Assembly: GCF_000422885.1 (NCBI RefSeq)
Contig: NZ_AUGX01000011.1
Location: 124,001-188,000 of the forward strand
Source: Ottowia thiooxydans DSM 14619
GTDB lineage: Bacteria > Pseudomonadota > Gammaproteobacteria > Burkholderiales > Burkholderiaceae_C
Direction of reading: 5' to 3'
DNA: 64,000 nt
The first letter of the stretch is position 1. The number at the start of each line of letters is the position of its first letter. Positions 1 to 64,000 of this stretch are shown here, one piece after another. Position numbers and translations under genes: made by a program. The notes beneath the pieces are model-generated. The model was not told where the DNA came from. It did no database searches and worked only from the letters and a program-made list of their open reading frames with translations.

Positions 1-19
1 GGTTGCTTTTTAAGCCAAC

Positions 20-754
20 TCATCCAAGCTCACGGTCGGCGTATGGGGAGATGCCGCCGAGGTCATGCGTAAGGGCCAGCGCTTGACGCTGCACCATGGG
101 CAATAAGCGTTCCACTGCGGCTGGCGAAAACCGGTACAAGGGAATCACCAGCGAGATAGCGCCCAGAAGCCTGGTTCCGCGTGCAAAAACCGGGCACGCA
201 ATCGCTGCGCTTTCAGGATCCCGTTCCTTGCTGGTCACCGCGTACCCTTGCTTGCGGATCTGGTCGTAGGGCTTGCCTGTCATCGCCTCATCCAACGCGA
301 GAATCACCCGGCCTGCCGCGCCCTTGTCGAGCGGGAACATTTCACCCTCCAGCACATGTGTTCTCACAGTGCGCTGCGGCTGCACATGATGCAAGCACAC
401 GCGCCGGTCTCCCTCCCGAACATACAGCCCCGCGCATTCCTGCGAATCCGCAGCGAGTTGTCGCAGTAGCGGCAACGCGAAATCAGCCAGGCGAAACGAC
501 TGGCGATACATCTCCGCAAGTGGAAGCACCTTGGGGCCAACCACGTAACGCCCATCAGAGAGGCGCTTTACGAATCCAGCGGCGATCAAAGAATCCAGCA
601 ATCGCAAGATAGTGCTCTCGTAGAGCCCTGTGGTCGTTGCCAGGACAGCCAGAGATTGGCCCTCCGGTGCGTGCTCGAATGCCTGCAGCACTGCCAGCGC
701 GCGGTTGACTGCAGCGACACCTTCGGCCTTTTCGGGTTTGACGCTTTTTGTCAT
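20..754 (-). CDS. IclR-family transcriptional regulator
   Basis: This 244-residue protein is a DNA-binding regulator of the IclR family. Residues about 15-75 form the winged helix-turn-helix (AVNRALAVLQAF, then a recognition segment around ESTILRLLDSL). Residues about 80-240 match the IclR effector-binding domain, including the GAAGRVILA stretch. It is transcribed away from the thiolase-like operon starting at 846, with 91 bases between them. That space holds a good promoter and an inverted repeat for the operon, so it is the obvious local regulator. IclR proteins in this setting usually respond to an aromatic or organic-acid intermediate; the effector here is unknown. The ATG at 754 is the natural start. 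The gene ends 19 bases from the window edge and is complete. Confidence 0.93.
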   Translation of the reverse strand: MTKSVKPEKAEGVAAVNRALAVLQAFEHAPEGQSLAVLATTTGLYESTILRLLDSLIAAGFVKRLSDGRYVVGPKVLPLAEMYRQSFRLADFALPLLRQLAADSQECAGLYVREGDRRVCLHHVQPQRTVRTHVLEGEMFPLDKGAAGRVILALDEAMTGKPYDQIRKQGYAVTSKERDPESAAIACPVFARGTRLLGAISLVIPLYRFSPAAVERLLPMVQRQALALTHDLGGISPYADRELG

Positions 755-773
755 CGTGTGAGCGTTTTAGTGG

Positions 774-802
774 TTGACATCGGATTGATATGAAATTCTA
801 AT
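774..802 (+). promoter_or_regulatory. Sigma-70-type promoter of the thiolase-like operon
   Basis: A perfect -35 box TTGACA (774-779) is followed by a 17-base spacer and a -10 box TCTAAT (797-802), five of six to consensus. Transcription would begin near 809 and read into the ATG at 846. Confidence 0.65.
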
Positions 803-810
803 ACTCAAAA

Positions 811-831
811 AAATAGAAACCTCTTCTATTT
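811..831. promoter_or_regulatory. Inverted repeat, candidate IclR operator
   Basis: The arms AAATAGAA (811-818) and TTCTATTT (824-831) are perfectly complementary with a 5-base spacer. The element sits just at or after the predicted transcription start of the operon and between the two divergent genes. Its size and position fit a repressor site, and the adjacent IclR gene is the likely binder; that link is inference. Confidence 0.45.
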
Positions 832-845
832 ATTTGAGGAATGAG

Positions 846-2015
846 ATGAGCATACATGGAAGGGCGTACATCGTGGGCGCCTTTGAGCATCCCACCCGCA
901 AGGCGCCGCACACGTCGGTGGCTCAGCTGCACGCGGAAGTCGCACACGGCGCGCTGGTGGATGCCGGGTTGACGAAGGACGACGTAGACGGGTACTTTTG
1001 CTCGGCAGATGCCCCCGGCATGGGGCCGACCTCCATGGTCGAATACCTTAACCTTCGACCTCGTCATGTCGACTCGACAGACATTGGCGGAGCGTCCTAC
1101 ATCACATTGGTATCCCATGCGGCCCAGGCTATCGCTGCGGGGAAATGCAACGTCGCGCTGATCACTTTGGCAGGGCGCCCTCGTAGCGAAGGAGTCGCGA
1201 CAGGCACGACTCCCCGGGTGAGAAATCCCTCCCAGCCCGACTTCCAGTGGGAGTTTCCATACGGCATTGCCAATGCCAACGGGTACGCCTTGTGCGCCCG
1301 GCGACACATGTATGAGTACGGCACAACGAGTGAGCAGCTTGCCTGGATCAAGGTGGCCGCATCACATCATGCGCAACACAACCCGAACGCGATGCTTCGC
1401 AAGTTGGTGACGGTTGACGAGGTACTTCAATCACCAATGGTGGCAGACCCCTTGCACCGTTTGGATTGCTGTGTTGTGAGTGATGGTGGAGGCGCTCTCG
1501 TCATAGCCAGGCCCGAGATTGCGAGGAAGTTGAATCGCCCGCGGGTGAAGATTCTTGGGACTGGCGAGACCGTAAAACACACCAATGGAGGGGACATTGA
1601 TCTCACGTACTCGGGGGCGAAGTGGTCGGGCGCCCGAGCCTTCGCTGAGGCCGGTGTCACACCGCAGGACATTCAGTACGCGTCGATCTATGACAGCTTC
1701 ACCATCACCGTGTTGATGCAGCTAGAAGATTTGGGTTTTTGTGCTACAGGCAAAGGGGGGGATTTCGTCGCAGATGGCAACCTGATTTCCGGCGTAGGGC
1801 GCCTTCCGGTCAACACCGATGGTGGGGGACTATGCAACAACCATCCTGGCAACCGCGGAGGCATGACGAAAGTGATTGAGGCAGTTCGTCAACTTCGGGG
1901 TGAAGCCCATCCTGCTGTTCAAGTGGCGAACTGTTCTCTTGCGTTAGCCCAGGGTACGGGGGGTATGTTAGCCACGCGGCACGGTAGCGCCACCCTAATT
2001 TTGGAACGGGAGTGA
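846..2015 (+). CDS. Thiolase-like protein lacking the nucleophilic Cys (Ltp2-type aldolase candidate)
   Basis: The product has 389 residues and the SCP2-thiolase/lipid-transfer fold. The ATG at 846 is chosen over an upstream TTG at 834 because GAGGA lies five bases before it. Where the thiolase encoded at 9616-10752 has its nucleophile (NIDNACSSG), this protein reads TDIGGASY, so Cys is replaced by Gly near residue 82. The later NHPGNRGG and ALAQGTGG motifs remain. The gene is followed at once by a DUF35 zinc-ribbon protein. Known steroid side-chain aldolases of the Ltp2-DUF35 type share both traits and cleave acyl-CoA by retro-aldol chemistry. A true acetyl-CoA acetyltransferase role is therefore doubtful. 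The substrate is unknown, and CoA-transferase genes downstream suggest an organic acid. Confidence 0.85.
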   Translation: MSIHGRAYIVGAFEHPTRKAPHTSVAQLHAEVAHGALVDAGLTKDDVDGYFCSADAPGMGPTSMVEYLNLRPRHVDSTDIGGASYITLVSHAAQAIAAGKCNVALITLAGRPRSEGVATGTTPRVRNPSQPDFQWEFPYGIANANGYALCARRHMYEYGTTSEQLAWIKVAASHHAQHNPNAMLRKLVTVDEVLQSPMVADPLHRLDCCVVSDGGGALVIARPEIARKLNRPRVKILGTGETVKHTNGGDIDLTYSGAKWSGARAFAEAGVTPQDIQYASIYDSFTITVLMQLEDLGFCATGKGGDFVADGNLISGVGRLPVNTDGGGLCNNHPGNRGGMTKVIEAVRQLRGEAHPAVQVANCSLALAQGTGGMLATRHGSATLILERE

Positions 2016-2022
2016 TCTCCAG

Positions 2023-2448
2023 ATGTCTGAACCCACCAAATATTTAGCACCTTCCCCGATTCCCACGCCCGAGACCGAAAGTTTTTGGACCACTGCCCGT
2101 GAAGGCGTTTTCCTCGTGCCGCGTTGCCGAACGTGTGAGCGTGCGCATTGGTATCCACGCGCCATTTGTCCCCACTGCATGGGTAGCGATGTGACGCTGG
2201 AACCATCCACGGGTTTGGCGAAGGTGTACTCCTACACCGTGACGCGGCACGCAAGTCATCCGTTTGTATTGGCATATGTGACGTTGTCAGAGGGACCGTC
2301 GATGCTGACCCATTTGGTTGGTAAGGACCCTGACGCATGGAGCATTGGTGACGAAGTGCAAGTGCAGTTCCAGGCGACAGATGGCGACTATCCAATTCCA
2401 GTATTTGCTCCATATGTGGCGTCAACCCTTAAGGAGCGCTCTGCATGA
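2023..2448 (+). CDS. DUF35 Zn-ribbon/OB-fold protein
   Basis: This 141-residue protein has an N-terminal rubredoxin-like zinc ribbon with Cys35, Cys38, Cys49 and Cys52 (CRTC then CPHC), followed by an OB-fold (about residues 65-135, GLAKVYSYTVTRH onward). Such proteins form complexes with thiolase-superfamily enzymes and help bind the acyl-CoA substrate. The gene starts 7 bases after the thiolase-like gene and overlaps the next gene by 4 bases, so the three are co-translated. Pairing with a Cys-less thiolase-like protein matches the Ltp2-DUF35 arrangement. All four zinc ligands are intact, unlike the second DUF35 gene at 10749-11126. Confidence 0.9.
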   Translation: MSEPTKYLAPSPIPTPETESFWTTAREGVFLVPRCRTCERAHWYPRAICPHCMGSDVTLEPSTGLAKVYSYTVTRHASHPFVLAYVTLSEGPSMLTHLVGKDPDAWSIGDEVQVQFQATDGDYPIPVFAPYVASTLKERSA

Positions 2449-3119
2449 TCAATAAGATTTTTCCGAATCTGGAATCTGCTCTTGACGGCATTGGCGATGG
2501 CGCCGTCATCATGATCTCCGGGTTCGGTGGCGCCGGCCTTCCCTTCGAGCTGGTGAACGGCTTGCTCGAACGTGGACCACGCGATCTCACCATTGTGAGC
2601 AACAACGCAGGCAGTCAAGGCAAAGGAATAAGCAACCTGGTGCTTGGAGGACTGGTTAGCAAGGTCGTTTGTTCCTTTCCGCGTCAGCCCGGGTCCAACG
2701 CGTTCGACGACTTATACCGTGCTGGCAAGCTGGCCCTTGAGCTTGTACCGCAAGGCACTCTTGCAGAGCGTATTCGAGCAGCCGGTGCTGGCATCGCTGG
2801 GTTCTACACCCCCACTGGCGTGGGAACTGAACTCGCTCAGGGGAAGGAAAGCAAAGTGATCAACGGCGAAGAATTTCTTCTCGAATATCCGATTCATGCC
2901 GACTTCGCGCTGATCAAAGCAGACATGGCTGACAGGTGGGGAAATCTCACCTACAGAAGATCAGGACGCAACTTCGGCCCGCTCATGGCTGCAGCCGCAC
3001 GCTGCACGATCGCGCAGGCATCGCAACTGGTGGAACTGGGCGGAATTGATCCCGAGGCGGTCATCACCCCAGGAATCTATGTGCAAAGGGTAGTGCACGT
3101 CGAAGGTAGAAAAGCATGA
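2445..3119 (+). CDS. CoA-transferase subunit A (3-oxoacid type)
   Basis: The 224-residue product matches the alpha subunit of two-subunit 3-oxoacid/3-oxoadipate CoA-transferases. The glycine-rich start (MISGFGGAGLP, about residues 24-34) and length are typical. It transfers CoA from a donor such as succinyl-CoA to a carboxylic acid in the cytoplasm, working with the next gene. It overlaps the DUF35 gene and the subunit B gene by 4 bases each (ATGA junctions), which indicates translational coupling and equal expression. The acid substrate cannot be told from sequence; the operon suggests it feeds the thiolase-like/DUF35 pair. Confidence 0.92.
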   Translation: MINKIFPNLESALDGIGDGAVIMISGFGGAGLPFELVNGLLERGPRDLTIVSNNAGSQGKGISNLVLGGLVSKVVCSFPRQPGSNAFDDLYRAGKLALELVPQGTLAERIRAAGAGIAGFYTPTGVGTELAQGKESKVINGEEFLLEYPIHADFALIKADMADRWGNLTYRRSGRNFGPLMAAAARCTIAQASQLVELGGIDPEAVITPGIYVQRVVHVEGRKA

Positions 3120-3772
3120 CCTCAGCATTCACGTACACCCCTAGAACATCCGCTCAGATCGCTGAGGCCATAGTTAAAGATATCCCTGAAGGCGCGTACG
3201 TCAATTTGGGAATCGGCTTGCCGATGATGATTGCCAACTGCCTTCCCGCCGATCGAGAAATCATCATCCAAAGCGAGAACGGAATTTTGGGCATGGGTCC
3301 ACTTGCGCAGGGTGATGAGGTAGATACCGAGCTTGTCAATGCTGGCAAGCAGAACGTGACATTGCTTCCGGGTGGAGCCATCTTCCACCACGGTGATTCA
3401 TTCTCAATGATTCGGGGTGGCCACCTGGATATTTGCGTACTGGGCGCATTCCAGGTTTCCAGCCGCGGAGATCTCGCGAACTGGCGAACGCTTGATCGCG
3501 ACGCTATCCCTGCGGTTGGGGGGGCGATGGACCTTGCCAGAGGCGCAAAGCAAGTGTTCGTCATGATGGAGCACCGCACCAAACGAGGCGAATCCAAGCT
3601 CGTGGAGCGCTGCTCGTATCCGTTGACCGGTGTCGGTGTGGTCGACCGGATCTACACCGATCTGGCCACCCTTGAGGTGACTCCCCACGGACTGAGAGTC
3701 TTAGACCGGGTACCCGGTCTGTCGCATTCAGAACTTGAAGAAATTTCCCAACTAAATCTAATGGAGACATGA
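3116..3772 (+). CDS. CoA-transferase subunit B (3-oxoacid type)
   Basis: This 218-residue beta subunit carries the family signature QSENGILG, with the catalytic glutamate at about residue 54, which forms the glutamyl-CoA thioester intermediate. The length is normal for the family. It overlaps subunit A by 4 bases and lies 3 bases before a Bug receptor gene. Together the two subunits form the active enzyme. Acetoacetate, 3-oxoadipate or another short acid are possible acceptors, and context does not decide between them. Confidence 0.93.
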   Translation: MTSAFTYTPRTSAQIAEAIVKDIPEGAYVNLGIGLPMMIANCLPADREIIIQSENGILGMGPLAQGDEVDTELVNAGKQNVTLLPGGAIFHHGDSFSMIRGGHLDICVLGAFQVSSRGDLANWRTLDRDAIPAVGGAMDLARGAKQVFVMMEHRTKRGESKLVERCSYPLTGVGVVDRIYTDLATLEVTPHGLRVLDRVPGLSHSELEEISQLNLMET

Positions 3773-3775
3773 AGC

Positions 3776-4768
3776 ATGAGCAACCGCGTAACCCGTCAGC
3801 TATTTTTGCGTGCGATCTCAATCACTTTGGCCGGAGCCGCACTGAGCGTACCGCTGTCGGCGAAGGCCGCAGACTACCCAACTCGGCCCGTGCGTATCGT
3901 GGTCGGATTCACACCGGGTGGAAGCGGTGATGCCGTAGCGCGCCTCATTGCGCAGTCCTTCAGTACGATCATGGGCCAATCGTTTATCGTGGAGAACAGG
4001 GCAGGAGCGAATGGAAACCTTGCAACCGACATGGTGCGGCGCGCAGAGCCTGATGGCTATACGCTTTTCTACACGTCCATTGGTCACGCAACCAATCCAT
4101 CGTTGTACAAAGACGCTCGCTACGACCCCGTCAAGGATTTCACGCCAATCGGTCAAGTGCTGAGTGCGCCTAACGTTCTCGTGGTTCCGGCCAACTCGCC
4201 GTTCAAGACGGTTCAGGACCTGATCAATTTTGCAAAGGAAAATCCTGGGAAGCTGAACTTTGCCTCCTCGGGTGTGGGTGCCTCCGTGCATCTTTCCGGT
4301 GAGATGTTCAAGTACTACGCCAAGATTGACATGATGCACATCCCTTACAAGGGATCTGGAAACCTCATGCCTGATCTGATTTCCGGTAACGTGTCGCTCG
4401 CGTTTCCCAATCTGCCAACGGCAGTTCCTCTGGTGAAGAGAGGCCAGCTGCGCGCTCTAGGCATCACTATGAACAAGCGCAGCGCAGCAGCACCTGACAT
4501 CCCCACCATTGCGGAGTCAGGACTGCCCGCATATGACATGTCTACTTGGTACGGGCTGATTGCCCCGGCCAATTTACCTGCGGACATTCAAAAGAAGCTC
4601 AATGAGGCACTGCTCAAGACCTTGAACAATCCGGAGATCCGATCAAAACTCATTGCGCAAGGGATGGACCCCAAACCAAGCTCCCCTGAAGAGTTTGCGA
4701 AATTCGTTGGAGACGAAACTCAGCGCTGGGCAACCCTGCTGAAGTCTATGAACATCTCAGCCAATTGA
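3776..4768 (+). CDS. Bug/TctC-family periplasmic tricarboxylate receptor
   Basis: The 330-residue protein begins with a signal peptide of about 31 residues (a short basic start, a hydrophobic run, cleavage near AKA-ADYP). It continues with the Bug-family landmark PTRPVRIVVGFTPGGSGD. Bug proteins bind carboxylates or amides in the periplasm. Some deliver them to a TctAB transporter, while many in Burkholderiales are orphans of unknown output. No TctA or TctB gene occurs in the window. It is the last gene of the thiolase-like/DUF35/CoA-transferase operon, so its ligand is probably the acid degraded there. Confidence 0.93.
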   Translation: MSNRVTRQLFLRAISITLAGAALSVPLSAKAADYPTRPVRIVVGFTPGGSGDAVARLIAQSFSTIMGQSFIVENRAGANGNLATDMVRRAEPDGYTLFYTSIGHATNPSLYKDARYDPVKDFTPIGQVLSAPNVLVVPANSPFKTVQDLINFAKENPGKLNFASSGVGASVHLSGEMFKYYAKIDMMHIPYKGSGNLMPDLISGNVSLAFPNLPTAVPLVKRGQLRALGITMNKRSAAAPDIPTIAESGLPAYDMSTWYGLIAPANLPADIQKKLNEALLKTLNNPEIRSKLIAQGMDPKPSSPEEFAKFVGDETQRWATLLKSMNISAN

Positions 4769-4869
4769 ATGCAGAGCGCTGAACTACCCCGTTGACAATC
4801 AAGACGGTGTGTTCGACGCGGTAGTATGGGGTGACTTCTCACTAGAATAAACCCTGGAGGATCTGCGCC

Positions 4870-5781
4870 ATGGAGCATCGCGTTATCGACCTAGGGGGAG
4901 TGCGGATCACCCGTGTGGTGGAATCCGAGGGGCCGTTGCTGCGCCCCGCAGAGATCTTTCCCGATTCGACCCCGGAAATCATCCAGGCCAATCTCGATTG
5001 GCTGGTACCCCGTTTCTACGACGCGCAGACGGATCGCCTGATCATCAGCATTCAGTCGTTTCTTCTGGAGACCGAGGGCCGGCGGATCCTGGTCGATACC
5101 TGTGTCGGTGATTGCAAGGATCGCGCGCGATCCGATTTTCACCAGCAGAGCTGGGGTTGGCTAGATGGATTGCGCAGCGCTGGCGTATCGCCAGAGCAGA
5201 TCGACATAGCGGTGTCCACGCACCTCCACGTGGACCATGTGGGTTGTCACACCCGCCTCGAAGGCGATCGCTGGGTGCCGACTTTCCCAAACGCCCGCTA
5301 TCTGTTCACCCACCCCGAATGGGAGTACTGGAAAAACAACGAGGGGCACCCAGCGCTCGTGCGCTCGGGCGACTACATCGGAGACTCAGTCTGGCCGCTG
5401 TTCCACGCCGGCGTGGCCGATCTCGTGCCCATGGATCACGAAATCATCCCTGGCGTGCGCTTGGTGCCGCTGCCCGGCCACACACCGGGGCACGTTGGCA
5501 TCGCAGTCGAAGGCACGCTCAAAGATGCGTTCCTTACAGCGGATCTGTTCCACCACCCGCTGCAATGTTGTTATCCCCACTGGAACACCCGGTTCTGCCT
5601 CGCGCCGGAGGAGTCCCGAGCCACCCGCCAAGCGGTCATGGAGCGTTGCGCGAACGAAGGTACGCTACTGATGCCCGCGCATTTTCCTGCACCTAACGCG
5701 GGTCGGCTGAAGCACGCTTCCGCGGATGATCCTAAGGGGCACACTGATCACGTGTATTGCTACACGTTCGAGGATGAGTGA
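4870..5781 (+). CDS. Metallo-beta-lactamase-fold hydrolase
   Basis: This 303-residue protein has the MBL metal motif THLHVDHVG (His118, His120, Asp122, His123), a third histidine in PGHTPGHVG near residue 204, an Asp in TADLFHH and a late His in MPAHFP. All ligands for a binuclear zinc site are present. Family members hydrolyse lactones, thioesters and related esters. The start has a good ribosome site, GGAGG at 4856-4860. It follows the CoA-transferase operon after 101 bases and may be transcribed with it. A lactone or CoA-thioester substrate would fit, but the true substrate is not visible. No signal peptide is seen. Confidence 0.9.
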   Translation: MEHRVIDLGGVRITRVVESEGPLLRPAEIFPDSTPEIIQANLDWLVPRFYDAQTDRLIISIQSFLLETEGRRILVDTCVGDCKDRARSDFHQQSWGWLDGLRSAGVSPEQIDIAVSTHLHVDHVGCHTRLEGDRWVPTFPNARYLFTHPEWEYWKNNEGHPALVRSGDYIGDSVWPLFHAGVADLVPMDHEIIPGVRLVPLPGHTPGHVGIAVEGTLKDAFLTADLFHHPLQCCYPHWNTRFCLAPEESRATRQAVMERCANEGTLLMPAHFPAPNAGRLKHASADDPKGHTDHVYCYTFEDE

Positions 5782-5847
5782 TTTCGGGTGTTCGGATTTT
5801 TGTCGAGGGAGCAGTGGCAGGGGCCCCGAAAGTGAGGTCTGCGATGT

Positions 5848-6624
5848 TCAACGGCCTTCAAAACGCGGTTGGCGCTTTTCTGCGAATGCACGGCGCCCTT
5901 CAATCCGGTCCTCGGAGTTGCGCAGGACGCCGAAAGTTTGCTGTTCTAGTTCGAGTCCGGCAGCAAGCGGTAATTGGCCTCCAACCTGCGCAAGCTTCTT
6001 CACGGCTACAACGGCGAGCGGTGCATTCGCGGCAATCTTGCCGGCCATGGAGCGCGCGACGTTCAACAGGTCCTGAGGTTCGACCACCTTGCTTATTAGG
6101 CCGATGCGAAGGGCTTCCGAGGCATCTATCCGCTCGCCTGTCAACAGCATCCACATGGCGTCGGACTGTCCAATCGCACGTACGATGCGTTGCGTACCGC
6201 CGCCACCGGGAATGCTGCCAATGCAGACTTCCGGCAACCCGAACATTGCGTTGCTTGAGGCGATGCGAATGTCGCAAAGCATGGCCAGTTCGAGCCCGCC
6301 GCCCAGCGCAAAACCATTGATAGCTGCGATCATCGGTTTTTGCGTCTGTAGCGTTGAAACGACTGGAATGCCGGTTTGGGGTCCAAAGTGGAGTTCAGCG
6401 AAACTCTCCTGTGGGGGCATGGTTTTCTTAAGATCAGCACCCGTGCAAAAAGCCCGCTCCCCCGTACCCGTGAGAATGCCCACCCGCACATCCTTGCGTG
6501 CCGAGATCTCGCACCATGCATCGTGCAATTGCTGTGCAGACTCCGGATCGATAGCATTCATCGCTTCGGGGCGATTCAGCGTCACGGTTGCGATGAAATC
6601 CTGTATTTCGATGCTTACCGGCAT
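5848..6624 (-). CDS. Enoyl-CoA hydratase/isomerase-family protein
   Basis: The 258-residue protein is a crotonase with the oxyanion-hole segment GFALGGGLELA (about residues 104-114) and the GLPEV motif with Glu132. The second catalytic glutamate of classical hydratases, found in an AMEM context, is replaced by Trp158 (DAMWML). The activity may therefore be isomerase, hydrolase or ring-opening rather than simple hydration. It is the last gene of the leftward operon, one base after the CaiB-type transferase gene. Its end faces the metallo-hydrolase gene across 66 bases. Confidence 0.9.
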   Translation of the reverse strand: MPVSIEIQDFIATVTLNRPEAMNAIDPESAQQLHDAWCEISARKDVRVGILTGTGERAFCTGADLKKTMPPQESFAELHFGPQTGIPVVSTLQTQKPMIAAINGFALGGGLELAMLCDIRIASSNAMFGLPEVCIGSIPGGGGTQRIVRAIGQSDAMWMLLTGERIDASEALRIGLISKVVEPQDLLNVARSMAGKIAANAPLAVVAVKKLAQVGGQLPLAAGLELEQQTFGVLRNSEDRIEGRRAFAEKRQPRFEGR

Positions 6625-6625
6625 G

Positions 6626-7819
6626 TCATTTCTCCTCTCGGGCCGCTGGCAGTGATTCGCCAGGAAAACGATCCAATGAAATTCCCGCTTCTACCAATAT
6701 TTCGTGTGTGTGCTCTCCGACCAGGGGCGCAGGTCGACGTGGTGGCGTTACCTCGCCCACAGCTCTCAAGGGCGTTCGTGCAAACATCAAATCTCCGGCC
6801 TCCGGATGCCGCACCGTTTCCCGCAGATTGGCGCTGATGAAAGCCGGCGAGTTGACTACTTCCGAGTAGTCGTTGATTGGCGCGCAAATAATGTCAGCTG
6901 CTTCAAAAAGAGTCAGCCAATCGCTTCGCGGGCGCTGAGTCATGCGCTCTTCCAGGAGCTGGATCAACTCCTGGCGGTGTGCGATCCTTCCCGAAAGATC
7001 GAGGAAGCGGGAGTCGACAAGAAGATCTGTACGCTCAAGCACCTTGCACAGTGCTTCCCACCGCGAGGGGTGATAGGCCGCGAGCATGACCCAGCCGTCC
7101 TCGCAGCGGACCGCTTCATTTGGTGAAGCGTAGGGTGCGGCGCTTCCTATGCGTTCTGGCGTGACGCCATCAGCGAAATAGGTGGCGAATGCCATCTGTT
7201 GCATAGCGACGGCGGAGGCGAACATGCCGATGTCGATCCATTGTCCGGACCCGTCGAGATTGCGTCGTGCCAGCGCTCCAAGCACGCCAATGCTGGCGAT
7301 GTAGCCGGTCACCATATCTACGATAGGAACCTGCACCTTGCAAGGCGGCGAGCCAGGAAGACCCGTCACACTCATCAGGCCCGAGACGGCTTGCAGGACG
7401 CCATCGACACCGGGCTTGTGCTTCCATGCACCCTCTTGACCGTAAGCAGAGATAGAGCAATAGATGACGCTCGCATTGCGTTGACGAACGTCTTCGTAGC
7501 CAAGCCCGAGCCGTTGCATTACGCCTGGTCGAAAGCTTTCAACGACTATGTCCGCTTCGGCGGCCAGCTGAAGGGCAGCTGCTCGATGCTGCGGGTCTTT
7601 CAGGTCAAGTGCGATGCTGCGCTTGTTTCCGTTGAGCGCCATAAAGCCCAGGCTCTGCCCTTCCACGAAGGGGGCCAGCGCGCGGCACAGCTCCCCTTGT
7701 GGAGCTTCTATTTTCACGACATCGGCGCCGAGGTCAGCAAGCGTCTGAGTGCAAAGTGGTCCGGCCGCGACTTGCGTGAAATCGACGACCCGCATTCCGG
7801 AAAGAGAGCTCCGAAGCAT
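6626..7819 (-). CDS. CaiB/BaiF-family (type III) CoA-transferase
   Basis: The 397-residue protein begins with the family pattern LSGMRVVDFTQVAAGPLCTQ and has the GADVVKIE nucleotide-handling segment. The probable catalytic aspartate is Asp168 (PIVDMVTG). Class III enzymes move CoA between carboxylic acids through an aspartyl-CoA intermediate, or racemise acyl-CoAs. The ATG at 7819 follows a purine-rich ribosome site (GAGGGGA). It lies between the Bug receptor and the crotonase in a six-gene leftward operon. It probably activates the acid bound by that receptor, which is inference from position. Confidence 0.93.
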   Translation of the reverse strand: MLRSSLSGMRVVDFTQVAAGPLCTQTLADLGADVVKIEAPQGELCRALAPFVEGQSLGFMALNGNKRSIALDLKDPQHRAAALQLAAEADIVVESFRPGVMQRLGLGYEDVRQRNASVIYCSISAYGQEGAWKHKPGVDGVLQAVSGLMSVTGLPGSPPCKVQVPIVDMVTGYIASIGVLGALARRNLDGSGQWIDIGMFASAVAMQQMAFATYFADGVTPERIGSAAPYASPNEAVRCEDGWVMLAAYHPSRWEALCKVLERTDLLVDSRFLDLSGRIAHRQELIQLLEERMTQRPRSDWLTLFEAADIICAPINDYSEVVNSPAFISANLRETVRHPEAGDLMFARTPLRAVGEVTPPRRPAPLVGEHTHEILVEAGISLDRFPGESLPAAREEK

Positions 7820-7831
7820 GTTGTTGTCCCC

Positions 7832-8803
7832 TCAGCCGCCGCGGAGATTGTTCTCGCGGATCACCTTCGTCCACTTCGCCGTGTCTTCCGTCAGTGCACG
7901 CTGCGCCTCTGCCGGCGACAGAAGCAGAGGTTCAAAACCACTCTTGAGGAAGGATTCGGTCAGCGCCGGCGTACGCAGCGTCTTGTCGATCGCGACGCGC
8001 AACTGGTCGATGATCGGTTGAGGGGTCCCCGTCGGTACGGTGACATGCCACCAATAACCAGCGCTAAAGCCTGGCACACCACTCTCGCTGATGGTCGGGA
8101 TTTCGGGTGCCAGCGCGGAGCGCTGGGCACTGGCGACACCAAGGATTTTCAGCTTGCCTTGACGAGCAAACGCCAAGGCGGATGGCAGGCCCAATATTGC
8201 CAGCGGCACGTGGCCGCCAATCAGATCGGTCAGCGCTTGAGAAGTACCCTTGTACGGAACATGCACCAGTGAGATGCCGGTCTTTTCGGCCAAGTAGATG
8301 CCTGCCAGGTGATGTGGGGAGGCAGTACCAGGTGATGCATAGTTGATTGGCGCCGCGCCTTTGGTTTGAGCAATGGCAAGTAACTCTCGCATCGTCTTGG
8401 CAGACAGGCTCGGACCCGCTGCCAGTACGATCGGAACTGTCGCCAGCGTGGCAACAAAGGATAGATCCGTGTTCGGGTTGAACGGGAGCTTTTCGTACAG
8501 CAATGGGAGCGTGGGGTCACTGCTTCCACCTACTCCGACTGTGTAGCCGTCTGGGCGAGAGCGAGCCAGCTCGGCAAGGCCAATGGTCGTGCCTGCACCT
8601 GCCTTGTTATCGATCACGAAGGGTTGTCCCATTGACGTGGCAACCCGTTCAAACACCGCACGCGCTACGGTGTCGGTTCCGCCGCCCGGAGGATAAGGGA
8701 CGATGACCCGTACTGGCCGCACAGGGTAGCTGTCTGCCAACGCGGGGCTGAGTGGCGCAAACATTGCCGCCGCAGCGGCCATTGAGAATTCTCTTCTTTT
8801 CAT
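7832..8803 (-). CDS. Bug/TctC-family periplasmic tricarboxylate receptor
   Basis: The 323-residue product has a signal peptide with an N-terminal twin-basic-like start MKRREFSMAAAAA and cleavage near ALA-DSYP, followed by YPVRPVRVIVPYPPGGGTD typical of Bug proteins. It should bind an organic acid in the periplasm. It is encoded between the SDR gene (8828-9601) and the CaiB-type transferase (6626-7819), with short gaps of 24 and 12 bases. No transporter membrane component is encoded nearby, so it may act as a sensor or share a distant TctAB. Confidence 0.93.
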   Translation of the reverse strand: MKRREFSMAAAAAMFAPLSPALADSYPVRPVRVIVPYPPGGGTDTVARAVFERVATSMGQPFVIDNKAGAGTTIGLAELARSRPDGYTVGVGGSSDPTLPLLYEKLPFNPNTDLSFVATLATVPIVLAAGPSLSAKTMRELLAIAQTKGAAPINYASPGTASPHHLAGIYLAEKTGISLVHVPYKGTSQALTDLIGGHVPLAILGLPSALAFARQGKLKILGVASAQRSALAPEIPTISESGVPGFSAGYWWHVTVPTGTPQPIIDQLRVAIDKTLRTPALTESFLKSGFEPLLLSPAEAQRALTEDTAKWTKVIRENNLRGG

Positions 8804-8827
8804 GGGATGTCTCCTGAATATTGGATA

Positions 8828-9601
8828 TCAGACAGAGGCACTGCTCAAGCTACGCCCACCGCAGACGTACATTACTTGCCCGGTGACATAGCCTGAGTCT
8901 GGCGATGCGAAGAACCGCACCGCGTTCGCGATGTCTTCAGCCTGCCCGATGCGCTGCATGGGCACGGTTTGTTTAAGCGCTTCTTTCGTCCCTGGAGTCA
9001 ACGTGTCAAACAGGGGTGTTTCGACAATTCCCGGGGCGATGGCATTGGCGGTGATTCCGTTGCGCGCAAACTCTAGCGCCAGACTTCTCGTCAAGCTGAC
9101 GACACCACCCTTAGATGCGGAGTAGCTGGTTTGCCCTCGATTTCCAAGCCAGGCGCGTGAAGAGATATTGATGATTCGGCCGAACTTCTGTTCCAGCATC
9201 ACTGGTACCACTGCCTTACAACAGATGAACTGGGATGTCAGATTCGTCTCTATGACACGCTGCCAGAAGTCCAGCTCCATCTTCATCACAAGCTTGTCAC
9301 CACCGATGCCGGCATTGTTGACCAGCACGTCGATTCGGCCGTTGCGCGCGAGGATTTCTGCGGTTGCCGCTTGCACCTCTTCCATTGAGGTCACACTGAC
9401 CTGGCGTGCTGAAACGTCAGCGCCGGCACCGCGAAGCTCAGCTGCCGCAACTTGCAGCGCTTGCTCGTCGACATCCCACAGCGCAATACGGCAACCTGCT
9501 GCTGCGAGCCCGTGCGCGATGCCCAGGCCAATACCCTTTGCGCCCCCGGTCACGATGGCTGTGAGCCCGGTCAACCCGGTAGAAGTAGCGTAGTCTGTCA
9601 T
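8828..9601 (-). CDS. Short-chain dehydrogenase/reductase
   Basis: Read from the ATG at 9601, which has an AAAGAGAA ribosome site, the protein has 257 residues. An in-frame upstream ATG at 9643 lies inside the neighbouring thiolase gene and is less likely. It has the NAD(P)-binding TGGAKGIGLG, the NNAGIG motif and the catalytic YSASK. A C-terminal GYVTGQVMYVCGG stretch is common in 3-oxoacyl-ACP reductase-like SDRs. It likely oxidises a 3-hydroxyacyl-CoA or similar hydroxy intermediate made by the crotonase in the same operon. The substrate is not determined by the sequence. Confidence 0.92.
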   Translation of the reverse strand: MTDYATSTGLTGLTAIVTGGAKGIGLGIAHGLAAAGCRIALWDVDEQALQVAAAELRGAGADVSARQVSVTSMEEVQAATAEILARNGRIDVLVNNAGIGGDKLVMKMELDFWQRVIETNLTSQFICCKAVVPVMLEQKFGRIINISSRAWLGNRGQTSYSASKGGVVSLTRSLALEFARNGITANAIAPGIVETPLFDTLTPGTKEALKQTVPMQRIGQAEDIANAVRFFASPDSGYVTGQVMYVCGGRSLSSASV

Positions 9602-9615
9602 GAGTAAATTCTCTT

Positions 9616-10752
9616 TCAGACTGCGAGGATATGAATGGAGCACGCAGCGTGATCAACACCCCAGATACCTCCGCCGGTGACTTGGCTCAAGCCGATGCGG
9701 GCTCCGGAGACCTGACGCTTGCCGGCACGCTGTTGCAACTGTTCGCAAAGTTCAACAATCTGAGCGACGCCGGTGGCGCCCGGGGGGTGGCCTTTGGCGA
9801 TGAGGCCACCGCTGGCGTTGACCGGAATGCGTCCGCCCAGGGTTGTCGCGCCGCTAGCCAACAATTGGGCCGCTCCGCCGCGTTCGCAAAGGCCGAGCGC
9901 TTCGTAGTACAGCAGCTCGGAGATGGTGAAGGCGTCGTGCAGTTCGATGAGGTCCAGATCGCTCGCGCCGATCCCCGCCTGCTCATAGGCCAGCCGTGCC
10001 GCGCGGCCCGTTATTTCGGCTTCGGTCATGTCGACCTGATGAACTTCGAAAAGGCCAGACTTGACCACTGAAGCCAATACACGGACCGGCTTGGCAACGC
10101 CCCGTGTCTCGCGCGTGGTGAGTACCATCGCCGCGGCACCGTCCACCACGCCCGGGCAGCATTGCAACAACGTCAGCGGGTCGGCCACCATGCGGGAGGC
10201 GAGGACCTCTTCACGAGTCACTTCGCGGCAGAACTTCGCAATCGGGTTGAGCATTCCATGGCGGCGGTTCTTAACGGACACGTCGGCGAGTACGTTGCCG
10301 GAGATGCCGTGCTCATGCAGGTAGCGTTTCGCACGCATGGCATACAACGCAGGCATGATCATCCCGCGGCGGTTGTTCCAATCTTTCTCGTTCAATGGCA
10401 AGGCGCCGCCGCCGAGGCCACTCAGGTGATCCATGCCGAAGACCAGCACGGTGTCGTATTGGCCGGCCCGGAGCGCCTGCAGCGCCAGATGAAAGGCAGT
10501 AGCGCCGCTTGAGCAGGCGTTATCGATGTTGTAGACCGCCTCGCCGCCCGTTCCTAATTCACGCAGAGCGCGTTGGCCGGGGAGATGGCCGCCCAGAGCA
10601 TTGCCGCAGTAGAACGCCTGCACGTCGCGCAGGGTAACGCCTGCATCCCTTAGGGAATCGAGGATGGCCGATTGGGCAAGCGCCTCTTCGGTAAGGTCGG
10701 GAAAGCGCCCGAAGTCGGAAATCCCTACACCCGCGATCAGAGCTTCCTTCAT
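9616..10752 (-). CDS. Thiolase-family acetyl-CoA acyltransferase (SCP2 type)
   Basis: The 378-residue protein belongs to the SCP2-like thiolases. The nucleophile is present in NIDNACSSG (Cys80) and the later GHPPGATG histidine motif is present. The usual C-terminal CxGGG reads LSQVTGGG, as is common in this subgroup. It overlaps the DUF35 gene upstream by 4 bases (ATGA). With a working Cys it can cleave a 3-oxoacyl-CoA thiolytically, in contrast to the Cys-less paralogue at 846-2015. It fits as the terminal step of the leftward operon's acyl-CoA route. Confidence 0.92.
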   Translation of the reverse strand: MKEALIAGVGISDFGRFPDLTEEALAQSAILDSLRDAGVTLRDVQAFYCGNALGGHLPGQRALRELGTGGEAVYNIDNACSSGATAFHLALQALRAGQYDTVLVFGMDHLSGLGGGALPLNEKDWNNRRGMIMPALYAMRAKRYLHEHGISGNVLADVSVKNRRHGMLNPIAKFCREVTREEVLASRMVADPLTLLQCCPGVVDGAAAMVLTTRETRGVAKPVRVLASVVKSGLFEVHQVDMTEAEITGRAARLAYEQAGIGASDLDLIELHDAFTISELLYYEALGLCERGGAAQLLASGATTLGGRIPVNASGGLIAKGHPPGATGVAQIVELCEQLQQRAGKRQVSGARIGLSQVTGGGIWGVDHAACSIHILAV

Positions 10753-11126
10753 TTTGACACTCCTTGCACCGGTTCGAACGCATAGTCTGCAGTGCCGTCT
10801 GCTAGCGTGAACGCAACCGCTCTAACGACGTCGCCAATCGCCGGCGTCGCATCGCTCGGCCACACCAGTCGACCGAATACTCTCAAGCCGTTCTCGAAAT
10901 CCACCATGCCAAGCGAGTAGGAAGGTGCCTTCCCCGGATGGACGGTGGTGAAGGTATAGAGGCTGCCGGCCACACCCATTGGGGTGGGCTCAGCAGCTTG
11001 TCCGCCATGAAGAAATTCGGGCGGTGGGAACCGCATTTCTCCCGAATCGGGGTTTCGCGCCGCCATCAACGTTAAGCCGGTTGCATCGGCTCGAAAGTGC
11101 GTATCCGGGTACTTTTTGATTTCCAT
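10749..11126 (-). CDS. DUF35 OB-fold protein without zinc-ribbon cysteines
   Basis: This 125-residue protein is the first gene of the leftward operon. It carries the OB-fold half of DUF35 (about residues 50-120, GVAGSLYTFTTVH onward). The N-terminal region that normally holds CxxC...CxxC reads LTLMAARNPDSGEMRFPPP and contains no cysteine. The zinc ribbon has therefore lost its metal, although the FPPP landmark survives. It overlaps the thiolase by 4 bases and is presumably that enzyme's partner. Whether it still stabilises acyl-CoA binding is unknown. Confidence 0.85.
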   Translation of the reverse strand: MEIKKYPDTHFRADATGLTLMAARNPDSGEMRFPPPEFLHGGQAAEPTPMGVAGSLYTFTTVHPGKAPSYSLGMVDFENGLRVFGRLVWPSDATPAIGDVVRAVAFTLADGTADYAFEPVQGVSK

Positions 11127-11230
11127 GGATTGCCTCGATGTGTTAGATTGACTAGAGTCCAGTGTATGAACGGACGCTCAATGGAAACAAGGCAGTTTTT
11201 CACCTCTGACTTTTTAGCCAATCTAAATTA

Positions 11231-12127
11231 ATGAACCGTAGGCGCCTCCCCTTGCTTGGATTGCGGGCATTCGAAGCCACGGCGCGGCATCTAAGCGTTT
11301 CCCACGCCGCCGCAGAACTGTGTGTCACACCGGGAGCCGTCAGCCAGCAGGTGAAATTACTTGAGGATTTAGTGGGGGTGCCGCTGCTGAGGAGAAAGGG
11401 GCGTTCCGTCGAATTGACGGATGCAGGGCAGGTGTTGTGCCCTGCGCTTACTCAAGCTTTTCAGACCATTGAGCTGACGCTCAACGTGATTGCCCGCGGC
11501 TCTCGCCACGATACGTTGAAGTTATGCCTGCTGCCAACCCTCGCTGAGAAATGGTTGGTGCCGCGTCTGTCCCGCTTCCATGGCTCTCACTCGCATCTCG
11601 ACATTCAACTCATGACCAGCTTTCGCGAGATACGTTTCGAGGCGGAGGATGTCGATATGGCGTCCTTCATGGGTAAGGATTTGCCCGATGGCCTGGAGGG
11701 CTTGCGGCTGTTCGACGACGCTTTTCAGCCAGTGTGCAGCCCGGCATACCTGCGCGATAACTGCCAACTCACCGAAACGGCCGACTTGGCGGAGGCAACG
11801 CTGCTGCACTCCGTACGTCGCATGGACGACTGGCCGCGCTGGCTGAGCTTGGCCGGCGCGCCGCAATTGCGACCTCAACGCAGCTTATCGTTTGAAAACT
11901 CCTCGCTTGCAATCCAGGCGGCCATTGATGGACTTGGCGTTGCGATGGTTCAGTGTGCATATGTCAAGGAGCCTTTGAAGGTCGGCGCTCTGGTGGCGCC
12001 TTTCGATTTGATTGGGCAAGGCGACAACGGCTACTACTTGGTCTGGTCGACCTCTCGGAGCAAGTCGCCGGCCTTCCAGTCCTTTTTGCAGTGGGTGAGG
12101 CAGGAGGTGGGTCGAGGAGCGAATTAA
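11231..12127 (+). CDS. LysR-family regulator (GcvA-like)
   Basis: The 298-residue protein has a LysR winged helix (LGLRAFEATARHLSVSHAAAE, then VTPGAVSQQVKLLED) and a GcvA-type effector domain starting near residue 95. It diverges from the DUF35/thiolase/SDR/Bug/CaiB operon, with 104 bases between them, and is the likely regulator of that operon. A split inverted repeat (TTAGATTG at 11143-11150 and CAATCTAA at 11219-11226) flanks the intergenic space. Its stop lies only 3 bases from the end of the facing ADH-like gene. Confidence 0.93.
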   Translation: MNRRRLPLLGLRAFEATARHLSVSHAAAELCVTPGAVSQQVKLLEDLVGVPLLRRKGRSVELTDAGQVLCPALTQAFQTIELTLNVIARGSRHDTLKLCLLPTLAEKWLVPRLSRFHGSHSHLDIQLMTSFREIRFEAEDVDMASFMGKDLPDGLEGLRLFDDAFQPVCSPAYLRDNCQLTETADLAEATLLHSVRRMDDWPRWLSLAGAPQLRPQRSLSFENSSLAIQAAIDGLGVAMVQCAYVKEPLKVGALVAPFDLIGQGDNGYYLVWSTSRSKSPAFQSFLQWVRQEVGRGAN

Positions 12128-12130
12128 CCT

Positions 12131-13363
12131 TCAATGCGGCGAGATGGTGCGGGCGATGCTAGCCAGCATCGCATCGCGGTGGTGATCTAGCTGGCGATCA
12201 TGGTTCGCGTTGAAGTTCCGCAATCCAAGTTCGAGGATCTTGGCTGCGTCAACTACCGGGATACCGCAATCGTGCAGATCGGGACGCCATCCCAGCGTCT
12301 GGAAATCGCGCTCCACCTGTCGGGCAACCAAGTCGGCGAGGTTGAGGTCTGCGCCCGATAGTTTTAAACCCAGCGCCTCGCCCAGAGCCAGGGTTACATC
12401 GGGAACTGACGCACCGAGTCCTCTAATCATGGCGGGCGCAAATGCCGCATAGCCCCGGGACTGCGTCACCCCTTCGTAGTGGTTGAAAACGGCGACCGCG
12501 CACGCGTAGGCCGCACGCGCCAGCAACTGGCAAGACCACGGCCGACCACCATCTTCCTCGTCGCGGTTCTGCAGCAAGCCTGCGGCACATAGATCGATCA
12601 GGTCGGCTGCGTCGGTGTGAGTGCTCAGCCGTGGATAGGCTGTTCGGGCAAGGTGCCAAGCCTGAAGCCGGCTGCCCTTCACGAGTGGATTCGCGGTGGT
12701 GAGTGCACCCATGCACATCAGTGACCACCAATAGATCTCGAAACTTGTAGAACGCGCCAACGAGAGTGGTGCCGTCGCGAGCGCTTCGGAATCCCAGAAA
12801 ACAGCCTGAGGACGAGTCTTTGGGTCGAAGAATTCCAGGTGATGCGCAGACCCGGTGTAGCGCACCGCCGAGCCGCCGCGATTCTGGGCGGACGTTGGTG
12901 AAGTCAACACGTTGAAGATCGGCATCTTTGGGGCAAAGAGACGCTGACTCGTCGGCGGCTTGCCGTCGCGATGGACGGTTGCCATGTCGAGAAGAGTCCG
13001 CTTCTCGCCGAGCAGCATCGCCACCACCCTGACCCCCTTGATCACGCTCCCCGCGCCCACTGCGATAAGTGCATCCGCACCGGTCTCGCGTGCCATTGCT
13101 GCGGCGGCCTCAACGCATTCAGCGGGGGCGCCTTCGGAGATTCCTGCAAAGACGCCTACGATACGCCCGCTAGCCAGGGACTCGATTCGCTGCGTCAGAT
13201 TGGTTCGTTCATGCACACTGCGCCCACAAACGATCAGCGCGCGCGAAATCCTGCGGCCCTGTAGCTCATTGGGCAACGCTGCCAGCGCGTTCGAGCCCGA
13301 GTAGATTTTCAAGGGATAAACGCGTGCTCGGAAATTCTGGATGGTGGATTCTTCTTGGTGCAT
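12131..13363 (-). CDS. Iron-ADH-superfamily protein with altered metal site
   Basis: The 410-residue protein has the fold landmarks of iron-containing alcohol dehydrogenases/maleylacetate reductases: NAD-binding AVGAGSVIKG (about residues 101-110), an LTSPTSAQ stretch and the all-helical C-terminal half. By eye the metal ligands look lost. The usual DALxHAIE reads FEIYWWSL (Asp to Glu209, His to Trp213), and the later His pair aligns with Ala289 and Arg303 (QSRGYAAFA). A His295 nearby could be a shifted ligand. It may be a metal-independent relative or a binding protein. The gene stands alone, converging with the LysR gene. Confidence 0.82.
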   Translation of the reverse strand: MHQEESTIQNFRARVYPLKIYSGSNALAALPNELQGRRISRALIVCGRSVHERTNLTQRIESLASGRIVGVFAGISEGAPAECVEAAAAMARETGADALIAVGAGSVIKGVRVVAMLLGEKRTLLDMATVHRDGKPPTSQRLFAPKMPIFNVLTSPTSAQNRGGSAVRYTGSAHHLEFFDPKTRPQAVFWDSEALATAPLSLARSTSFEIYWWSLMCMGALTTANPLVKGSRLQAWHLARTAYPRLSTHTDAADLIDLCAAGLLQNRDEEDGGRPWSCQLLARAAYACAVAVFNHYEGVTQSRGYAAFAPAMIRGLGASVPDVTLALGEALGLKLSGADLNLADLVARQVERDFQTLGWRPDLHDCGIPVVDAAKILELGLRNFNANHDRQLDHHRDAMLASIARTISPH

Positions 13364-13834
13364 ATTGAAGCGACGACCTATGGAGTTTCACAGCCCAAGA
13401 ATACGGAAAGGGCGATCGCTTCACAATTCAAATTCGATCGACGTTTCGTTGAGAAAATCTATACGGAACGATTGATCGTTTACCAGAAGGGAAACTCCCC
13501 GCGCCGTCCAACCGCACTCGTTCCTCGCGGTTCGCGGGCAATGCTTCAATACGCGGCCTGACTTCGGGGTTCCACACATGGGCAGCGAGCGCTGGGGTTG
13601 ATCATGGAACTGCTATGCATCGACCATGCTTTCGCAGTCACTCCGGCCAGGTACGCTTAGCCACGCCGCTCGGTAAAGAGATCCAGTAGAACGATCAGAT
13701 CAATCTACACAGCCGTCCCCCTGTGCCATGCAACCGTTGCAGCTCACGATACGAGCGGGATGAGGAGCAGGCCAGTGATCAAAATTCGAACTCAGCCCGT
13801 CGATTTTCCAGGAACTCCTGCCAGCCACCCAACC
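13364..13834. other. Gene-poor interval, possible decayed sequence
   Basis: No convincing gene is seen in these 471 bases. A 68-codon open frame overlaps the ADH-like gene start and has no family resemblance. On the minus strand, bases about 13781-13840 read GLGGWQEFLENRRAEFEF before a stop, which vaguely resembles a crotonase C-terminus. This could be a gene remnant or chance. The interval must contain the promoter of the ADH-like gene. Confidence 0.4.
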
Positions 13835-14770
13835 CTATAAGGCCATAGACTCGATGGGATTGGCTTCGTCCAGGCGAATCGCAGAGATCAGCGCACGTAG
13901 TCCGCTGGAGACGTGTCGATGGCTCGGGTAGTAAAGACGTAGGCCAGGATACGCCGGGCACCATTCCGTCAGTACGCGTTCCAGCCGACCGTCTCGTAGC
14001 GGTGCCTCAACAAGGTGCTCAGGCACGAAGGCGATTCCCGCGCCATCGATTGCTGCGTCTACCATGAGCGGTTGATCGGTGAGTGTGATCCTCCCAGAGA
14101 CATTGATCGATTCGGCCGTTCCATGCCGCTCGAACTCCCAGCGATACATGGCGCCGCTGTCGAAGCGGAACCGAATGCAGTCGTGGGCGTGAAGATCTTG
14201 TGGAACAGCGGGGCGACCCCGTGCTTTGAAATAACTCGGTGCCGCCACCGCTGCAAATCGTACGTCACCCGTCAAGCGGATCGCTACCATGTCCTGCGGG
14301 ACGGCCTCTGCGAGGCGTATGCCGGCATCGAACCCGCCGGCCACGATGTCGCTGAGCTTTCCGTCAGACACGATGTCCAAATGTACCAATGGGTGATCGT
14401 GCAGGAATCGCATCAGCACAGGCCAGATAACCCAGCGAATCGCGCCCTCGCTGGCATTGATTCGCACCGTTCCGCTGGGCGTTGCGCGGAACTCGTCAAC
14501 TTCTCGCATTGCTTCGGAGATGGAGGACATTGCAGGACGCAGTTTGACGGCAAGTCGCTCGCCAGCATCCGTCAAAGATACGCTGCGCGTAGTTCTATTG
14601 AATAGTCTGACTGCCAGACGCTGCTCTAGAACCTTGATTGAATGGCTGATCGCTGACGGCGTCACGTCGAGTTCGATGGCCGCTCCCCGAAAGCTGCGGT
14701 GCGCGGCCACGGCGAGAAACACGCTCAGCGCCAGGAAGTCGCTGGCCCTTGATTGGTGAGCATCTTTCAT
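13835..14770 (-). CDS. LysR-family regulator
   Basis: Starting at the ATG at 14770 the protein has 311 residues. A longer in-frame start at 14836 would add 22 residues with no family resemblance. The N-terminal helix-turn-helix (LSVFLAVAAHRSFRGAAIELDV, cited in part, then ISHSIKVLEQRL) belongs to the LysR group seen in DsdC/AaeR-like regulators. The effector domain starts near residue 90. It diverges from the SDR gene at 14851 across 80 AT-rich bases and is its probable regulator. Confidence 0.92.
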   Translation of the reverse strand: MKDAHQSRASDFLALSVFLAVAAHRSFRGAAIELDVTPSAISHSIKVLEQRLAVRLFNRTTRSVSLTDAGERLAVKLRPAMSSISEAMREVDEFRATPSGTVRINASEGAIRWVIWPVLMRFLHDHPLVHLDIVSDGKLSDIVAGGFDAGIRLAEAVPQDMVAIRLTGDVRFAAVAAPSYFKARGRPAVPQDLHAHDCIRFRFDSGAMYRWEFERHGTAESINVSGRITLTDQPLMVDAAIDGAGIAFVPEHLVEAPLRDGRLERVLTEWCPAYPGLRLYYPSHRHVSSGLRALISAIRLDEANPIESMAL

Positions 14771-14850
14771 CTTTATATAAAGAATTGATGGGATTGTTTT
14801 GATATTAGGCGATATATAGACTCGCCACAACAGCAACCCAAGGACTCAAC

Positions 14851-15627
14851 ATGTCACAGGAAATTTTGATTACCGGCGCCAGTTCTGGCTTTGGCCGCGG
14901 TGCCGCTCTCGAGCTTGCGCGTCTCGGCCACAGAGTCGTGGCGACTGCAGAGACTTGGCCGCAGGTACGGACGCTACGCGCCGACGCCGCTGCCGCGGGC
15001 GTCACCCTGGAAGTGATCAAGTTGAACCTGCTCGACAAGATCGACATTGCCCGCGCAGGGTCTTTCGACCCGGACGTATTGGTGCTCAACGCCGGTGTAA
15101 TGGAAGGAGGCTCTGTCGTCGACATCCCGATGCAACGCGTGCGTGAGTCGTTCGACATTAATGTGTTCGGCCATCTGGAACTGGTTCAAGCCATCGCGCC
15201 GAAGATGGTGGCCCGCAAGGCAGGCAAGATTGTGTGGACCTCCTCAATGGGGGGCATTTTGGTGGTGCCATTTCTAGGTGCATATTGTGCAACGAAGCAC
15301 GCCATTGAGGCCATCGCTGGCTCCATGAGGGCCGAGCTTGCGCCCTTTGGTGTCAAGGTCGCGACTGTTAATCCCGGCGTCTTCGGGACTGGCTTCAACG
15401 ACACGGGCGCAGAGAGCTACGTGCAGTGGTATGACGCCGCCACCGCGATCGTTCCAATGCCCGACTTCAGCGGAAGCTTAGTCGATCAGGCTGATCCGCA
15501 GGAGATGGTCGACGCTATGGTGGACATCATTCCCGCCAAGGACCACTTGTATCGAACCATGCGGCCACTCGCGACGATTGATGCGGCCAAGCAATGGCAA
15601 GCCACGGAGTGGTCGCAAAATGCCTAA
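14851..15627 (+). CDS. Short-chain dehydrogenase/reductase
   Basis: The 258-residue protein has the cofactor motif TGASSGFGRG at the N-terminus, an NAGVM motif, and YCATK as the catalytic Tyr-Lys pair. It resembles SDRs of the retinol-dehydrogenase-like type used on diverse alcohols. It overlaps the next gene (HbpS-like) by 8 bases, and a strong terminator candidate at 16173-16212 may end this two-gene unit. Divergent pairing with a LysR gene is a common arrangement for inducible detoxifying SDRs. The substrate is unknown. Confidence 0.92.
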   Translation: MSQEILITGASSGFGRGAALELARLGHRVVATAETWPQVRTLRADAAAAGVTLEVIKLNLLDKIDIARAGSFDPDVLVLNAGVMEGGSVVDIPMQRVRESFDINVFGHLELVQAIAPKMVARKAGKIVWTSSMGGILVVPFLGAYCATKHAIEAIAGSMRAELAPFGVKVATVNPGVFGTGFNDTGAESYVQWYDAATAIVPMPDFSGSLVDQADPQEMVDAMVDIIPAKDHLYRTMRPLATIDAAKQWQATEWSQNA

Positions 15628-16018
15628 TGTCTCGCTGGACAAAGCCTTGCATATTGTGGCGCAAGGGCGCGAGGCCGCCGAAAAAAATGGCTTGAAAGCC
15701 GTCTTCGCGATTCTTGATACCGGCGCCAACCTTGTAGCGTTCTCGCGTATGGATGGCGCGTGGCTGGCATCGAACGAGCTGGCTATGGCGAAGGCGCGCA
15801 CATCAGTGATGTTTCAGATGCCGAGCGAAGTGTTGAACGCGCCGTTGCAGGTGGGCCAGTCTGTGGCACATTTCGACCATATCCATGCGGGCGGTTTGTT
15901 GTTGATGGGCGGAGGCCTTCCGTTATTTGATGAAGATGGTGTGCTAGCTGGCGCGCTCGGGGTGTCCGGCGGGACGCCCGAAGAAGACGCTGCTCTGGCG
16001 CGTTCAGCCGCCGACTGA
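15620..16018 (+). CDS. HbpS/GlcG-like (DUF336) heme-binding-type protein
   Basis: From the ATG at 15620 the protein has 132 residues and matches the GlcG/HbpS domain: KALHIVAQGREAAEKNGL, then ILDTGANLVAFSRMDGAW and a C-terminal GALGVSGGTPEED. The domain is small, often secreted or cytosolic, and in some members binds heme or acts as an accessory to dehydrogenases. No signal peptide is seen. It overlaps the SDR stop by 8 bases and so is co-translated with it. Its specific role here is unknown. Confidence 0.9.
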   Translation: MPNVSLDKALHIVAQGREAAEKNGLKAVFAILDTGANLVAFSRMDGAWLASNELAMAKARTSVMFQMPSEVLNAPLQVGQSVAHFDHIHAGGLLLMGGGLPLFDEDGVLAGALGVSGGTPEEDAALARSAAD

Positions 16019-16365
16019 AAGGGCACAACTCCGTCCCGTCCGCGATACGCCTGGACGCTACTAACTACTGCGCTTCGACGAAGTTTTAGCGAAATATAGA
16101 AAGCACACCATTGATTGAGGGCGATGGGCTCGATTTCTTGAACGAGATTCGGTCTATTTACTCAGCGCTCGCAAGCGCCGCAACGAATATTCGTTGGCGG
16201 CGCTTTTCTTTTCAGAGCCTGGCCTTAGTGGTTTATCCTCTGTTTGTGACGGGGAGCTGAGTTTTCACCGTACCCAAAGTGGCGGGCGGGACCAGTGGCG
16301 CCAGATAGGCCTTACTCGCTCGATTGGGCGAAGCCCTTCCAATGCACGTACCCAGACGCATTCCG
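16019..16365. other. Intergenic region with a terminator; possible small RNA
   Basis: The 347 bases between the HbpS-like gene and the DUF4256 gene hold no convincing protein gene. The terminator candidate at 16173-16212 lies about 155 bases after the preceding stop. That is an unusual distance and could mean a structured 3' untranslated region or a small RNA ending there. The remainder shows no clear promoter. Confidence 0.4.
16173..16212 (+). terminator. Rho-independent terminator candidate
   Basis: AAGCGCCGC (16173-16181) pairs with GCGGCGCTT (16197-16205). The interior AACGAAT/ATTCGTT continues the stem, with a single bulged G at 16196. The sequence then runs TTTTCTTTTC. The long GC-rich stem and the T-rich tail on the plus strand make a strong terminator. 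Confidence 0.78.
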
Positions 16366-16926
16366 ATGACGAATTCGACCTCGCTCATGACACAACACGC
16401 ACATCTTGTCCGTATCCTGGAAAACCGCTTCGAGGCGCATCACCCCCGTCATCCGAAGGTGAAGTGGGCCAGCGTTTTGGCACGATTGAATGCTCATCCA
16501 GCCAAGATAATGACTTTGTCCGAGATGGAACGTACGGGCGGTGAGCCCGACGTGGTTGGTGGACCGGAGCATGATGGCGCCTATCGGTTCTTCGACTGCG
16601 TGGCCGAAAGCCCTCAGGGCCGCAGAAGTCTTTGTTATGACGCGGAAGCCTTGGCAGCTCGTAAGGAAAACAAGCCTGCCGGTAGCGCGTGCGAGATAGC
16701 TGTCTCCATGGGAGCCTCTCTATTGACCGAGGCGCAGTACCAGGAGTTGCAGCAGTTTGGTGAGTTTGATTTGAAGACATCGAGCTGGCTGGCCACTCCA
16801 GCCGAAGTCAGGAAGAACGGTGGTGCCCTGTTTGGAGACCGGCGCTACGGCAGGGTCTTCACTTATCACAACGGCGTTCAGTCTTACTATGCTGCTCGTG
16901 GATTTCGGGTCTTGATCAGTATTTGA
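16366..16926 (+). CDS. DUF4256-family protein
   Basis: The product, 186 residues from the ATG at 16366 (or 179 from the ATG at 16387), matches the DUF4256 family. The typical features are the LCYDAEALAARKENKP region, LLTEAQYQELQQFGEFDLK, and the C-terminal GDRRYGRVF and YYAARGFR. The function of the family is not known to me. Neither start has a strong ribosome site, so the start is uncertain. The gene stands between a terminator and the D-2-hydroxyacid dehydrogenase gene 49 bases downstream and may be transcribed with the latter. Confidence 0.88.
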   Translation: MTNSTSLMTQHAHLVRILENRFEAHHPRHPKVKWASVLARLNAHPAKIMTLSEMERTGGEPDVVGGPEHDGAYRFFDCVAESPQGRRSLCYDAEALAARKENKPAGSACEIAVSMGASLLTEAQYQELQQFGEFDLKTSSWLATPAEVRKNGGALFGDRRYGRVFTYHNGVQSYYAARGFRVLISI

Positions 16927-16975
16927 CAGCCACCCAGCTCAAGACGACCTGCTATTGAAAACGCCTGAGGGATTT

Positions 16976-17962
16976 ATGAAAATTGCGATTCTTGACGACT
17001 TCCAACGCGCGGTACCTACGCTTGAATGCTACAAGCTGCTCGCGGATCACGAAGTCCACGTCTTCACCGAATCTATGGGCGAAGACGCGCTAGTAGAGGC
17101 CTTACGCGGCTTCCAGGCCATTGTGCTCATTCGTGAGCGCACAACCATTTCCGCTGGGCTTCTTAGCCGGTTACCCGATCTAAAGCTCATCTCGCAGACC
17201 GGCAAGGTTAGCGGCCATGTGGATGTCGACGCCGCCACCAGCCGAGGCGTTGCGATTGTGGAGGGTGTGGGGGACCCTACCGCTCCCGCTGAGTTGACGT
17301 GGGCATTGATCATGGCGGCCTATCGCCGGATTCCCCAGTACGCGCAACAGATGAAGGCTGGCCGCTGGCAACATTCGTCCGATGACGCTCAGTATGACCG
17401 CATTGGCCGGACACTCAAAGGCGACACACTGGGTATCTGGGGTTATGGAAAAATCGGTCGCTTGATTGCGAGCTACGGCAAAGTGTTTGGTATGCACGTT
17501 CTGGTGTGGGGGCGAGAGCCGAGCCGAGTGCAGGCCGTGCAGGATGGATATCAAGCGGCTGAGACGAAGGAGCAGTTCTTTTCTCAAGCGGATGTCTTAA
17601 CCCTTCATCTGCGGCTGAATGATGCGACGAAGGGTATCGTGGGCGTGGCCGATCTGGCGTTGATGAAACCTACTTCGTTGCTGGTCAACACGAGCCGAGC
17701 TGAATTGGTGGGGCCGGGAGCGCTTCAGCAGGCATTGGCTTCCGGTCGCCCAGGGTACGGCGCGTTTGATGTCTTCGAGACGGAACCCGCAAGCACCGAA
17801 GCGCTCGGCTTGCAGGCCGATAACGTGATCGCGACGCCCCACCTTGGCTATGTCGAACAAAAAGGGTACGAGCTCTACTTTGGTTCAGCATTCCGCAACG
17901 TCGTTGATTTTTTTGCGGGTACCCCAAAGAACGTTCTGAACCCACAGAGCCTCTCGTCATGA
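16976..17962 (+). CDS. D-2-hydroxyacid dehydrogenase (NAD-dependent)
   Basis: From the ATG at 16976, preceded by CTGAGGG, the protein has 328 residues. It shows the NAD-binding GYGKIG (about residues 156-161), the catalytic Arg241 (NTSRAELV), the acidic residue in DVFETEPA (about 268-270) and His289 (TPHLGY). These are the Arg, Glu and His of phosphoglycerate-dehydrogenase-type enzymes. It reduces 2-oxoacids or oxidises D-2-hydroxyacids. There is no C-terminal regulatory domain, so it is not a typical SerA. The substrate is open. It ends 73 bases before the facing LysR gene. Confidence 0.93.
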   Translation: MKIAILDDFQRAVPTLECYKLLADHEVHVFTESMGEDALVEALRGFQAIVLIRERTTISAGLLSRLPDLKLISQTGKVSGHVDVDAATSRGVAIVEGVGDPTAPAELTWALIMAAYRRIPQYAQQMKAGRWQHSSDDAQYDRIGRTLKGDTLGIWGYGKIGRLIASYGKVFGMHVLVWGREPSRVQAVQDGYQAAETKEQFFSQADVLTLHLRLNDATKGIVGVADLALMKPTSLLVNTSRAELVGPGALQQALASGRPGYGAFDVFETEPASTEALGLQADNVIATPHLGYVEQKGYELYFGSAFRNVVDFFAGTPKNVLNPQSLSS

Positions 17963-18035
17963 AGAACCATTGACTGACGAAGTGGTTGAGAAGTTGCCAA
18001 TGGCGCCCTGAAAATCAGGCAAGTGAAGGCAACTT

Positions 18036-18971
18036 TCAGGCCGTGTGCAATGTCGCTGCTGGAAAGGATTTCATATCTGGCCAGATGTGTTGTGCAGCGT
18101 CTAAAAATGCAACGATCAGCGGGTCTCCACGGCGGCTTGAAAGATGAGCGAGGGTCAACGGCATCTGGTCGGGCTCAATGGAAGACAAGGCCAAATAACC
18201 CTCTGCCTTTCCGCGCAGGGCAAATTCTTCGCGCATGAGCATCAGGCCAACCCCTTCACGCATCATGGCGTGTGCCAGCGTCGCGTTGTTGAAATGAATC
18301 ATGGCGTTGACCTTCAGCCCACGAGCAGCAAAGATGCGATCCTGGATGATCGCGCCCGCCATGTCGTTGCTGGAAGGGACAACCCAGGGCAAATCCGCTA
18401 ACTCTGCCATGTCAGATGCGCCCTCGAGCATGTCTTTCCAGGCTATGGGGCCCGCAATCCTGAAGCGTACGTTCTGAAGGAGATGGTATTGAAAATCCGG
18501 ATGGGTGGGCTGTGCCAGACTCAGGCCAACGTCCAGCTCGCCATTCTCCAGGCCTTGCCGGACACCTGACGAGGGTCTGGCATCCAGATGCATGTCTATC
18601 AAGGAATGCTCTCTGCGCAGCCTTGCAGCTACTTCAGCTATGCGGGTGGAGGAAGGGTCTCCGCTGACGCCTATAGCCAAACTGCCTTTCACTTCACCGC
18701 GCAACTCGCGCGCAAAGGCTGTAAACACGGCAGCTTCGTTCAAAAGCGCCTTGGCCTTGGGAAACAAGTGTTGACCTGATTCGGTTAGCTCGAGACGGCG
18801 ATTGGCGCGTATAAATAGCTGCGTATCGAGCCGCTCCTCAATGGCCTTGACATGCGCACTGGCCGACGACTGACTCATATTCAGTCGCTCGGCACCTCTT
18901 GTTAGGTGGCGTTCTTCAGCGACGACCACAAAAGTTCGAAGCTGCAGTAGATCAACGGGCAGGGTGCTCAT
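18036..18971 (-). CDS. LysR-family regulator
   Basis: Starting at the ATG at 18971 (MSTLPVDLLQLRTF), the protein has 311 residues. A longer open frame extends to 19064 but the extra residues look unrelated. The helix-turn-helix has AERLNMSQSSASAHVKAIEE. The effector domain begins near residue 90 with GSLAIGVSGD. It diverges from the BVMO cassette that starts at 19462, separated by 490 bases with a palindromic repeat. It is the most likely regulator of that cassette. Confidence 0.92.
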   Translation of the reverse strand: MSTLPVDLLQLRTFVVVAEERHLTRGAERLNMSQSSASAHVKAIEERLDTQLFIRANRRLELTESGQHLFPKAKALLNEAAVFTAFARELRGEVKGSLAIGVSGDPSSTRIAEVAARLRREHSLIDMHLDARPSSGVRQGLENGELDVGLSLAQPTHPDFQYHLLQNVRFRIAGPIAWKDMLEGASDMAELADLPWVVPSSNDMAGAIIQDRIFAARGLKVNAMIHFNNATLAHAMMREGVGLMLMREEFALRGKAEGYLALSSIEPDQMPLTLAHLSSRRGDPLIVAFLDAAQHIWPDMKSFPAATLHTA

Positions 18972-19461
18972 GAAAAATTCTACCCTCGTAACGCTGCATG
19001 GATGGTAAAAGGCCGATAGATCGTAAAAGCAGCATACAACGATCGGAAAAAGCGCGTAGACCACACGGCGCTAGATAAATACACTCGCTAAAGCCTATTC
19101 GGCTTGAGCGTGTATTCAGGGTCCCGTGGCGGCGAGAGGCGAGTGGATCGCGCAGCGAACTGTAAGTTGTAAGGAGATTCTCGCTCCAGTATCCGTTCGG
19201 GCCGAGCCTGTCGAAGCCTTGCACAACGCTTCGACAGGCTCAGCCCAAACGGTTGGTTGTGAGTCCTACCGCATTTAAAACAGAATGAAAAGCTGTTCAT
19301 TGAGAGCCGTTAGAGCAAGCTCGCCAATCAACACCAATGGTCACGACCGGGTTAAACACCGTGGTTTGTGACCAGATCCCTGGACCAAGGCCACGCACGG
19401 AAAGCTGGCTTGATATCGCTCATAGCCTTCTGAACGTGCCCCTATCGTTGAGACAAGACCT
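18972..19461. other. Divergent intergenic region with a palindromic repeat
   Basis: These 490 bases separate the LysR gene from the BVMO cassette. The middle carries a REP-like palindrome (19193-19252). No protein gene with family resemblance or good start is seen on either strand. The promoter regions of both neighbours must lie here, but none stands out by eye. Confidence 0.6.
19193..19252. repeat. REP-like palindromic intergenic repeat
   Basis: A 25-base arm at 19193-19217 (starting CCGTTCGGGCCGAGCCTG) pairs with 19228-19252 (starting GCTTCGACAGGCTCAGCCC) at 23 of 25 positions, around a 10-base loop. This sequence type is a dispersed intergenic repeat that I recall from many Comamonadaceae and some Xanthomonadaceae genomes. 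Only one copy was noticed in the window. It could form a stable hairpin in either transcript. Confidence 0.8.
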
Positions 19462-20226
19462 GTGAAAAAACTTCTTGAAGAAAAAACTGCCCTGGTGACT
19501 GGTGGAGGCTCCGGCATTGGCCGGGCGACCTCCCTGGCATTTGCGCGTGAGGGGGCATCTGTCTGCGTTGTCGATAGGAACATCGAGGCGGCCCAGGAAA
19601 CAGTAGACGAAATCCGGCGACAGAACGGCAGAGCTCTCGCGGTACGGGCAGATGTAGCGGTTGAGAAAGACGTCAAGGCCATGATCTCTGAAGCGGCGGA
19701 CGAATTCGGGCATGTGGACTGCTATTTCAACAATGCGGGCATAGGAACCGTGGAGTCAAACAGCCGTGGCAAGTCGCTCGCGCAACTAGATCTTGCGGAT
19801 TGGCAGCGAATGCTGGATGTGAATCTGACGGGTGTTTTCCTTTGCATGAAATACGAATTACTGGCGATGGGCGAGAGAGGGGGGAGCATCGTCAACAACG
19901 CGTCCATTGGCGGCCTGCAGGCCCTTCGAAACGCTGCTGCGTACACCGCAACCAAGCATGGCGTGATAGGGCTGACCAAGAGCGCGGCCATCGAGTATGG
20001 AGACGTCAACGTCAGAGTCAATGCGGTATGCCCCGGCCACATATTGACGCCGCTCATCATGAAATCGTCCAACCTTAACCCGGACCTACCCCGTATGAAT
20101 CCGATGAATCGTCTGGGAACGATGGAAGAAATCGCTGAACTGGTGGTCTGGCTGAGTTCTTCGAGAGCGTCCTTCAGCAATGGAGCCGTATTCGTGGCAG
20201 ACGGTGGGCGCCTGGCTGCAGCCTGA
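19462..20226 (+). CDS. Short-chain dehydrogenase/reductase
   Basis: The 254-residue protein starts at a GTG (KKLLEEKTALVTGGGSGIGR). It has the NNAGIGT motif, NNASIGG with the catalytic serine, and YTATK. This is the classical SDR layout found in cyclohexanol and 3-oxoacyl reductases. It is the first gene of a five-gene rightward cassette with a Bug receptor, a Baeyer-Villiger monooxygenase, a second SDR and a VOC protein. Oxidation of a cyclic alcohol to the ketone used by the monooxygenase is the likely job, by context only. Confidence 0.92.
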   Translation: MKKLLEEKTALVTGGGSGIGRATSLAFAREGASVCVVDRNIEAAQETVDEIRRQNGRALAVRADVAVEKDVKAMISEAADEFGHVDCYFNNAGIGTVESNSRGKSLAQLDLADWQRMLDVNLTGVFLCMKYELLAMGERGGSIVNNASIGGLQALRNAAAYTATKHGVIGLTKSAAIEYGDVNVRVNAVCPGHILTPLIMKSSNLNPDLPRMNPMNRLGTMEEIAELVVWLSSSRASFSNGAVFVADGGRLAAA

Positions 20227-20328
20227 CGGTTCGGAAAATCCGCATAAATCCATTGAAAAAACGGCATGGACCTGATGAGCCCGCTCTTCTAGACTGCGAC
20301 TTCGCGTAGTGAAATAACAGGAGACAAC

Positions 20329-21276
20329 ATGCCAACAAGAAGAATTTTTCTACAGCAGTCCGGTGTATCTGCACTCGCTTTCCCAGCAATTGCAAAGGCG
20401 CAGAATTCCAAGCGGCAGATGACCCTGGTGGTCCCCTATCCGCCGGGGGGCTCTAACGATGTCATTGGGCGTGTCATTGCCCAAGGTCTGGCGGCCCAAT
20501 TGGGTGAATCGGTGGTCGTTGAAAACCGTGCTGGTGCCAACGGCACCATTGGGGCTCAATATGTGGCTCAAGCCCCTGCGGATGGCCGAACGCTTCTGTA
20601 TTCACAGGGCAACCTGCTGATCAATCAGGAATTCATGATGAGAAACGGATTCAAGGTTCTTGAGTCCTTGGCCCCGGTGGCGAGAACCTGCTTCATACCC
20701 AGCATCATCTCGACGTCTGTCAATTTTCCAGCCAACAACTTGCGTGAGTTGATTGAGTTGGCTAAGAAAGCTCCTGGAAAATATTCATTCGTCTACTACG
20801 GTGATTTGGGAATCACGGCATTGACCAGTGCGGCGAAAATTGAGCTTCTGCGCATTCCCTACAAAGGTGGCAGTGCGGTCACCGACGTGATCGCCGGAAC
20901 GGTGGATTTGATGACCAATTCGTTCACAGCCGGACTCCCTTTGGTGCGGGGTGGAAAGTTGAAAATCATGGCCGTCAACGCCGAGAGTCGTTTGGCGGAA
21001 TTCCCGGATGTGCCCACTATCAAGGAAGTCCTGCCAGGATATCTTGAGGTGGACTACCAGGGGATTTTTGCACCCAAGAATACGCCGCGAACGGAGTTGG
21101 CCGCACTGGAAGAACAGGTGCTCAAACTATTGGCGAAACCGGAAATGAGGCAAGCCATCAGCGAGCGAAATGCGGTGCCCAACCCTATGCCATCCAAAGA
21201 GCTTGTCGCTTTCATGATGGATGACCGGGCTCGGATCTCCAAAACGATCGCAGCCGCAGGCATTCAAGCCGAATAG
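20329..21276 (+). CDS. Bug/TctC-family periplasmic tricarboxylate receptor
   Basis: The 315-residue protein begins with MPTRRIFLQQSG and a hydrophobic signal peptide, with cleavage near AKA-QNSK. The Bug landmark MTLVVPYPPGGSND follows. An AGGAG ribosome site lies just before the ATG. The short basic RR start could suggest Tat export, but the following motif is not a full Tat consensus. It lies inside the BVMO cassette, 102 bases after the first SDR and 180 bases before the monooxygenase. It may bind the acid or ketone that the cassette degrades. Confidence 0.93.
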   Translation: MPTRRIFLQQSGVSALAFPAIAKAQNSKRQMTLVVPYPPGGSNDVIGRVIAQGLAAQLGESVVVENRAGANGTIGAQYVAQAPADGRTLLYSQGNLLINQEFMMRNGFKVLESLAPVARTCFIPSIISTSVNFPANNLRELIELAKKAPGKYSFVYYGDLGITALTSAAKIELLRIPYKGGSAVTDVIAGTVDLMTNSFTAGLPLVRGGKLKIMAVNAESRLAEFPDVPTIKEVLPGYLEVDYQGIFAPKNTPRTELAALEEQVLKLLAKPEMRQAISERNAVPNPMPSKELVAFMMDDRARISKTIAAAGIQAE

Positions 21277-21456
21277 AAACGCGGGCGCGATGGGTGATAC
21301 GGATGTCTTTGAACTCATCTGAGTTGCCCGGTCCAGCGCCCCCCAAAAACTCAGCGGAGAAATCTTCAATGGAACGTTCTTTCGGACGTGCCAGTGGAAT
21401 ACCTATTCCTCAATGCAAAGAGAACCGCTCCTTGCTTTAGGAAACCACTAGATTAG

Positions 21457-23148
21457 ATGGAAATTGTTGAAATGATTGAAAAGTCCAAGGCTGCTGAAGA
21501 GAGCCCAGCGCCAGAGGTTGATGTCGATGCCCTGATTGTCGGTGCCGGTTTTGCAGGCTTGCTGGCCCTCTATAAGTTGAGGCAAGCCGGATTCACTGTA
21601 CTTGCGCTGGAAGCCTCGGAGAGTATTGGGGGCGTATGGAATTGGAATCGTTACCCCGGCGCGAGATGCGATGTTGAAAGCATGCAGTATTCGTACTCGT
21701 TTTCAGAGGAGCTTCAGCAAACGTGGGAATGGAGTGAACGCTATGCCACCCAACCCGAGATCTTGCGCTATATAGAACACGTGGCTGATCGATTCGATCT
21801 GAACCGGCATATTCAGCTCAACACCAGAGTCGTCTCGGCTACCTACCAGGCGCATGAAAACGCCTGGCAAATTCAAACGAACGAAGGCCAAGAAATCAGG
21901 GCCCGTTTCTGCATCATGGCGACCGGTTGCCTGTCCGCCGCCAGAATGCCAGAGTTTCCTGGCAAGGAAAAATTCAAGGGCGACATCCTGCATACCGGCC
22001 ATTGGCCCAAGTCTGGATACGACTTCACCGGTAAAAATGTCGCAGTCATAGGTACCGGTTCGTCTGGCATTCAGGCCATTCCCATGATTGCCAAGACTGC
22101 CAACAGTCTGACAGTGCTGCAACGCACGGCTACCTACAGTGTCCCCGCGAGAAATCGCATGCTGGATGAAACTGAAAAGAGGGCGTGGAAGGAAAATTAC
22201 GCTCAGCTACGAGAGACAGCTCGGTACGCGCCATCGGGAACTCTCTACGAGTTTGGCGAGAGGAAGGCAGAAGAGACGCCGCTCCAGGATCAAACGGACG
22301 AGTTCGAAAAGCGATGGGCAAAGGGTGGGCCCGGGTTTCTGCGTGCGTTCAGCGACATATCTTCCAGTCAGATCGCCAACAAAGCCGCAGGGGATTTCAT
22401 CCGCGCCAAGATTGCCGACATCGTGAAGGATCCTGAGAAACGAAGCTTGCTCACACCGGCGACCACGTTGCCTGTTGGATCAAAAAGAATCTGCGTCGAT
22501 ACGGGTTACTTCGAAACCTTCAACCGCGAAAACGTAGATCTCATTGATATCCGCAATGACCCGATCAAGGGCATTGAAGAGAACGGCCTCTCGACAAAGA
22601 AGAGAAAGCTCGACCTTGACTGCATTGTTTTTGCCACGGGGTTCGATGTGATTGTGGGCTCGTTGATGAAAATTGACATCAAGGGCCTTGCGGGAAGAAC
22701 ACTCAGGGAGAAGTGGAAGAACGGGCCGGGAACCTACCTGGGTCTGATGGTAGCGGGATTCCCCAATTTATTTCTGGTAACCGGGCCGGGCAGCCCATCC
22801 GTATTGACCAACATGATGGTCTCTATTGAGCAGCATATCGAATGGATCACGGCTTGCGTGGAGTCCATGCGGCGACAAGGAAATGACTACATTGATCCAG
22901 ACGAAGCGGCAGAGTCCAAGTGGATGGACGATGCGAATAGTCTCGCGGAGACCATGCCATTCTTGCGTGCCAACTCCTGGTACATGGCGTCGCCTGAAAG
23001 CGGCTCGTCGCCCAGGAGATTCATGCTCTATTCCGGCGGTGTCGGTAAATATCGTGAAATCTGTGAGCAAGTCGCCCAGCAAAACTACCCTGGCTTCAAC
23101 ATTGGTGCCCGGCATGTCGTCTGTGATGTCCCCGCGGAGCTGTCGTGA
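21457..23148 (+). CDS. Type I Baeyer-Villiger monooxygenase (flavin-containing)
   Basis: The 563-residue protein has an N-terminal FAD-binding GAGFAG (about residues 29-34), an NADPH-binding GTGSSG (about 199-204) and, between them, the BVMO fingerprint FKGDILHTGHWP (about 173-184). That fingerprint distinguishes BVMOs from simple N-hydroxylating relatives. A segment WNWNRYPGARCDVES is typical of cyclohexanone and phenylacetone monooxygenases. It inserts oxygen next to a ketone to form an ester or lactone. The next gene overlaps it by 4 bases. A cyclic or aryl ketone is the likely substrate. Confidence 0.94.
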   Translation: MEIVEMIEKSKAAEESPAPEVDVDALIVGAGFAGLLALYKLRQAGFTVLALEASESIGGVWNWNRYPGARCDVESMQYSYSFSEELQQTWEWSERYATQPEILRYIEHVADRFDLNRHIQLNTRVVSATYQAHENAWQIQTNEGQEIRARFCIMATGCLSAARMPEFPGKEKFKGDILHTGHWPKSGYDFTGKNVAVIGTGSSGIQAIPMIAKTANSLTVLQRTATYSVPARNRMLDETEKRAWKENYAQLRETARYAPSGTLYEFGERKAEETPLQDQTDEFEKRWAKGGPGFLRAFSDISSSQIANKAAGDFIRAKIADIVKDPEKRSLLTPATTLPVGSKRICVDTGYFETFNRENVDLIDIRNDPIKGIEENGLSTKKRKLDLDCIVFATGFDVIVGSLMKIDIKGLAGRTLREKWKNGPGTYLGLMVAGFPNLFLVTGPGSPSVLTNMMVSIEQHIEWITACVESMRRQGNDYIDPDEAAESKWMDDANSLAETMPFLRANSWYMASPESGSSPRRFMLYSGGVGKYREICEQVAQQNYPGFNIGARHVVCDVPAELS

Positions 23149-23939
23149 GCCTTGCCATGAACCCTATGAATACGGACTCATTTGCCGGCAAGCATGTGTT
23201 GATCACAGGTTCAGTCGGTGGAATCGGGCACGCGACTGCCGAAAGGTTTGATGCGCTCGGTGCCACCCTGATTCTGATGGATCAGGATGAGCAGGGGTTG
23301 ATGAAACAAGCTCAAACCTTGAGGGCGCCTGCTGCCTATTACGCTTTTGACATTGCAGATGAAAATCGCCTGGATGCTGCTTTCGCCGACATCAACACCA
23401 GATTCGGTCGGTTGGACGCCGCATTTTTGAATGCGGGAACGGTGGGCAAGGTGTCGCCCATCGTAGATCAGTCCCTGGATACCTTTGATCGGGTGATGGC
23501 GGTCAATCTCAGGAGCGTCTTTGTTTGCCTGAAGCATTCTATGCGCATCATGCAAGCAGGCGCTGGGGGCTCCATTGTGATTACCTCGTCCACTGGTGGG
23601 GTGCGGGGGAGCGTTGGCTTGTCGCCCTATGTGGCAAGCAAACATGCAGTCATAGGCTTGATGAAAAGTGCCGCTTTGGAGGGCGCCAAGCACGGGATTC
23701 GCGTGAACACCGTCAACCCGGGAACCATAGACACCGCGATGATCCGGGAGATTGAGGAAAACTCTGGCGTGGCTTCAGACATCCGGGCGAGAAACGTCTC
23801 TGGAATTCCGCTCAAACGATATGGTTCTCCAGCCGAGGTGGCTCAGTTGGTGACGTTCCTGGCCAGTGACCAAGCCTCGTTTATCACCGGTGCCAGCTAT
23901 CTCATTGACGGTGGTGTGATGGCCGGTAGAAGCCCTTGA
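23145..23939 (+). CDS. Short-chain dehydrogenase/reductase
   Basis: The 264-residue protein probably starts at GTG 23145, which overlaps the monooxygenase stop by 4 bases and has GGAG five bases upstream. An ATG at 23157 is the alternative. It has VLITGSVGGIGHAT, an LNAG motif, TSSTGG with the catalytic serine and YVASK. It is the second SDR of the cassette. Together with the first it may handle the alcohol/ketone step before, or the hydroxyacid step after, the monooxygenase. Confidence 0.92.
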   Translation: MSLAMNPMNTDSFAGKHVLITGSVGGIGHATAERFDALGATLILMDQDEQGLMKQAQTLRAPAAYYAFDIADENRLDAAFADINTRFGRLDAAFLNAGTVGKVSPIVDQSLDTFDRVMAVNLRSVFVCLKHSMRIMQAGAGGSIVITSSTGGVRGSVGLSPYVASKHAVIGLMKSAALEGAKHGIRVNTVNPGTIDTAMIREIEENSGVASDIRARNVSGIPLKRYGSPAEVAQLVTFLASDQASFITGASYLIDGGVMAGRSP

Positions 23940-23998
23940 GCGGTTTGGTTGACCTCAACGCGTGGTTTACGTTCCCTTTCCATTCAAGCTCATTCAAG

Positions 23999-24547
23999 AT
24001 GAAAATCGATCCACTCGCCACAGGCATTCAGCAGGTTTGTATGGTCGTCGAAAATTGTGACGAAACGATCAGGAATTTTGTAGAAAAATCGGGGATTGGG
24101 CCTTGGGCGGTATGGACCTATGGCCCGCACAATTTGAGCAATATGCGGGTCAGGGGTGTTGAAACGCCTTACAGCATGCGGCTGGCGATCGCGTGGACTA
24201 AAGGGTTTAGGTGGGAGGTCATCCAGCCGCTGGAAGGCAGGTCCATCTACCGCGAATTTCTGGAAGAGCATGGTGAAGGTGTCCACCACGTCTTGATTGA
24301 TTACGATGGCCGGGATTTCGATGCTGCGGTGGAGGAGTTCCGCAAGAGAGGCTGTCCTCCCTTGATGGAAGGGCGAATGAAGGAGCGGGATATTGACTTC
24401 GTTTACGTGCAGACCGATGGCCCGCTGAAGGTGGTGATGGAGTTGAGCCGCCACGGACCAGGCTCCAAAAGGGTCCCGCCTGACTATTGGTTTCCTTATC
24501 CCTTGCCCGATTTCCCATCTGAGCCAGTCAGACGTCTGGGTGCATAG
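23999..24547 (+). CDS. VOC-superfamily (glyoxalase-like) protein
   Basis: From the ATG at 23999, the protein has 182 residues. An in-frame TTG at 23936 overlaps the SDR stop but the extra residues do not look like the family. The start, GIQQVCMVVENCDETIRNF, and the later GVHHVLIDYDGRDFDAAVEE match the two halves of a VOC fold, with His in both. Relatives include methylmalonyl-CoA epimerase-like proteins and ring-cleaving enzymes. It ends the BVMO cassette. Its exact reaction is unknown. Confidence 0.85.
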   Translation: MKIDPLATGIQQVCMVVENCDETIRNFVEKSGIGPWAVWTYGPHNLSNMRVRGVETPYSMRLAIAWTKGFRWEVIQPLEGRSIYREFLEEHGEGVHHVLIDYDGRDFDAAVEEFRKRGCPPLMEGRMKERDIDFVYVQTDGPLKVVMELSRHGPGSKRVPPDYWFPYPLPDFPSEPVRRLGA

Positions 24548-24593
24548 ATCGCGTAAGCCTGCAGGTGGCGCCGCTCACAGTGGCTCCAGGAGA

Positions 24594-24611
24594 GAGGCAC
24601 ATTTGTGCCTC
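24594..24611. terminator. Hairpin between convergent operons
   Basis: GAGGCAC (24594-24600) pairs with GTGCCTC (24605-24611) around ATTT. It lies in the 71 bases between the converging VOC and isomerase genes. No T-run follows on either strand, so terminator function is only suggested by position. Confidence 0.35.
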
Positions 24612-24618
24612 CAGCCGT

Positions 24619-25464
24619 CTACATCACGCGTGGCTCTTCAACAGCCTGCCACAGGCCCCGCACATAGCCGCTGCTGAACGCAGCGCACGCCTCGGGAGAG
24701 GGGTAAAAATCAAAGGGTTCGATCGACACCCAGCCCGCATAGCCCCCATCGCGCAAGGCTTGCAGCACCGGTGCGACCGACGTGTCTCCCTGACCGGGAC
24801 CACGCCGATTGCGGTCATTCAACTGCACATGGGCAATGTGCCCTAGCGCCAGATGGTGTCGCAGTACTTGCTCGGGTGCTTGCGCCTCTGCTTGCTCGCT
24901 GGCGCCCAGATCAAGCATGGTGCGCAGTGCGGGCGAGCCTACGGCATCTACGATGGCGGCGGCCTGTGCCAGTGTGTTGACCACTGGGGTGGTGGCTGGT
25001 GCCAGTGGCTCGATGCAATAGATCAAGCCTGCGGTGCTCGCGCGTTCAGCCAGTGAAGCCCACAGATCTGCTGCGCGCGCGGTTGCATCGTCCACCGACT
25101 GACCGGGCTCGGGTGCTCGCTGGCGCGGTGATCCATGCACCAGCACTTGCGCACCGCATGCGGCACCTATCTCAATCATGCGTTCCAGAAAGCCAAAAGT
25201 GCGGCGGCGCACCTGTTCATTGGTGGTGGTGATCGACATGCCTTCCGGACGCGCTAGCAGCCAGTGCAAGCCGCAGATCAGCAGTCCGTGATCGGCCGCC
25301 GTTCGGGCCCATGCTTGCGCGGTGGCGGGCTCGATAGTCGCTGGATCGGGCGCCAGGGTGAAAGGCGCAATCTCCAGGCCTTGGTAACCCAACGAAGCGG
25401 CCAGCGCGCATTGTTGCTCGAAGGGCAGATGGGCCAGCACTTCGTTGCAAATCGCGAGCTTCAT
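24619..25464 (-). CDS. Sugar phosphate isomerase/epimerase-like TIM-barrel protein
   Basis: The 281-residue protein (ATG 25464) belongs to the xylose-isomerase-like TIM-barrel family: MKLAICNEV, SLGYQGLEIAPF near residues 28-40, CGLHWLL, and the C-terminal GYAGWVSIEPF. Metal-binding acidic residues typical of the family are plausible (CIEPLAP, MLDLGA, SIEPF). The start overlaps the amidase stop by 4 bases (ATGA). It is the last gene of a leftward operon with the amidase and enolase-superfamily genes. Members isomerise or epimerise small hydroxy or keto acids; the substrate here is not known. Confidence 0.9.
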   Translation of the reverse strand: MKLAICNEVLAHLPFEQQCALAASLGYQGLEIAPFTLAPDPATIEPATAQAWARTAADHGLLICGLHWLLARPEGMSITTTNEQVRRRTFGFLERMIEIGAACGAQVLVHGSPRQRAPEPGQSVDDATARAADLWASLAERASTAGLIYCIEPLAPATTPVVNTLAQAAAIVDAVGSPALRTMLDLGASEQAEAQAPEQVLRHHLALGHIAHVQLNDRNRRGPGQGDTSVAPVLQALRDGGYAGWVSIEPFDFYPSPEACAAFSSGYVRGLWQAVEEPRVM

Positions 25465-26891
25465 GCAACCCACCCAGCGGGGCGTGCCTGACGCCAGGGG
25501 CGTGCACGTTCAAACCCGCGTGCAGTTTGAAGCACCAGCAGATCGGCGTGGGCCGGACCCACGATCTGCAGGCCCACGGGCAGGCCTGCGCGAGTGAAAC
25601 CACAGGGCACGCTGGCCGCAGGTTGTCGTGTGAAATTAAAGGGCGAAGTGAAGGGGTACCACTCGGGGGAGTCCGCGTAGCCGGGCGGCTGGCTCAGCTC
25701 GGCCGAAAAAGGTGCCACCGCCACCGTCGGTGTGAGCAGCAAATCGTAGGACTGATGAAACGCGTTCATGCGCGCGCCAAAAGCCGCGCGCTGCGTTTCG
25801 ATCGCGAGATGATCCGTCACTGACACCGTGTTCCGGCTGTGCCGGATAGTGCGCACTATGCGCTCGTCCATCAGCGACAGGCGGTCTTCGTCGAACGACT
25901 GGAATGCGAAATGGGTCAGCGCGTCCTTGAAACGTTCGATCAGGGGGAGGGGATTTTCGAACACGGTGTCTACCGTGATGACTTGCGCGCCCAGTTCACG
26001 GAACACCGAGGCGGCCCGCTCACACATGGCTTGAACCTCGGGGTCTACTCGCGCATAGCCCAGCGTGGGACTCCACGCTACGCGAAGTCCATCGAGTGGA
26101 CGTTCTAGCGACGTGTGATATGGCACCGGGTCGTGGGGGAGGGCACTCCAGTCACGTGGATCGGCTTCGCTGACCACGGTCATCATCAGCGCTGCGTCTT
26201 CTACGGTGCGGCTCATCGGGCCGATGCTGGCCAAGCTGGCGTAGGGGGTTGGCGGGTAGGCGGGTACACGGCCCCCGCTGGGCTTGAAACCGAAAACGCC
26301 GCAAAAACTGGAAGGCACCCGGATGGATCCTCCCGCATCAGTCGCCACGGCCAATGGTCCGATGCCCGCCGCCACAGCGGCTCCTGCGCCACCGCTGCTT
26401 CCACCTGGCGTGTACCCAGAGCCCCAAGGGCTGCGTGTGACACCAGTCAGCGGGCTGCGCGTCACTGCGCCTACAGCGAACTCCGGCGTGGTGGTCTTGC
26501 CGAACAGCACTGCACCATGTTCGCGCAGCCGCGCCACCGAGGGGGCATCCTCCAGCCAAGCTTGCGTTGGAGACACTGTGCGCGAGCCGCGCAGCGTAGG
26601 CCAGTTTTTTGTGAAAACGATGTCTTTAACGGAGACCGGTACGCCATCGAGCAGTCCCATGGGTTCGTTGCGTTGCCATCGTTGTTCGGAGGCTGCTGCA
26701 GCTTCAAGTGCTGCGGGCGCATCCAGCAGGCAAAAAGCATTCAGCGAGGTCTGAGAGCGTTCGGCGCGATCCAGTATGCAGCGCGTCACCTCCACCGGCG
26801 ACAGCCTGTGGGAGCGGTACTGGGCTATCAACTCACCCGCAGACAACCATGGCAGGGCGGCGCTGTCGATGGCACTCGAATCATCGGGCAT
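25461..26891 (-). CDS. Amidase-signature-family hydrolase
   Basis: The 476-residue protein has the amidase signature with the Ser-cisSer-Lys triad: Lys89 (VSVKDIV), Ser165/Ser166 (TPGGSSGGAG) and Ser189 (DAGGSIR). Length and layout are typical. It hydrolyses an amide bond, releasing ammonia or an amine and an acid, in the cytoplasm. No signal peptide is seen. It overlaps the enolase-superfamily gene by 11 bases and the isomerase gene by 4, so the three are translated together. It is the natural entry step if the imported substrate is an amide. Confidence 0.94.
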   Translation of the reverse strand: MPDDSSAIDSAALPWLSAGELIAQYRSHRLSPVEVTRCILDRAERSQTSLNAFCLLDAPAALEAAAASEQRWQRNEPMGLLDGVPVSVKDIVFTKNWPTLRGSRTVSPTQAWLEDAPSVARLREHGAVLFGKTTTPEFAVGAVTRSPLTGVTRSPWGSGYTPGGSSGGAGAAVAAGIGPLAVATDAGGSIRVPSSFCGVFGFKPSGGRVPAYPPTPYASLASIGPMSRTVEDAALMMTVVSEADPRDWSALPHDPVPYHTSLERPLDGLRVAWSPTLGYARVDPEVQAMCERAASVFRELGAQVITVDTVFENPLPLIERFKDALTHFAFQSFDEDRLSLMDERIVRTIRHSRNTVSVTDHLAIETQRAAFGARMNAFHQSYDLLLTPTVAVAPFSAELSQPPGYADSPEWYPFTSPFNFTRQPAASVPCGFTRAGLPVGLQIVGPAHADLLVLQTARGFERARPWRQARPAGWVA

Positions 26892-28356
26892 GGGTTTCTT
26901 TCAGGATATCGGGCCAACGAGAAGGGGGTGACGGTGGGAGCTTGTCCCAATCTGGCTCGGCGGCGCAGGCAAAGCCAGAGCAGTCCAGAGAGCTCAGCTG
27001 CACCACCCCTCCGCTCAGATTCAATCGCGCGACGTGCTCACCGTTGGGCAGAGTGTCGAACCGATAGAGATCAGGGTGGGCTTGCACGAAGCGGCGCTGT
27101 TCTGCTTCAGGGCGCCCACGCATGCCATCTACAAAATGGTGGGCGTTCTTTTCTACATGGCCTAGGCCTAATAAGCTCACCAGCGCAAGATCCTGTTGCA
27201 GAGAAATGCCCGGGAGCGTGGTCAGATCCTCGGCCGACATGAAGAGCTTGCCTGGCAAGTCAGCCGCGTTACGCACTTCACAACGAGCCCGGTTGATGAG
27301 CGATTTGTAGAGCCCTTTGCAAATCTTGCTGGACACCCCACGGTAGCCCAATGCAATGGCTGCCGGAAACGCCTGCAAATCTACATCGGACTCGTCGATG
27401 ATCACCGGGCATATGGCGTCTATGGGCTTCACGCTTGACTGCAGGGCCACATGCCGGGCCAAAGGTTGTTCGATCCACAGTAGCGATTGACAGAAGCGAC
27501 GCAGGCCGGGAGCCTTGGACATGGCGGACAAGAATTCCACGACGGGTTCGACGGCATGGAACTGCTCGTTGCCATCAAGAGTCACGTAGTAGGCCTGCGG
27601 CAGGGTGTCCAGCACCGCAGCGATGGCCTCGAGTCGCTCCAGGTCTGGCTTCAATTGCCCGCCGACTTTGATCTTGAAATAGCGCTGCCGGTAGGTCGCG
27701 ACTACGGCCTCCAAGGTTTCCGGGAGGCCATCGTTTACCGCGCTGCCAGGCGCCTGATCAAGAGGCGTGATGGCATCAACCAACCCGACCGTGTGGCGTA
27801 GAAGAAGCTCTCGCTGCGGCGACAAGGTGCTGAGAAAACGACCAAGATCTGTGCCCGCCAGATCGCTCGCCCACTGCGTGGTCTGCATGCCCACCAGATT
27901 GCTCTGCATCAACGCCCAGAACGGCTGGCCTTGCAACTTGCCCAAGGCACCGATGACGCAGCGGTCCAGTAGCGCCGCGCCATAGCCTGCGATCAGTGGC
28001 CCCAGCGAGTGGCGACTGGCCTCTTCGATCAGGCTGCCGTGGGCCGCCATGGCGTGGCCAAACGCGGTGTTCTCCCCTTGGGCGGTGTAGTGCCGCACGG
28101 CGGACTCGATGGCCCAGCGCAATTGGTCGTGGTTGTCGTCGTCAGAGAGGCTGGGATTCTTGTCGAACCACTTCGCGCTCAAAGACTCGGCCGCGCATCC
28201 CCAGGCACTGCGCCCGCCGATTGACACCCGGGCGCGCAGCACCACCTGCCGACCATGGGTTTTGGTGACGCTACCAAAGCGGAAGGGTAAGCGCAGGCGA
28301 TACGGCCACTCCCGTACCTCCACCTCGTGCACGCGCAGCCGGATTTCAGGGTTCAT
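26881..28356 (-). CDS. Enolase-superfamily protein (muconate-lactonizing subgroup)
   Basis: The 491-residue protein shows the full muconate-lactonizing/dipeptide-epimerase set: KIK (Lys228, Lys230) at the second strand, metal ligands in TLDGNE (Asp261), WIEQP (Glu296) and IIDESD (Asp321), and SKICKG (Lys344/347). At 491 residues it is longer than the usual 350-400, with extra sequence before the barrel (about residues 60-120) and at the C-terminus. Such enzymes abstract a proton next to a carboxylate for epimerisation, dehydration or cycloisomerisation. It is the first gene of the leftward operon, just after palindrome 28396-28411. Confidence 0.88.
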   Translation of the reverse strand: MNPEIRLRVHEVEVREWPYRLRLPFRFGSVTKTHGRQVVLRARVSIGGRSAWGCAAESLSAKWFDKNPSLSDDDNHDQLRWAIESAVRHYTAQGENTAFGHAMAAHGSLIEEASRHSLGPLIAGYGAALLDRCVIGALGKLQGQPFWALMQSNLVGMQTTQWASDLAGTDLGRFLSTLSPQRELLLRHTVGLVDAITPLDQAPGSAVNDGLPETLEAVVATYRQRYFKIKVGGQLKPDLERLEAIAAVLDTLPQAYYVTLDGNEQFHAVEPVVEFLSAMSKAPGLRRFCQSLLWIEQPLARHVALQSSVKPIDAICPVIIDESDVDLQAFPAAIALGYRGVSSKICKGLYKSLINRARCEVRNAADLPGKLFMSAEDLTTLPGISLQQDLALVSLLGLGHVEKNAHHFVDGMRGRPEAEQRRFVQAHPDLYRFDTLPNGEHVARLNLSGGVVQLSSLDCSGFACAAEPDWDKLPPSPPSRWPDILKETHAR

Positions 28357-28395
28357 GTGCGTTTCCTTCGTGGGCGGAAATGACTTGCCCGAAAT

Positions 28396-28411
28396 TCAAC
28401 CAGATGGTTTC
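28396..28411. promoter_or_regulatory. TetR-type palindromic operator, copy 1
   Basis: TCAACCAGATGGTTTC is close to the 16-base palindrome consensus TCAACYRNNTRGTTGA seen at three more sites in the window. It lies between the divergent enolase-superfamily and TetR genes. A possible -10 box CATAAT for the TetR gene lies at 28432-28437 and the palindrome overlaps the expected -35 position. Confidence 0.55.
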
Positions 28412-28445
28412 TTTTGTGCCGATACTGGCGGCATAATCGCCTTGA

Positions 28446-29123
28446 ATGGCAACCCAACGCAACGTCAAACGCGAACCTTCCGCCCGGCGCACGGTCGACT
28501 CCCGCAAGGCGGATGCCGACCCGGCGTCGGCCAAGAACGCTATCCTCGCTGCCGCGCGGCAGGAGTTCTCGAGCAAGGGCGCCGCTGGCGCCCGGGTCAA
28601 TGAGATTGCAGAGCGCTCCGGGGTTAACAAGCAGCTGATCTATTACTACTTCGGTAATAAGGAAGGTCTCTACGCTGCTGCTCTGGAGGCTGTATACAGC
28701 GACATCCGTGAGCTGGAGAAGAGCCTGCATCTTGAGGAGGAGGAACCTGAATCGGCTATGCGCTCGCTGGTGTCCTTCTCGTTTGACTACCTGGCCCTGC
28801 ACCCCGAATTCATCGGTATGCTCAATCACGAGAACGCGATCGGTGCGCAGCACGTCCAGGCCTCTAAAACCATACAGGGCATGAACTCCCCGCTGATTGA
28901 GCTGATCCGCCTGGCGCTGAAACGCGGTGTGGCCCAGCAGAAGTTTCGCAAGGGAATCGATCCCTTGAACCTCTACATCTCCATTGCGGGGATGTCCTAT
29001 TTCTTTTTCTCCAACCGCGCCACCTTGTCTTCGAACTTCGGACGAGATCTTTCGAGCAAGGAAGTGGAGGAGGCCTACCGCAAGCATGTGGTGGAGTTTG
29101 CGATCGCCGGCTTGAGGCCCTGA
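28446..29123 (+). CDS. TetR/AcrR-family regulator
   Basis: The 225-residue protein has a TetR helix-turn-helix at about residues 33-78: AARQEFSSKGAAGARVNEIAE (cited in part), then GVNKQLIYYYFGNKEGLY. The rest is a ligand-binding domain. It is clearly similar to the second TetR gene at 32061-32711 through the recognition helix and the downstream LYAAALEAVY region. It diverges from the enolase-superfamily operon, with palindrome 1 between. It likely represses that operon and itself. A ligand derived from the imported substrate is inferred. Confidence 0.93.
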   Translation: MATQRNVKREPSARRTVDSRKADADPASAKNAILAAARQEFSSKGAAGARVNEIAERSGVNKQLIYYYFGNKEGLYAAALEAVYSDIRELEKSLHLEEEEPESAMRSLVSFSFDYLALHPEFIGMLNHENAIGAQHVQASKTIQGMNSPLIELIRLALKRGVAQQKFRKGIDPLNLYISIAGMSYFFFSNRATLSSNFGRDLSSKEVEEAYRKHVVEFAIAGLRP

Positions 29124-29152
29124 GAAACTCGGCGCAGCGCTTTGGCTGACCA

Positions 29153-29983
29153 TCACGACACCGTTTGCGGCATGGTTTCCAGGTTCTTCTGGGTCAAGTC
29201 GTTGTAGAGCTCGAGTGTCATGCGGCCCAGCTCGGGCGAGACGCGCGTGGCCACCGTCCGCGGCCGGGGCATCTGCACTGGCTTGATGGAGGCCACACGG
29301 CCTGGACGCGGCGACATCACCACAACCCGGTCTGACAGGAAGCATGCTTCGGGAATCGAATGCGTCACGAAGATCACGGTCTTGCGCTCTGCACCGCCTT
29401 CGTTGATGCGCTGTTCGCCCCAGATGCGCAGTAACTCCAAGTTCATTTCATCGCGCGTCATGGCATCCAGCGCGCCGAAGGGTTCGTCCATCAGCAAGAT
29501 GGGTGGGTCCAGGATCAACGCTCGGCACAGCGAAGCCCGCTGCTGCATGCCTCCAGACAACTCTCCAGGTCGTTTCTTGGCGAAGTCGGCGAGGCCCACG
29601 AGTTTGAGCAGGTCGTGTGCACGGTCGCGGTAGTCGGCCGGCTTCAGCCCGTACAACTCTGTGGGCAGCAGAACGTTGTCCAGAACAGTGCGCCACTTCA
29701 GCATGATGGCAGTCTGAAACACCATGCCGACCTTTGGAATCGGTTTAACCACAGGCGCGCCGTCCACGACGATGCGGCCCCCCGTCACTGGCCGCAGCCC
29801 CGCAATGCACCGCAGCAGTGTGGACTTTCCACAGCCGCTGGGCCCGACCAGTGAAACAAACTCCCCCCGGTTGATCGACAGGTTGATGCCTCGCAGGGCT
29901 TCCACGGGGCCGCTGTCAGCCTGGTAGACCATGTGGACGTCATCGATCTCGATGAAGGGGGACGGGGTGCTCGTGTGGTTCAT
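29153..29983 (-). CDS. ABC transporter ATP-binding protein (SsuB/TauB type)
   Basis: From ATG 29983 the protein has 276 residues. It has Walker A GPSGCGKST (about residues 47-55), the signature LSGGMQQR, Walker B ILLMDEPFGALD and the switch histidine THS. It powers import across the inner membrane, working with the permease and binding protein encoded just upstream. Its start overlaps the binding-protein stop by 4 bases (ATGA). The family serves sulfonates, nitrate, pyrimidines and related small anions or amides. Its stop lies 29 bases from the facing TetR gene end. Confidence 0.94.
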   Translation of the reverse strand: MNHTSTPSPFIEIDDVHMVYQADSGPVEALRGINLSINRGEFVSLVGPSGCGKSTLLRCIAGLRPVTGGRIVVDGAPVVKPIPKVGMVFQTAIMLKWRTVLDNVLLPTELYGLKPADYRDRAHDLLKLVGLADFAKKRPGELSGGMQQRASLCRALILDPPILLMDEPFGALDAMTRDEMNLELLRIWGEQRINEGGAERKTVIFVTHSIPEACFLSDRVVVMSPRPGRVASIKPVQMPRPRTVATRVSPELGRMTLELYNDLTQKNLETMPQTVS

Positions 29984-31014
29984 TTGACGGACAGAGGCAG
30001 CGCAACCTTGGGCAGGAGCTTGTTGGTGTAGACGGTGGTGCAATCAACTTTACGGGCTAGTCCCATGTAGGTGTTGGCGATGTCGGTGGATTCGCACATT
30101 TTCTTTTCGTCTATCCAGCCCAGTCCGTTGTCTTTGTACCGCTGGGTGCGCATGAGGTCGATGCCCATGGCCATGTTGCGACGGACATAAGCCACATCTA
30201 GCTCTGGCACGCGCTTTTTGTAGATCTCCAGCGAAGGCTCACGCTCTGCCATGACATCGCTCCAGCCGGTGTATGCGGCTTGCAGAAACTTACGGATGGC
30301 TTCAGGTCGTTCGGCCAGCGTCTTCTCGCTCACCACGAAAGCCATGCTGTACATGTTGTACCCAAACTTCGCCCAGGGCATTTCCACCACGTCGTCAGCG
30401 CCCATAGCCTTTTCGTAGTTCGGCTTGCCGGTGATGAAGTCGGCCACGCCATCCACGCGCTTGGCAGCGAGCGCCGCTACCTTGGCTGTGGGTTCGATGT
30501 TGATCCAGGTGACCGAGGCAGGGTCAATACCGTTCTTGCGCGCGAACGCAGGCCAAGCCATGCGCTGGCCATCGCCCGGAGGCGCGCCAATTGATTTGCC
30601 GACCATGTCTTTCGGTTCGCGCAATGGTGCGTCCTTACGGCTGAAGATGTTCTGCGGTGTCTCGTCGAAAATCATGCCGACGATCTTCACCTTGGCACCA
30701 CGCGCAATGGCTGCCAGCACCACTGAGGTGTCGGCAATGGCCACATCCGCCCGATCGGTGTCGGCCTTGGCCAGGGCGTCACCCGAACCTTTGGAGTTTT
30801 CGATGGACACGACCAGGCCGTGCTTGTCAAAGTAACCTTTTTCCTGGGCTACGTAATAGGCGCCGTGGTCGCCGGTAGGGAACCAGTTGATCGCGAGCTT
30901 GAGCGGTGTCTTGGCCGTTTGTGCCGCTGCCGATGCACCTATCAAGGGCAAGAGGGATGAAAGGGCCAGTGCTAGCCAACGCATCGTGAACCGGGGTTTG
31001 ACAAGGTCTTTCAA
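29980..31014 (-). CDS. ABC transporter substrate-binding protein (NMT1/SsuA-like)
   Basis: The best start is TTG at 31014: AAGGAG (31020-31025) lies five bases upstream and gives MKDLVKPRFTMRW followed by a hydrophobic signal peptide with cleavage near ASAAAQ. The mature protein starts TPLKLAINWFPTGDHGAYY, the usual beginning of NMT1/THI5 and SsuA-like binding proteins. An in-frame ATG at 30984 (MRWLALALSS) is an alternative. It captures the substrate in the periplasm for the SsuABC-like importer. The ligand is unknown, and its co-regulated genes suggest a nitrogenous acid or amide. Confidence 0.92.
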   Translation of the reverse strand: MKDLVKPRFTMRWLALALSSLLPLIGASAAAQTAKTPLKLAINWFPTGDHGAYYVAQEKGYFDKHGLVVSIENSKGSGDALAKADTDRADVAIADTSVVLAAIARGAKVKIVGMIFDETPQNIFSRKDAPLREPKDMVGKSIGAPPGDGQRMAWPAFARKNGIDPASVTWINIEPTAKVAALAAKRVDGVADFITGKPNYEKAMGADDVVEMPWAKFGYNMYSMAFVVSEKTLAERPEAIRKFLQAAYTGWSDVMAEREPSLEIYKKRVPELDVAYVRRNMAMGIDLMRTQRYKDNGLGWIDEKKMCESTDIANTYMGLARKVDCTTVYTNKLLPKVALPLSVK

Positions 31015-31051
31015 GAGATCTCCTTCGGGGTGGGTTTGGAACGCGAGAAGT

Positions 31052-31822
31052 TCAGCGGCCGCCGTCGATCGCCCAGGGTGCGAGCACACGGGCTAACAGG
31101 GAAACGATGCCAAAGAGGGACAGGCCAATGACTGAGACGAATGCAATGGCAGCAAAGGCCACCGGCGTATTCATGCTGCTTTGCGAAGTGATGATCACGT
31201 AGCCGAGTCCGGCTTGAGAAGCCACAAACTCGCCCAGGATCGCACCCACCACGGCGGAGGTGGCTGTGATCTTGAGCGCACTCAGGATGTACGGATAGGC
31301 ATTGGGAATGCGGATCTTCACGAATACTCGCCACTTGGGCGCGTTGAACACGCGGCCTAGATCAAGCATGTCCTGATCAATCTGGCTCAAGCCTGCAGCG
31401 GTGTTGATCACGACCGAGAAGAAGCCGATCAAGGCGCCTATCAAGAGGTTGGGCACGATGCCGTAGCCGAACCACAGCAGGATGAGTGGGGCGATCGCCA
31501 CCTTGGGCAAGGTGTTGACGAACACTAGGAACGGCATCAATGCGCGCGCTGCGGTGTCGGACCATGCGATGGCGGTGCCCAGCAGAACACCCACTACCGC
31601 CGCCAACATGAAGCCGCCCACCACCTCAGTGGCTGTGACCAGCATATGACGACCCCAAGGGATATCGCTGCTGGTGATGGCGTTCAGTACGGAGGCAGGG
31701 CTTGGCAGGATGTACTCACGCACGCCGAACACGCTCACTACCAACTGCCAGGCCAGGAGCAGGAAAGCGAATATCAAAACGGTGGGCATGTACCGCTTGC
31801 CCATCTTCAACGACCAGTTCAT
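31052..31822 (-). CDS. ABC transporter permease (SsuC/TauC type)
   Basis: The 256-residue protein has about six hydrophobic segments and the cytoplasmic coupling loop GRVFNAPKWRVFVKIRIPNA in the permease position. This is the usual inner-membrane subunit of nitrate/sulfonate/taurine-type importers. It is the first gene of the three-gene leftward importer operon; the binding-protein gene starts 37 bases after its stop. Palindrome 2 and a promoter-like element lie 95-135 bases upstream of its ATG. Confidence 0.94.
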   Translation of the reverse strand: MNWSLKMGKRYMPTVLIFAFLLLAWQLVVSVFGVREYILPSPASVLNAITSSDIPWGRHMLVTATEVVGGFMLAAVVGVLLGTAIAWSDTAARALMPFLVFVNTLPKVAIAPLILLWFGYGIVPNLLIGALIGFFSVVINTAAGLSQIDQDMLDLGRVFNAPKWRVFVKIRIPNAYPYILSALKITATSAVVGAILGEFVASQAGLGYVIITSQSSMNTPVAFAAIAFVSVIGLSLFGIVSLLARVLAPWAIDGGR

Positions 31823-31916
31823 TTGCTTTTCTCCTGTTCGGCTCGTTCAGCTTTTCAGAGGTGGCGCCATGCGACACCCTCAGAAGACCAAGGCTCGTTC
31901 CTCGACCCTGAAAGCC

Positions 31917-31945
31917 AGTTTATGAGGCCGATTATCAAAAGTCAA
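31917..31945 (-). promoter_or_regulatory. Promoter of the ABC importer operon overlapping an operator
   Basis: On the minus strand TTGACT (31945-31940) is followed by exactly 17 bases and TAAACT (31922-31917). The match is five of six at -35 and four of six at -10. The -35 box lies inside palindrome 2, so a bound repressor would block RNA polymerase. Confidence 0.5.
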
Positions 31946-31957
31946 CTATTTAGTTGA
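31942..31957. promoter_or_regulatory. TetR-type palindromic operator, copy 2
   Basis: TCAACTATTTAGTTGA is a perfect 16-base palindrome (arms TCAACTA and TAGTTGA, 2-base centre). It lies between the divergent ABC importer operon and the second TetR gene and overlaps the importer -35 box. It is one of four near-identical sites. Confidence 0.7.
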
Positions 31958-32029
31958 AATTTGGGTCTAGTGGCTTTCCCGGGGGCAAAGCGCTGAACCT
32001 GTTGAGAGAACCGGGGCTAGAATGAAACA

Positions 32030-32045
32030 TCAACTGTATGGTTGA
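32030..32045. promoter_or_regulatory. TetR-type palindromic operator, copy 3
   Basis: TCAACTGTATGGTTGA matches the shared palindrome consensus. It ends 15 bases before the ATG of the second TetR gene (32061). A TAGAAT at 32018-32023 could be the -10 box, which would place the operator over the transcription start. This layout fits autorepression. Confidence 0.65.
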
Positions 32046-32060
32046 TTTTTGAGAGACACC

Positions 32061-32711
32061 ATGAAAATCGATGAACACCTGGGCGCACGAGGTGCGCTCG
32101 TGATGGCGGCGGTCGCGGAGTTCTCCCGCAAGGGATTTGCTGGCGCCCGCGTGGATGAGATCGCCAAGGAAGCAGGCGTCAACAAGCAACTGGTCTACCA
32201 CTACTTCGGGAGCAAGCAGGATCTGTACGAAGCTGCGTTGGAAAAGGTTTACACCGAAATTCGCGACAGGGAGCGCACCTTATCGCTGGATGCGCTGGAG
32301 CCCCGCGAGGCGATGGAGAAGCTGGTTGGATTTTCGTTCGACCACCTGCAACAACACCCCGAGTTCATTGCGCTGCTGGCGGATGAGAACCGCCATTTGG
32401 GCAGTCACGTGAAGACTTCCAAGCGCTTCAGGAAGATGCATTCCCCACTGATCGACATGATGGGCACCACATTGGCGCGTGGGGTGCGCAGCGGGGTCTT
32501 CCGACCCCATAGCGACCCGATCCAGGTCTACATCTCGATTGCCGCCTTGTCCTATTTCTACTTCTCCAACAACCACACGCTGTCAGCCATCTTCAGCAAG
32601 TCTTTGCTTACGCGCGCGGCGTTGGCTGCACGCAGAAGCCATGTGGTCATGTTCGCAATGCACGCCTTGTGCATCGAACCGCTTCACGAGAATTCGAGGA
32701 TCACATGCTGA
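32061..32711 (+). CDS. TetR/AcrR-family regulator
   Basis: From the ATG at 32061 (GAGAG five bases before it) the protein has 216 residues. A TTG twelve bases upstream is a weaker option. The helix-turn-helix has [19 protein letters not shown] and [18 protein letters not shown], very close to the TetR protein at 28446. Both recognise DNA with GVNKQL in the recognition helix, so both may bind the same four palindromes. It overlaps the serine dehydratase gene by 7 bases. It probably regulates the ABC importer, itself and the dehydratase unit. Confidence 0.93.
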
Positions 32712-34069
32712 GCGTGCTGGAGGTATTCAAAATTGGCATTGGTCCTTCCAGTTCCCACACGGTGGGGCCCATGCGCGCTGCTCACCAGTTCGCGCTGGCG
32801 CTTTCCCGCGAGCATGTGTTGATGCAGACGGACCATGTTCGTGTGGAGCTGCACGGCTCTCTCGGTGCTACGGGCAAGGGGCATGGCTCCGGTAAAGCGG
32901 TGCTGTTGGGCCTGGAAGGCGAAGAACCCGATCGTGTGGACACGGGCCGGGTGGATGCACGGATCGAAGAGATCACCCGGGACCAGAAAATCCTTGTCCT
33001 GGGAAAGCACGCGGTGCGGTTCGTGGCTTCTCAGCACCTGACCTACCATCGCAAGTCACTGCCGTTTCATCCCAATGGCATGAAATTCTTTGCCTGCACT
33101 CATGATGGCGAGGTGCTGCTGCAGCGAGACTACTACTCGGTTGGCGGCGGGTTCGTGACCGAAGGCGCTACGCCACACACCATGGCAACCCATGCACCAT
33201 GCCCGTACCCGTTTCGCACTGGCGCCGAGTTGCTGGCGCTGTGCCGACAACTTGGTTCCGGTATCAGCGATCTAGTACGCACTAATGAGGCTGCACTGCG
33301 CGCACCGAAGGACACCCGTCTATCGGTTACCGGGATCTGGGAGGTCATGCAGGCCTGCGTGCGCGCGGGTTGCGCGAATGAAGGTGTTCTACCGGGCCCG
33401 CTCCGGGTGAGACGCCGCGCGCCAGATTTGTGGCGCCAACTCCAAGGTGAAGGCACTTCCAAATCGACCGATGTGCTGGCCGCGCTGGACTGGGTGAGCT
33501 TGTACGCCCTGGCCGTTAACGAAGAGAATGCCGCTGGCGGGCGCGTGGTGACCGCGCCCACCAATGGGGCTGCCGGCATTGTGCCCGCCGTCCTGCATTA
33601 CTACATACGATTCGTACCCGGTGCAGACCTTGAGGGAGTCGAACGATTTTTCTTTACGGCCACGGCCATCGCGCAGTTGTACAAAGAAAACGCTTCTTTG
33701 TCAGGTGCGGAAGTGGGTTGCCAAGGCGAGGTCGGAGTTGCCTGCTCCATGGCGGCCGCAGGGCTGGCGGAGGTGCTTGGTGCATCGCCTGCACAGGTGG
33801 AGAACGCCGCAGAGATCGGCATGGAACACAACCTGGGCCTCACCTGTGACCCGGTGGGTGGGCGGGTCCAGATGCCATGCATTGAGCGCAACTCCATGGG
33901 GGCCGTGAAAGCCATTCACGCCGCCCGCATGGCATTGCGCGGCGATGGTCAGCATTTCGTCTCGCTGGATCAAGTCATCAAGACCATGCGCGAGACCGGC
34001 GCTGACATGAAGACACGATACAAGGAGACCTCCCGAGGAGGTCTCGCGGTCAATGTCATCGAGTGCTGA
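32705..34069 (+). CDS. sdaA: L-serine dehydratase, iron-sulfur type
   Basis: The 454-residue protein is the single-chain, oxygen-sensitive [4Fe-4S] L-serine ammonia-lyase. It has the same length as Escherichia coli SdaA. The start, [25 protein letters not shown] (cited in part), and the cysteine-bearing [16 protein letters not shown] and [18 protein letters not shown] segments are diagnostic. It converts serine to pyruvate and ammonia. It is co-translated with the TetR gene (7-base overlap, GAGGA before the ATG). Its place in a TetR-regulated catabolic unit suggests that serine or a close analogue is released by the pathway. Confidence 0.95.
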
Positions 34070-34122
34070 AGCTGCTCTTCATTTGCTCCGTCATGTGCTC
34101 CAACACACGCCATTCTGAAAAA

Positions 34123-34138
34123 TCAACTATTTGGTTGA
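34123..34138. promoter_or_regulatory. TetR-type palindromic operator, copy 4
   Basis: TCAACTATTTGGTTGA differs from copy 2 by one base. It overlaps the -35 box of the promoter at 34135-34163, so it is placed to repress the epimerase/GNAT/DapA-like operon. Confidence 0.7.
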
Positions 34139-34163
34139 CATCGATGAATGTCGCTTCTATCAT
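34135..34163 (+). promoter_or_regulatory. Sigma-70-type promoter of the epimerase operon
   Basis: A perfect TTGACA (34135-34140), a 17-base spacer and TATCAT (34158-34163, five of six) form a strong promoter. Transcription would start near 34170, ahead of the ATG at 34194. The -35 box shares four bases with operator copy 4. Confidence 0.72.
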
Positions 34164-34193
34164 GCCGACACGTCAGCTTTCTTAGCCATATCC

Positions 34194-35258
34194 ATGAACT
34201 CGAATACCACGTTTTCCGGACCCCTCCTCGACGAGATGCCGTTTCCTGTAGCCTTCGAAAGTGAAGAAGCTCTGGAGAATTACCTGGCTACACCATCGAG
34301 GGCGTTGTTGCGTCATATGGAGGCTGTGGATGGTGACCTCATGATCCTGGGCGTTGGAGGCAAGATGGGCCCCACGCTGGCGCGCCTGGCGCGCAACGCC
34401 ATGCCAGGGCGGCGTGTGATCGCGGTGGCCCGATTCAGCGAGCCGGGTATGCGCGAGTCCTTGGAGTCGCAAGGCATCGAAACCATTGCTTGCGATCTGT
34501 TGGACCCAGCCGCTATCGCCGCGTTGCCCGCATGCCGCAATGTGGTGTTCATGGCCGGTCGCAAGTTCGGTGCCGATGCCAACCACGCGCTGACCTGGGC
34601 TATGAACACTCATGTCCCAGCTATGGTCGCGCAAGCCTTCCCGGCTTCGCGCATCGTGGTGTTCTCCACGGCTTGCGTTTATCCCTTTGTACCGGTCAAC
34701 AGCCAGGGGGCGGGAGAGCAGTTGCCTCCAGACCCGCCCGGTGAGTACGCGAACTCATGCGTTGGTCGAGAGCGCATGTTCGAATACTTCTCTCAGCAAC
34801 ACGGCACCCCGGGGCGCTTGTTCCGGCTGAGCTACGCCATCGATTTGCGCTATGGCGTGCTGGCTGACGTGGCGAACAAGGTTTGGCAGGGCGAGCCCGT
34901 TGATGTGACGATGGGGCACGTCAACGTCATCTGGCAAGGAGATGCGAATGCCCAGGCCTTGCGCTGTCTGGCGGAGGCCACGGTGCCTACCTCACCCATC
35001 AACATCAGCGGCCCGGAGACCACCTCCATCCGTTGGCTCGCAGAGGAATTTGCGCGGCGTTTCAATAAGCCCGCACAGATCACGGGTGAAGAAGCACCTA
35101 CCGCGTGGCTGATGAACACCGGGCAGGCTGAGGGTCTCTTTGGCTACCCTCACGTGCCATTGCAGCGCCAGATCGGCTGGGTTGCGGATTGGGTTTCGCG
35201 CGCACAGCGCTCGTTCGGCAAGCCGACCAAGTTCGAAGCCCGCGATGGCAAATACTGA
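34194..35258 (+). CDS. NAD-dependent epimerase/dehydratase-family protein
   Basis: From the ATG at 34194 the protein has 354 residues. An extended-SDR Rossmann motif reads GVGGKMG (about residues 53-59), with FSTACVYPF and the Tyr of the active site in GEYANSC. The usual YxxxK reads Tyr185 to Cys189, so the catalytic lysine appears missing. It may still bind a nucleotide and act on a sugar or hydroxy acid with altered chemistry. It is the first gene after operator 4 and overlaps the GNAT gene by 14 bases. Confidence 0.88.
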   Translation: MNSNTTFSGPLLDEMPFPVAFESEEALENYLATPSRALLRHMEAVDGDLMILGVGGKMGPTLARLARNAMPGRRVIAVARFSEPGMRESLESQGIETIACDLLDPAAIAALPACRNVVFMAGRKFGADANHALTWAMNTHVPAMVAQAFPASRIVVFSTACVYPFVPVNSQGAGEQLPPDPPGEYANSCVGRERMFEYFSQQHGTPGRLFRLSYAIDLRYGVLADVANKVWQGEPVDVTMGHVNVIWQGDANAQALRCLAEATVPTSPINISGPETTSIRWLAEEFARRFNKPAQITGEEAPTAWLMNTGQAEGLFGYPHVPLQRQIGWVADWVSRAQRSFGKPTKFEARDGKY

Positions 35259-36126
35259 GCCCAACGCGCTGTCAAGCGACCACTTGGCCGAGAGGCTTGC
35301 CGCGTTGACCCCTGGCGATCTCGATATGCTCAACCGCTTGGTAATGGAGAGCCATTGGAATCAGTTGCCCGCTGACTGGCACTTCTTCTTCGAGCATGGT
35401 CATGTGCTGGTGGTGCGTAACGCGGAGTCCCGCATCATCGCCAGCGGTGCGGTGCTACCCATGGACGCCGATACAAATGGCCACCGCGTGGCGTGGATCA
35501 GCATGATCCTGGTCTTGCCGGAGGTTCGTGGGCAGGGCCTGGGACGACGCGTGTTCGAAGCCTGCCTGCGCAGCGCGCAAGCGGCGGACTACTTGCCCAT
35601 GCTTGATGCAACGCCCCAAGGCGAACCGCTGTACACCCAATTCGGTTTTGTGCCGCTCTCGCACATTACTCGGTGGCGGCGTGAAGCGAGAGGTGCTCGC
35701 GCTTCCAGCGCACCTGCGCCGCAGGCAGACTTGGATCAGTTTGTGGCGTTGGATGCCCGTGCGCTGGGCTTTGGCAGGAGCGCGCTGATCAATAGCCTTC
35801 AAGGCCGGCCTACAACGCATTGTGTGAGCAGCTCGCACGGCTTCACGCTGGTTCGCGCGGGCCGCACCGCACATCACATTGGTCCTTTGCTTGCTGAGGA
35901 CGAAGGCCGTGCGCTCGAGTTGCTCCAGCAGGCGGTAGATGCCTTGGAAACCCCCGTACTGATCGATGCACCACAACAACGACCGGTGCTCACAGCGGCT
36001 CTTCAGGCGGCGGGCTTTGTGCCTCAACGTGACTTTACGCGGATGGCCTGGGTTCCGCCCGGGCGAACCTTGCCGCAAGGCCAACCTCATTTCATTCACG
36101 CCATCGCCGGCCCCGAGTTCGCCTGA
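35245..36126 (+). CDS. GNAT-family N-acetyltransferase
   Basis: From the ATG at 35245 the protein has 293 residues. The acetyl-CoA loop VRGQGLGRRVFEACLRSAQ lies near residues 93-111, and the second half resembles another, weaker GNAT domain, so this is a tandem-GNAT type. It acetylates an amine or detoxifies an amino compound. It overlaps the epimerase gene by 14 bases and precedes the DapA-like gene by 60 bases. In this operon it may acylate or protect a nitrogenous intermediate; no substrate can be named. Confidence 0.88.
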   Translation: MANTEPNALSSDHLAERLAALTPGDLDMLNRLVMESHWNQLPADWHFFFEHGHVLVVRNAESRIIASGAVLPMDADTNGHRVAWISMILVLPEVRGQGLGRRVFEACLRSAQAADYLPMLDATPQGEPLYTQFGFVPLSHITRWRREARGARASSAPAPQADLDQFVALDARALGFGRSALINSLQGRPTTHCVSSSHGFTLVRAGRTAHHIGPLLAEDEGRALELLQQAVDALETPVLIDAPQQRPVLTAALQAAGFVPQRDFTRMAWVPPGRTLPQGQPHFIHAIAGPEFA

Positions 36127-36186
36127 CGAGCGAAACATGCCATGCCCGGCCGGCCCCGCGCCCCACTGTGCTCAAGGATTGATGCC

Positions 36187-37254
36187 ATGCCATTGAAACG
36201 CTCCGACCTCCCGACCGCTGTCCTCGATCTGTTGTCGAACGGCACGGTCATTCCAGCCCATCCGCTGGCACTCGATGAAAATCGCGTATTCGATCGTCGC
36301 CGCCAACGTGCGCTGACGCGCTACTACATCGACTCAGGTGTGGGCGGCCTGGCGGTGGGGGTACACACCACTCAGTTTGCCATCCGCGAACGTGGACTGT
36401 ATGAAACGGTGCTGCGTTGCGCCGCAGAAGACCGACAAGCGTGGTCCGATCGTCCGATGGTCATGGTCGCAGGCCTGTGTGGCGACACACCGCAAGCCGT
36501 GGCAGAGGCTCGTACCGCGGTGGGATTGGGCTATCACGCCGGCCTCCTGAGCCTGGCGGCGTTGGCTGACCGCTCCGAAGACGAGCTCATCGCGCACTGT
36601 GAAGCTGTGGCTGAAGAGATGCCTATCGTCGGCTTCTACCTGCAAACGGTGGTGGGTGGGCCCGTGGTCACCAGTGATTTCTGGCGCCGTTTTGCACTCA
36701 TTCCCAACGCACTGGCCATCAAGGTGGCACCGTTCAATCGCTACCGGTCGATGGATGTGGTGCGCGGTGTGGTTGATGCGGGCGCGGAGGATCGCGTCTT
36801 TCTGTATACCGGCAACGATGACCATATCGTTTTAGATCTCACCTTGCCGTTTACGGCGATGCGCAACGGACGCGCCGTCACTGTGCGCTTTAGAGGGGGG
36901 TTGTTGGGGCATTGGTCGGTTTGGACCGCCAGCGCCGTGCAGCAATTTGCCCGCATTCAGCAGGCTTTATCCCAGCAGCCTGATGGCGTGAGCAACGAAC
37001 TTCTGGCACTCGATGCCCGCGTCACCGACTGCAACTCTGCCTTTTTCGACGTAAAAAACAACTTCCATGGTTGCATCGCAGGCTGTCACGAAGTGCTTCG
37101 CCGCCAAGGACTGCTCGAAGGCATCTGGTGCCTGGACCCCGAAGAAGGGCTTGGAAATGGCCAGTTGAATGAAATTGACCGTGTCTACCTTCAGCACGGT
37201 GACCTGAGTGACGACAGCTTTGTTCAGAAAAACCTGGCGCGCTGGTTGACCTGA
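36187..37254 (+). CDS. Dihydrodipicolinate synthase-family (DapA/NanA-like) aldolase or lyase
   Basis: The 355-residue protein has the TIM-barrel family features. The probable Schiff-base lysine is Lys179 in ALAIKVAPFNR, and the catalytic tyrosine is Tyr151 in GFYLQT. It lacks the usual YNxP after the tyrosine, and at 355 residues is longer than typical (about 290-310). Members make or break a C-C bond next to pyruvate, or dehydrate sugar acids. It ends the operon begun at 34194. A pyruvate-linked reaction fits with the serine dehydratase nearby, but that is inference. Confidence 0.88.
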   Translation: MPLKRSDLPTAVLDLLSNGTVIPAHPLALDENRVFDRRRQRALTRYYIDSGVGGLAVGVHTTQFAIRERGLYETVLRCAAEDRQAWSDRPMVMVAGLCGDTPQAVAEARTAVGLGYHAGLLSLAALADRSEDELIAHCEAVAEEMPIVGFYLQTVVGGPVVTSDFWRRFALIPNALAIKVAPFNRYRSMDVVRGVVDAGAEDRVFLYTGNDDHIVLDLTLPFTAMRNGRAVTVRFRGGLLGHWSVWTASAVQQFARIQQALSQQPDGVSNELLALDARVTDCNSAFFDVKNNFHGCIAGCHEVLRRQGLLEGIWCLDPEEGLGNGQLNEIDRVYLQHGDLSDDSFVQKNLARWLT

Positions 37255-37374
37255 TTCGGTAGCGCTCAGGTTGTCGGTGCTTGCCGAGAAGTCGCTCAAT
37301 CAACAGTATTCAACGCACGCGCAGCGCACCCCCGAGGGCAGCGGCGCACAGCTCGAACAGGGCACGACCTTCAT

Positions 37375-38322
37375 TCAAGATCGCTTTGTTTCGCGTGAGA
37401 GATCGCGGTACTCGGAAGGGGCCACTCCGAACTTCCGCTTGAACAGATAATTGAAGTGAGAGATGTCGTTGAATCCGTTGCTGTAGGCGATTTGAGAAAT
37501 TGAAGCACTCTCGGCGCGCGCGAGTTGCGACTCAACGGAGCCCAGTCTTTGTTCAATGATGAACTGTGTAAAACTCGTATTCATGCCTTGCAGAAGCTGC
37601 TGCACGAGGCGCCGAGACATATTGAGCTGGGCGGCTGTCAAGTCCAGCGAGAGGGCTGGATCGCAAGCATGCTTTCTCAGGTAGCTCACCAGGGCTTGGC
37701 GTCTTAGCTCTCGTGCGTCGCAAGGCGCATTGGTTGGCCCGTGCGTGACTTTCAACAAATTGCAGACGTTCTCTACCAGCGCTTCCACATCTGATGGTGA
37801 AACGGCGAGGGCGTCCCGTGATAGCTCGTTGAGATAAGACAAAAGCGTAGGGGCGAAGGGGCCAGCGGGCTGGAACACTTCCAGGTGGGATGTCAGCAAC
37901 TGAGGCATTCTCAGTTCAAGTGTTCTAGCCGGCAGCCTGGCTACGATGCGCCGCACCTCCACAGGAAACGTGACACTCGTCGGGTGCCGGGTATCCACGA
38001 TGGCCACACTGCCTGCCGGTTGAATCAGTCGCTGGTTGCCATGCTCTATGTGAGCTTCGCCTTCAATCTGCCAGCTCACAAGATAACTTGGGTCACAAGG
38101 GTCTGACAACCGCGCACGGCCCCAGCGCACTCTGTGTGGTTGGCTCCAGAACAAGCCGCAAGACATGGTGTCGTGCTTTCTCACGGTCATTTCTGCTGAG
38201 AAAGAGTCCAAAACGGTGCCTGAAACCTCCACCGTATGAATCATCTTGCTGCAGATGGACCGCCATGAGTCGCGTCGTTCCTGCTTGCCCAGCGCGCCCA
38301 TGTCTACTTTCACGATTTCCAC
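37375..38322 (-). CDS. AraC-family regulator
   Basis: The start chosen is GTG 38322, with GGAGGAG ideally placed upstream, giving 315 residues (MEIVKVDMGALG). A longer open frame to 38469 lacks support. The C-terminal half (about residues 215-310) has two AraC helix-turn-helix motifs, including ISQIAYSNGFNDISHFNYLF. The N-terminal half resembles the AraC-binding-like cupin domain of FeaR-type activators. It diverges from the GlcF-like/flavoprotein operon starting at 38520 and is its likely activator. Confidence 0.93.
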   Translation of the reverse strand: MEIVKVDMGALGKQERRDSWRSICSKMIHTVEVSGTVLDSFSAEMTVRKHDTMSCGLFWSQPHRVRWGRARLSDPCDPSYLVSWQIEGEAHIEHGNQRLIQPAGSVAIVDTRHPTSVTFPVEVRRIVARLPARTLELRMPQLLTSHLEVFQPAGPFAPTLLSYLNELSRDALAVSPSDVEALVENVCNLLKVTHGPTNAPCDARELRRQALVSYLRKHACDPALSLDLTAAQLNMSRRLVQQLLQGMNTSFTQFIIEQRLGSVESQLARAESASISQIAYSNGFNDISHFNYLFKRKFGVAPSEYRDLSRETKRS

Positions 38323-38519
38323 AGCACTCCTCCGATATCCCAAGCCTTGACCAACAAACGGATCAGATAGAGATATACCGCAGGAGCGAGAACCTGTCCA
38401 CAGGGCATTCCTGGGAGGGAGGGTGGCGCGATCAGCGCGCTTACGGAACTGGAATGCACAAAAGCCCAAGACGAAAGCCTCTGGCCCTCACAGAATGAGC
38501 CACCACATCACGGCCCATC

Positions 38520-39935
38520 ATGAAGACGAATTTCAGCGAAGCGCAGCTCGCAGATCCCCAAATCGCGGAGGCTGACACCATCCTCAAGAGCTGCCAGCAC
38601 TTTGGGTTCTGCACTTCAGGATGCCCCACTTACGTGCTTTTGCACGATGAAAACGACAGTCCCCGTGGACGGATCGACTTGATCAAGGACATGCTGGAGT
38701 CAGGGGGCGCTCCTTCGGAAAAGACCGTGGGGCACATCGATCGGTGCCTTTCCTGCATGTCTTGCATGACCACCTGCGCAGTGAAGGTGGACTATATGCA
38801 CCTCGCAGACACCGCAAGGCAATATATAGAAACCCACTATCGCCGGCCATGGGCAGAACGATGGACACGAGATATCTTGTCTTACGTACTTCCTCGCCGG
38901 CCATGGTTCCGGGCTGCACTAGGCGCAGGCCGTTTGGCATCAAGGGCGAGTTTCCTGGTGCCAACCAGGTTTAAACCTGCGCTGGATCTACTTCCCAAGA
39001 CACCTCCCGCTAGTGAGGACGAGCTCGTAGGTGAAGTGTTTCCTGCGGAAGGCTCCAGGCGCTGGCGGGTGGCGTTGCTTTCAGGGTGCGTGCAGCCTGA
39101 GATGGCGCCGCAGATCAACGCCGCCACGATCCGATTGCTCACCCGCTTTGGATGCGAAGTGGTGGTGCCCAAGGAAGCCGGCTGTTGCGGCTCCCTGAAT
39201 CTTCATATGGGTAAGACCGCCGCCGCACGTTCATTCGCTCGGGTCAACGTGAATGCCTGGGCACGCTTGCTTGACGAAGGCCTGGATGCCATTGTCACCA
39301 ATGCTTCGGGTTGCGGCACCACGGTTAAAGACTACGCGCATCTGCTAAGCGATGACCCCGAAATAGCTGAGAGCGCCGCAAAGATTGCAGCCTTGGCGCG
39401 CGACGTGTCCGAGTGGATCCTGCACATGCGCCTTCCGCTGCCACAGCACCCCAGGCGATATCGCGTGGCTTACCACGATGCCTGTTCTCTTAAAAACGTA
39501 CAACACGTCACGGCTGAACCGCGCAAATTGTTGAAAGAGGCAGGTTTTGTTGTGAAAGATGTACCGGAGTCGCATTTCTGCTGCGGCTCCGCAGGCACCT
39601 ACAACATTCTGCAGCCAGTCATAGCTGCCCAGCTTGGTCAGCGAAAGGCCGCCAATATCGCCGGCACGGAGCCGCAGATCGTCGCGGCGGGGAACATTGG
39701 CTGCATCACTCAAATCGGCCTGTATAGCCAGACGCCCATCACGCACACCGTGGAGTTGCTTGATTGGGCGCACGGTGGGCCTGTGCCACTGGCTTTACGA
39801 GGAATAAGCCTTCCGGAAGTGCAAGCTTCCGAGATGGCTGCCGAGAAGGTTTTGGTTAGCGAACATGTGGTGTCTTTTGTCCCGCCACCGGACAAACCTC
39901 AGGCAAAGGGACCACCTGATGTCGGAATCTGGTAA
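38520..39935 (+). CDS. GlcF-like Fe-S oxidoreductase subunit
   Basis: The 471-residue protein resembles the iron-sulfur subunit of glycolate oxidase. The second cluster motif is complete ([12 protein letters not shown]; Cys76, 79, 82, 86). The first reads [12 protein letters not shown], so Cys25, 31 and 35 remain but the second cysteine is Phe28, as in proteins that hold a [3Fe-4S] cluster. Two CCG domains follow (GCCGSLNLH near residue 222, and [11 protein letters not shown] later). It should pass electrons from the flavoprotein encoded 23 bases downstream toward quinone. No clear ribosome site precedes the ATG. Confidence 0.9.
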
Positions 39936-39958
39936 TTCAATTTTGAAAGGAAATTGAG

Positions 39959-41482
39959 ATGACAAATCTAGACGGTTTTCTGCAACAAGTTAGCCAAAAA
40001 ATAGGGTCTCAATGGGTGGATACCCGGCAGGAAACACTCGCGCGTTACGGCGAGCACACCTTACCCGCGGAGGCGCGCGTGCCTGCGGCGGTGGTGTTTC
40101 CAGCGTCTACTGCGGAGGTGCGAGAGATCGTGCTGGCCGCGAACGAACACCGCGTGGCGCTATTTCCCGTGAGCACAGGCAACAACATTGGCCTGGGCTC
40201 GCGAGCCCCGGCTCGAGCAGGGCAGGTCGTGCTTGACCTTGGCCACAGGATGAACCGCATCCTCGAAGTCAACGAGGAAACCTGCTATGCCGAGCTGCAG
40301 CCAGGGGTGAGCTTCACCATGCTTCACGATGAACTGGAGCGCCGGGGCGGGAAACTCATGCTGTCCGCCACATCGGGGCCTCCGCACGGGGGTGTCATGG
40401 GCAACGCTATGGACCGAGGCGCCGGCTACGGGCCTTACTTTGACCACTTCGGCATGCTTTGCGGCATGGAGGTCGTACTGGGCAATGGCGATGTCATCCG
40501 AACCGGAGACGGCAGCCTGGATTCTGATGAGCTGGTGAACTGGCATGTGTCGAAGTTTTCCTTCGGCCCAGCCCTTGATGGGCTGTTTTCACAATCCAAC
40601 TACGGCATTGTGACCCGGGTAGGCGTCTGGCTGATGCCAAGGCCTCCGGCTGCTCGATCATTTCATTTTGCCTTCCCTGACGATGAGGATATTGCAGAGA
40701 TAATTGAGCTTTGCCGTCCCATGAAGTTATCCAACTTCGTGCCTTCCCTGTTTCGCGTGGCGAATGATTTGTATGCCATGGCTCCGGACGAAGTGAATGC
40801 GGAGTACGCGCCTGGCGTGAAGCGGGCCATCAGCAAGGAGGGGCGGCAGGCGTTGCAGAAGCGTCACGGCCTGGGCGCATGGCAAGTCTCTGGCATGTTC
40901 TATGGTGCTTCAGATGCGGCCATTGAACCGCTGATCCAGCGCGTGCGTGGGCATTTCGAGCGAAGCGGAAAAGCCCGTTTCATCAGCCACGACGAAGCTT
41001 TGAGCATTCCTGCTTTGAAGGTCGCGATTGACTCAATGACGGGTAGGCCCAGTGCGTCTGAACTAGGCATGCTGAAATGGCGCCCGGGGAGCGGTAACGC
41101 CTGGTTTCTGCCTGGTACCCCGATGGTGGGGGCGCAGGCGCTTGAGCTTGATCGTCTCGGGCGAGCTATCTATGAGAAACACGGAATGGACTACATCGTC
41201 ATGCATGTAGCCTCCGCTCGGTTCGCACGTGGCTTGCATGTTCTCTCATGGAACAAGGATGACCCAGATGAGAATCGCCGTGCAGACGCATGTTATCGGG
41301 AGCTGAGTACAGAGTTTGCGAAACGAGGCGTTGGTGTCGGGCGTGCACCAGCGGACTATTACGACTTCCATATGGACCAGATGCTGCCTAGCCTGAAAAA
41401 TGTCTACAGCAGCCTCAAGAGGGCACTGGATCCGAATGGCGTGATCAGTCCCGGCAAGTACGGTATTGATGAGGAGCAATAA
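39959..41482 (+). CDS. FAD-dependent oxidoreductase of the VAO/4-cresol dehydrogenase family
   Basis: The 507-residue protein has a PCMH-type FAD domain (about residues 40-220, FPVSTGNNIGLGS, and DRGAGYGPYFDHFGMLCGME near 155-175) and a C-terminal substrate domain ending ISPGKYGI. The Dxx(G)YGP(Y)xDHF-like segment and the length match 4-cresol dehydrogenase and vanillyl-alcohol oxidase flavoproteins. These oxidise para-hydroxylated benzylic groups. The usual cytochrome partner gene is absent, and the GlcF-like gene takes its place. A good ribosome site (AAAGGAAA) lies before the ATG. The exact phenolic substrate is not clear. Confidence 0.9.
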   Translation: MTNLDGFLQQVSQKIGSQWVDTRQETLARYGEHTLPAEARVPAAVVFPASTAEVREIVLAANEHRVALFPVSTGNNIGLGSRAPARAGQVVLDLGHRMNRILEVNEETCYAELQPGVSFTMLHDELERRGGKLMLSATSGPPHGGVMGNAMDRGAGYGPYFDHFGMLCGMEVVLGNGDVIRTGDGSLDSDELVNWHVSKFSFGPALDGLFSQSNYGIVTRVGVWLMPRPPAARSFHFAFPDDEDIAEIIELCRPMKLSNFVPSLFRVANDLYAMAPDEVNAEYAPGVKRAISKEGRQALQKRHGLGAWQVSGMFYGASDAAIEPLIQRVRGHFERSGKARFISHDEALSIPALKVAIDSMTGRPSASELGMLKWRPGSGNAWFLPGTPMVGAQALELDRLGRAIYEKHGMDYIVMHVASARFARGLHVLSWNKDDPDENRRADACYRELSTEFAKRGVGVGRAPADYYDFHMDQMLPSLKNVYSSLKRALDPNGVISPGKYGIDEEQ

Positions 41483-41486
41483 GACC

Positions 41487-42266
41487 ATGGCAGACAACTG
41501 GCTCGGCCCAGCCCCCGGCTCCCACATGGTGGTTGCAGGAGGCTGCGGGGGAATAGGCGTGGAACTCGTGCGGGAGGCTGTGGACAGAGGGCTCCGGGTA
41601 ACCGTGCTCGATCTCGCACAGTCCAGAGCGGCTCTACCTGATATTGCCGGGGTTGATTACATTGACTTCGATGCCCGAAACGCTGAATCGATCTCCGAGG
41701 CGGTCAGAGCAGTCTCTGAGAGAGCAGATCGCGTAGACAGCTTCGTCTTTCTCTGTGGTTACCCCATCTTGCCGCGCAGACCTCTCGCAGAGGTGCCGCT
41801 CTCGGCGTGGCATGAGCTGATGGAGGTTAATCTCACATCCGCCTATCTGCTTGCCGGCGGCTTGCTACCTTTACTTCGAAAAAGCGATCAGGCAGCCATC
41901 GTGACCGTCGCTTCGAGTTTGGCGTATCAAGTCATGCCTGGCATGGGGGCTTACGCTGCTTCCAAGGGGGCGTTGATCAGCCTCACCAAGGCATTGGCCA
42001 TGGAGTGTGCTCCGCACGTGAGAGCGAATGTCGTGGCTCCTGGCGCGGTAGACACTGAGTTCCTGGGAGGAGGCCGCGGCAGGGAATCGACAGTGGATCG
42101 CGGATGGTTCGACGATATGGCTGCAAAATACGTCTCGTCGATTCCCCTGGGGCGTGTCGCTGAACCCTCTGATGTGACAGGCCCCATCTTCTTTCTCACA
42201 GGAGCTGGTTCTAAATATATGACAGGACAAGTGTTGCACCTCAATGGCGGTCGTTTGACACCATGA
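41487..42266 (+). CDS. Short-chain dehydrogenase/reductase
   Basis: From ATG 41487 the protein has 259 residues; the ribosome site GAGGAG lies inside the end of the flavoprotein gene. Cofactor motif AGGCGGIG and catalytic YAASK are present. The NNAG motif is replaced by FLCGYP, an uncommon variant. The C-terminus (YMTGQVLHLNGGRL) is typical of 3-oxoacyl reductase-like SDRs. It follows the flavoprotein gene by 4 bases and overlaps the hydrolase gene by 4. It probably oxidises the alcohol formed by the flavoenzyme. Confidence 0.91.
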   Translation: MADNWLGPAPGSHMVVAGGCGGIGVELVREAVDRGLRVTVLDLAQSRAALPDIAGVDYIDFDARNAESISEAVRAVSERADRVDSFVFLCGYPILPRRPLAEVPLSAWHELMEVNLTSAYLLAGGLLPLLRKSDQAAIVTVASSLAYQVMPGMGAYAASKGALISLTKALAMECAPHVRANVVAPGAVDTEFLGGGRGRESTVDRGWFDDMAAKYVSSIPLGRVAEPSDVTGPIFFLTGAGSKYMTGQVLHLNGGRLTP

Positions 42267-43120
42267 GCAGCCCTGCCAAAGCGACGCACGCTTCCAGAGC
42301 AGGCGCTCCTCGTGAGGACGATTGGGAATACCAATATGTCACCGGACAGGCCAGAGCCAGTTTCCCGGCATTGCTGGAAGAGTACCGCGTTCTGAGCTCT
42401 GCAGCTGAAGCTTTGGGTGGTTGGCTCTGGGATACCAAATATGGCGAGCACCCGCGTGAAACCTTCGATTTTCGCCCTGCGAAGGGCGAGCACCGTGGAA
42501 CGCTGATCTATCTTCACGCGGGCTATTGGCAGTCGCGGGACAAGTCGCAGTTTTGCTTTCTGGTGCCAGGGCTCAACGATGCTGGTTTCCACGTGGTGCT
42601 GGCCAACTACCCGCTTTGTCCTGAAGTTTCTGTTCAAGACATCATCCATTCGGTTTGCCGGATCCCACCTGCGGTTAGAGCCTTGTCAGCAGTGAATCAG
42701 ATTCAGAAGCCGTTGGTCGTCGCTGGCCATTCGGCGGGTGGGCACCTTGCGGTGGAGATCGCTCTGCACCCACAAGCCGCCGGACCGATCGATGGCGTTC
42801 TTGCGATCAGCGGCATATATGACCTGACGGAACTGGTAGGCACCACGCTCAACAAAAATCTCCAGCTCACTCTGGAGTCCGCTCGCTTGGTTTCACCTCT
42901 GCATCGCTTGCCGGCGCGTGTTCCACGAGGAGCCTTTGTCGTCGGGGGAGGGGAGACCAGATCCTTCAAGCGACAGAATCTGGCCATCGCTGATGCATGG
43001 CGAGCCGTGGGTGAGTGCCGGCACGCCGAATCTGCGGAAGACGACCATTTCATGGTTTTGCAAAGTCTTTGCCAAACCGATGGTTTGTTGCGCGCCATGC
43101 TGATGGAGCTCGCGGCTTAG
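42263..43120 (+). CDS. Alpha/beta hydrolase (arylformamidase/kynurenine-formamidase-like)
   Basis: The 285-residue protein has the oxyanion loop YLHAGYWQ (about residues 83-90), the nucleophile elbow GHSAGGH (Ser157) and a late catalytic His in EDDHFMVL. The pattern resembles BNA7/KynB-like formamidases and HSL-type carboxylesterases. It hydrolyses an ester or amide. It overlaps the SDR gene by 4 bases and ends the operon that starts at 38520. A lactone or aryl ester made by the flavoenzyme route is a plausible substrate. Confidence 0.9.
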   Translation: MSSPAKATHASRAGAPREDDWEYQYVTGQARASFPALLEEYRVLSSAAEALGGWLWDTKYGEHPRETFDFRPAKGEHRGTLIYLHAGYWQSRDKSQFCFLVPGLNDAGFHVVLANYPLCPEVSVQDIIHSVCRIPPAVRALSAVNQIQKPLVVAGHSAGGHLAVEIALHPQAAGPIDGVLAISGIYDLTELVGTTLNKNLQLTLESARLVSPLHRLPARVPRGAFVVGGGETRSFKRQNLAIADAWRAVGECRHAESAEDDHFMVLQSLCQTDGLLRAMLMELAA

Positions 43121-43178
43121 ACCTTTGCCTTTGGTCGAGGGGGCGCGCAGTCACGGTTGATTTGGGCTCACGCCTTCA

Positions 43179-43193
43179 CTTATTTCCAATAAG
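43179..43193. promoter_or_regulatory. LysR-box-like dyad upstream of a LysR gene
   Basis: CTTATTTCCAATAAG is a 15-base dyad containing T-N11-A, the usual LysR binding pattern. It lies 47 bases before the ATG of the LysR gene at 43240 and after the hydrolase gene end. It may serve autoregulation. Confidence 0.4.
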
Positions 43194-43239
43194 GGAAGTG
43201 CTCGGTCTATGGAAAAGCCGGCGGATGTTATTGTTCATC

Positions 43240-44172
43240 ATGGACATTCGATCGCTCCGCTACTTCGCCACTATTGCGCAGGCTGGGTCTTTCACTCAGG
43301 CCGCTCGTGACCTGCACATCGCCCAGCCGGCGTTAAGTCAGCACATCCGCAGACTGGAAGAGGAAATAGGTGTACCCCTGCTGGTCCGGCATCCGCGAGG
43401 CGTGAAGCCCACGGCCGCCGGCGAGTTGCTCCTGGGGCATGCGCGGCGCATTGTGTTCGATGTTGAATATGCGCTCGCACAGGCAAGACAACTGGCTTCC
43501 GAGGCGGTTGGCACCGTGCACATTGGTCTTCCACAGTCGCTAGGTATGCGGATTTCTGCACTTCTTTTTCGGCGAACGAGAGAACGATTTCCCAACGTTT
43601 CACTCGCATTCCACGAGGCCGGCCTTTCCAATCTTCCTGGCATGGTAGAAAAGGGTGTGGTCGATCTGGCAGTGACCTATACGCCTGCCGCTGCCATCGA
43701 GACAAGTACGCGGCTTGTGGCTCCGGTCAGTATGTTTGCAGTAGGCTGCGCCGGTTCGTTTCCTGTTGGGGGGCGTGGCAAACGGGCACTGGCTCAGCCT
43801 TCAATTACCTTGGAGGAGTCCTTCGCATTACCGCTCGTGCTGGGGCCTCGAGGGCAATGGCACCGGGACTACCTGCAAGATCTTGCTCTCAAACGAGGCT
43901 TGACAATCAACCTGGTCGGGGAGGCTGACTCGCTGCTGCTGATGCTCGAAGCCGCCAGATCAGGGAGCGCATTCACCATACTGACCTCGACCACGGCGGA
44001 CGTTGCTTTGCAAGAACGCAGTCTGTCAGGTGCGCGGATCGAAGGAGTCATAGCGGACCGGCCTCTGTATGTTTTCCAGTCCTTGATAAAGCCAGCGTCG
44101 AGAGCCGTGATGGAAATCCGGGCACTCATTCAGGAAGAGCTGGAGTCACTGGCAGTGCCTCGCGGCGGTTAG
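43240..44172 (+). CDS. LysR-family regulator (CatM/CynR-like)
   Basis: Starting at ATG 43240 (MDIRSLRYFATIAQAGSF), the protein has 310 residues. A longer open frame runs from 43015 through the end of the hydrolase gene but is not supported. The helix-turn-helix reads ARDLHIAQPALSQHIRRLEE. The effector domain is of the LysR type found in aromatic-acid regulators. It follows the hydrolase operon on the same strand and converges with the SDR gene at 44289-45005. Its target could be the operon upstream or the one facing it. Confidence 0.92.
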   Translation: MDIRSLRYFATIAQAGSFTQAARDLHIAQPALSQHIRRLEEEIGVPLLVRHPRGVKPTAAGELLLGHARRIVFDVEYALAQARQLASEAVGTVHIGLPQSLGMRISALLFRRTRERFPNVSLAFHEAGLSNLPGMVEKGVVDLAVTYTPAAAIETSTRLVAPVSMFAVGCAGSFPVGGRGKRALAQPSITLEESFALPLVLGPRGQWHRDYLQDLALKRGLTINLVGEADSLLLMLEAARSGSAFTILTSTTADVALQERSLSGARIEGVIADRPLYVFQSLIKPASRAVMEIRALIQEELESLAVPRGG

Positions 44173-44288
44173 TGCGGTCACTCGGTGGCCGGTTGACCGC
44201 TGATGAGCTTTAGATCGTTACCAGATTCCTGGAGCGTGTTCACAATTTCTTCGCAGCCTTGAATCGATCATGAACACGATCTGGAGTT

Positions 44289-45005
44289 TCAGCCGGCAAG
44301 GCCGACAGTCAGACCACCGCACACGTGCATGAGCTGACCTGTTGTGAATCCAGCGTCTTTATCCAGGAACTGTGTCACCGCATGCGCAATCTCTCTTGGT
44401 TGCCCGAACCGCTGCATCGGTACGGTTTGCAGGATTCTCTGCGTCGTTTCGGATTCTTCCGCGTTGACGCTGCGGAACATCTCAGTTTCAATAGGCCCCG
44501 GTGCGACGCAGTTCACTGTGATGTGAGGTGCCAGCTCGAGTGCCCAGGTCCGACTGAGTCCGTGGAGTCCTGACTTGACCGCCGCATACACAGTGCGATG
44601 CGATTTACCCATGGCCGCACGGCTGGAAATGTTCACAATGCGACCGAAGTGCGCGGCCCGCATGGCAGGAAGGGAGGCCTGCGTTACCTGGATCGTGGTG
44701 CGAAGGTTCAGGTTCACGAGCCTGTTCAGGTCCTCGAAGGTCACGTCTTCCAAGGCCGCCGAGTGGGTATATCCCATGTTGTTCACCAAGCGTGTGATGG
44801 GCAGATTGGAGATTTTCGCCAGTGCGGTAGCCGTGGCTCGTGGGTCAGAAAGATCTACGCACAGAAACTCAGCGAAAGACGCGCTTTCTGTTGGTGCGGA
44901 ACGGGCCATGCCGATGGCACGGTACCCCAATTCCGTGCACTTCTTAGCCACCGCCAAGCCAATGCCCTTTGAGGCGCCCGTAATGAGAACCCAATCCTGA
45001 CTCAT
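44289..45005 (-). CDS. Short-chain dehydrogenase/reductase
   Basis: The 238-residue protein has VLITGASKGIG, NNMGYTH in place of NNAG, the serine in NISSRAAMG and the catalytic YAAVK. The C-terminus GFTTGQLMHVCGG matches 3-oxoacyl-ACP/CoA reductase-like SDRs. It overlaps the CoA ligase stop by 4 bases and is the last gene of the leftward operon beginning at the cyclase gene. It probably oxidises a 3-hydroxyacyl-CoA. Confidence 0.92.
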   Translation of the reverse strand: MSQDWVLITGASKGIGLAVAKKCTELGYRAIGMARSAPTESASFAEFLCVDLSDPRATATALAKISNLPITRLVNNMGYTHSAALEDVTFEDLNRLVNLNLRTTIQVTQASLPAMRAAHFGRIVNISSRAAMGKSHRTVYAAVKSGLHGLSRTWALELAPHITVNCVAPGPIETEMFRSVNAEESETTQRILQTVPMQRFGQPREIAHAVTQFLDKDAGFTTGQLMHVCGGLTVGLAG

Positions 45006-46345
45006 AGTTTCTCCTCATTGCCACGGACGACGCGCTTGGCCTTATGGGTGAATCGCGGCAGAGATCCAGGGGCTGCGATTTCCACTTTGAAGCGCACGTT
45101 CAGTTGTTGACGCAGAGCAATTTCAGCTTGCTCCTGGAATGCTCCCGGCTCATCGGAGCCCGACTCAATGCTGACATGCAGGCCTTCGAGGAAGCCGTGC
45201 GTTGCTCCGCGCGGGCTGCGCGTGATATCAATGGTGAACTCCTCGCCAGCACCAGGAAGTCCGCGAATGACGTTCTCGATAGCGGAAGGAAATACATTCA
45301 CGCCGCGGACGATGAGCATGTCATCCGCTCGCCCTAGAACGCCACCGGCGAGACGCGCGTGTGTCCGGCCGTCGCTGGCCGGACGTGAGTCCTTGATGAC
45401 GATATCGCCCGTCCACCATCTGACGAGCGGGCAGGCCTCTTTGCGAAGCTGGGTAATGACCAGTACACCAGACTTCCCATCCTCTACAGGTTGTTCGGTT
45501 TCTGGGTCCAGAACCTCCGCGTAAACGAAGTCCTCGGCAATCACCGGGCCTTCCTTGCACTCGGATTCCCATGCAATGGGCTGGCATTCGAGCGCGCCGT
45601 AGCAATCGTACATGTTGGCTCCCCAAAGCTCCTCCAGGCGCTTGCGAGTAGAGGGAATAGAGCCTCCTGGCTCGCCGCCTACGGCGAGCGATCGAACGTT
45701 CAAGGAGCGGGGATCAATGCCCATTCCCTGGGCCGTCTCAGCAAGATGAGCCAGGAAAGAGGGTGTTGCGGCTAGGATGTTCGAGTCAAAATCGCGCATT
45801 GTCAGAATTTGCCGTGAGGTGTCGCCCGCCGAAGCTGGAATCACCATGGCGCCTATCCTCTCCGCAGCATAAGTCGCGCCTAGACCTGCGACGAACCATG
45901 CATAGTTGTACATGCACTGGAACACGTCGCCTCGTCGCATGCCCTGGGCGTAGAGCGATCGTGCGTACAGGTCAGCCCATGTATTCACGTCGCCGGCGGT
46001 CCAGTAAACAGGGGTGGGTTTTCCCGTCGTGCCTGAGGAAAAATGGACTCGCACGATGTCGTCGGAAGATGCCGCACAGAGCTCACCGTAAGGCGCATTG
46101 ATGTTGAGCGCTTCGACATAGTCCGGCTTGCGCGTGACGGGCAGCTTGCGGAGGTCGGTGAAGCTCGACAGGTCTCCGGCATTGAATCCGGCTTGGCGAA
46201 ATACGCGCTGATAGTAAAGACTGTGCTTCTCTACATAAGCGAGTTGGGATTTGAGAAGCGCGAGTTGATGCTTCTCGATCTGCTCGCGAGGCAAGGTCTC
46301 GGCCTGATGCCAGTAGTCGGAGGAGTAGGGGGCGTACATCTTCAT
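45002..46345 (-). CDS. Phenylacetate-CoA ligase-like acyl/aryl-CoA synthetase
   Basis: The 447-residue protein has the AMP-binding P-loop FSSGTTGK (about residues 102-109), the YDCYGALE motif and the hinge region GRADDMLIVRGVNVFPSAIE. The length and the FPSxIE hinge match the PaaK subgroup. It uses ATP to make an acyl-AMP and then the CoA thioester of an aromatic or long acid. It overlaps the acyl-CoA dehydrogenase and SDR genes by 4 bases each. It is the activating step for the operon. Confidence 0.93.
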   Translation of the reverse strand: MKMYAPYSSDYWHQAETLPREQIEKHQLALLKSQLAYVEKHSLYYQRVFRQAGFNAGDLSSFTDLRKLPVTRKPDYVEALNINAPYGELCAASSDDIVRVHFSSGTTGKPTPVYWTAGDVNTWADLYARSLYAQGMRRGDVFQCMYNYAWFVAGLGATYAAERIGAMVIPASAGDTSRQILTMRDFDSNILAATPSFLAHLAETAQGMGIDPRSLNVRSLAVGGEPGGSIPSTRKRLEELWGANMYDCYGALECQPIAWESECKEGPVIAEDFVYAEVLDPETEQPVEDGKSGVLVITQLRKEACPLVRWWTGDIVIKDSRPASDGRTHARLAGGVLGRADDMLIVRGVNVFPSAIENVIRGLPGAGEEFTIDITRSPRGATHGFLEGLHVSIESGSDEPGAFQEQAEIALRQQLNVRFKVEIAAPGSLPRFTHKAKRVVRGNEEKL

Positions 46346-47514
46346 GCTTTGTCAACAGCGATGGTTGAAAGGTGTTGAATGGTTTGACGATTGATCATCC
46401 GGGTCAGAACCATGCGTTGGATCTCCGAGGATCCTTCGTAGATCTCGATAATTCGCTGGTCGCGGTACAACCGTTCGACAGGGGTTGGCCAACAGTAGCC
46501 TTGGCCGCCCCAGATCTGAACGGCGGAATCCACAACGTCGTGCGATACCTCTGATGCGAACAGCTTGGTCATCGCTGCCAGTGCCTCAATTGAGTCTCCA
46601 CGGTCATACGCCGCTGCCGCTTCGTACAGCATGAGCCGCGCGGCACTGAGCTGAGTGGCCGCATCCGCCAACTTGAACCCAGTTCCTTGATGGTTAATGA
46701 GTGGTTTGCCGAACGCATTGCGCTCTACGGCTCGACGGCTGGCTTCAAAATAGGCGGTTCGGGCCAAACCGGTGGCCTGTGCCGACACTGTCAATCGGCC
46801 AACGTTCAATGTTTGGGAGGCCAGCCGCAAGCCCTTGCCTCGTTCGCCTATGAGTGCATCTGGCGGCACCCACACATCGAGTTCGAGATTGGAAGTTTGG
46901 GTGGCGCGCAGCCCCATTTTGTCTACGACTTCGGTGACAGCTACCCCGGGCTGATGGCCCTCTACCAGGAATGCGCTGATGCCCTGGCCCTCCAGGTGCT
47001 TAGCGAATACAACGTAGTATTTGGAGACGCCACCGTTTCCGATCCAGTATTTCTCGCCTCGAATACGCCAACCGTTGTTTTCTTCGGTTGCTGTGGTCTC
47101 AATTCCTGCGGCATCTGACCCCGCACCGCGTTCGGAGAGGGCAAAGCTGGTGGCTCGACCTTCTGCCAGTTCACCAAGATAGTGGTGCTTCTGGGACTCG
47201 GATCCCGCAAGCAGGATAGGGAACGCGCCAAGTTGGTAGACACCCATGATGGCGGCTGTCGAGGCGCAACACGCTGAGACCTCCTCTATCGCAGCAATCG
47301 TGGCAGTCAGACTCGCGCCGCGCCCGCCGTACTTCTTCGGCACGAACATAGCCGCCAGGCCACTCTTCACCAGTTCTTCTACGTTGGTATGTGAATACTC
47401 CTGGTTTAAGTCATTTTGGCTGGCGGACGGGCCAAAGAAAGTCTCCGCCGAGTTAGCCGCCGTCGCTTTCCACGCCGCTGCCGCTTCGTCCAGTTTGGGT
47501 TCCCAGAGAATCAT
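46342..47514 (-). CDS. Acyl-CoA dehydrogenase
   Basis: The 390-residue flavoprotein has the family landmarks FALSERGAGSDA near residue 130 and the catalytic glutamate in IYEGSSEIQR near residue 360. It introduces a double bond at C2-C3 of an acyl-CoA and passes electrons to ETF. The gene overlaps both neighbours (Bug and CoA ligase) by 4 bases. With the ligase, the FadB-like enzyme and the thiolase across the divergent region it forms a complete beta-oxidation spiral. Confidence 0.94.
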   Translation of the reverse strand: MILWEPKLDEAAAAWKATAANSAETFFGPSASQNDLNQEYSHTNVEELVKSGLAAMFVPKKYGGRGASLTATIAAIEEVSACCASTAAIMGVYQLGAFPILLAGSESQKHHYLGELAEGRATSFALSERGAGSDAAGIETTATEENNGWRIRGEKYWIGNGGVSKYYVVFAKHLEGQGISAFLVEGHQPGVAVTEVVDKMGLRATQTSNLELDVWVPPDALIGERGKGLRLASQTLNVGRLTVSAQATGLARTAYFEASRRAVERNAFGKPLINHQGTGFKLADAATQLSAARLMLYEAAAAYDRGDSIEALAAMTKLFASEVSHDVVDSAVQIWGGQGYCWPTPVERLYRDQRIIEIYEGSSEIQRMVLTRMINRQTIQHLSTIAVDKA

Positions 47515-48494
47515 GATTTTTTACCCGCATAGATTCCGATCTTGAGTTTTTCTATGACCGGGCCCCATGATTCGCGCTCTTTGATTGTTCGGGTCTTCAT
47601 CGCAGCCGGGGTTCCGGGCAAAGCGATCATCCCCATCTCTTCTGCACGCGAAACGAATGCTGGCGAACTAAGGAGGCTGTTGAGTGCGCCGTTGAGCTTT
47701 GCGATGGCAGCAGCAGGCGTTCCTGCCGGCGCGAACATGGAGAACCAGCTTCCGCCGGCGAGTTCGGGGTATCCGATCTCAGTGATCGTCGGTACGCTCG
47801 GTAGTTTCTTCATCCGCGATTCCATGAACGAAAGAATCCGATACTTGCCCGCCAGCGCATTGCCAGCCGCGACGCTGACGCTCTCGACATTGCTGTCTAC
47901 CTGGCCAGCCATAACCGCCGTGGTCGCAGGCGAAGCGCCACGGTAGTGGATGAAGGTGATGTCCAGCCCCAGGCGTTGGGCTATTCGTGCTGCGGCCAGA
48001 TGAGCCATGGTGCCCTCGCCTGTAGTGGCGTGGTTGAGTTTCCCGGGGTTTTTCCTGGCGTACTCGACATACTCCTGAAAGGTCTTTGCCGGAAAATCGT
48101 TGCGGACCACGAAGGCGTAGTCGACACTGGTCACAGCGCCCACAGGTTCGAAGTCTTCCAGCTTGTAATTGACCTTCTGGAACATGAACGGGTTGAGCGA
48201 AAACGTCGTCGGCGTCGTGAAAAGGAGGGTATGACCATCCGCTTGTGCCTGCTGAACGGCACTTGTACCTATCATCGTGGCCGCACCGTCTCGGTTTTCC
48301 ACTACGAAAGTCTGGCCTAAACGCTCCTGAAGACCCTGGCACACTGTCCTCGCGATAAGGTCCGTGGCACCTCCTGCGGGGAACGGAACCACCAGCTTGA
48401 CCGGTTTGGTGGGATAGTCGCCTCCTTGGGCAAGCGCAAGGGACGGGGCTAGAACCGGGGCCAGAAGGCCGAGATTGAATGTGCGACGTTTCAT
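47511..48494 (-). CDS. Bug/TctC-family periplasmic tricarboxylate receptor
   Basis: From ATG 48494 the protein has 327 residues. The start MKRRTFNLGLLAPVLAPSLALAQGG forms a signal peptide (cited in part; cleavage near ALA-QGG), followed by YPTKPVKLVVPFPAGGATD. It binds an organic acid in the periplasm. The stop overlaps the acyl-CoA dehydrogenase start by 4 bases, a very tight link between a receptor and the beta-oxidation enzymes. The ligand is presumably the acid activated by the PaaK-like ligase. Confidence 0.93.
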   Translation of the reverse strand: MKRRTFNLGLLAPVLAPSLALAQGGDYPTKPVKLVVPFPAGGATDLIARTVCQGLQERLGQTFVVENRDGAATMIGTSAVQQAQADGHTLLFTTPTTFSLNPFMFQKVNYKLEDFEPVGAVTSVDYAFVVRNDFPAKTFQEYVEYARKNPGKLNHATTGEGTMAHLAAARIAQRLGLDITFIHYRGASPATTAVMAGQVDSNVESVSVAAGNALAGKYRILSFMESRMKKLPSVPTITEIGYPELAGGSWFSMFAPAGTPAAAIAKLNGALNSLLSSPAFVSRAEEMGMIALPGTPAAMKTRTIKERESWGPVIEKLKIGIYAGKKS

Positions 48495-48510
48495 GGGGTC
48501 TCCTATCATT

Positions 48511-49548
48511 TCAAATAGTTGCTATGGGGGTGGCAGGCGAGCCGGCCGCTCGCGGAAGGTGCAGCGGTGGGGCCGTCAGAAGGAATGAGGAACGGGACTC
48601 TCTGCGCAGAGCATCAGCCAGATCCTTGAAGTACCAAAGTTCACCCAAGTGCATTCCCAACTTGAACAAGCAATGTTCATGAAGAGGTAACGCTGGATAC
48701 TTTTTTGTAAAACTCGGCGCGGCGGGATAGGCCTCGACGGCCAGGTTGTCCGCGCAGATCGCGACCAGAGAACTGTCACTTATCCAGTGGAGGAGCCGCT
48801 GATCACGGCCATCAAGCGCCGCGCACGCATTCTCGAGTTGAAGAGCGTCGGGCTTTCGATTCATGCGCAGAAGAAGGTCAGAGAATCCTGTGTAGATGCA
48901 AAGGAAATCTGCGGATCCGAAGGAAATTTTCTGATCATCCAGCGCTCTCATCAGTCTGTCGTATCCGACGAGAATGCGCTCCTCACCATAGATGGAATGA
49001 AGGTCGACGAGAACCGCGCGGCCCTGTACACCGGTTCGGGACATGTTCTCGATGCCCAACCGTGCGGCCCCGAGGTCGTCCTGCCTTTCAGAAGGGCCAA
49101 CGATGTCCAAGCCTGCCCTGAAGCCGTTGTAATAGACCGGAACTGGTTGCCCGTTGCCTTCCACATCGAACATGGACCCATAGTGGGCAAGCCCATCCCA
49201 TTGCGTCGAGTACTGGGTATAGAGCGTAACGGCCTCATCGCAGACGACATCCGTAAAGCACGCACAGGCAGCGCTTAACCTGTAGTTGTAGTTAAACGAG
49301 TCTCCACGTTCGGCAAAGCTGAAGAGCGGCGCGTGCCGCTGCTTGTGCAGGACGTTTCCTCCTGGAAAGTCCAGTGGAAGACTCAAGTTGAACGCCTTTC
49401 CCGTACGAGCTTCGGCGATTCCTTCGAGACGCGCGGAAGCCGTTAGAAGATTCAATCTTCCGACTTCGTCATTGACGCCGAAATCTCCCCAGTTGGATCC
49501 CTCCGGCCTTGTTCGCCAGCGGATCGCCGAACCTGCCTCGTGACTCAT
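48511..49548 (-). CDS. Cyclase-family protein (KynB-like metal-dependent hydrolase)
   Basis: The 345-residue protein matches the cyclase/kynurenine-formamidase-like family (PF04199 type): GDFGVNDEVGRLNLLT, then STQWDGLAHYGSMFD with the metal-binding region, and the acidic segments that follow. The canonical HxGTHxDxPxH is degenerate here. Members hydrolyse formamides or ring amides in a metal-dependent manner. It is the first gene of the leftward operon, 16 bases before the Bug gene. It could open an amide or lactone ring of the substrate. Confidence 0.85.
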   Translation of the reverse strand: MSHEAGSAIRWRTRPEGSNWGDFGVNDEVGRLNLLTASARLEGIAEARTGKAFNLSLPLDFPGGNVLHKQRHAPLFSFAERGDSFNYNYRLSAACACFTDVVCDEAVTLYTQYSTQWDGLAHYGSMFDVEGNGQPVPVYYNGFRAGLDIVGPSERQDDLGAARLGIENMSRTGVQGRAVLVDLHSIYGEERILVGYDRLMRALDDQKISFGSADFLCIYTGFSDLLLRMNRKPDALQLENACAALDGRDQRLLHWISDSSLVAICADNLAVEAYPAAPSFTKKYPALPLHEHCLFKLGMHLGELWYFKDLADALRRESRSSFLLTAPPLHLPRAAGSPATPIATI

Positions 49549-49624
49549 GGCGATGTCTCCTTGTTTGTGAAGGTCCCGATGCTATGCAGCGCTGCGGTGT
49601 CAGGCCAATACAGTTTTGTGTTGG

Positions 49625-49649
49625 CCGGTATGCGAAATCGATATACCGG
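49625..49649. promoter_or_regulatory. Inverted repeat, candidate operator
   Basis: CCGGTAT (49625-49631) pairs with ATACCGG (49643-49649) around an 11-base spacer. It lies 77 bases upstream of the cyclase gene start and would suit a dimeric regulator. Confidence 0.4.
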
Positions 49650-49666
49650 AGCTCTTGTGGTGTAAG

Positions 49667-49683
49667 GATTCCAAATGGGAATC
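49667..49683. promoter_or_regulatory. Inverted repeat, candidate operator
   Basis: GATTCC (49667-49672) pairs with GGAATC (49678-49683) around a 5-base spacer. It lies 18 bases after the previous repeat in the same divergent region. Confidence 0.35.
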
Positions 49684-49832
49684 AACTCATGAAATTTTGT
49701 CGATTGCGAATCCAGAAGAAGTGCCACAAGATCGCGCTGCCCAGTTTGCTGGTGCCTTCGAGGATCCTCGTGGCTCGAAGGCCACAGGATGCGGTGTTCG
49801 CCGGCAATGCCTGCGAATCAAGATATCTCAAG

Positions 49833-49860
49833 AAGAGGGCTCCATTGAGAAGGCCCTCTT
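49833..49860. promoter_or_regulatory. Hairpin in the FadB-like gene leader
   Basis: AAGAGGGC (49833-49840) and GCCCTCTT (49853-49860) form an 8-bp perfect stem with a 12-base loop, 34 bases before the ATG at 49895. It could be an operator or a leader hairpin. No T-run follows. Confidence 0.4.
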
Positions 49861-49894
49861 ACTTGAGTCCAGAGTCATTAGAGAAAAACCAGAG

Positions 49895-52003
49895 ATGCGC
49901 GACGAAGTAGTGAGCTCAGTTCTGGACGGCGAAGTGCTTGTCCTGACCATCAATAATCCTCCAGTCAATGCACTTTCAAACGCTGTGCGCACGCAACTTC
50001 AAGCAGCCGTTTTGGCAGCAAGGAGTGAGCACGCTGTCGCTGGCATCGTCATCACAGGCGCGGGGAAATGCTTCAGCGCTGGTGCAGACATCCGGGAACT
50101 CGGCGGTGAGCGCACCCATCCGTGGACGGGTGAAGTCGCGACCACTATCGAAACCAGTACAAAGCCTGTTGTAGTGGCTATCCACGGACACGCATTGGGC
50201 GGAGGTCTCGAGATTGCCTTGGGCGCACACTATCGAATCACGGAGCCCAGCGCCAGGTTCGCCCTGCCAGAAGTTCGCCTTGGCCTTCTTCCGGGAGGTG
50301 GCGGTACACAGCGTCTTCCGCGGTTGGTGGGGGCAGGCCAAGCCGTTCGGATGATGATGTCAGGGGACTCCATATCAGCCGGAGATGCTGCGGAGATAGG
50401 CCTTGTCGATGCTATTTCCGATAAGGGGACGCTTGTGGATCGAGCAAAGGAGCAGGTGCGAAAAATGGCTGCTGCGGGCATACTGCGGCGTACATGTGAC
50501 GCAACGGCTCTTTCAGACACAGCGGCTAGTCTGAAGCAAGTAGACGAAGTCTGGAAGAAGCTTGAGGGTAAGGCGAAGAGGCAGGTCGCTCCGGCACGCA
50601 TTGCCGATGCGGTCCGTGCGGCTGCACTTCATTCGTTGGATGATGGCCTGGCCGTGGAGGCCGTCGGCTTTGCGGAATGTATGGCGAGTCCGCAGAGACA
50701 AGGGCTGATTCACGCTTTCCTCGCTGAGAAGCGCGCCACGCACTCTCCTGTCAATGCTCCGGGTCGAGATATTCGCTCTGTCGCCGTGATTGGCGGTGGG
50801 ACCATGGGCTCGGGCATTGTCGCCGCGCTGCTCAATGCCGGATTCGAGGTCATGATGATGGAGCGGGACGAGACTAGCCTTGCAGCTGGCAAGGAGCGGG
50901 TGTCGGCGATTTTTCAACGCTCGATCAAATCCGGGAGATTGGACGAGACTGGCGTAGCTTGTGCGCTGCGCCGATTTGCTGGAAGTACGTGCTATTCAGA
51001 TATTGCCACAGCCGACTTGGTGATAGAGGCGGCCTTCGAAGACATGAATGTCAAGAAGGCGATCTTCAGCGAGTTGGATAGGGTATGCAAACAAGGGGCA
51101 ATCCTTGCAACCAACACCTCCTACCTGGACGTCAATGAGATTGCTGCTTCCGTGTGTCGTTCGAGTGATGTCATCGGTTTGCATTTTTTTTCGCCCGCGC
51201 ATGTCATGAAGTTGCTTGAAGTGGTCGCCGCAGAGGCGACGGCTCCAGACGTCATAGCTACTGGCTTTGAACTTGCGAAGAAGCTCGGCAAGACGCCGGT
51301 TCTTGCTGGAGTGTGTGATGGCTTCATTGGAAACCGGATTCTTTACGTGTTTCGTGAGGCTGCCAACTTCCTGATGGAGGACGGCGCGTCTCCGTACGAG
51401 ATCGACGAAGCACTGGAGGAGTTTGGCTTCGCGATGGGTCCGTTTCGTACTGCAGACCTCACAGGAGGAGATATCGGTTGGGCTACCCGCCAACGCAAGG
51501 CTGCTAATCGAGATCCACATGCTCGGTATGTACGGATTGCCGATGCTCTTTGCGAACGAGGCTGGTTTGGGCAGAAGGCCGGCCGCGGTTACTACCGGTA
51601 CGACGAGCCAGGACGCGGCCTTTGTGATCCAGATGTCCTAGAAATCATAGAGCGCGAGCGCAAGGAGCGCGGAGTTCGAGCTCGACGCTTTTCGGGTCAG
51701 GAAATCGTTGACCGGTACCTTGCGGCCATGGTGAATGAGGCGGCGAAGATTCTTGATGATGGCATTGCCTTGCGTCCGTCCGATATCGACGTGACCATGG
51801 TGTTGGGCTACGGGTTTCCACGTTGGAAGGGTGGGCCACTGAAGTATGCAGATATGGAGGGTCTTCCTGGGATTCTCAAGAACATCCGTACTTTCGCTAC
51901 CGATGATCCCCTCTTCTGGAAGCCGGCGCCGCTGCTGCTTTTCCTGGTGGAGGAAGGGAAATGTTTTGAAGATCTGAATCGGAAGGAGAAGAAACATGCG
52001 TGA
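49895..52003 (+). CDS. FadB/FadJ-like 3-hydroxyacyl-CoA dehydrogenase/enoyl-CoA hydratase
   Basis: From ATG 49895 the protein has 702 residues. The crotonase domain spans about residues 1-190 ([20 protein letters not shown] with Glu126), where the second hydratase glutamate is replaced by Arg152. The NAD-binding 3-hydroxyacyl-CoA dehydrogenase domain starts near 295 ([12 protein letters not shown]) with catalytic His430 (GLHFFSP). It carries out steps two and three of beta-oxidation, or mainly the second if the hydratase is impaired. The next gene, a thiolase, overlaps it by 8 bases. Confidence 0.92.
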
Positions 52004-53177
52004 AGCAGTTTTCGTGGGAACAGCCAGGACACCAATCACCAAGTCGAGATGGGGGGAGCTCAATGCAACGCAAGGTCCGACGCTGGCCGCGAATGCAATC
52101 CGCGCTGCGGTGGAGAGATCAGGAATTGATCCTGCTTTGATCGATGACCTGGTTCTGGGTTGTGGCTATCCTGAGGGGACTACAGGCCGAAACGTGGCGC
52201 GCCAGTCTGTTTTTCGCTCCGGGTTGTCGCAGGCGGTGGCAGGCGTTACGGTCAATCGGTTTTGTGCATCTGGCCTGCAGGCCGTGGCCGATGCGGCATC
52301 GCGCATTATTCTGGGAGGCAGCATCGCCACGGTTGCGGGTGGAGTAGAGAGTTGCTCAATGCTTCGCACACGCGACGACCCCACCATCGGTGTGGATTGC
52401 TGGATCAAGGAGAATGCGCCAGAAATCTATATGCCGATGATAGAGACCGCTGACATTGTGGCAAGACGCTATGGCATTGGCAGAGAAGATCAGGACGCGT
52501 TTGCTCTGCGGAGCCAGCAGCTAACCGCGCAGGCGCAAGAAGCTGGCCGGTATGACGCGGAGATTGTCCCCGTCACCACAATGATGGCAGTTACGGAAAA
52601 ACAGGCCACCGAAGTAACCTGGACGGAAGTGACGGTAACGCGTGATACCTGCAACCGGGCAGGCACCACTCTGGATCGCTTGGCAAGCTTGGCCCCTGTG
52701 CGTGGCGCTGGAAACTTTGTGACCGCGGGAAACGCGTCCCAGTTGGCAGATGGTGCGGCCGCCTGTGTGCTTATGGAGGCACAGTCTGCCGCGCGCGAGA
52801 ACCTCGAAGTCCTGGGCGCCTTCCGTGGCATGGCCGTCGCCGGCTGTTCACCGGAAGAGATGGGAATTGGCCCGGTGCTTGCCGTACCTAAGCTCCTCGC
52901 GCAGCACGGCTTGACGGTGCAAGACATAGACCTGTGGGAGTTGAACGAGGCTTTCGCTTCCCAGGCCTTGTACTGCCAGCGCAAGCTGGGTATTCCGATG
53001 GATCGCCTGAATGTGAACGGTGGTGGCATCGCGATCGGTCATCCTTTTGGTGTGACGGGTGCGCGGCTGGTGGGTCACTTGTTGCTCGAGGGACGCCGGC
53101 GCAAGGCGAAGTGGGGGGTGGTCACCATGTGCGTCGGTGGCGGCATGGGCGCTGCCGGTCTCATCGAAATTTTCTGA
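51996..53177 (+). CDS. Acetyl-CoA acyltransferase (thiolase)
   Basis: The 393-residue protein has all three catalytic sites of degradative thiolases: Cys90 (NRFCASG), the histidine in [11 protein letters not shown] and the cysteine in TMCVGGGMG near residue 379. It cleaves a 3-oxoacyl-CoA with CoA to release acetyl-CoA. It overlaps the FadB-like gene by 8 bases, so both are made together. The two genes complement the divergent ligase/acyl-CoA dehydrogenase operon. Confidence 0.94.
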
Positions 53178-53263
53178 GGCTTTTGTGGAAAGTATGATCA
53201 AACGGTAGACGGCTCCGAACCTTTGAATAGCCCCTATTTGAGGCCTTTCAGCAAGGTGTCAGA

Positions 53264-54175
53264 TCAAGTCGCCTGAAGGGCACTCAGGCGGCTCTCAAGT
53301 GCTTCGATGAAGGCCAGTGCTGCGATCGAAAGCTTGAGTCCACGGCGACTGACCAGCGAAATCTCGTGAAGTTCATTCTGTCCCCCCTCGATCTCCAAGA
53401 CTTTGAGTCCAAGTTCGGCGGCAAAATCTTTGGCATAGGACGGGATCAAGGTCACGCCCAGGTTGCCTTGAACGAGCTTCAACGCGGTCGCCAAGGTGCC
53501 GGCTTGAATTGCAGTGTGAAGCTCAAGTCCTCTTGCCTTCAATATCCGCTCTATGGTTCTGCGTGTGCTGTAGACGTTGCGCAGCGTCACATGCGTGAGG
53601 CTTGCAATGTCTTCCCAGTTCACAGATCGTTGTTGCACGAGCGTGTGCTGAGCAGGGCAAGCCAAGTACAACGGTTCCGCATAGACGACTTTCGTCAACA
53701 GTTGTGGGTCGTCAGTTGAAACGGAGATCAGGCCTAGATCGCATTTCCCTGTCCGGACGTAGTCGAGGCTCTCATCGGTTGTGAGTTCGTGCAAGTTCAG
53801 GGTGACACCCGGGTGAGCCGTATGAAAGCGCTCGATGACCGGCGTAAGCAGGCCATAGGAAACCATAGGGGATGCGGCGATGCTCACTGAACCGCGGTCC
53901 AGCGTTCTAAGAGCCGAAAGACGGCGGCCCGCTATGCGCATGGTGTTGAGCACCTCCTGCGCGTATTCGTAGAGGTCCGCTGCACCGTCGCAAGGTACTA
54001 TGCGCCGGGTTGTGCGCTCAAAAAGGGATAGCCCGATTTCTGCTTCCAGTTCGGCACACAGCTTGCTGACGGCCGACTGTGTCATATGCATGTCTTCGGC
54101 CGCCAAGGTAAAGCTGCGCCTCTCGTAGACAGCGCAGAACACCCGTAGCTGCCGAAGTGTAATGTTCATTCTCAT
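53264..54175 (-). CDS. LysR-family regulator
   Basis: From the ATG at 54175 the protein has 303 residues; the open frame continues to 54349 without family match. The helix-turn-helix reads LAAEDMHMTQSAVSKLCAELE. The effector domain is of the LysR type (SIAASPMVSYGLLTPVIERF). It diverges from the crotonase gene at 54444 with 268 bases between and is its likely regulator. It converges with the thiolase gene across 86 bases. Confidence 0.92.
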   Translation of the reverse strand: MRMNITLRQLRVFCAVYERRSFTLAAEDMHMTQSAVSKLCAELEAEIGLSLFERTTRRIVPCDGAADLYEYAQEVLNTMRIAGRRLSALRTLDRGSVSIAASPMVSYGLLTPVIERFHTAHPGVTLNLHELTTDESLDYVRTGKCDLGLISVSTDDPQLLTKVVYAEPLYLACPAQHTLVQQRSVNWEDIASLTHVTLRNVYSTRRTIERILKARGLELHTAIQAGTLATALKLVQGNLGVTLIPSYAKDFAAELGLKVLEIEGGQNELHEISLVSRRGLKLSIAALAFIEALESRLSALQAT

Positions 54176-54443
54176 AATGCATCGCTTTTGTGCTGCAAGC
54201 CACCTCATCCAGCCACGGCTTGTTTGGCAGCAATTATGGCGGCACGGGTGCGGATGACCAGAGAGGGCGCGTCGCAGCCGCGTTGAACGGTAACTCATTC
54301 CCAAGCTCACTGACTTCATGAAATTAAGTTGATTGCCTGGAACGTTCAACTACGTGATCATTCATGCCACTTTGGCGCCAAGCGCTATTCATGGAGACAG
54401 AAAATGAACAGATCAACGCAGTGCTTCGAGGAGACGGTAAGCC

Positions 54444-55238
54444 ATGCAGGTTGAGCGTAGCCATCTTGAATCTCAGTACGGGGCCCGCGTCGAGATGGAC
54501 GTGAACGGCATCGCCCACGTCGTGATTGACTCCGGAGGCCCCTTGAACATCATCAACAGCCAGACAGCCCTGGGTGTTGCGGCGCTACTTCGCGATCTGG
54601 CCAAGGACCCTGCTATTCGCGTCGTGGTGTTATCGGGAAGCGGGAAAAAAACTTTTATTGGCGGTGCCGATATCAAGGAACTGGCGGCCTTGCACCCAGA
54701 CAGCGCTCGTCACTTCATTGCAGCACTTCACTCAATGTGCGAGGCGGCCCGAGACCTTCCGGTGCCAAGCATCTGTGCACTGCCTGGATGGTGCATAGGT
54801 GTTGGCTTGGAGCTGGCGGCGTCGTGCGACATACGCATCGCTGCCGACAACGCTCAGTTCGTTATGCCGGAGGTGAAGATTGGCATACCGTCTGTGATTC
54901 AGGGGGCCTTTCTTTCCCGAATCCTGGGTGAAGGGCGTGCGCGCTGGATGATGCTGAGCGGTGAGGCCATTGATGCGCGTAAGGCAGAGCAATGGGGCTT
55001 GGTCACTGAGGTGATTGCGTTGGACGAGCTTGATGGTGCGGTTGAACGAATGGCAGTGTCGCTTTCCGAGTTGTCACCCCACGGCGTGCGCGCGCAGAAG
55101 CGAGTCCTCAGAACCAGCGAAGCACCTCATCTGGACGGATGCATGCAACATAGCATCGAGATTTTTGGGGCAGCTTACGAGTCAGACGAACCGGGGCTGA
55201 TCATGCAAGCATTCCTTAACAAGAGGAAGCATGGATGA
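54444..55238 (+). CDS. Enoyl-CoA hydratase/isomerase-family protein
   Basis: The 264-residue crotonase has the oxyanion region CIGVGLELAASCDIRIA and Glu143 in MPEVKIGIPS. The position of the second catalytic glutamate is Trp168 (GRARWMM). This pattern with GIPSVIQGA is common in crotonases that are not classical hydratases. The start has GAGGAG at 54429-54434. The gene stands alone opposite its LysR regulator and converges with the decarboxylase-like gene. The substrate is unknown. Confidence 0.91.
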   Translation: MQVERSHLESQYGARVEMDVNGIAHVVIDSGGPLNIINSQTALGVAALLRDLAKDPAIRVVVLSGSGKKTFIGGADIKELAALHPDSARHFIAALHSMCEAARDLPVPSICALPGWCIGVGLELAASCDIRIAADNAQFVMPEVKIGIPSVIQGAFLSRILGEGRARWMMLSGEAIDARKAEQWGLVTEVIALDELDGAVERMAVSLSELSPHGVRAQKRVLRTSEAPHLDGCMQHSIEIFGAAYESDEPGLIMQAFLNKRKHG

Positions 55239-55311
55239 GGCGTGAACAAACCTGCTGGCTAGCCTCGCGTTTCTACACTAGAGGCGGCTCCAGATCCTGA
55301 GAGCCATGGTG

Positions 55312-56262
55312 TCAGACGGCACCAAGACCGGCGGTTGTTTCACTAAAGAGTTCATGCACATCAAAACGACGGGGAATAAGACCTTGCCGGAATATGCAAT
55401 CAATCGCAAGCTCAAGATGCGGTGCCACCGCCTGTAATCCATAGGGTACTGAGTCAGGCTGCTTGCTGGCTGTTGGCTCATTGGAGCCCATCTGTTTGGC
55501 TTTCACCAGCATACGCCAAAGCTCTTTCACTGCATCTGGTCGTTCGGCAACTAGCTGGGACTTCACCACAATCATGTGATTGAGTTGCAGATGGCCGTGC
55601 CGGGCGTACCAGGCCGCGGCGGCTGGACCAGGTTCGTCGATGACTGGCTTCAATCTCGGATGCTCAGGGACTGGCGTCATGATCAAGGCATCTAGCTCTC
55701 CTGAAAATAGCATCGCCAAGAGATCGGAGTTTTGCGGAATCCGGCGCACGTTGGGTGGGTCCACAAAACCTGCAACATGAGGGTCTTCCTGAGCTAGCCA
55801 GGAAATCTTCCCGATGTCTACACCGTAGTCCGTAGCGAGAATTTCGCGTAGCCAGGTCGACGTGGCTGTGGTGTAGTACGCCACGCCGATTCGCTTTCCC
55901 GCCAGGTCCTGCGGCCTCATGACACCACGCTGAGAGTCATAAACCAGGTAGGGGTGCTGCATCCGGCTGAACATCACTGCCGGCAGGAGCGCGATTGGGC
56001 GACCCATCGACTTCGCGATTAGATAGGTCACCACAGACAACTCTGCCACATCGAACTCGATGTCTCTGACAACCCGTTTGAACGCATGAGCGGGCTTTGC
56101 CGCGGGGTCGAAATCGAGTGTCAACCAATTGGAACCAACCACACCGTCTTTGAGGGCTGCTGTGTTGGCGTAACGGCCGAGCAGTGTGCGCAGCGCGAGT
56201 GTCTCCGGGGTTGCATCGGAGACCTCGGAGACGCGCGGGCTTGATGCGCTGATGGTGTTCAT
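55312..56262 (-). CDS. 4,5-dihydroxyphthalate-decarboxylase-like protein (NMT1/periplasmic-binding fold)
   Basis: The 316-residue protein resembles 4,5-dihydroxyphthalate decarboxylases, which share the NMT1 binding-protein fold: DVAELSVVTYLIAKSMGRPI near residue 70, LPAVMFSRMQHPYLVYDS, LAGKRIGVAYYTTATSTWLR and a late DAVKELW. No signal peptide is visible, which favours a cytoplasmic enzyme over a receptor. The Bug receptor gene ends 44 bases upstream on the same strand. Decarboxylation of an aromatic dicarboxylate is a testable guess. A binding-only role is possible. Confidence 0.82.
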   Translation of the reverse strand: MNTISASSPRVSEVSDATPETLALRTLLGRYANTAALKDGVVGSNWLTLDFDPAAKPAHAFKRVVRDIEFDVAELSVVTYLIAKSMGRPIALLPAVMFSRMQHPYLVYDSQRGVMRPQDLAGKRIGVAYYTTATSTWLREILATDYGVDIGKISWLAQEDPHVAGFVDPPNVRRIPQNSDLLAMLFSGELDALIMTPVPEHPRLKPVIDEPGPAAAAWYARHGHLQLNHMIVVKSQLVAERPDAVKELWRMLVKAKQMGSNEPTASKQPDSVPYGLQAVAPHLELAIDCIFRQGLIPRRFDVHELFSETTAGLGAV

Positions 56263-56306
56263 GAGTTTGAATGGAGCTGCGAGGTGCGGGGTGCGAAGTA
56301 CTCAGT

Positions 56307-57296
56307 TCAGTTGACTTGAATCTTCATTTTTCGAACGAAAGGAACCCAGCGCTCAAACTCAGCGCGCGTGTAGCGCAACGTTGATTCAGGTGTTTGCCCC
56401 GAGACGGGCAGCATTCCTTGATCTTCCAGTTTCGCTATGACGGCGGGTTTTTTCAGGCTGCGATCGACTGCACCGAACAGCGCATCCGTGATGGGGCGTG
56501 GTGTGCCTTTAGGTGCGAACAGGCAGTTCCAGGAATAGGCATCAAACTTCGGAAAGCCTGCTTCGGCTGCTGTCGGTACGTCCGGTAGTGCTTTGAGTCG
56601 TTTCGGGGAAACAGAGGCGAGCGCTATCAACCGACCGTCTTTCAGGAACTCCAGCACCGTGGTCGGAGACGTGAACAGGATCGAGATATTGCCGGCAAGA
56701 AGATCCACGACGGCTGCCGAAACACCCTTGTATGGCACATGGACTGCTTGTGTTCCTGTCTGCTCAAGCAGCAGGCTCAGTGCGATGTGGCTCGATGTTC
56801 CATTTCCAGCAGAGCCGTAGTTGTACTTTCCTGGGTTTGCTTTCATCAAGGCCACCAGGCCTTTGAGATCACGCACACCTAACGACGGTGACACCACTAC
56901 GGCTCCGGGCACGATGGTCGTGACGGCAACAGGTACCAGATCGGTCAGGGGGTTGTGTCCCAGATTCGGGTAAACAGCCGCATTCAACGCGAAAGTGGAG
57001 AGCGACCCCGCAAGAAGGGTGTAGCCATCTGGAGGCGATTTGACGACCAGGTTGCTGCCAATGTTTCCACCCGCGCCGCCTTTGTTTTCCACGATAAAGT
57101 TCTGCCCCAGTTCCTCTTGCAGATTCTGTGCAATGAGACGGGTGATGAAGTCGGTCGTCCCTCCTGATGCATACGGAGCGATAAGACGCACTGGACGATC
57201 AGGGTACGCAGCGGCTAATGCGCGTCCTGCCGGCAAGAGCAGGCCGGCCGTGGTCGCCAACATAGCTTGAAGAGATTCGCGTCGATGGATGTTCAT
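56307..57296 (-). CDS. Bug/TctC-family periplasmic tricarboxylate receptor
   Basis: The 329-residue protein has the start MNIHRRESLQAML, a hydrophobic signal and cleavage near ALA-AYPD, followed by YPDRPVRLIAPYASGGTTD. It binds an organic acid in the periplasm. It lies between the FMN-oxidase and decarboxylase-like genes, all leftward with 40-45 base gaps, and probably senses or captures the substrate of those enzymes. Confidence 0.93.
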   Translation of the reverse strand: MNIHRRESLQAMLATTAGLLLPAGRALAAAYPDRPVRLIAPYASGGTTDFITRLIAQNLQEELGQNFIVENKGGAGGNIGSNLVVKSPPDGYTLLAGSLSTFALNAAVYPNLGHNPLTDLVPVAVTTIVPGAVVVSPSLGVRDLKGLVALMKANPGKYNYGSAGNGTSSHIALSLLLEQTGTQAVHVPYKGVSAAVVDLLAGNISILFTSPTTVLEFLKDGRLIALASVSPKRLKALPDVPTAAEAGFPKFDAYSWNCLFAPKGTPRPITDALFGAVDRSLKKPAVIAKLEDQGMLPVSGQTPESTLRYTRAEFERWVPFVRKMKIQVN

Positions 57297-57336
57297 GTTG
57301 TCTCCGTTGGATTAGTTAAATGGTTGCGCTATGGCG

Positions 57337-58614
57337 CTAAGCTTTCGGACAAAGGCACTCAGGTCCGATTTCGTCGATGCTGCAAAGGCCCAGTGAGGCC
57401 ATGTTCCGTTTCACTTCCTCTTTGAGAAGCGAAATGCAGTGAGTGGCACCTGCTTCACCTCCGACAGCGGCGGCGTAGAGAACCGGTCTTGCCACGAGCA
57501 CGAAATCAGCTCCCAGTGCCAAGGCCTTGATCACGTCCCCGCCGCGTCGAATGCCGCCGTCGTAGAGCACCTTCATGGCGCCTGCCGCTGCGGCCACAGA
57601 CGAAAGCACTTTCAAGGGCGCTACGGCACCATCCAGCTGGCGCCCACCATGGTTTGAAACGATGACAGCATCAACGCCGAGGCTTGCCGCCTTTCGTGCA
57701 TCTTCCGGATGTAGGATGCCCTTGAGCACCAAGTTCCCCGGCCACGCATCTCGCATCACACGGACGTGTTCCCAGTTGAGTGAATCACGATTGAACTGGC
57801 GCGCGGCATGCCGCGAGATGATCGGAACACCTCTGTCGAGTCCGGCGTTCTCGAAACGCGGTACGCCTGTTTTGTACAGCGTTCGTGCGAACGTCCGCAC
57901 CAGCCATGCGGGATGCGTTATGCCGTCCCAGGCCAGCCTCAAGCTTGGACGCAACGGTGTCGAGAATCCGGCACGAATATTGTTTTCCCGGTTGGCACGT
58001 GCTGCAGTGTCCACAGTGAGCACTAGGGTTTTGTAGCCGGCGTTGTGTGCCCTTGCTGCCATCGCTTTGATGAGTTCGCTTTCTCCCGGCAGATAGGCCT
58101 GAAACCACGAATTGCCTGGCGCAGCGGCTGCAACGTCTTCCATTCGAGTCAAGGCGGCGCCGCTTAACACCATTGGAATGCCGGCTGCGGCCGCCACGCG
58201 AGCCAGGACTCGGTCCGCGTCGTACGCCACCAACGCAGAGATGCCCATAGGGCCCAGGCCAAAGGGGGCCTCGTGGCGCACACCAAACAACGTCGTCGCC
58301 ATGCTGCGGCGAGACACGTCTCTCAGAACGCGAGGCGAGAACTCATACTCGTTGAAGGAGTTCAGGTTTTCTTGTAATGAGCGGTTGTCTTCGACTCCAC
58401 CGGAGACATACGCGAACAAGGGGTGAGGCAGGTGCCGCGCTGCCGCCAGCTCAAAGTCACGCAGCGATAGCATGCGGCGCAAAGCGGGGGCGAAACGCCG
58501 AGCCGCGTCAAGCGGCTGCACCTCACGAACTGGCGTGGCTTGCGCTGGCAAGGTGCTTTCGGAGAAGTCAGCAGAGAAATTTTGAGGTGTTGTGCTCACG
58601 TGATGCAGCGACAT
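57337..58614 (-). CDS. FMN-dependent alpha-hydroxyacid oxidase/dehydrogenase
   Basis: The 425-residue protein has the FMN family core: TVDT (Asp202), the signature SNHGGRQ with catalytic His322 and Arg325, and YDGGIRRGGDVIKALALGAD after it. It oxidises L-2-hydroxyacids such as lactate, mandelate or glycolate. An N-terminal extension of about 45 residues precedes the usual start; it has no membrane segment. It is the first of three leftward genes ending with the decarboxylase-like gene. The true substrate is unknown, and mandelate-like acids fit the aromatic context. Confidence 0.92.
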   Translation of the reverse strand: MSLHHVSTTPQNFSADFSESTLPAQATPVREVQPLDAARRFAPALRRMLSLRDFELAAARHLPHPLFAYVSGGVEDNRSLQENLNSFNEYEFSPRVLRDVSRRSMATTLFGVRHEAPFGLGPMGISALVAYDADRVLARVAAAAGIPMVLSGAALTRMEDVAAAAPGNSWFQAYLPGESELIKAMAARAHNAGYKTLVLTVDTAARANRENNIRAGFSTPLRPSLRLAWDGITHPAWLVRTFARTLYKTGVPRFENAGLDRGVPIISRHAARQFNRDSLNWEHVRVMRDAWPGNLVLKGILHPEDARKAASLGVDAVIVSNHGGRQLDGAVAPLKVLSSVAAAAGAMKVLYDGGIRRGGDVIKALALGADFVLVARPVLYAAAVGGEAGATHCISLLKEEVKRNMASLGLCSIDEIGPECLCPKA

Positions 58615-58683
58615 GCTCGGTCGTTAAGTGACCGAATTCTGATGACAGACGCTGCTTAGAACAAACGAGAATTTGGGCGGGGA

Positions 58684-58704
58684 AGCCCAACTTTTTGTTG
58701 GGCT
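58684..58704 (-). terminator. Hairpin after the GcvA-like LysR gene
   Basis: AGCCCAAC (58684-58691) and GTTGGGCT (58697-58704) form a perfect 8-bp stem with a TTTTT loop, 22 bases after the LysR stop on the minus strand. No T-run follows on that strand, so efficiency is uncertain. Confidence 0.4.
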
Positions 58705-58726
58705 ATGAGCTCCTCCCGCTAGGGAC

Positions 58727-59626
58727 TCAAGAGACGGGTCTTCCCGTGGCGGAAAGGGAATCGAGCAACCAGCTTCTGAATGCCCTCAAGGCGCGTGAGG
58801 TGGGTCGTGAGGTGGGGCTCACCAGGTAGTAGCCCCCTGGAATGACGTGCACGTGATCAAACGGAGCGATGAGTGCACCGGATGCGAGGAAATGCTCCAC
58901 CAGTACCTTGACGCCCAAAGCGACGCCAGTGCCTTGGATGGCTGCCTCGAATGCCATGGCGGAGCTTTCGAATTTGTGTCCCTTGTTGCCGTCAATGCCG
59001 CCCATGCCCGCGCCATGGAGCCAATCATTCCAGCTGTTGGGACGAGACAGCGAATGAAGCAGTTTCACCTGCGAAAGGTTGACCTGGCGATTCGGCTGTC
59101 GTTCGAGCAATGCCGGACTCATGACGGGGATGAGTTCGATAGGCGTCAAGAAGTCAGCCTGTACTCCTCTTTCTTCAACGATGCCGGAATAAATTGCTGC
59201 ATCGATATCCTGCTGCTCGAAGTTCACGCGAGTCGACGAGGCCGACAGGTGTACATCGATATCGCTGTGCAGCGCCTGAAACTCCGACAACATGCGGATC
59301 AGCCAACACTGCGCAAACGTGCTGTAAGCCTGGATGGATAAAACTTCTTGCCTTCGACGGCGACTGGCTTGCGATGTGGCAATGCTGAGGTCGTCCAGTG
59401 CCCGGCTTATCGCAGGATACAGGCGTGCACCAGCGGGCGTTAATTCGATGGTTTGCGCGTGACGCAAGAATAGCTTCTCGCCAAGGTATTGCTCCAACAC
59501 GCGAACCTGACGGCTGATGGCCGTTTGTGTCACGCTGAGTTCTTCGCCGGCGGCCGTGAAACTCAATAACCGCGCTGCGGCTTCAAAAGACCGCAGCGGA
59601 TTCAGCGGAACGGGGACTCGTTTCAC
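58727..59626 (-). CDS. LysR-family regulator (GcvA-like)
   Basis: The 299-residue protein has the GcvA-type N-terminus (LNPLRSFEAAARLLSFTAAGEE, cited in part; VTQTAISRQVRVLEQ). It shares its subfamily with the LysR protein at 11231-12127. It follows the GNAT gene by 12 bases and precedes the FMN-oxidase gene by 112 bases, all leftward. It is the most likely regulator of the hydroxyacid-oxidase/Bug/decarboxylase-like unit. Confidence 0.93.
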   Translation of the reverse strand: MKRVPVPLNPLRSFEAAARLLSFTAAGEELSVTQTAISRQVRVLEQYLGEKLFLRHAQTIELTPAGARLYPAISRALDDLSIATSQASRRRRQEVLSIQAYSTFAQCWLIRMLSEFQALHSDIDVHLSASSTRVNFEQQDIDAAIYSGIVEERGVQADFLTPIELIPVMSPALLERQPNRQVNLSQVKLLHSLSRPNSWNDWLHGAGMGGIDGNKGHKFESSAMAFEAAIQGTGVALGVKVLVEHFLASGALIAPFDHVHVIPGGYYLVSPTSRPTSRALRAFRSWLLDSLSATGRPVS

Positions 59627-59638
59627 ATGTCACTCCGC

Positions 59639-60127
59639 TCAAGCGCCTGACGGGGCGACGTCTAATTTCATCCCTTCGTGGGTCGCTGAAAAACCCATGG
59701 ACTCGTAGAACCGTTTGGCATCGGTTCTGCGTTTGTCCGTCGTAAGTTGGATCAGCCCGCACTTGTGTTCCTTCGCTATATCGATGGCGTAGGTCATCAA
59801 CTCGCGGCCGATGGCTTGTCCCCGCGTGGTCGATTTAACTCTTACTCCTTCAATCTGCGCTCGACGCGTTCCTGATCTCGACAGCCCGGCGATCAGCGTC
59901 AACTGAAGTACCCCGAGCACTTCTTGCCCAACTGCGGCAATCAGTATCCAGTTTGCTGCGTCTTGATCCATGAGTGTCCAAGCCTCTTCATACGCAGCCA
60001 GTGAGCCATCCGGTGCAGCTTCGCGGGTGCGGCCAAGCTCATCGTCAGACAGCAGAGAGACGATTTGAGGCAGATCTTGGCGTGTGGCACGCCGGAAGAT
60101 GAGGGATGACGTGGTTTCCATGGACAT
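59639..60127 (-). CDS. GNAT-family N-acetyltransferase
   Basis: The 162-residue protein has the acetyl-CoA motif RGQAIGRELM near residues 103-112 and the C-terminal YESMGFSATHEG typical of GNAT proteins. The start is ATG 60127 or, two codons in, ATG 60121. It acetylates an unknown amine. It lies 12 bases before the LysR gene and 59 bases after the PrpF-family gene stop, so the three may be co-transcribed. Confidence 0.9.
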   Translation of the reverse strand: MSMETTSSLIFRRATRQDLPQIVSLLSDDELGRTREAAPDGSLAAYEEAWTLMDQDAANWILIAAVGQEVLGVLQLTLIAGLSRSGTRRAQIEGVRVKSTTRGQAIGRELMTYAIDIAKEHKCGLIQLTTDKRRTDAKRFYESMGFSATHEGMKLDVAPSGA

Positions 60128-60186
60128 GAACGGAATTTGTGGTGCTAGGCGACTAAGTCGAAAAGCCAGGGCGTTGCTGGAACCAA

Positions 60187-61422
60187 CTAGCGCGCCGTTG
60201 CAGCGGCCAATTGCTTAGCAGCAATTTTCTCAAGGCTATCTCGTAGCGCTAAGGATGCGTTGTAAAGCGGTACGTAGCCAGAAAGGAGGATTTGAGCGCT
60301 GCGTTGATAGGCGGCGGATTCAATCAAAAGCCCATTGCCATCATCCAAAGATGCCACTACCTTGGTAGACAGAATGCCAGCTGGATTCTCAATGTTGACG
60401 GAAATTTCATTGCGCTCGGCTGTGACACGCTTGGGCGCCAACTCATGCGCTACCGAACCGGGGATGAGGGTGGCAACGGCGAGACAGCACCCTCCGGACA
60501 CCGCGAGAGACGCATGCCCGGTTTGTGGCGTGAAATACCGCGCTGACAAATCAGCGCCCATGCGAGCAGCGCTGATGATGCATACCTTGGGTATGGTTTC
60601 GCTGCTCTGAATGTCAGACTCCGACATAAGCTCACCATTCTTGCGGCGCAACTTCATCCTGAGCCCGGCTTCCACCCAGACTCGTTTCAGACGGGCCATG
60701 AAGTCGCTATCTTGCGCGAGCTCGTTGATGGACTCGTGGCCAGTCTTTCCAAAATCTTGTGCGCGTGCGATCACCATAGGTACCGCTACATCCACACAGC
60801 TCACCCGAATGCTGTCAATGATGTCTACCGGATTCCCGGTGGGCAGCAGCAAGCCGGTTTTGGCGCCTGCGGGCCTGTGCAAGAAAAGGTCCACTGCAGG
60901 GTGGTGCCCCATGACACCAGGAATTTCAGCTTGCAGAAACTGATGGTCTGCACCCACAGCCATGCGAGAGGTCGTGAGAACGCCGGTATTCGTATTGCGG
61001 ATCTCGACAGAATGAAGCCCGGGCGTGGGAGTCTCCAGGAGGCCCGTATGAAGCGCCCAAAGCTGAAGCGCTGAAGACATGTTCCCGCAGTTGACGCTCC
61101 AGTCAACTCGGCTATGGTCTGCTGCCAACTGGGCAAGGGTGCTCACCAACCGTGTGCCGCCTTGAGCAGGTTCTACATCTGCGAAGAAGACCTTGTTACT
61201 CGTGGCGCTTCCTCGTCCCAGCCCCGTGATTTGCTTGTTACCCAGGGAGGTGCCACTGGTTGCCACGCCCATCATGTGGCCGAGCAGTTCTTCTCTCAGG
61301 ACTTCCTCTGCGGGAGCCATGGGCTCCCAGATAAGCAGCCCGGTTGAGGTGCCACCTCGCATGTAGTGGACGGGGAATTCCCAAACGCTGTGGTGCAGAC
61401 GAGGCAGATTCAGACGTGACAT
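60187..61422 (-). CDS. PrpF-family isomerase (methylaconitate/oxalomesaconate tautomerase-like)
   Basis: The 411-residue protein has the family start MRGGTSTG (about residues 21-28; many relatives have SKG), Lys78 in SNKVFFA and Cys113 in NCGNMS, spaced like the catalytic lysine and cysteine of PrpF, and HASLAVSGGCC in the second half. PrpF-family enzymes move a double bond in tricarboxylates such as 2-methylaconitate or 4-oxalomesaconate. The latter would fit aromatic (protocatechuate/gallate) ring cleavage. It starts after a region with an inverted repeat (61435-61472). Confidence 0.88.
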   Translation of the reverse strand: MSRLNLPRLHHSVWEFPVHYMRGGTSTGLLIWEPMAPAEEVLREELLGHMMGVATSGTSLGNKQITGLGRGSATSNKVFFADVEPAQGGTRLVSTLAQLAADHSRVDWSVNCGNMSSALQLWALHTGLLETPTPGLHSVEIRNTNTGVLTTSRMAVGADHQFLQAEIPGVMGHHPAVDLFLHRPAGAKTGLLLPTGNPVDIIDSIRVSCVDVAVPMVIARAQDFGKTGHESINELAQDSDFMARLKRVWVEAGLRMKLRRKNGELMSESDIQSSETIPKVCIISAARMGADLSARYFTPQTGHASLAVSGGCCLAVATLIPGSVAHELAPKRVTAERNEISVNIENPAGILSTKVVASLDDGNGLLIESAAYQRSAQILLSGYVPLYNASLALRDSLEKIAAKQLAAATAR

Positions 61423-61434
61423 AGGTGCAGTATT

Positions 61435-61472
61435 GAAGAGGGTAATGCAGCTTGCAAGATGCTACCCTCTTC
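61435..61472. promoter_or_regulatory. Inverted repeat upstream of the PrpF-family gene
   Basis: GAAGAGGGTA (61435-61444) pairs perfectly with TACCCTCTTC (61463-61472) around 18 bases. A weak promoter on the minus strand (TTGCAA then AATACT, 17 apart) overlaps it. It may be an operator for the gene starting at 61422. Confidence 0.4.
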
Positions 61473-61485
61473 TAGCACAAATGAA

Positions 61486-61523
61486 GTGCGTCATCCCACT
61501 TGCAAGCAAGTAGGATGACGCAC
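61486..61523 (-). terminator. Terminator of the catalase gene
   Basis: GTGCGTCATCC (61486-61496) and GGATGACGCAC (61513-61523) form an 11-bp stem extended inward by ACTTG/CAAGT past one mismatch, with a CAAG loop. It lies 10 bases after the katE stop on the minus strand and runs into TTCATTTG. This is a strong terminator candidate. Confidence 0.72.
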
Positions 61524-61532
61524 CGCGGTCGC

Positions 61533-63941
61533 CTACACGGCTGGTGGATCGGTTTCCCTTTCTGGATGACGATGGCGAGCCACGGCTTCAATGAACGAGT
61601 TCGTGTCTTGGTCCGCAACGATGCCGGGATCTAGTTCGCCGTTTGGCAAAACGAGACTGATGCCTTCGGATTCCAAAAGCATCTTCGCTGCGGGCGGGAC
61701 AAAGATGGCTTTGCAGTGGCGGTATTGGTCCTTGATGAATTCGGATGTGTGCCCGTCTGCTGCAAGTGTTTTGACACCTTCATCTCCATCTGGCAGAGCA
61801 AGAGCATCGAACAGAAAACCGGGCTCATTTTCCATCGACGCATCCGCGTCAATGCGCACATGATCGTTTGTATTCACGGGGCCAATGCGAGGCCCAACGA
61901 AACGAGCCACGGCGCCTTGGGCAAAGAGCGCGGCGTGGAGGTTCATGGCGCTCTGTCCCACGATGCCATTAGCCACCAACAGGGCAATTTTTCGGCCTTT
62001 TATAGAGCCTTCACCGGGACGCGCCATGAGCGATAAGGCGGGCGAATAAGTCACTTCGGGCTTCGGTACCTTTTCAAGCACCCTGGGCATGGGGGAGGGG
62101 ACCTTTTTCATGCCCAAGCCGGCGGCGACCCGCTGGGCTAAAGCTTCCGACGCATTGCGCAGCGAGGCCACCATGCGCTCCCGGATGGCGGGCACGGTCA
62201 CCTTGGACAGCTCAAACCGGAAGGCGGCCGCAATGTGATTCTGCTCGACCTCCGTTTGGCTCTCGAAAAACAATCTCGCCTGGGTGTAGTGGTCCGCGAA
62301 TTTCTCAGGTTTTGCACGGACTTTGCCTTGTTCTTCCTTCGCCTGCGCACGAGCAGGAACCGACATGAAGCCATGCCCAGAGCCTGCCTGGAAGGGGCAT
62401 CCCCCTCCAAGTGAGTTGGGTTCGTAGTTCACGCGGCCACGGTGTATGGCTTGGCGGTGCATACCATCCCGTTGATTGTTGTGCACTGGGGCTAAGGGCG
62501 CGTTGATAGGGATCTCATGGAAGTTAGGACCTCCCAGCCGGCTGATCTGCGTGTCTACGTAGGAATGAATGCGACCAGCCAAGAGAGGGTCATTGGAAAA
62601 ATCCAGACCGGGCACTACGTGCGCTGTGCAAAACGCCACCTGTTCAGTCTCTGCGAAGAAGTTGTCTGGATTGCGATTGAGCACCATGCGGCCCACCTTT
62701 CGCAAGGGGACGAGCTCTTCCGGGATGAGTTTGGTGGCGTCCAGTATGTCAAAGCTGAATGCTTCAGCCTCTTCTTCCGTGAAGACCTGGATAGCTAACT
62801 CCCATTCAGGAAATGCACCTGCTTCTATCCGCTCCCATAAGTCTCGGCGGTGGTAATCCGGATCCGCGCCGGATATTTTTACTGCCTCATCCCACACCAG
62901 GGAATGGGTGCCATATATCGGGTTCCAGTGGAATTTGACGAATACTGATTGACCTTGCTCATTCACCATGCGGAAGGTGTGCACACCAAAGCCTTGCATG
63001 GTGGCGTAGCTGCGCGGAATGCCTCGGTCCGACATCACCCACATCAACATGTGAGTAGACTCTGGCATAAGCGATACAAAGTCCCAAAACGTGTCATGTG
63101 CGCTTGCTGCCTGAGGCATTTGGTGGTGCGGTTCAGGCTTGACCGCGTGCACTAGGTCAGGAAATTTCATCGCGTCCTGGATGAAGAAGACGGGCATATT
63201 GTTGCCCACCAGGTCCCAATTGCCTTCATCGGTGTAGAACTTCACTGCAAAGCCACGGACGTCGCGTGCCGTGTCCTTTGAACCGCGTTCACCCTGCACG
63301 GTGGAGAATCGTACGAACACAGGGGTGATCTTCCCAGTCTCTTTGAAGGGCGCTGCGCGGGTAATGTCCGTTAAGGCTTCGTAACATTCGAAGTAGCCGT
63401 GCGCGCCAGATCCTCGCGCGTGTACGATCCGCTCAGGGATGCGCTCATGATCGAAATGCGTGAGCTTCTCGCGCAAAACGAAATCTTCCAGAAGGGCCGG
63501 GCCTCGCACTCCGAGTTTGAGCGAGTTCTGGTTGTCTGCAATCGGTACGCCCTGATTGGTGGTGAGCATCTGGCCGGAAGAATCGACTCGGACGCGATCC
63601 AAAGATTCGATGGTGCGGTTGGCGCCCTTCAATGCGCCCCGGCCGGTTTTCTCTGTAGGGTTGTCTTCCGACAACGTGCTGCCAGTCGCGAGGCGCGAAG
63701 GTTCGGCGACAGTCGCCCCCGGCTCTACAAGCAGTCCGTTGTCAAACCCATGCTCGCCTGCCTTGTTGGGGTTGAACGGCATACTTCTAACCATCTGTTC
63801 GACCTGCATGGCTTGGGCTGTAGCCGGATCGTCTGCGCCCGATGCTTTGGAAGCGGCGCTATCCGTATTCCGAGCGGTGGCTTGGGCCGTGCTTCGTTTT
63901 GGACCTGGATTACGGCGAGTTGTTTTCTTTGCGGTTGCCAT
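61533..63941 (-). CDS. katE: Large-subunit (HPII-type) catalase
   Basis: The 802-residue protein is a clade II monofunctional catalase, which breaks down hydrogen peroxide in the cytoplasm. The catalytic histidine is His174 (RIVHARGSG). The NxxxF distal segment and [20 protein letters not shown] motif are present, and the heme tyrosine lies in [16 protein letters not shown]-terminal flavodoxin/DJ-1-like domain (about residues 640-790, [12 protein letters not shown]) is typical of this clade. An N-terminal extension rich in Lys, Thr and Ala (residues 1-50) precedes the core. It is the only stress gene here; its terminator is at 61486-61523. Confidence 0.95.
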
Positions 63942-64000
63942 GATTAGATCTTCTAGAAATGTAGGTAGCGTTGGTTCTGCCCAATTTCGCGCTGCGGCGA
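63942..64000. other. Catalase gene upstream edge
   Basis: The last 59 bases of the window lie upstream of the catalase start. They include a weak purine-rich ribosome site and presumably part of its promoter, which continues beyond the window. Confidence 0.5.

Follow-up and report, generated by a model that had tools for sequence, protein, structure and literature searches.

A conserved 16-bp palindrome as predicted operator of two sister TetR_C_29 regulators in a putative catabolic gene block of Ottowia thiooxydans

RutR, BetI and RefZ were among the best-scoring NCBIfam equivalog models for the two regulators described here, TetR1 and TetR2, with which they share the TetR_N domain. RutR is furthermore a regulator of catabolic genes and recognizes the operator TTGACCA-N2-TGGTCAA, the half-site of which differs from the TCAAC palindrome of the present locus. 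TetR1 and TetR2 reached scores of only 45.6 and 50.5 with the RutR model (cut-off 368), 43.2 and 59.3 with BetI (cut-off 201.3) and 50.6 and 42.9 with RefZ (cut-off 180), and were rejected as RutR or BetI equivalogs because they fall far below the NCBIfam cut-offs. PMC5343134 tabulates RutR regulons for 68 genomes. A study on motifs and regulators of the IclR family appears to resemble our approach in combining comparative operator discovery with co-evolution with the regulators, but it deals with another regulator family (PMC8222616). Our literature searches returned nothing useful on the RutR operator and no paper on the regulon, motif or gene set of the block.

The analysed stretch of 64,000 nucleotides (the window) contains a block that had been described as comprising nine genes; we count 12. 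On the minus strand, a xylose-isomerase-like (sugar-isomerase-like) TIM barrel (24619..25473, PF01261) is accompanied by an amidase (25461..26891, PF01425; NF004815 over cut-off) and a protein of 491 aa that is enolase-superfamily-like by its predicted fold (26881..28356). TetR1 (28446..29123, plus strand, 225 aa) carries the recognition helix GVNKQLIYYYF. An ABC importer is encoded on the minus strand by genes for an ATPase (29153..29983, PF00005), an NMT1/SsuA-like substrate-binding protein (29980..31032, PF09084 with the longer ORF 29980-31089 as query) and a permease (31052..31822, PF00528). All remaining genes lie on the plus strand: TetR2 (32061..32711, 216 aa, NKQL recognition helix), an L-serine dehydratase whose start overlaps the TetR2 stop (32705..34069, TIGR00720 over cut-off), an NAD-dependent epimerase/dehydratase-like oxidoreductase (34194..35258, PF01370 with the longer ORF 34131-35258 as query), a GNAT acetyltransferase (35245..36126, PF18014 and PF00583 with the longer ORF 35140-36126 as query) and a divergent DHDPS/N-acetylneuraminate-lyase-like aldolase of 355 aa (DapA-like, 36187..37254), assigned by profile and fold matches to DHDPS and NAL structures. 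When the epimerase-like protein was compared with PDB sequences, just two weak matches came up, both to TerB oxidoreductases. The gene content of the block recurs in other genomes, and plasmid annotations offer generic product names. Judged by their N-terminal HTH and C-terminal ligand domains, TetR1 and TetR2 are TetR-family regulators, with 58.2 and 59.1 bits for TetR_N (PF00440, cut-off 24) and 131.3 and 138.8 bits for TetR_C_29 (PF17938, cut-off 26.2).

The original prediction named four copies of a palindrome in control regions, and the four 16-mers are indeed found at 28396, 31942, 32030 and 34123, all of them intergenic with respect to the genes as called in our analysis. Pattern comparison showed exact matches to the consensus TCAACYRNNTRGTTGA for three predicted operators: TCAACTATTTAGTTGA (31942..31957) 5' of the ABC importer operon, TCAACTGTATGGTTGA (32030..32045) directly 5' of TetR2, a candidate for autoregulation, and TCAACTATTTGGTTGA (34123..34138) 5' of the epimerase-GNAT-DapA-like operon. 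The fourth, TCAACCAGATGGTTTC (28396..28411), is a weak candidate inside the 89-bp divergent promoter between the enolase-like gene and TetR1; it deviates from TCAACYRNNTRGTTGA at two positions, both 3'-terminal, and shares 14 of 16 letters with the common Bradyrhizobium site TCAACCAGATGGTTGA. In the source genome, a draft of 7,046,641 bases (7.05 Mb) in 78 contigs with 99.37% completeness, a pattern search found exact TCAACYRNNTRGTTGA at 31942, 32030 and 34123 only, so the genome scan that had been proposed confines the exact consensus to the block. Allowing up to one mismatch yielded 26 matches versus 33 in the backwards control, which is background. The exact arms TCAAC-N6-GTTGA occur at six places in this genome (12 strand rows versus 30 in the backwards control), and the three additional places lie within ORFs and have a G at position 6 on one strand, where the comparative matrix has a frequency of 0.00. 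With this matrix from other genomes, the three exact copies occupy ranks 1-3 of all window 16-mers (26.4, 25.7 and 24.0 bits), in scores that favour the arms by construction because a training site had to agree with the arms in nine or more of their 10 letters. Site 28396 takes rank 4 with 11.5 bits, a score reached by 22 of 60 simulated windows.

We compared the window with 105 further loci (106 sources, 2.07 Mb), many of which belong to Bradyrhizobium. Exact TCAAC-N6-GTTGA sites were abundant, with 86 sites (three from the window) versus none in the reversed control and presence in 74 of 106 sources, counts that overstate independent support because the loci are related. When palindromes near TetRs were counted without assuming an arm, TCAAC was found 75 times and the next arm 18 times. 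In many genomes the palindrome again adjoins the related regulator and its neighbouring genes, which supports the view that it behaves as the conserved operator of this TetR_C_29-type subfamily. Since the same 16-letter site adjoins the same type of repressor in many bacteria, the palindromes at 31942, 32030 and 34123 are very probably docking sites of the two sister repressors. Chance palindromes in intergenic DNA might account for 28396 taken alone, but as a general explanation chance is scarcely credible: for the three exact copies it was ruled out by their confinement within the genome, by the 86 sites versus none in the reversed control and by ranks 1-3 with a matrix derived from other genomes. 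Among the 32 sources without an exact site, 17 had no TetR above 100 bits in the stretch compared and eight had TetRs with other helices; the remaining seven belong to the NKQL/NKQM type, six having a one-mismatch site and one, L109, having none. We rejected the assumption that loci without TCAAC have no operator, as some of them show the same geometry with other half-sites.

The half-site follows the recognition helix in a table of 156 related TetRs. An earlier version of the table held 137, and each version was first cleared of copies that agreed in all of their last 150 residues (11 in the case of the earlier one). NKQL goes with TCAAC, NKRL mostly with TTCAC and NKRM, where an exact site exists, with [G/T]TAAC. 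Within about 400 bp, 77 of 86 NKQL regulators have an exact TCAAC site and 84 of 86 a site with at most one arm mismatch; of the nine without an exact site, seven have a one-mismatch site, and TetR1 of the window and the regulator of L109 have none. Both NKQM proteins have a one-mismatch site and neither has an exact one. The NKRL regulators (n = 25) split into TTCAC (16), TTAAC (1), GTAAC (2) and no exact site (6), and the NKRM regulators (n = 23) into [G/T]TAAC (11) and no exact site (12, five of them not within one mismatch either). Other helices (SKRM, NERM, SERM, VDRM and single cases; n = 20) were never found with an exact site and twice with a one-mismatch TCAAC site. Exact cross-overs between Q and R did not occur: exact TTAAC, GTAAC or TTCAC was seen in 0 of 86 NKQL cases and exact TCAAC in 0 of 48 NKRL/NKRM cases. 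On the tree, the Q/R change and the change of base 2 each amount to one step, providing one independent pair. The correlation thus represents one clade-level switch, and repeated co-evolution of helix and operator was rejected.

TetR1 and TetR2 fall into separate supported clades, each using the TCAAC site, in a quick tree with SH-aLRT support only (97 for the TetR1 clade with 11 members, 96 for the TetR2 clade with 18 members) and a long-branch warning that includes both proteins. That one or both regulators use the palindrome agrees with the recurrence of the site beside related TetRs, and because the separate clades each retain the same site, TetR1 and TetR2 are both probable binders. TetR2 has two exact palindromes upstream (31942 and 32030), and the only palindrome near TetR1 is the weak one at 28396, with two mismatches and a background score. 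This arrangement, together with the long terminal branch of TetR1 (0.69), would also fit a situation in which only TetR2 uses the palindromes and a diverged TetR1 controls the enolase-like operon through another site or not at all. The branch of TetR2 is as long (0.73), however, TetR1 has retained NKQL, and exact TCAAC sites accompany all 10 further members of the TetR1 clade. We therefore regard exclusive use by TetR2 as unlikely, albeit deserving of attention, and binding by both regulators as probably the better reading of the sequences.

In most cases, the TTGA of a predicted -35 box comes from one operator arm, with a -10 box following some 17 bp later. The predicted sigma-70 promoter at 34135..34163 (plus strand, 11/12) consists of the -35 box TTGACA (34135-34140), which shares TTGA with the operator arm, a 17-bp spacer and the -10 box TATCAT. 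The -35 box of the predicted minus-strand promoter of the ABC operon (31917..31945; TTGACT, 17 bp, TAAACT; 9/12) overlaps the operator at 31942. No -10 box at the right spacing was found on either strand for site 32030. Over all 86 sites, the arm scored as a -35 box with at least 8/12 in 73 cases versus 6.8% of transplanted controls and with at least 10/12 in 21 cases versus 0.1%; in 64 of the 73 the spacer measures 17 bp. A promoter scan of the block gave two promoters versus 1.8 expected. Such an overlap would explain repression. It could also be read as a sign that the palindromes are conserved as promoter elements rather than operators, or another regulator might bind them, but we consider this very improbable given that a -35 box needs no full two-fold symmetry, that the site tracks the helix class of the TetRs without an exact cross-over and that the exact consensus occurs nowhere else in the source genome.

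The block seems to have arisen by the merging of two cluster types, one with TetR1, the ABC importer and the enolase-like genes and the other with TetR2, the serine dehydratase and the epimerase/GNAT/DapA-like genes. The permease and ATPase of the window share 68-75% identity and its binding protein 56-61% with those of eight TetR1-type clusters, versus 39% (permease), 45% (ATPase) and 34% (binding protein) with the TetR2-type cluster L049, to whose epimerase, GNAT and DapA-like proteins those of the window are 82, 55 and 80% identical. Among the matches listed from 299 family genomes, no second genome had two NKQL TetRs.

Taken together, we favour, with a probability of roughly 83%, an operator of NKQL-type TetR_C_29 regulators that acts by blocking the -35 box and joins the merged clusters in one shared circuit. 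In most clusters, one TetR dimer would occupy the palindrome, whose GTTGA arm also opens the -35 box (TTGANN, usually 17 bp, then -10), and would keep RNA polymerase out until released by a metabolite of the pathway. Binding, repression and cross-binding are what we infer for TetR1 and TetR2: as the same helix is kept in both, each is expected on the same sites. The suggestion of a single regulon thereby holds for the importer, TetR2-serine dehydratase and epimerase operons, which are preceded by exact sites, but not to the same degree for TetR1 and the enolase-like operon, to which the circuit possibly extends through the degenerate site 28396; given its background score, position is what points to control of this operon and to TetR1 autoregulation. 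More tentatively, two neighbouring helix residues (NKQL, NKRL, NKRM) may set the half-site (TCAAC, TTCAC, [G/T]TAAC) at a fixed 16-bp geometry across a widespread TetR_C_29 subfamily, and the merger may have put two repressors, whose ligand domains differ, on one operator, such that full induction would need both inducers (AND gate); we rate this combination as possible rather than probable. The system is of an ordinary kind, but it adds a clean case in which the code from protein to DNA can be read. For an uncharacterised catabolic cluster that occurs in many Pseudomonadota, it puts forward a regulator, an operator and a promoter as candidates, with which a simple reporter could be built to look for the cluster substrate. 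Rules of TetR specificity could be tested on the three helix/half-site classes as a natural set, and the block with two repressors lends itself to testing how regulation changes once two related clusters have merged.

Our guess at the pathway is that a compound resembling a sugar acid and bearing an amide is imported and broken down, with aldol cleavage to pyruvate by the DapA-like enzyme as the last step. The enolase-like protein had no match in Pfam, NCBIfam or PDB sequences, but a fold search with its predicted structure (mean pLDDT 90.0) retrieved enzymes of the mandelate racemase/muconate lactonizing type. Although identity to these structures is only 12-18% among the top 50 and the protein is longer (491 versus 336-444 aa), its modelled fold and conserved columns place it in the enolase superfamily: K228, K230, D261, E296, D321, E322 and K344 are invariant in 16 sequences, and we take them to be the metal and acid-base residues of the superfamily. 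The DapA-like protein remained under the Pfam gathering score (query ORF 36142-37254), and its predicted fold (mean pLDDT 80.5) resembles the DHDPS/N-acetylneuraminate lyase superfamily, with Foldseek E-values down to 2e-13 and, among the top 50, TM-scores of 0.66-0.72 by query length; it differs from these structures in its low identity (12-20% among the top 50) and greater length (355 versus 288-310 aa). K179 and Y151 are invariant in 12 sequences and presumably form the catalytic pair, with K179 as the Schiff-base lysine of this superfamily.

The original prediction placed four copies of a 16-bp palindrome in the control regions of one gene block of Ottowia thiooxydans DSM 14619, which encodes two similar TetR regulators, TetR1 (28446-29123, forward strand) and TetR2 (32061-32711, forward strand). 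All four were located, those at 31942, 32030 and 34123 being exact to the consensus with arms TCAAC-N6-GTTGA, and that at 28396 carrying two mismatches. A scan of the whole genome (7,046,641 bases, 78 contigs) placed the exact consensus at 31942, 32030 and 34123 only. With up to one mismatch the motif is no commoner than chance (26 matches vs 33 in a backwards control). If the spacer is left free, the exact arms are found at six places. Three of these lie elsewhere than in the block, within open reading frames, and have G at position 6 on one strand, a base with a frequency of 0.00 in a comparative matrix that was trained on 49 distinct sites, all of them from other genomes. This matrix ranks 31942, 32030 and 34123 first to third in the window, a ranking not fully independent of the motif because its training sites had to match the arms in 9 or more of the 10 letters. 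Site 28396 comes fourth with 11.5 bits, a score reached by 22 of 60 simulated windows. TetR1 and the enolase-like gene are divergent, with 89 bp separating them; the site lies in this gap, and its standing as a candidate operator rests on this position.

Among relatives, the arm emerges even when it is not specified beforehand. TetR homologues scoring above 55 bits in the window and the fetched loci L049-L153 were surveyed, blind to the arm, for perfect 5-N6-5 palindromes no more than about 400 bp away. This gave 75 palindromes with TCAAC and 18 with the runner-up arm, most of these 18 lying on that side of the TetR gene where the substrate-binding protein is encoded. A count of the motif itself across 2,068,137 bases (the window plus 105 loci, related genomes included) yielded 86 exact sites (3 in the window) vs 0 in a reversed control; at 9/10 arm letters there are 95 vs 20. 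An exact site is present in 74 of the 106 sources. Of the remaining 32, 17 have no TetR above 100 bits in the fetched stretch, eight have other recognition helices (three NKRL, three NKRM, one NVRM and one VDRM) and seven have NKQL or NKQM; six of these seven carry a one-mismatch site, and locus L109 has none. In type B clusters, which include those of Bradyrhizobium and Variovorax, a pair of sites is frequent: the one near the TetR start is mostly a 9/10 match, and the one after TetR is exact. In two loci with GCNKQL-helix regulators (L106:7151-7170 and L114:7192-7211) we observed a longer perfect 20-bp palindrome, TCAACCAAC..GTTGGTTGA, that can be read as two overlapping 9/10 sites 4 bp apart; stacking of two dimers or a changed spacing is possible. 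Bradyrhizobium sp. CCGUVB4N has an extra exact-arm site, TCAACCGTAAGGTTGA (L135:13237-13252), 1.4 kb past the ABC ATPase gene, a possible further target.

The half-site follows the recognition helix, which is NKQL in both TetR1 and TetR2. In a comparison of 156 distinct related TetRs, NKQL proteins go with TCAAC (exact in 77 of 86, within one mismatch in 84 of 86), NKRL proteins mostly with TTCAC (16/25; TTAAC or GTAAC in 3/25, no exact site in 6/25) and NKRM proteins with TTAAC or GTAAC (11/23, no exact site in 12/23). Twenty TetRs with other helices had no exact site. No cross-over was seen among the 156: exact R-class sites were absent beside NKQL proteins, as were exact TCAAC sites beside NKRL and NKRM proteins. 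For seven more NKRL proteins, a TTCAC palindrome was found in the locus of six. The Q/R switch is a single step on the TetR tree, which makes it a clade difference rather than a case of repeated co-evolution of helix and half-site. Short loci from family genomes (L230-L235, L237-L247 and L248-L254) contain a second TetR_C_29 subfamily with an NKRL helix, in most cases adjoining TTCAC-N6-GTGAA and with few of the block genes beside it.

The position of the sites suggests how the regulators may act. A near-consensus promoter is predicted at 34135-34163 (11/12 matches), the TTGA of its TTGACA box being part of the operator arm as well; a weaker predicted promoter at 31945-31917 (9/12) overlaps site 31942. 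These two are all that the scan found vs 1.8 expected by chance, so by itself it proves little. The comparison with relatives is more informative: on the better strand, at least 8/12 promoter matches occur at 73 of the 86 exact sites vs 6.8% of controls with the arm transplanted by 60-300 bp within the same locus, and at least 10/12 at 21 of 86 vs 0.1%, the 86 not being independent cases because the loci are related. The promoter spacer is 17 bp in 64 of the 73 sites. A repressor bound to the operator would cover the -35 box, and repression in this way is the simplest reading of these sequences. Site 32030 has no -10 at the right spacing and would more likely block transcription of TetR2 near its start.

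Which of the two regulators would use the operator was addressed with a TetR tree (quick method, SH-aLRT support) whose alignment excluded the recognition-helix columns. TetR1 falls into a supported clade of 11, with TCAAC sites in all 10 other members, and TetR2 into a supported one of 18, where 16 of the 17 others carry an exact site no further than about 400 bp away; in the last, Polaromonas locus L082, the exact site follows the serine dehydratase gene, like the one in the window. In the fetched stretch, the cluster of each of these relatives shows a single TetR of this kind, so that either type appears capable of using the operator alone. The window permease and ATPase are 68-75% identical to those of eight TetR1-type clusters (L051-L053, L055-L057, L059 and L060) vs 39 and 45% in the TetR2-type cluster L049, and the binding protein 56-61% vs 34%. 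Conversely, L049 is the closer match for the epimerase (82% identity vs 59-65% in the eight), the GNAT protein (55 vs 33-38%, where found) and the DapA-like protein (80 vs 67-71%). Such split identities are as expected of a cluster merger. A search with TetR1 matched 67 of 299 family genomes, nine of which, besides the own genome, have two copies. Two NKQL TetRs were shown in none of the remaining genomes: in eight of the nine, the second copy belongs to the NKRL class, and in the ninth (G168) the search pattern read the helix of neither copy. Two further TetR relatives in the own genome (G000:C5:129065-129595, L072; G000:C46:25379-25717, L073) both have the helix SVDRM, with no palindrome of the TCAAC-N6-GTTGA kind nearby.

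An autoregulated TetR repressor next to catabolic genes is a familiar arrangement. The papers searched contained nothing on this regulon; among the regulators of PMC5343134, those marked TetR include FabR, FadP, LiuQ, PsrA and RutR. No report was found in these papers of the regulon, of the three helix/half-site classes or of one operator shared between two merged regulators. The operators and the repression are predictions, and the counts given take in related genomes.

The predicted circuit had been proposed to tie together nine genes; the block in fact comprises twelve, encoding a xylose-isomerase-like TIM barrel, an amidase, an enolase-like protein, TetR1, a three-part ABC importer of the NMT1/SsuA type (three genes), TetR2, an L-serine dehydratase, an epimerase-like oxidoreductase, a GNAT protein and a DapA-like protein. 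Pfam gave no match for the enolase-like protein, whose predicted structure (mean pLDDT 90.0) matches the mandelate racemase/muconate lactonizing group; that of the DapA-like protein (mean pLDDT 80.5) has a DHDPS/N-acetylneuraminate lyase fold. Any pathway assigned to the block would be a guess. A DapA-like homologue is present in 24 of the 299 family genomes, own genome counted, and a contig scan returned at least 577 relatives. Among the neighbourhoods of the best 80 of these, TetR, epimerase-like, GNAT and DapA-like proteins and the ABC importer form a set common to many, to which some add the enolase-like protein, amidase or TIM barrel; the serine dehydratase stands beside it in three (Polaromonas L082, Corticibacter L084 and Eoetvoesiella L090). 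Two annotated alphaproteobacterial plasmids, of Tistrella and Sulfitobacter, have the gene order of Variovorax-type clusters. Plasmids of Paenibacillus, Rhodococcus and Streptomyces that were examined carry the DapA-like gene beside an oxidoreductase gene, with other transport genes near. Just before the block, apparent flavin monooxygenase, short-chain dehydrogenase and glyoxalase-fold genes were read at 21457-24547, where the only motif match has three mismatches (23937). After the block, beyond an AraC-type regulator gene, follow apparent genes for a GlcF-type iron-sulfur protein, an FAD oxidase, a short-chain dehydrogenase and a hydrolase (38520-43120).
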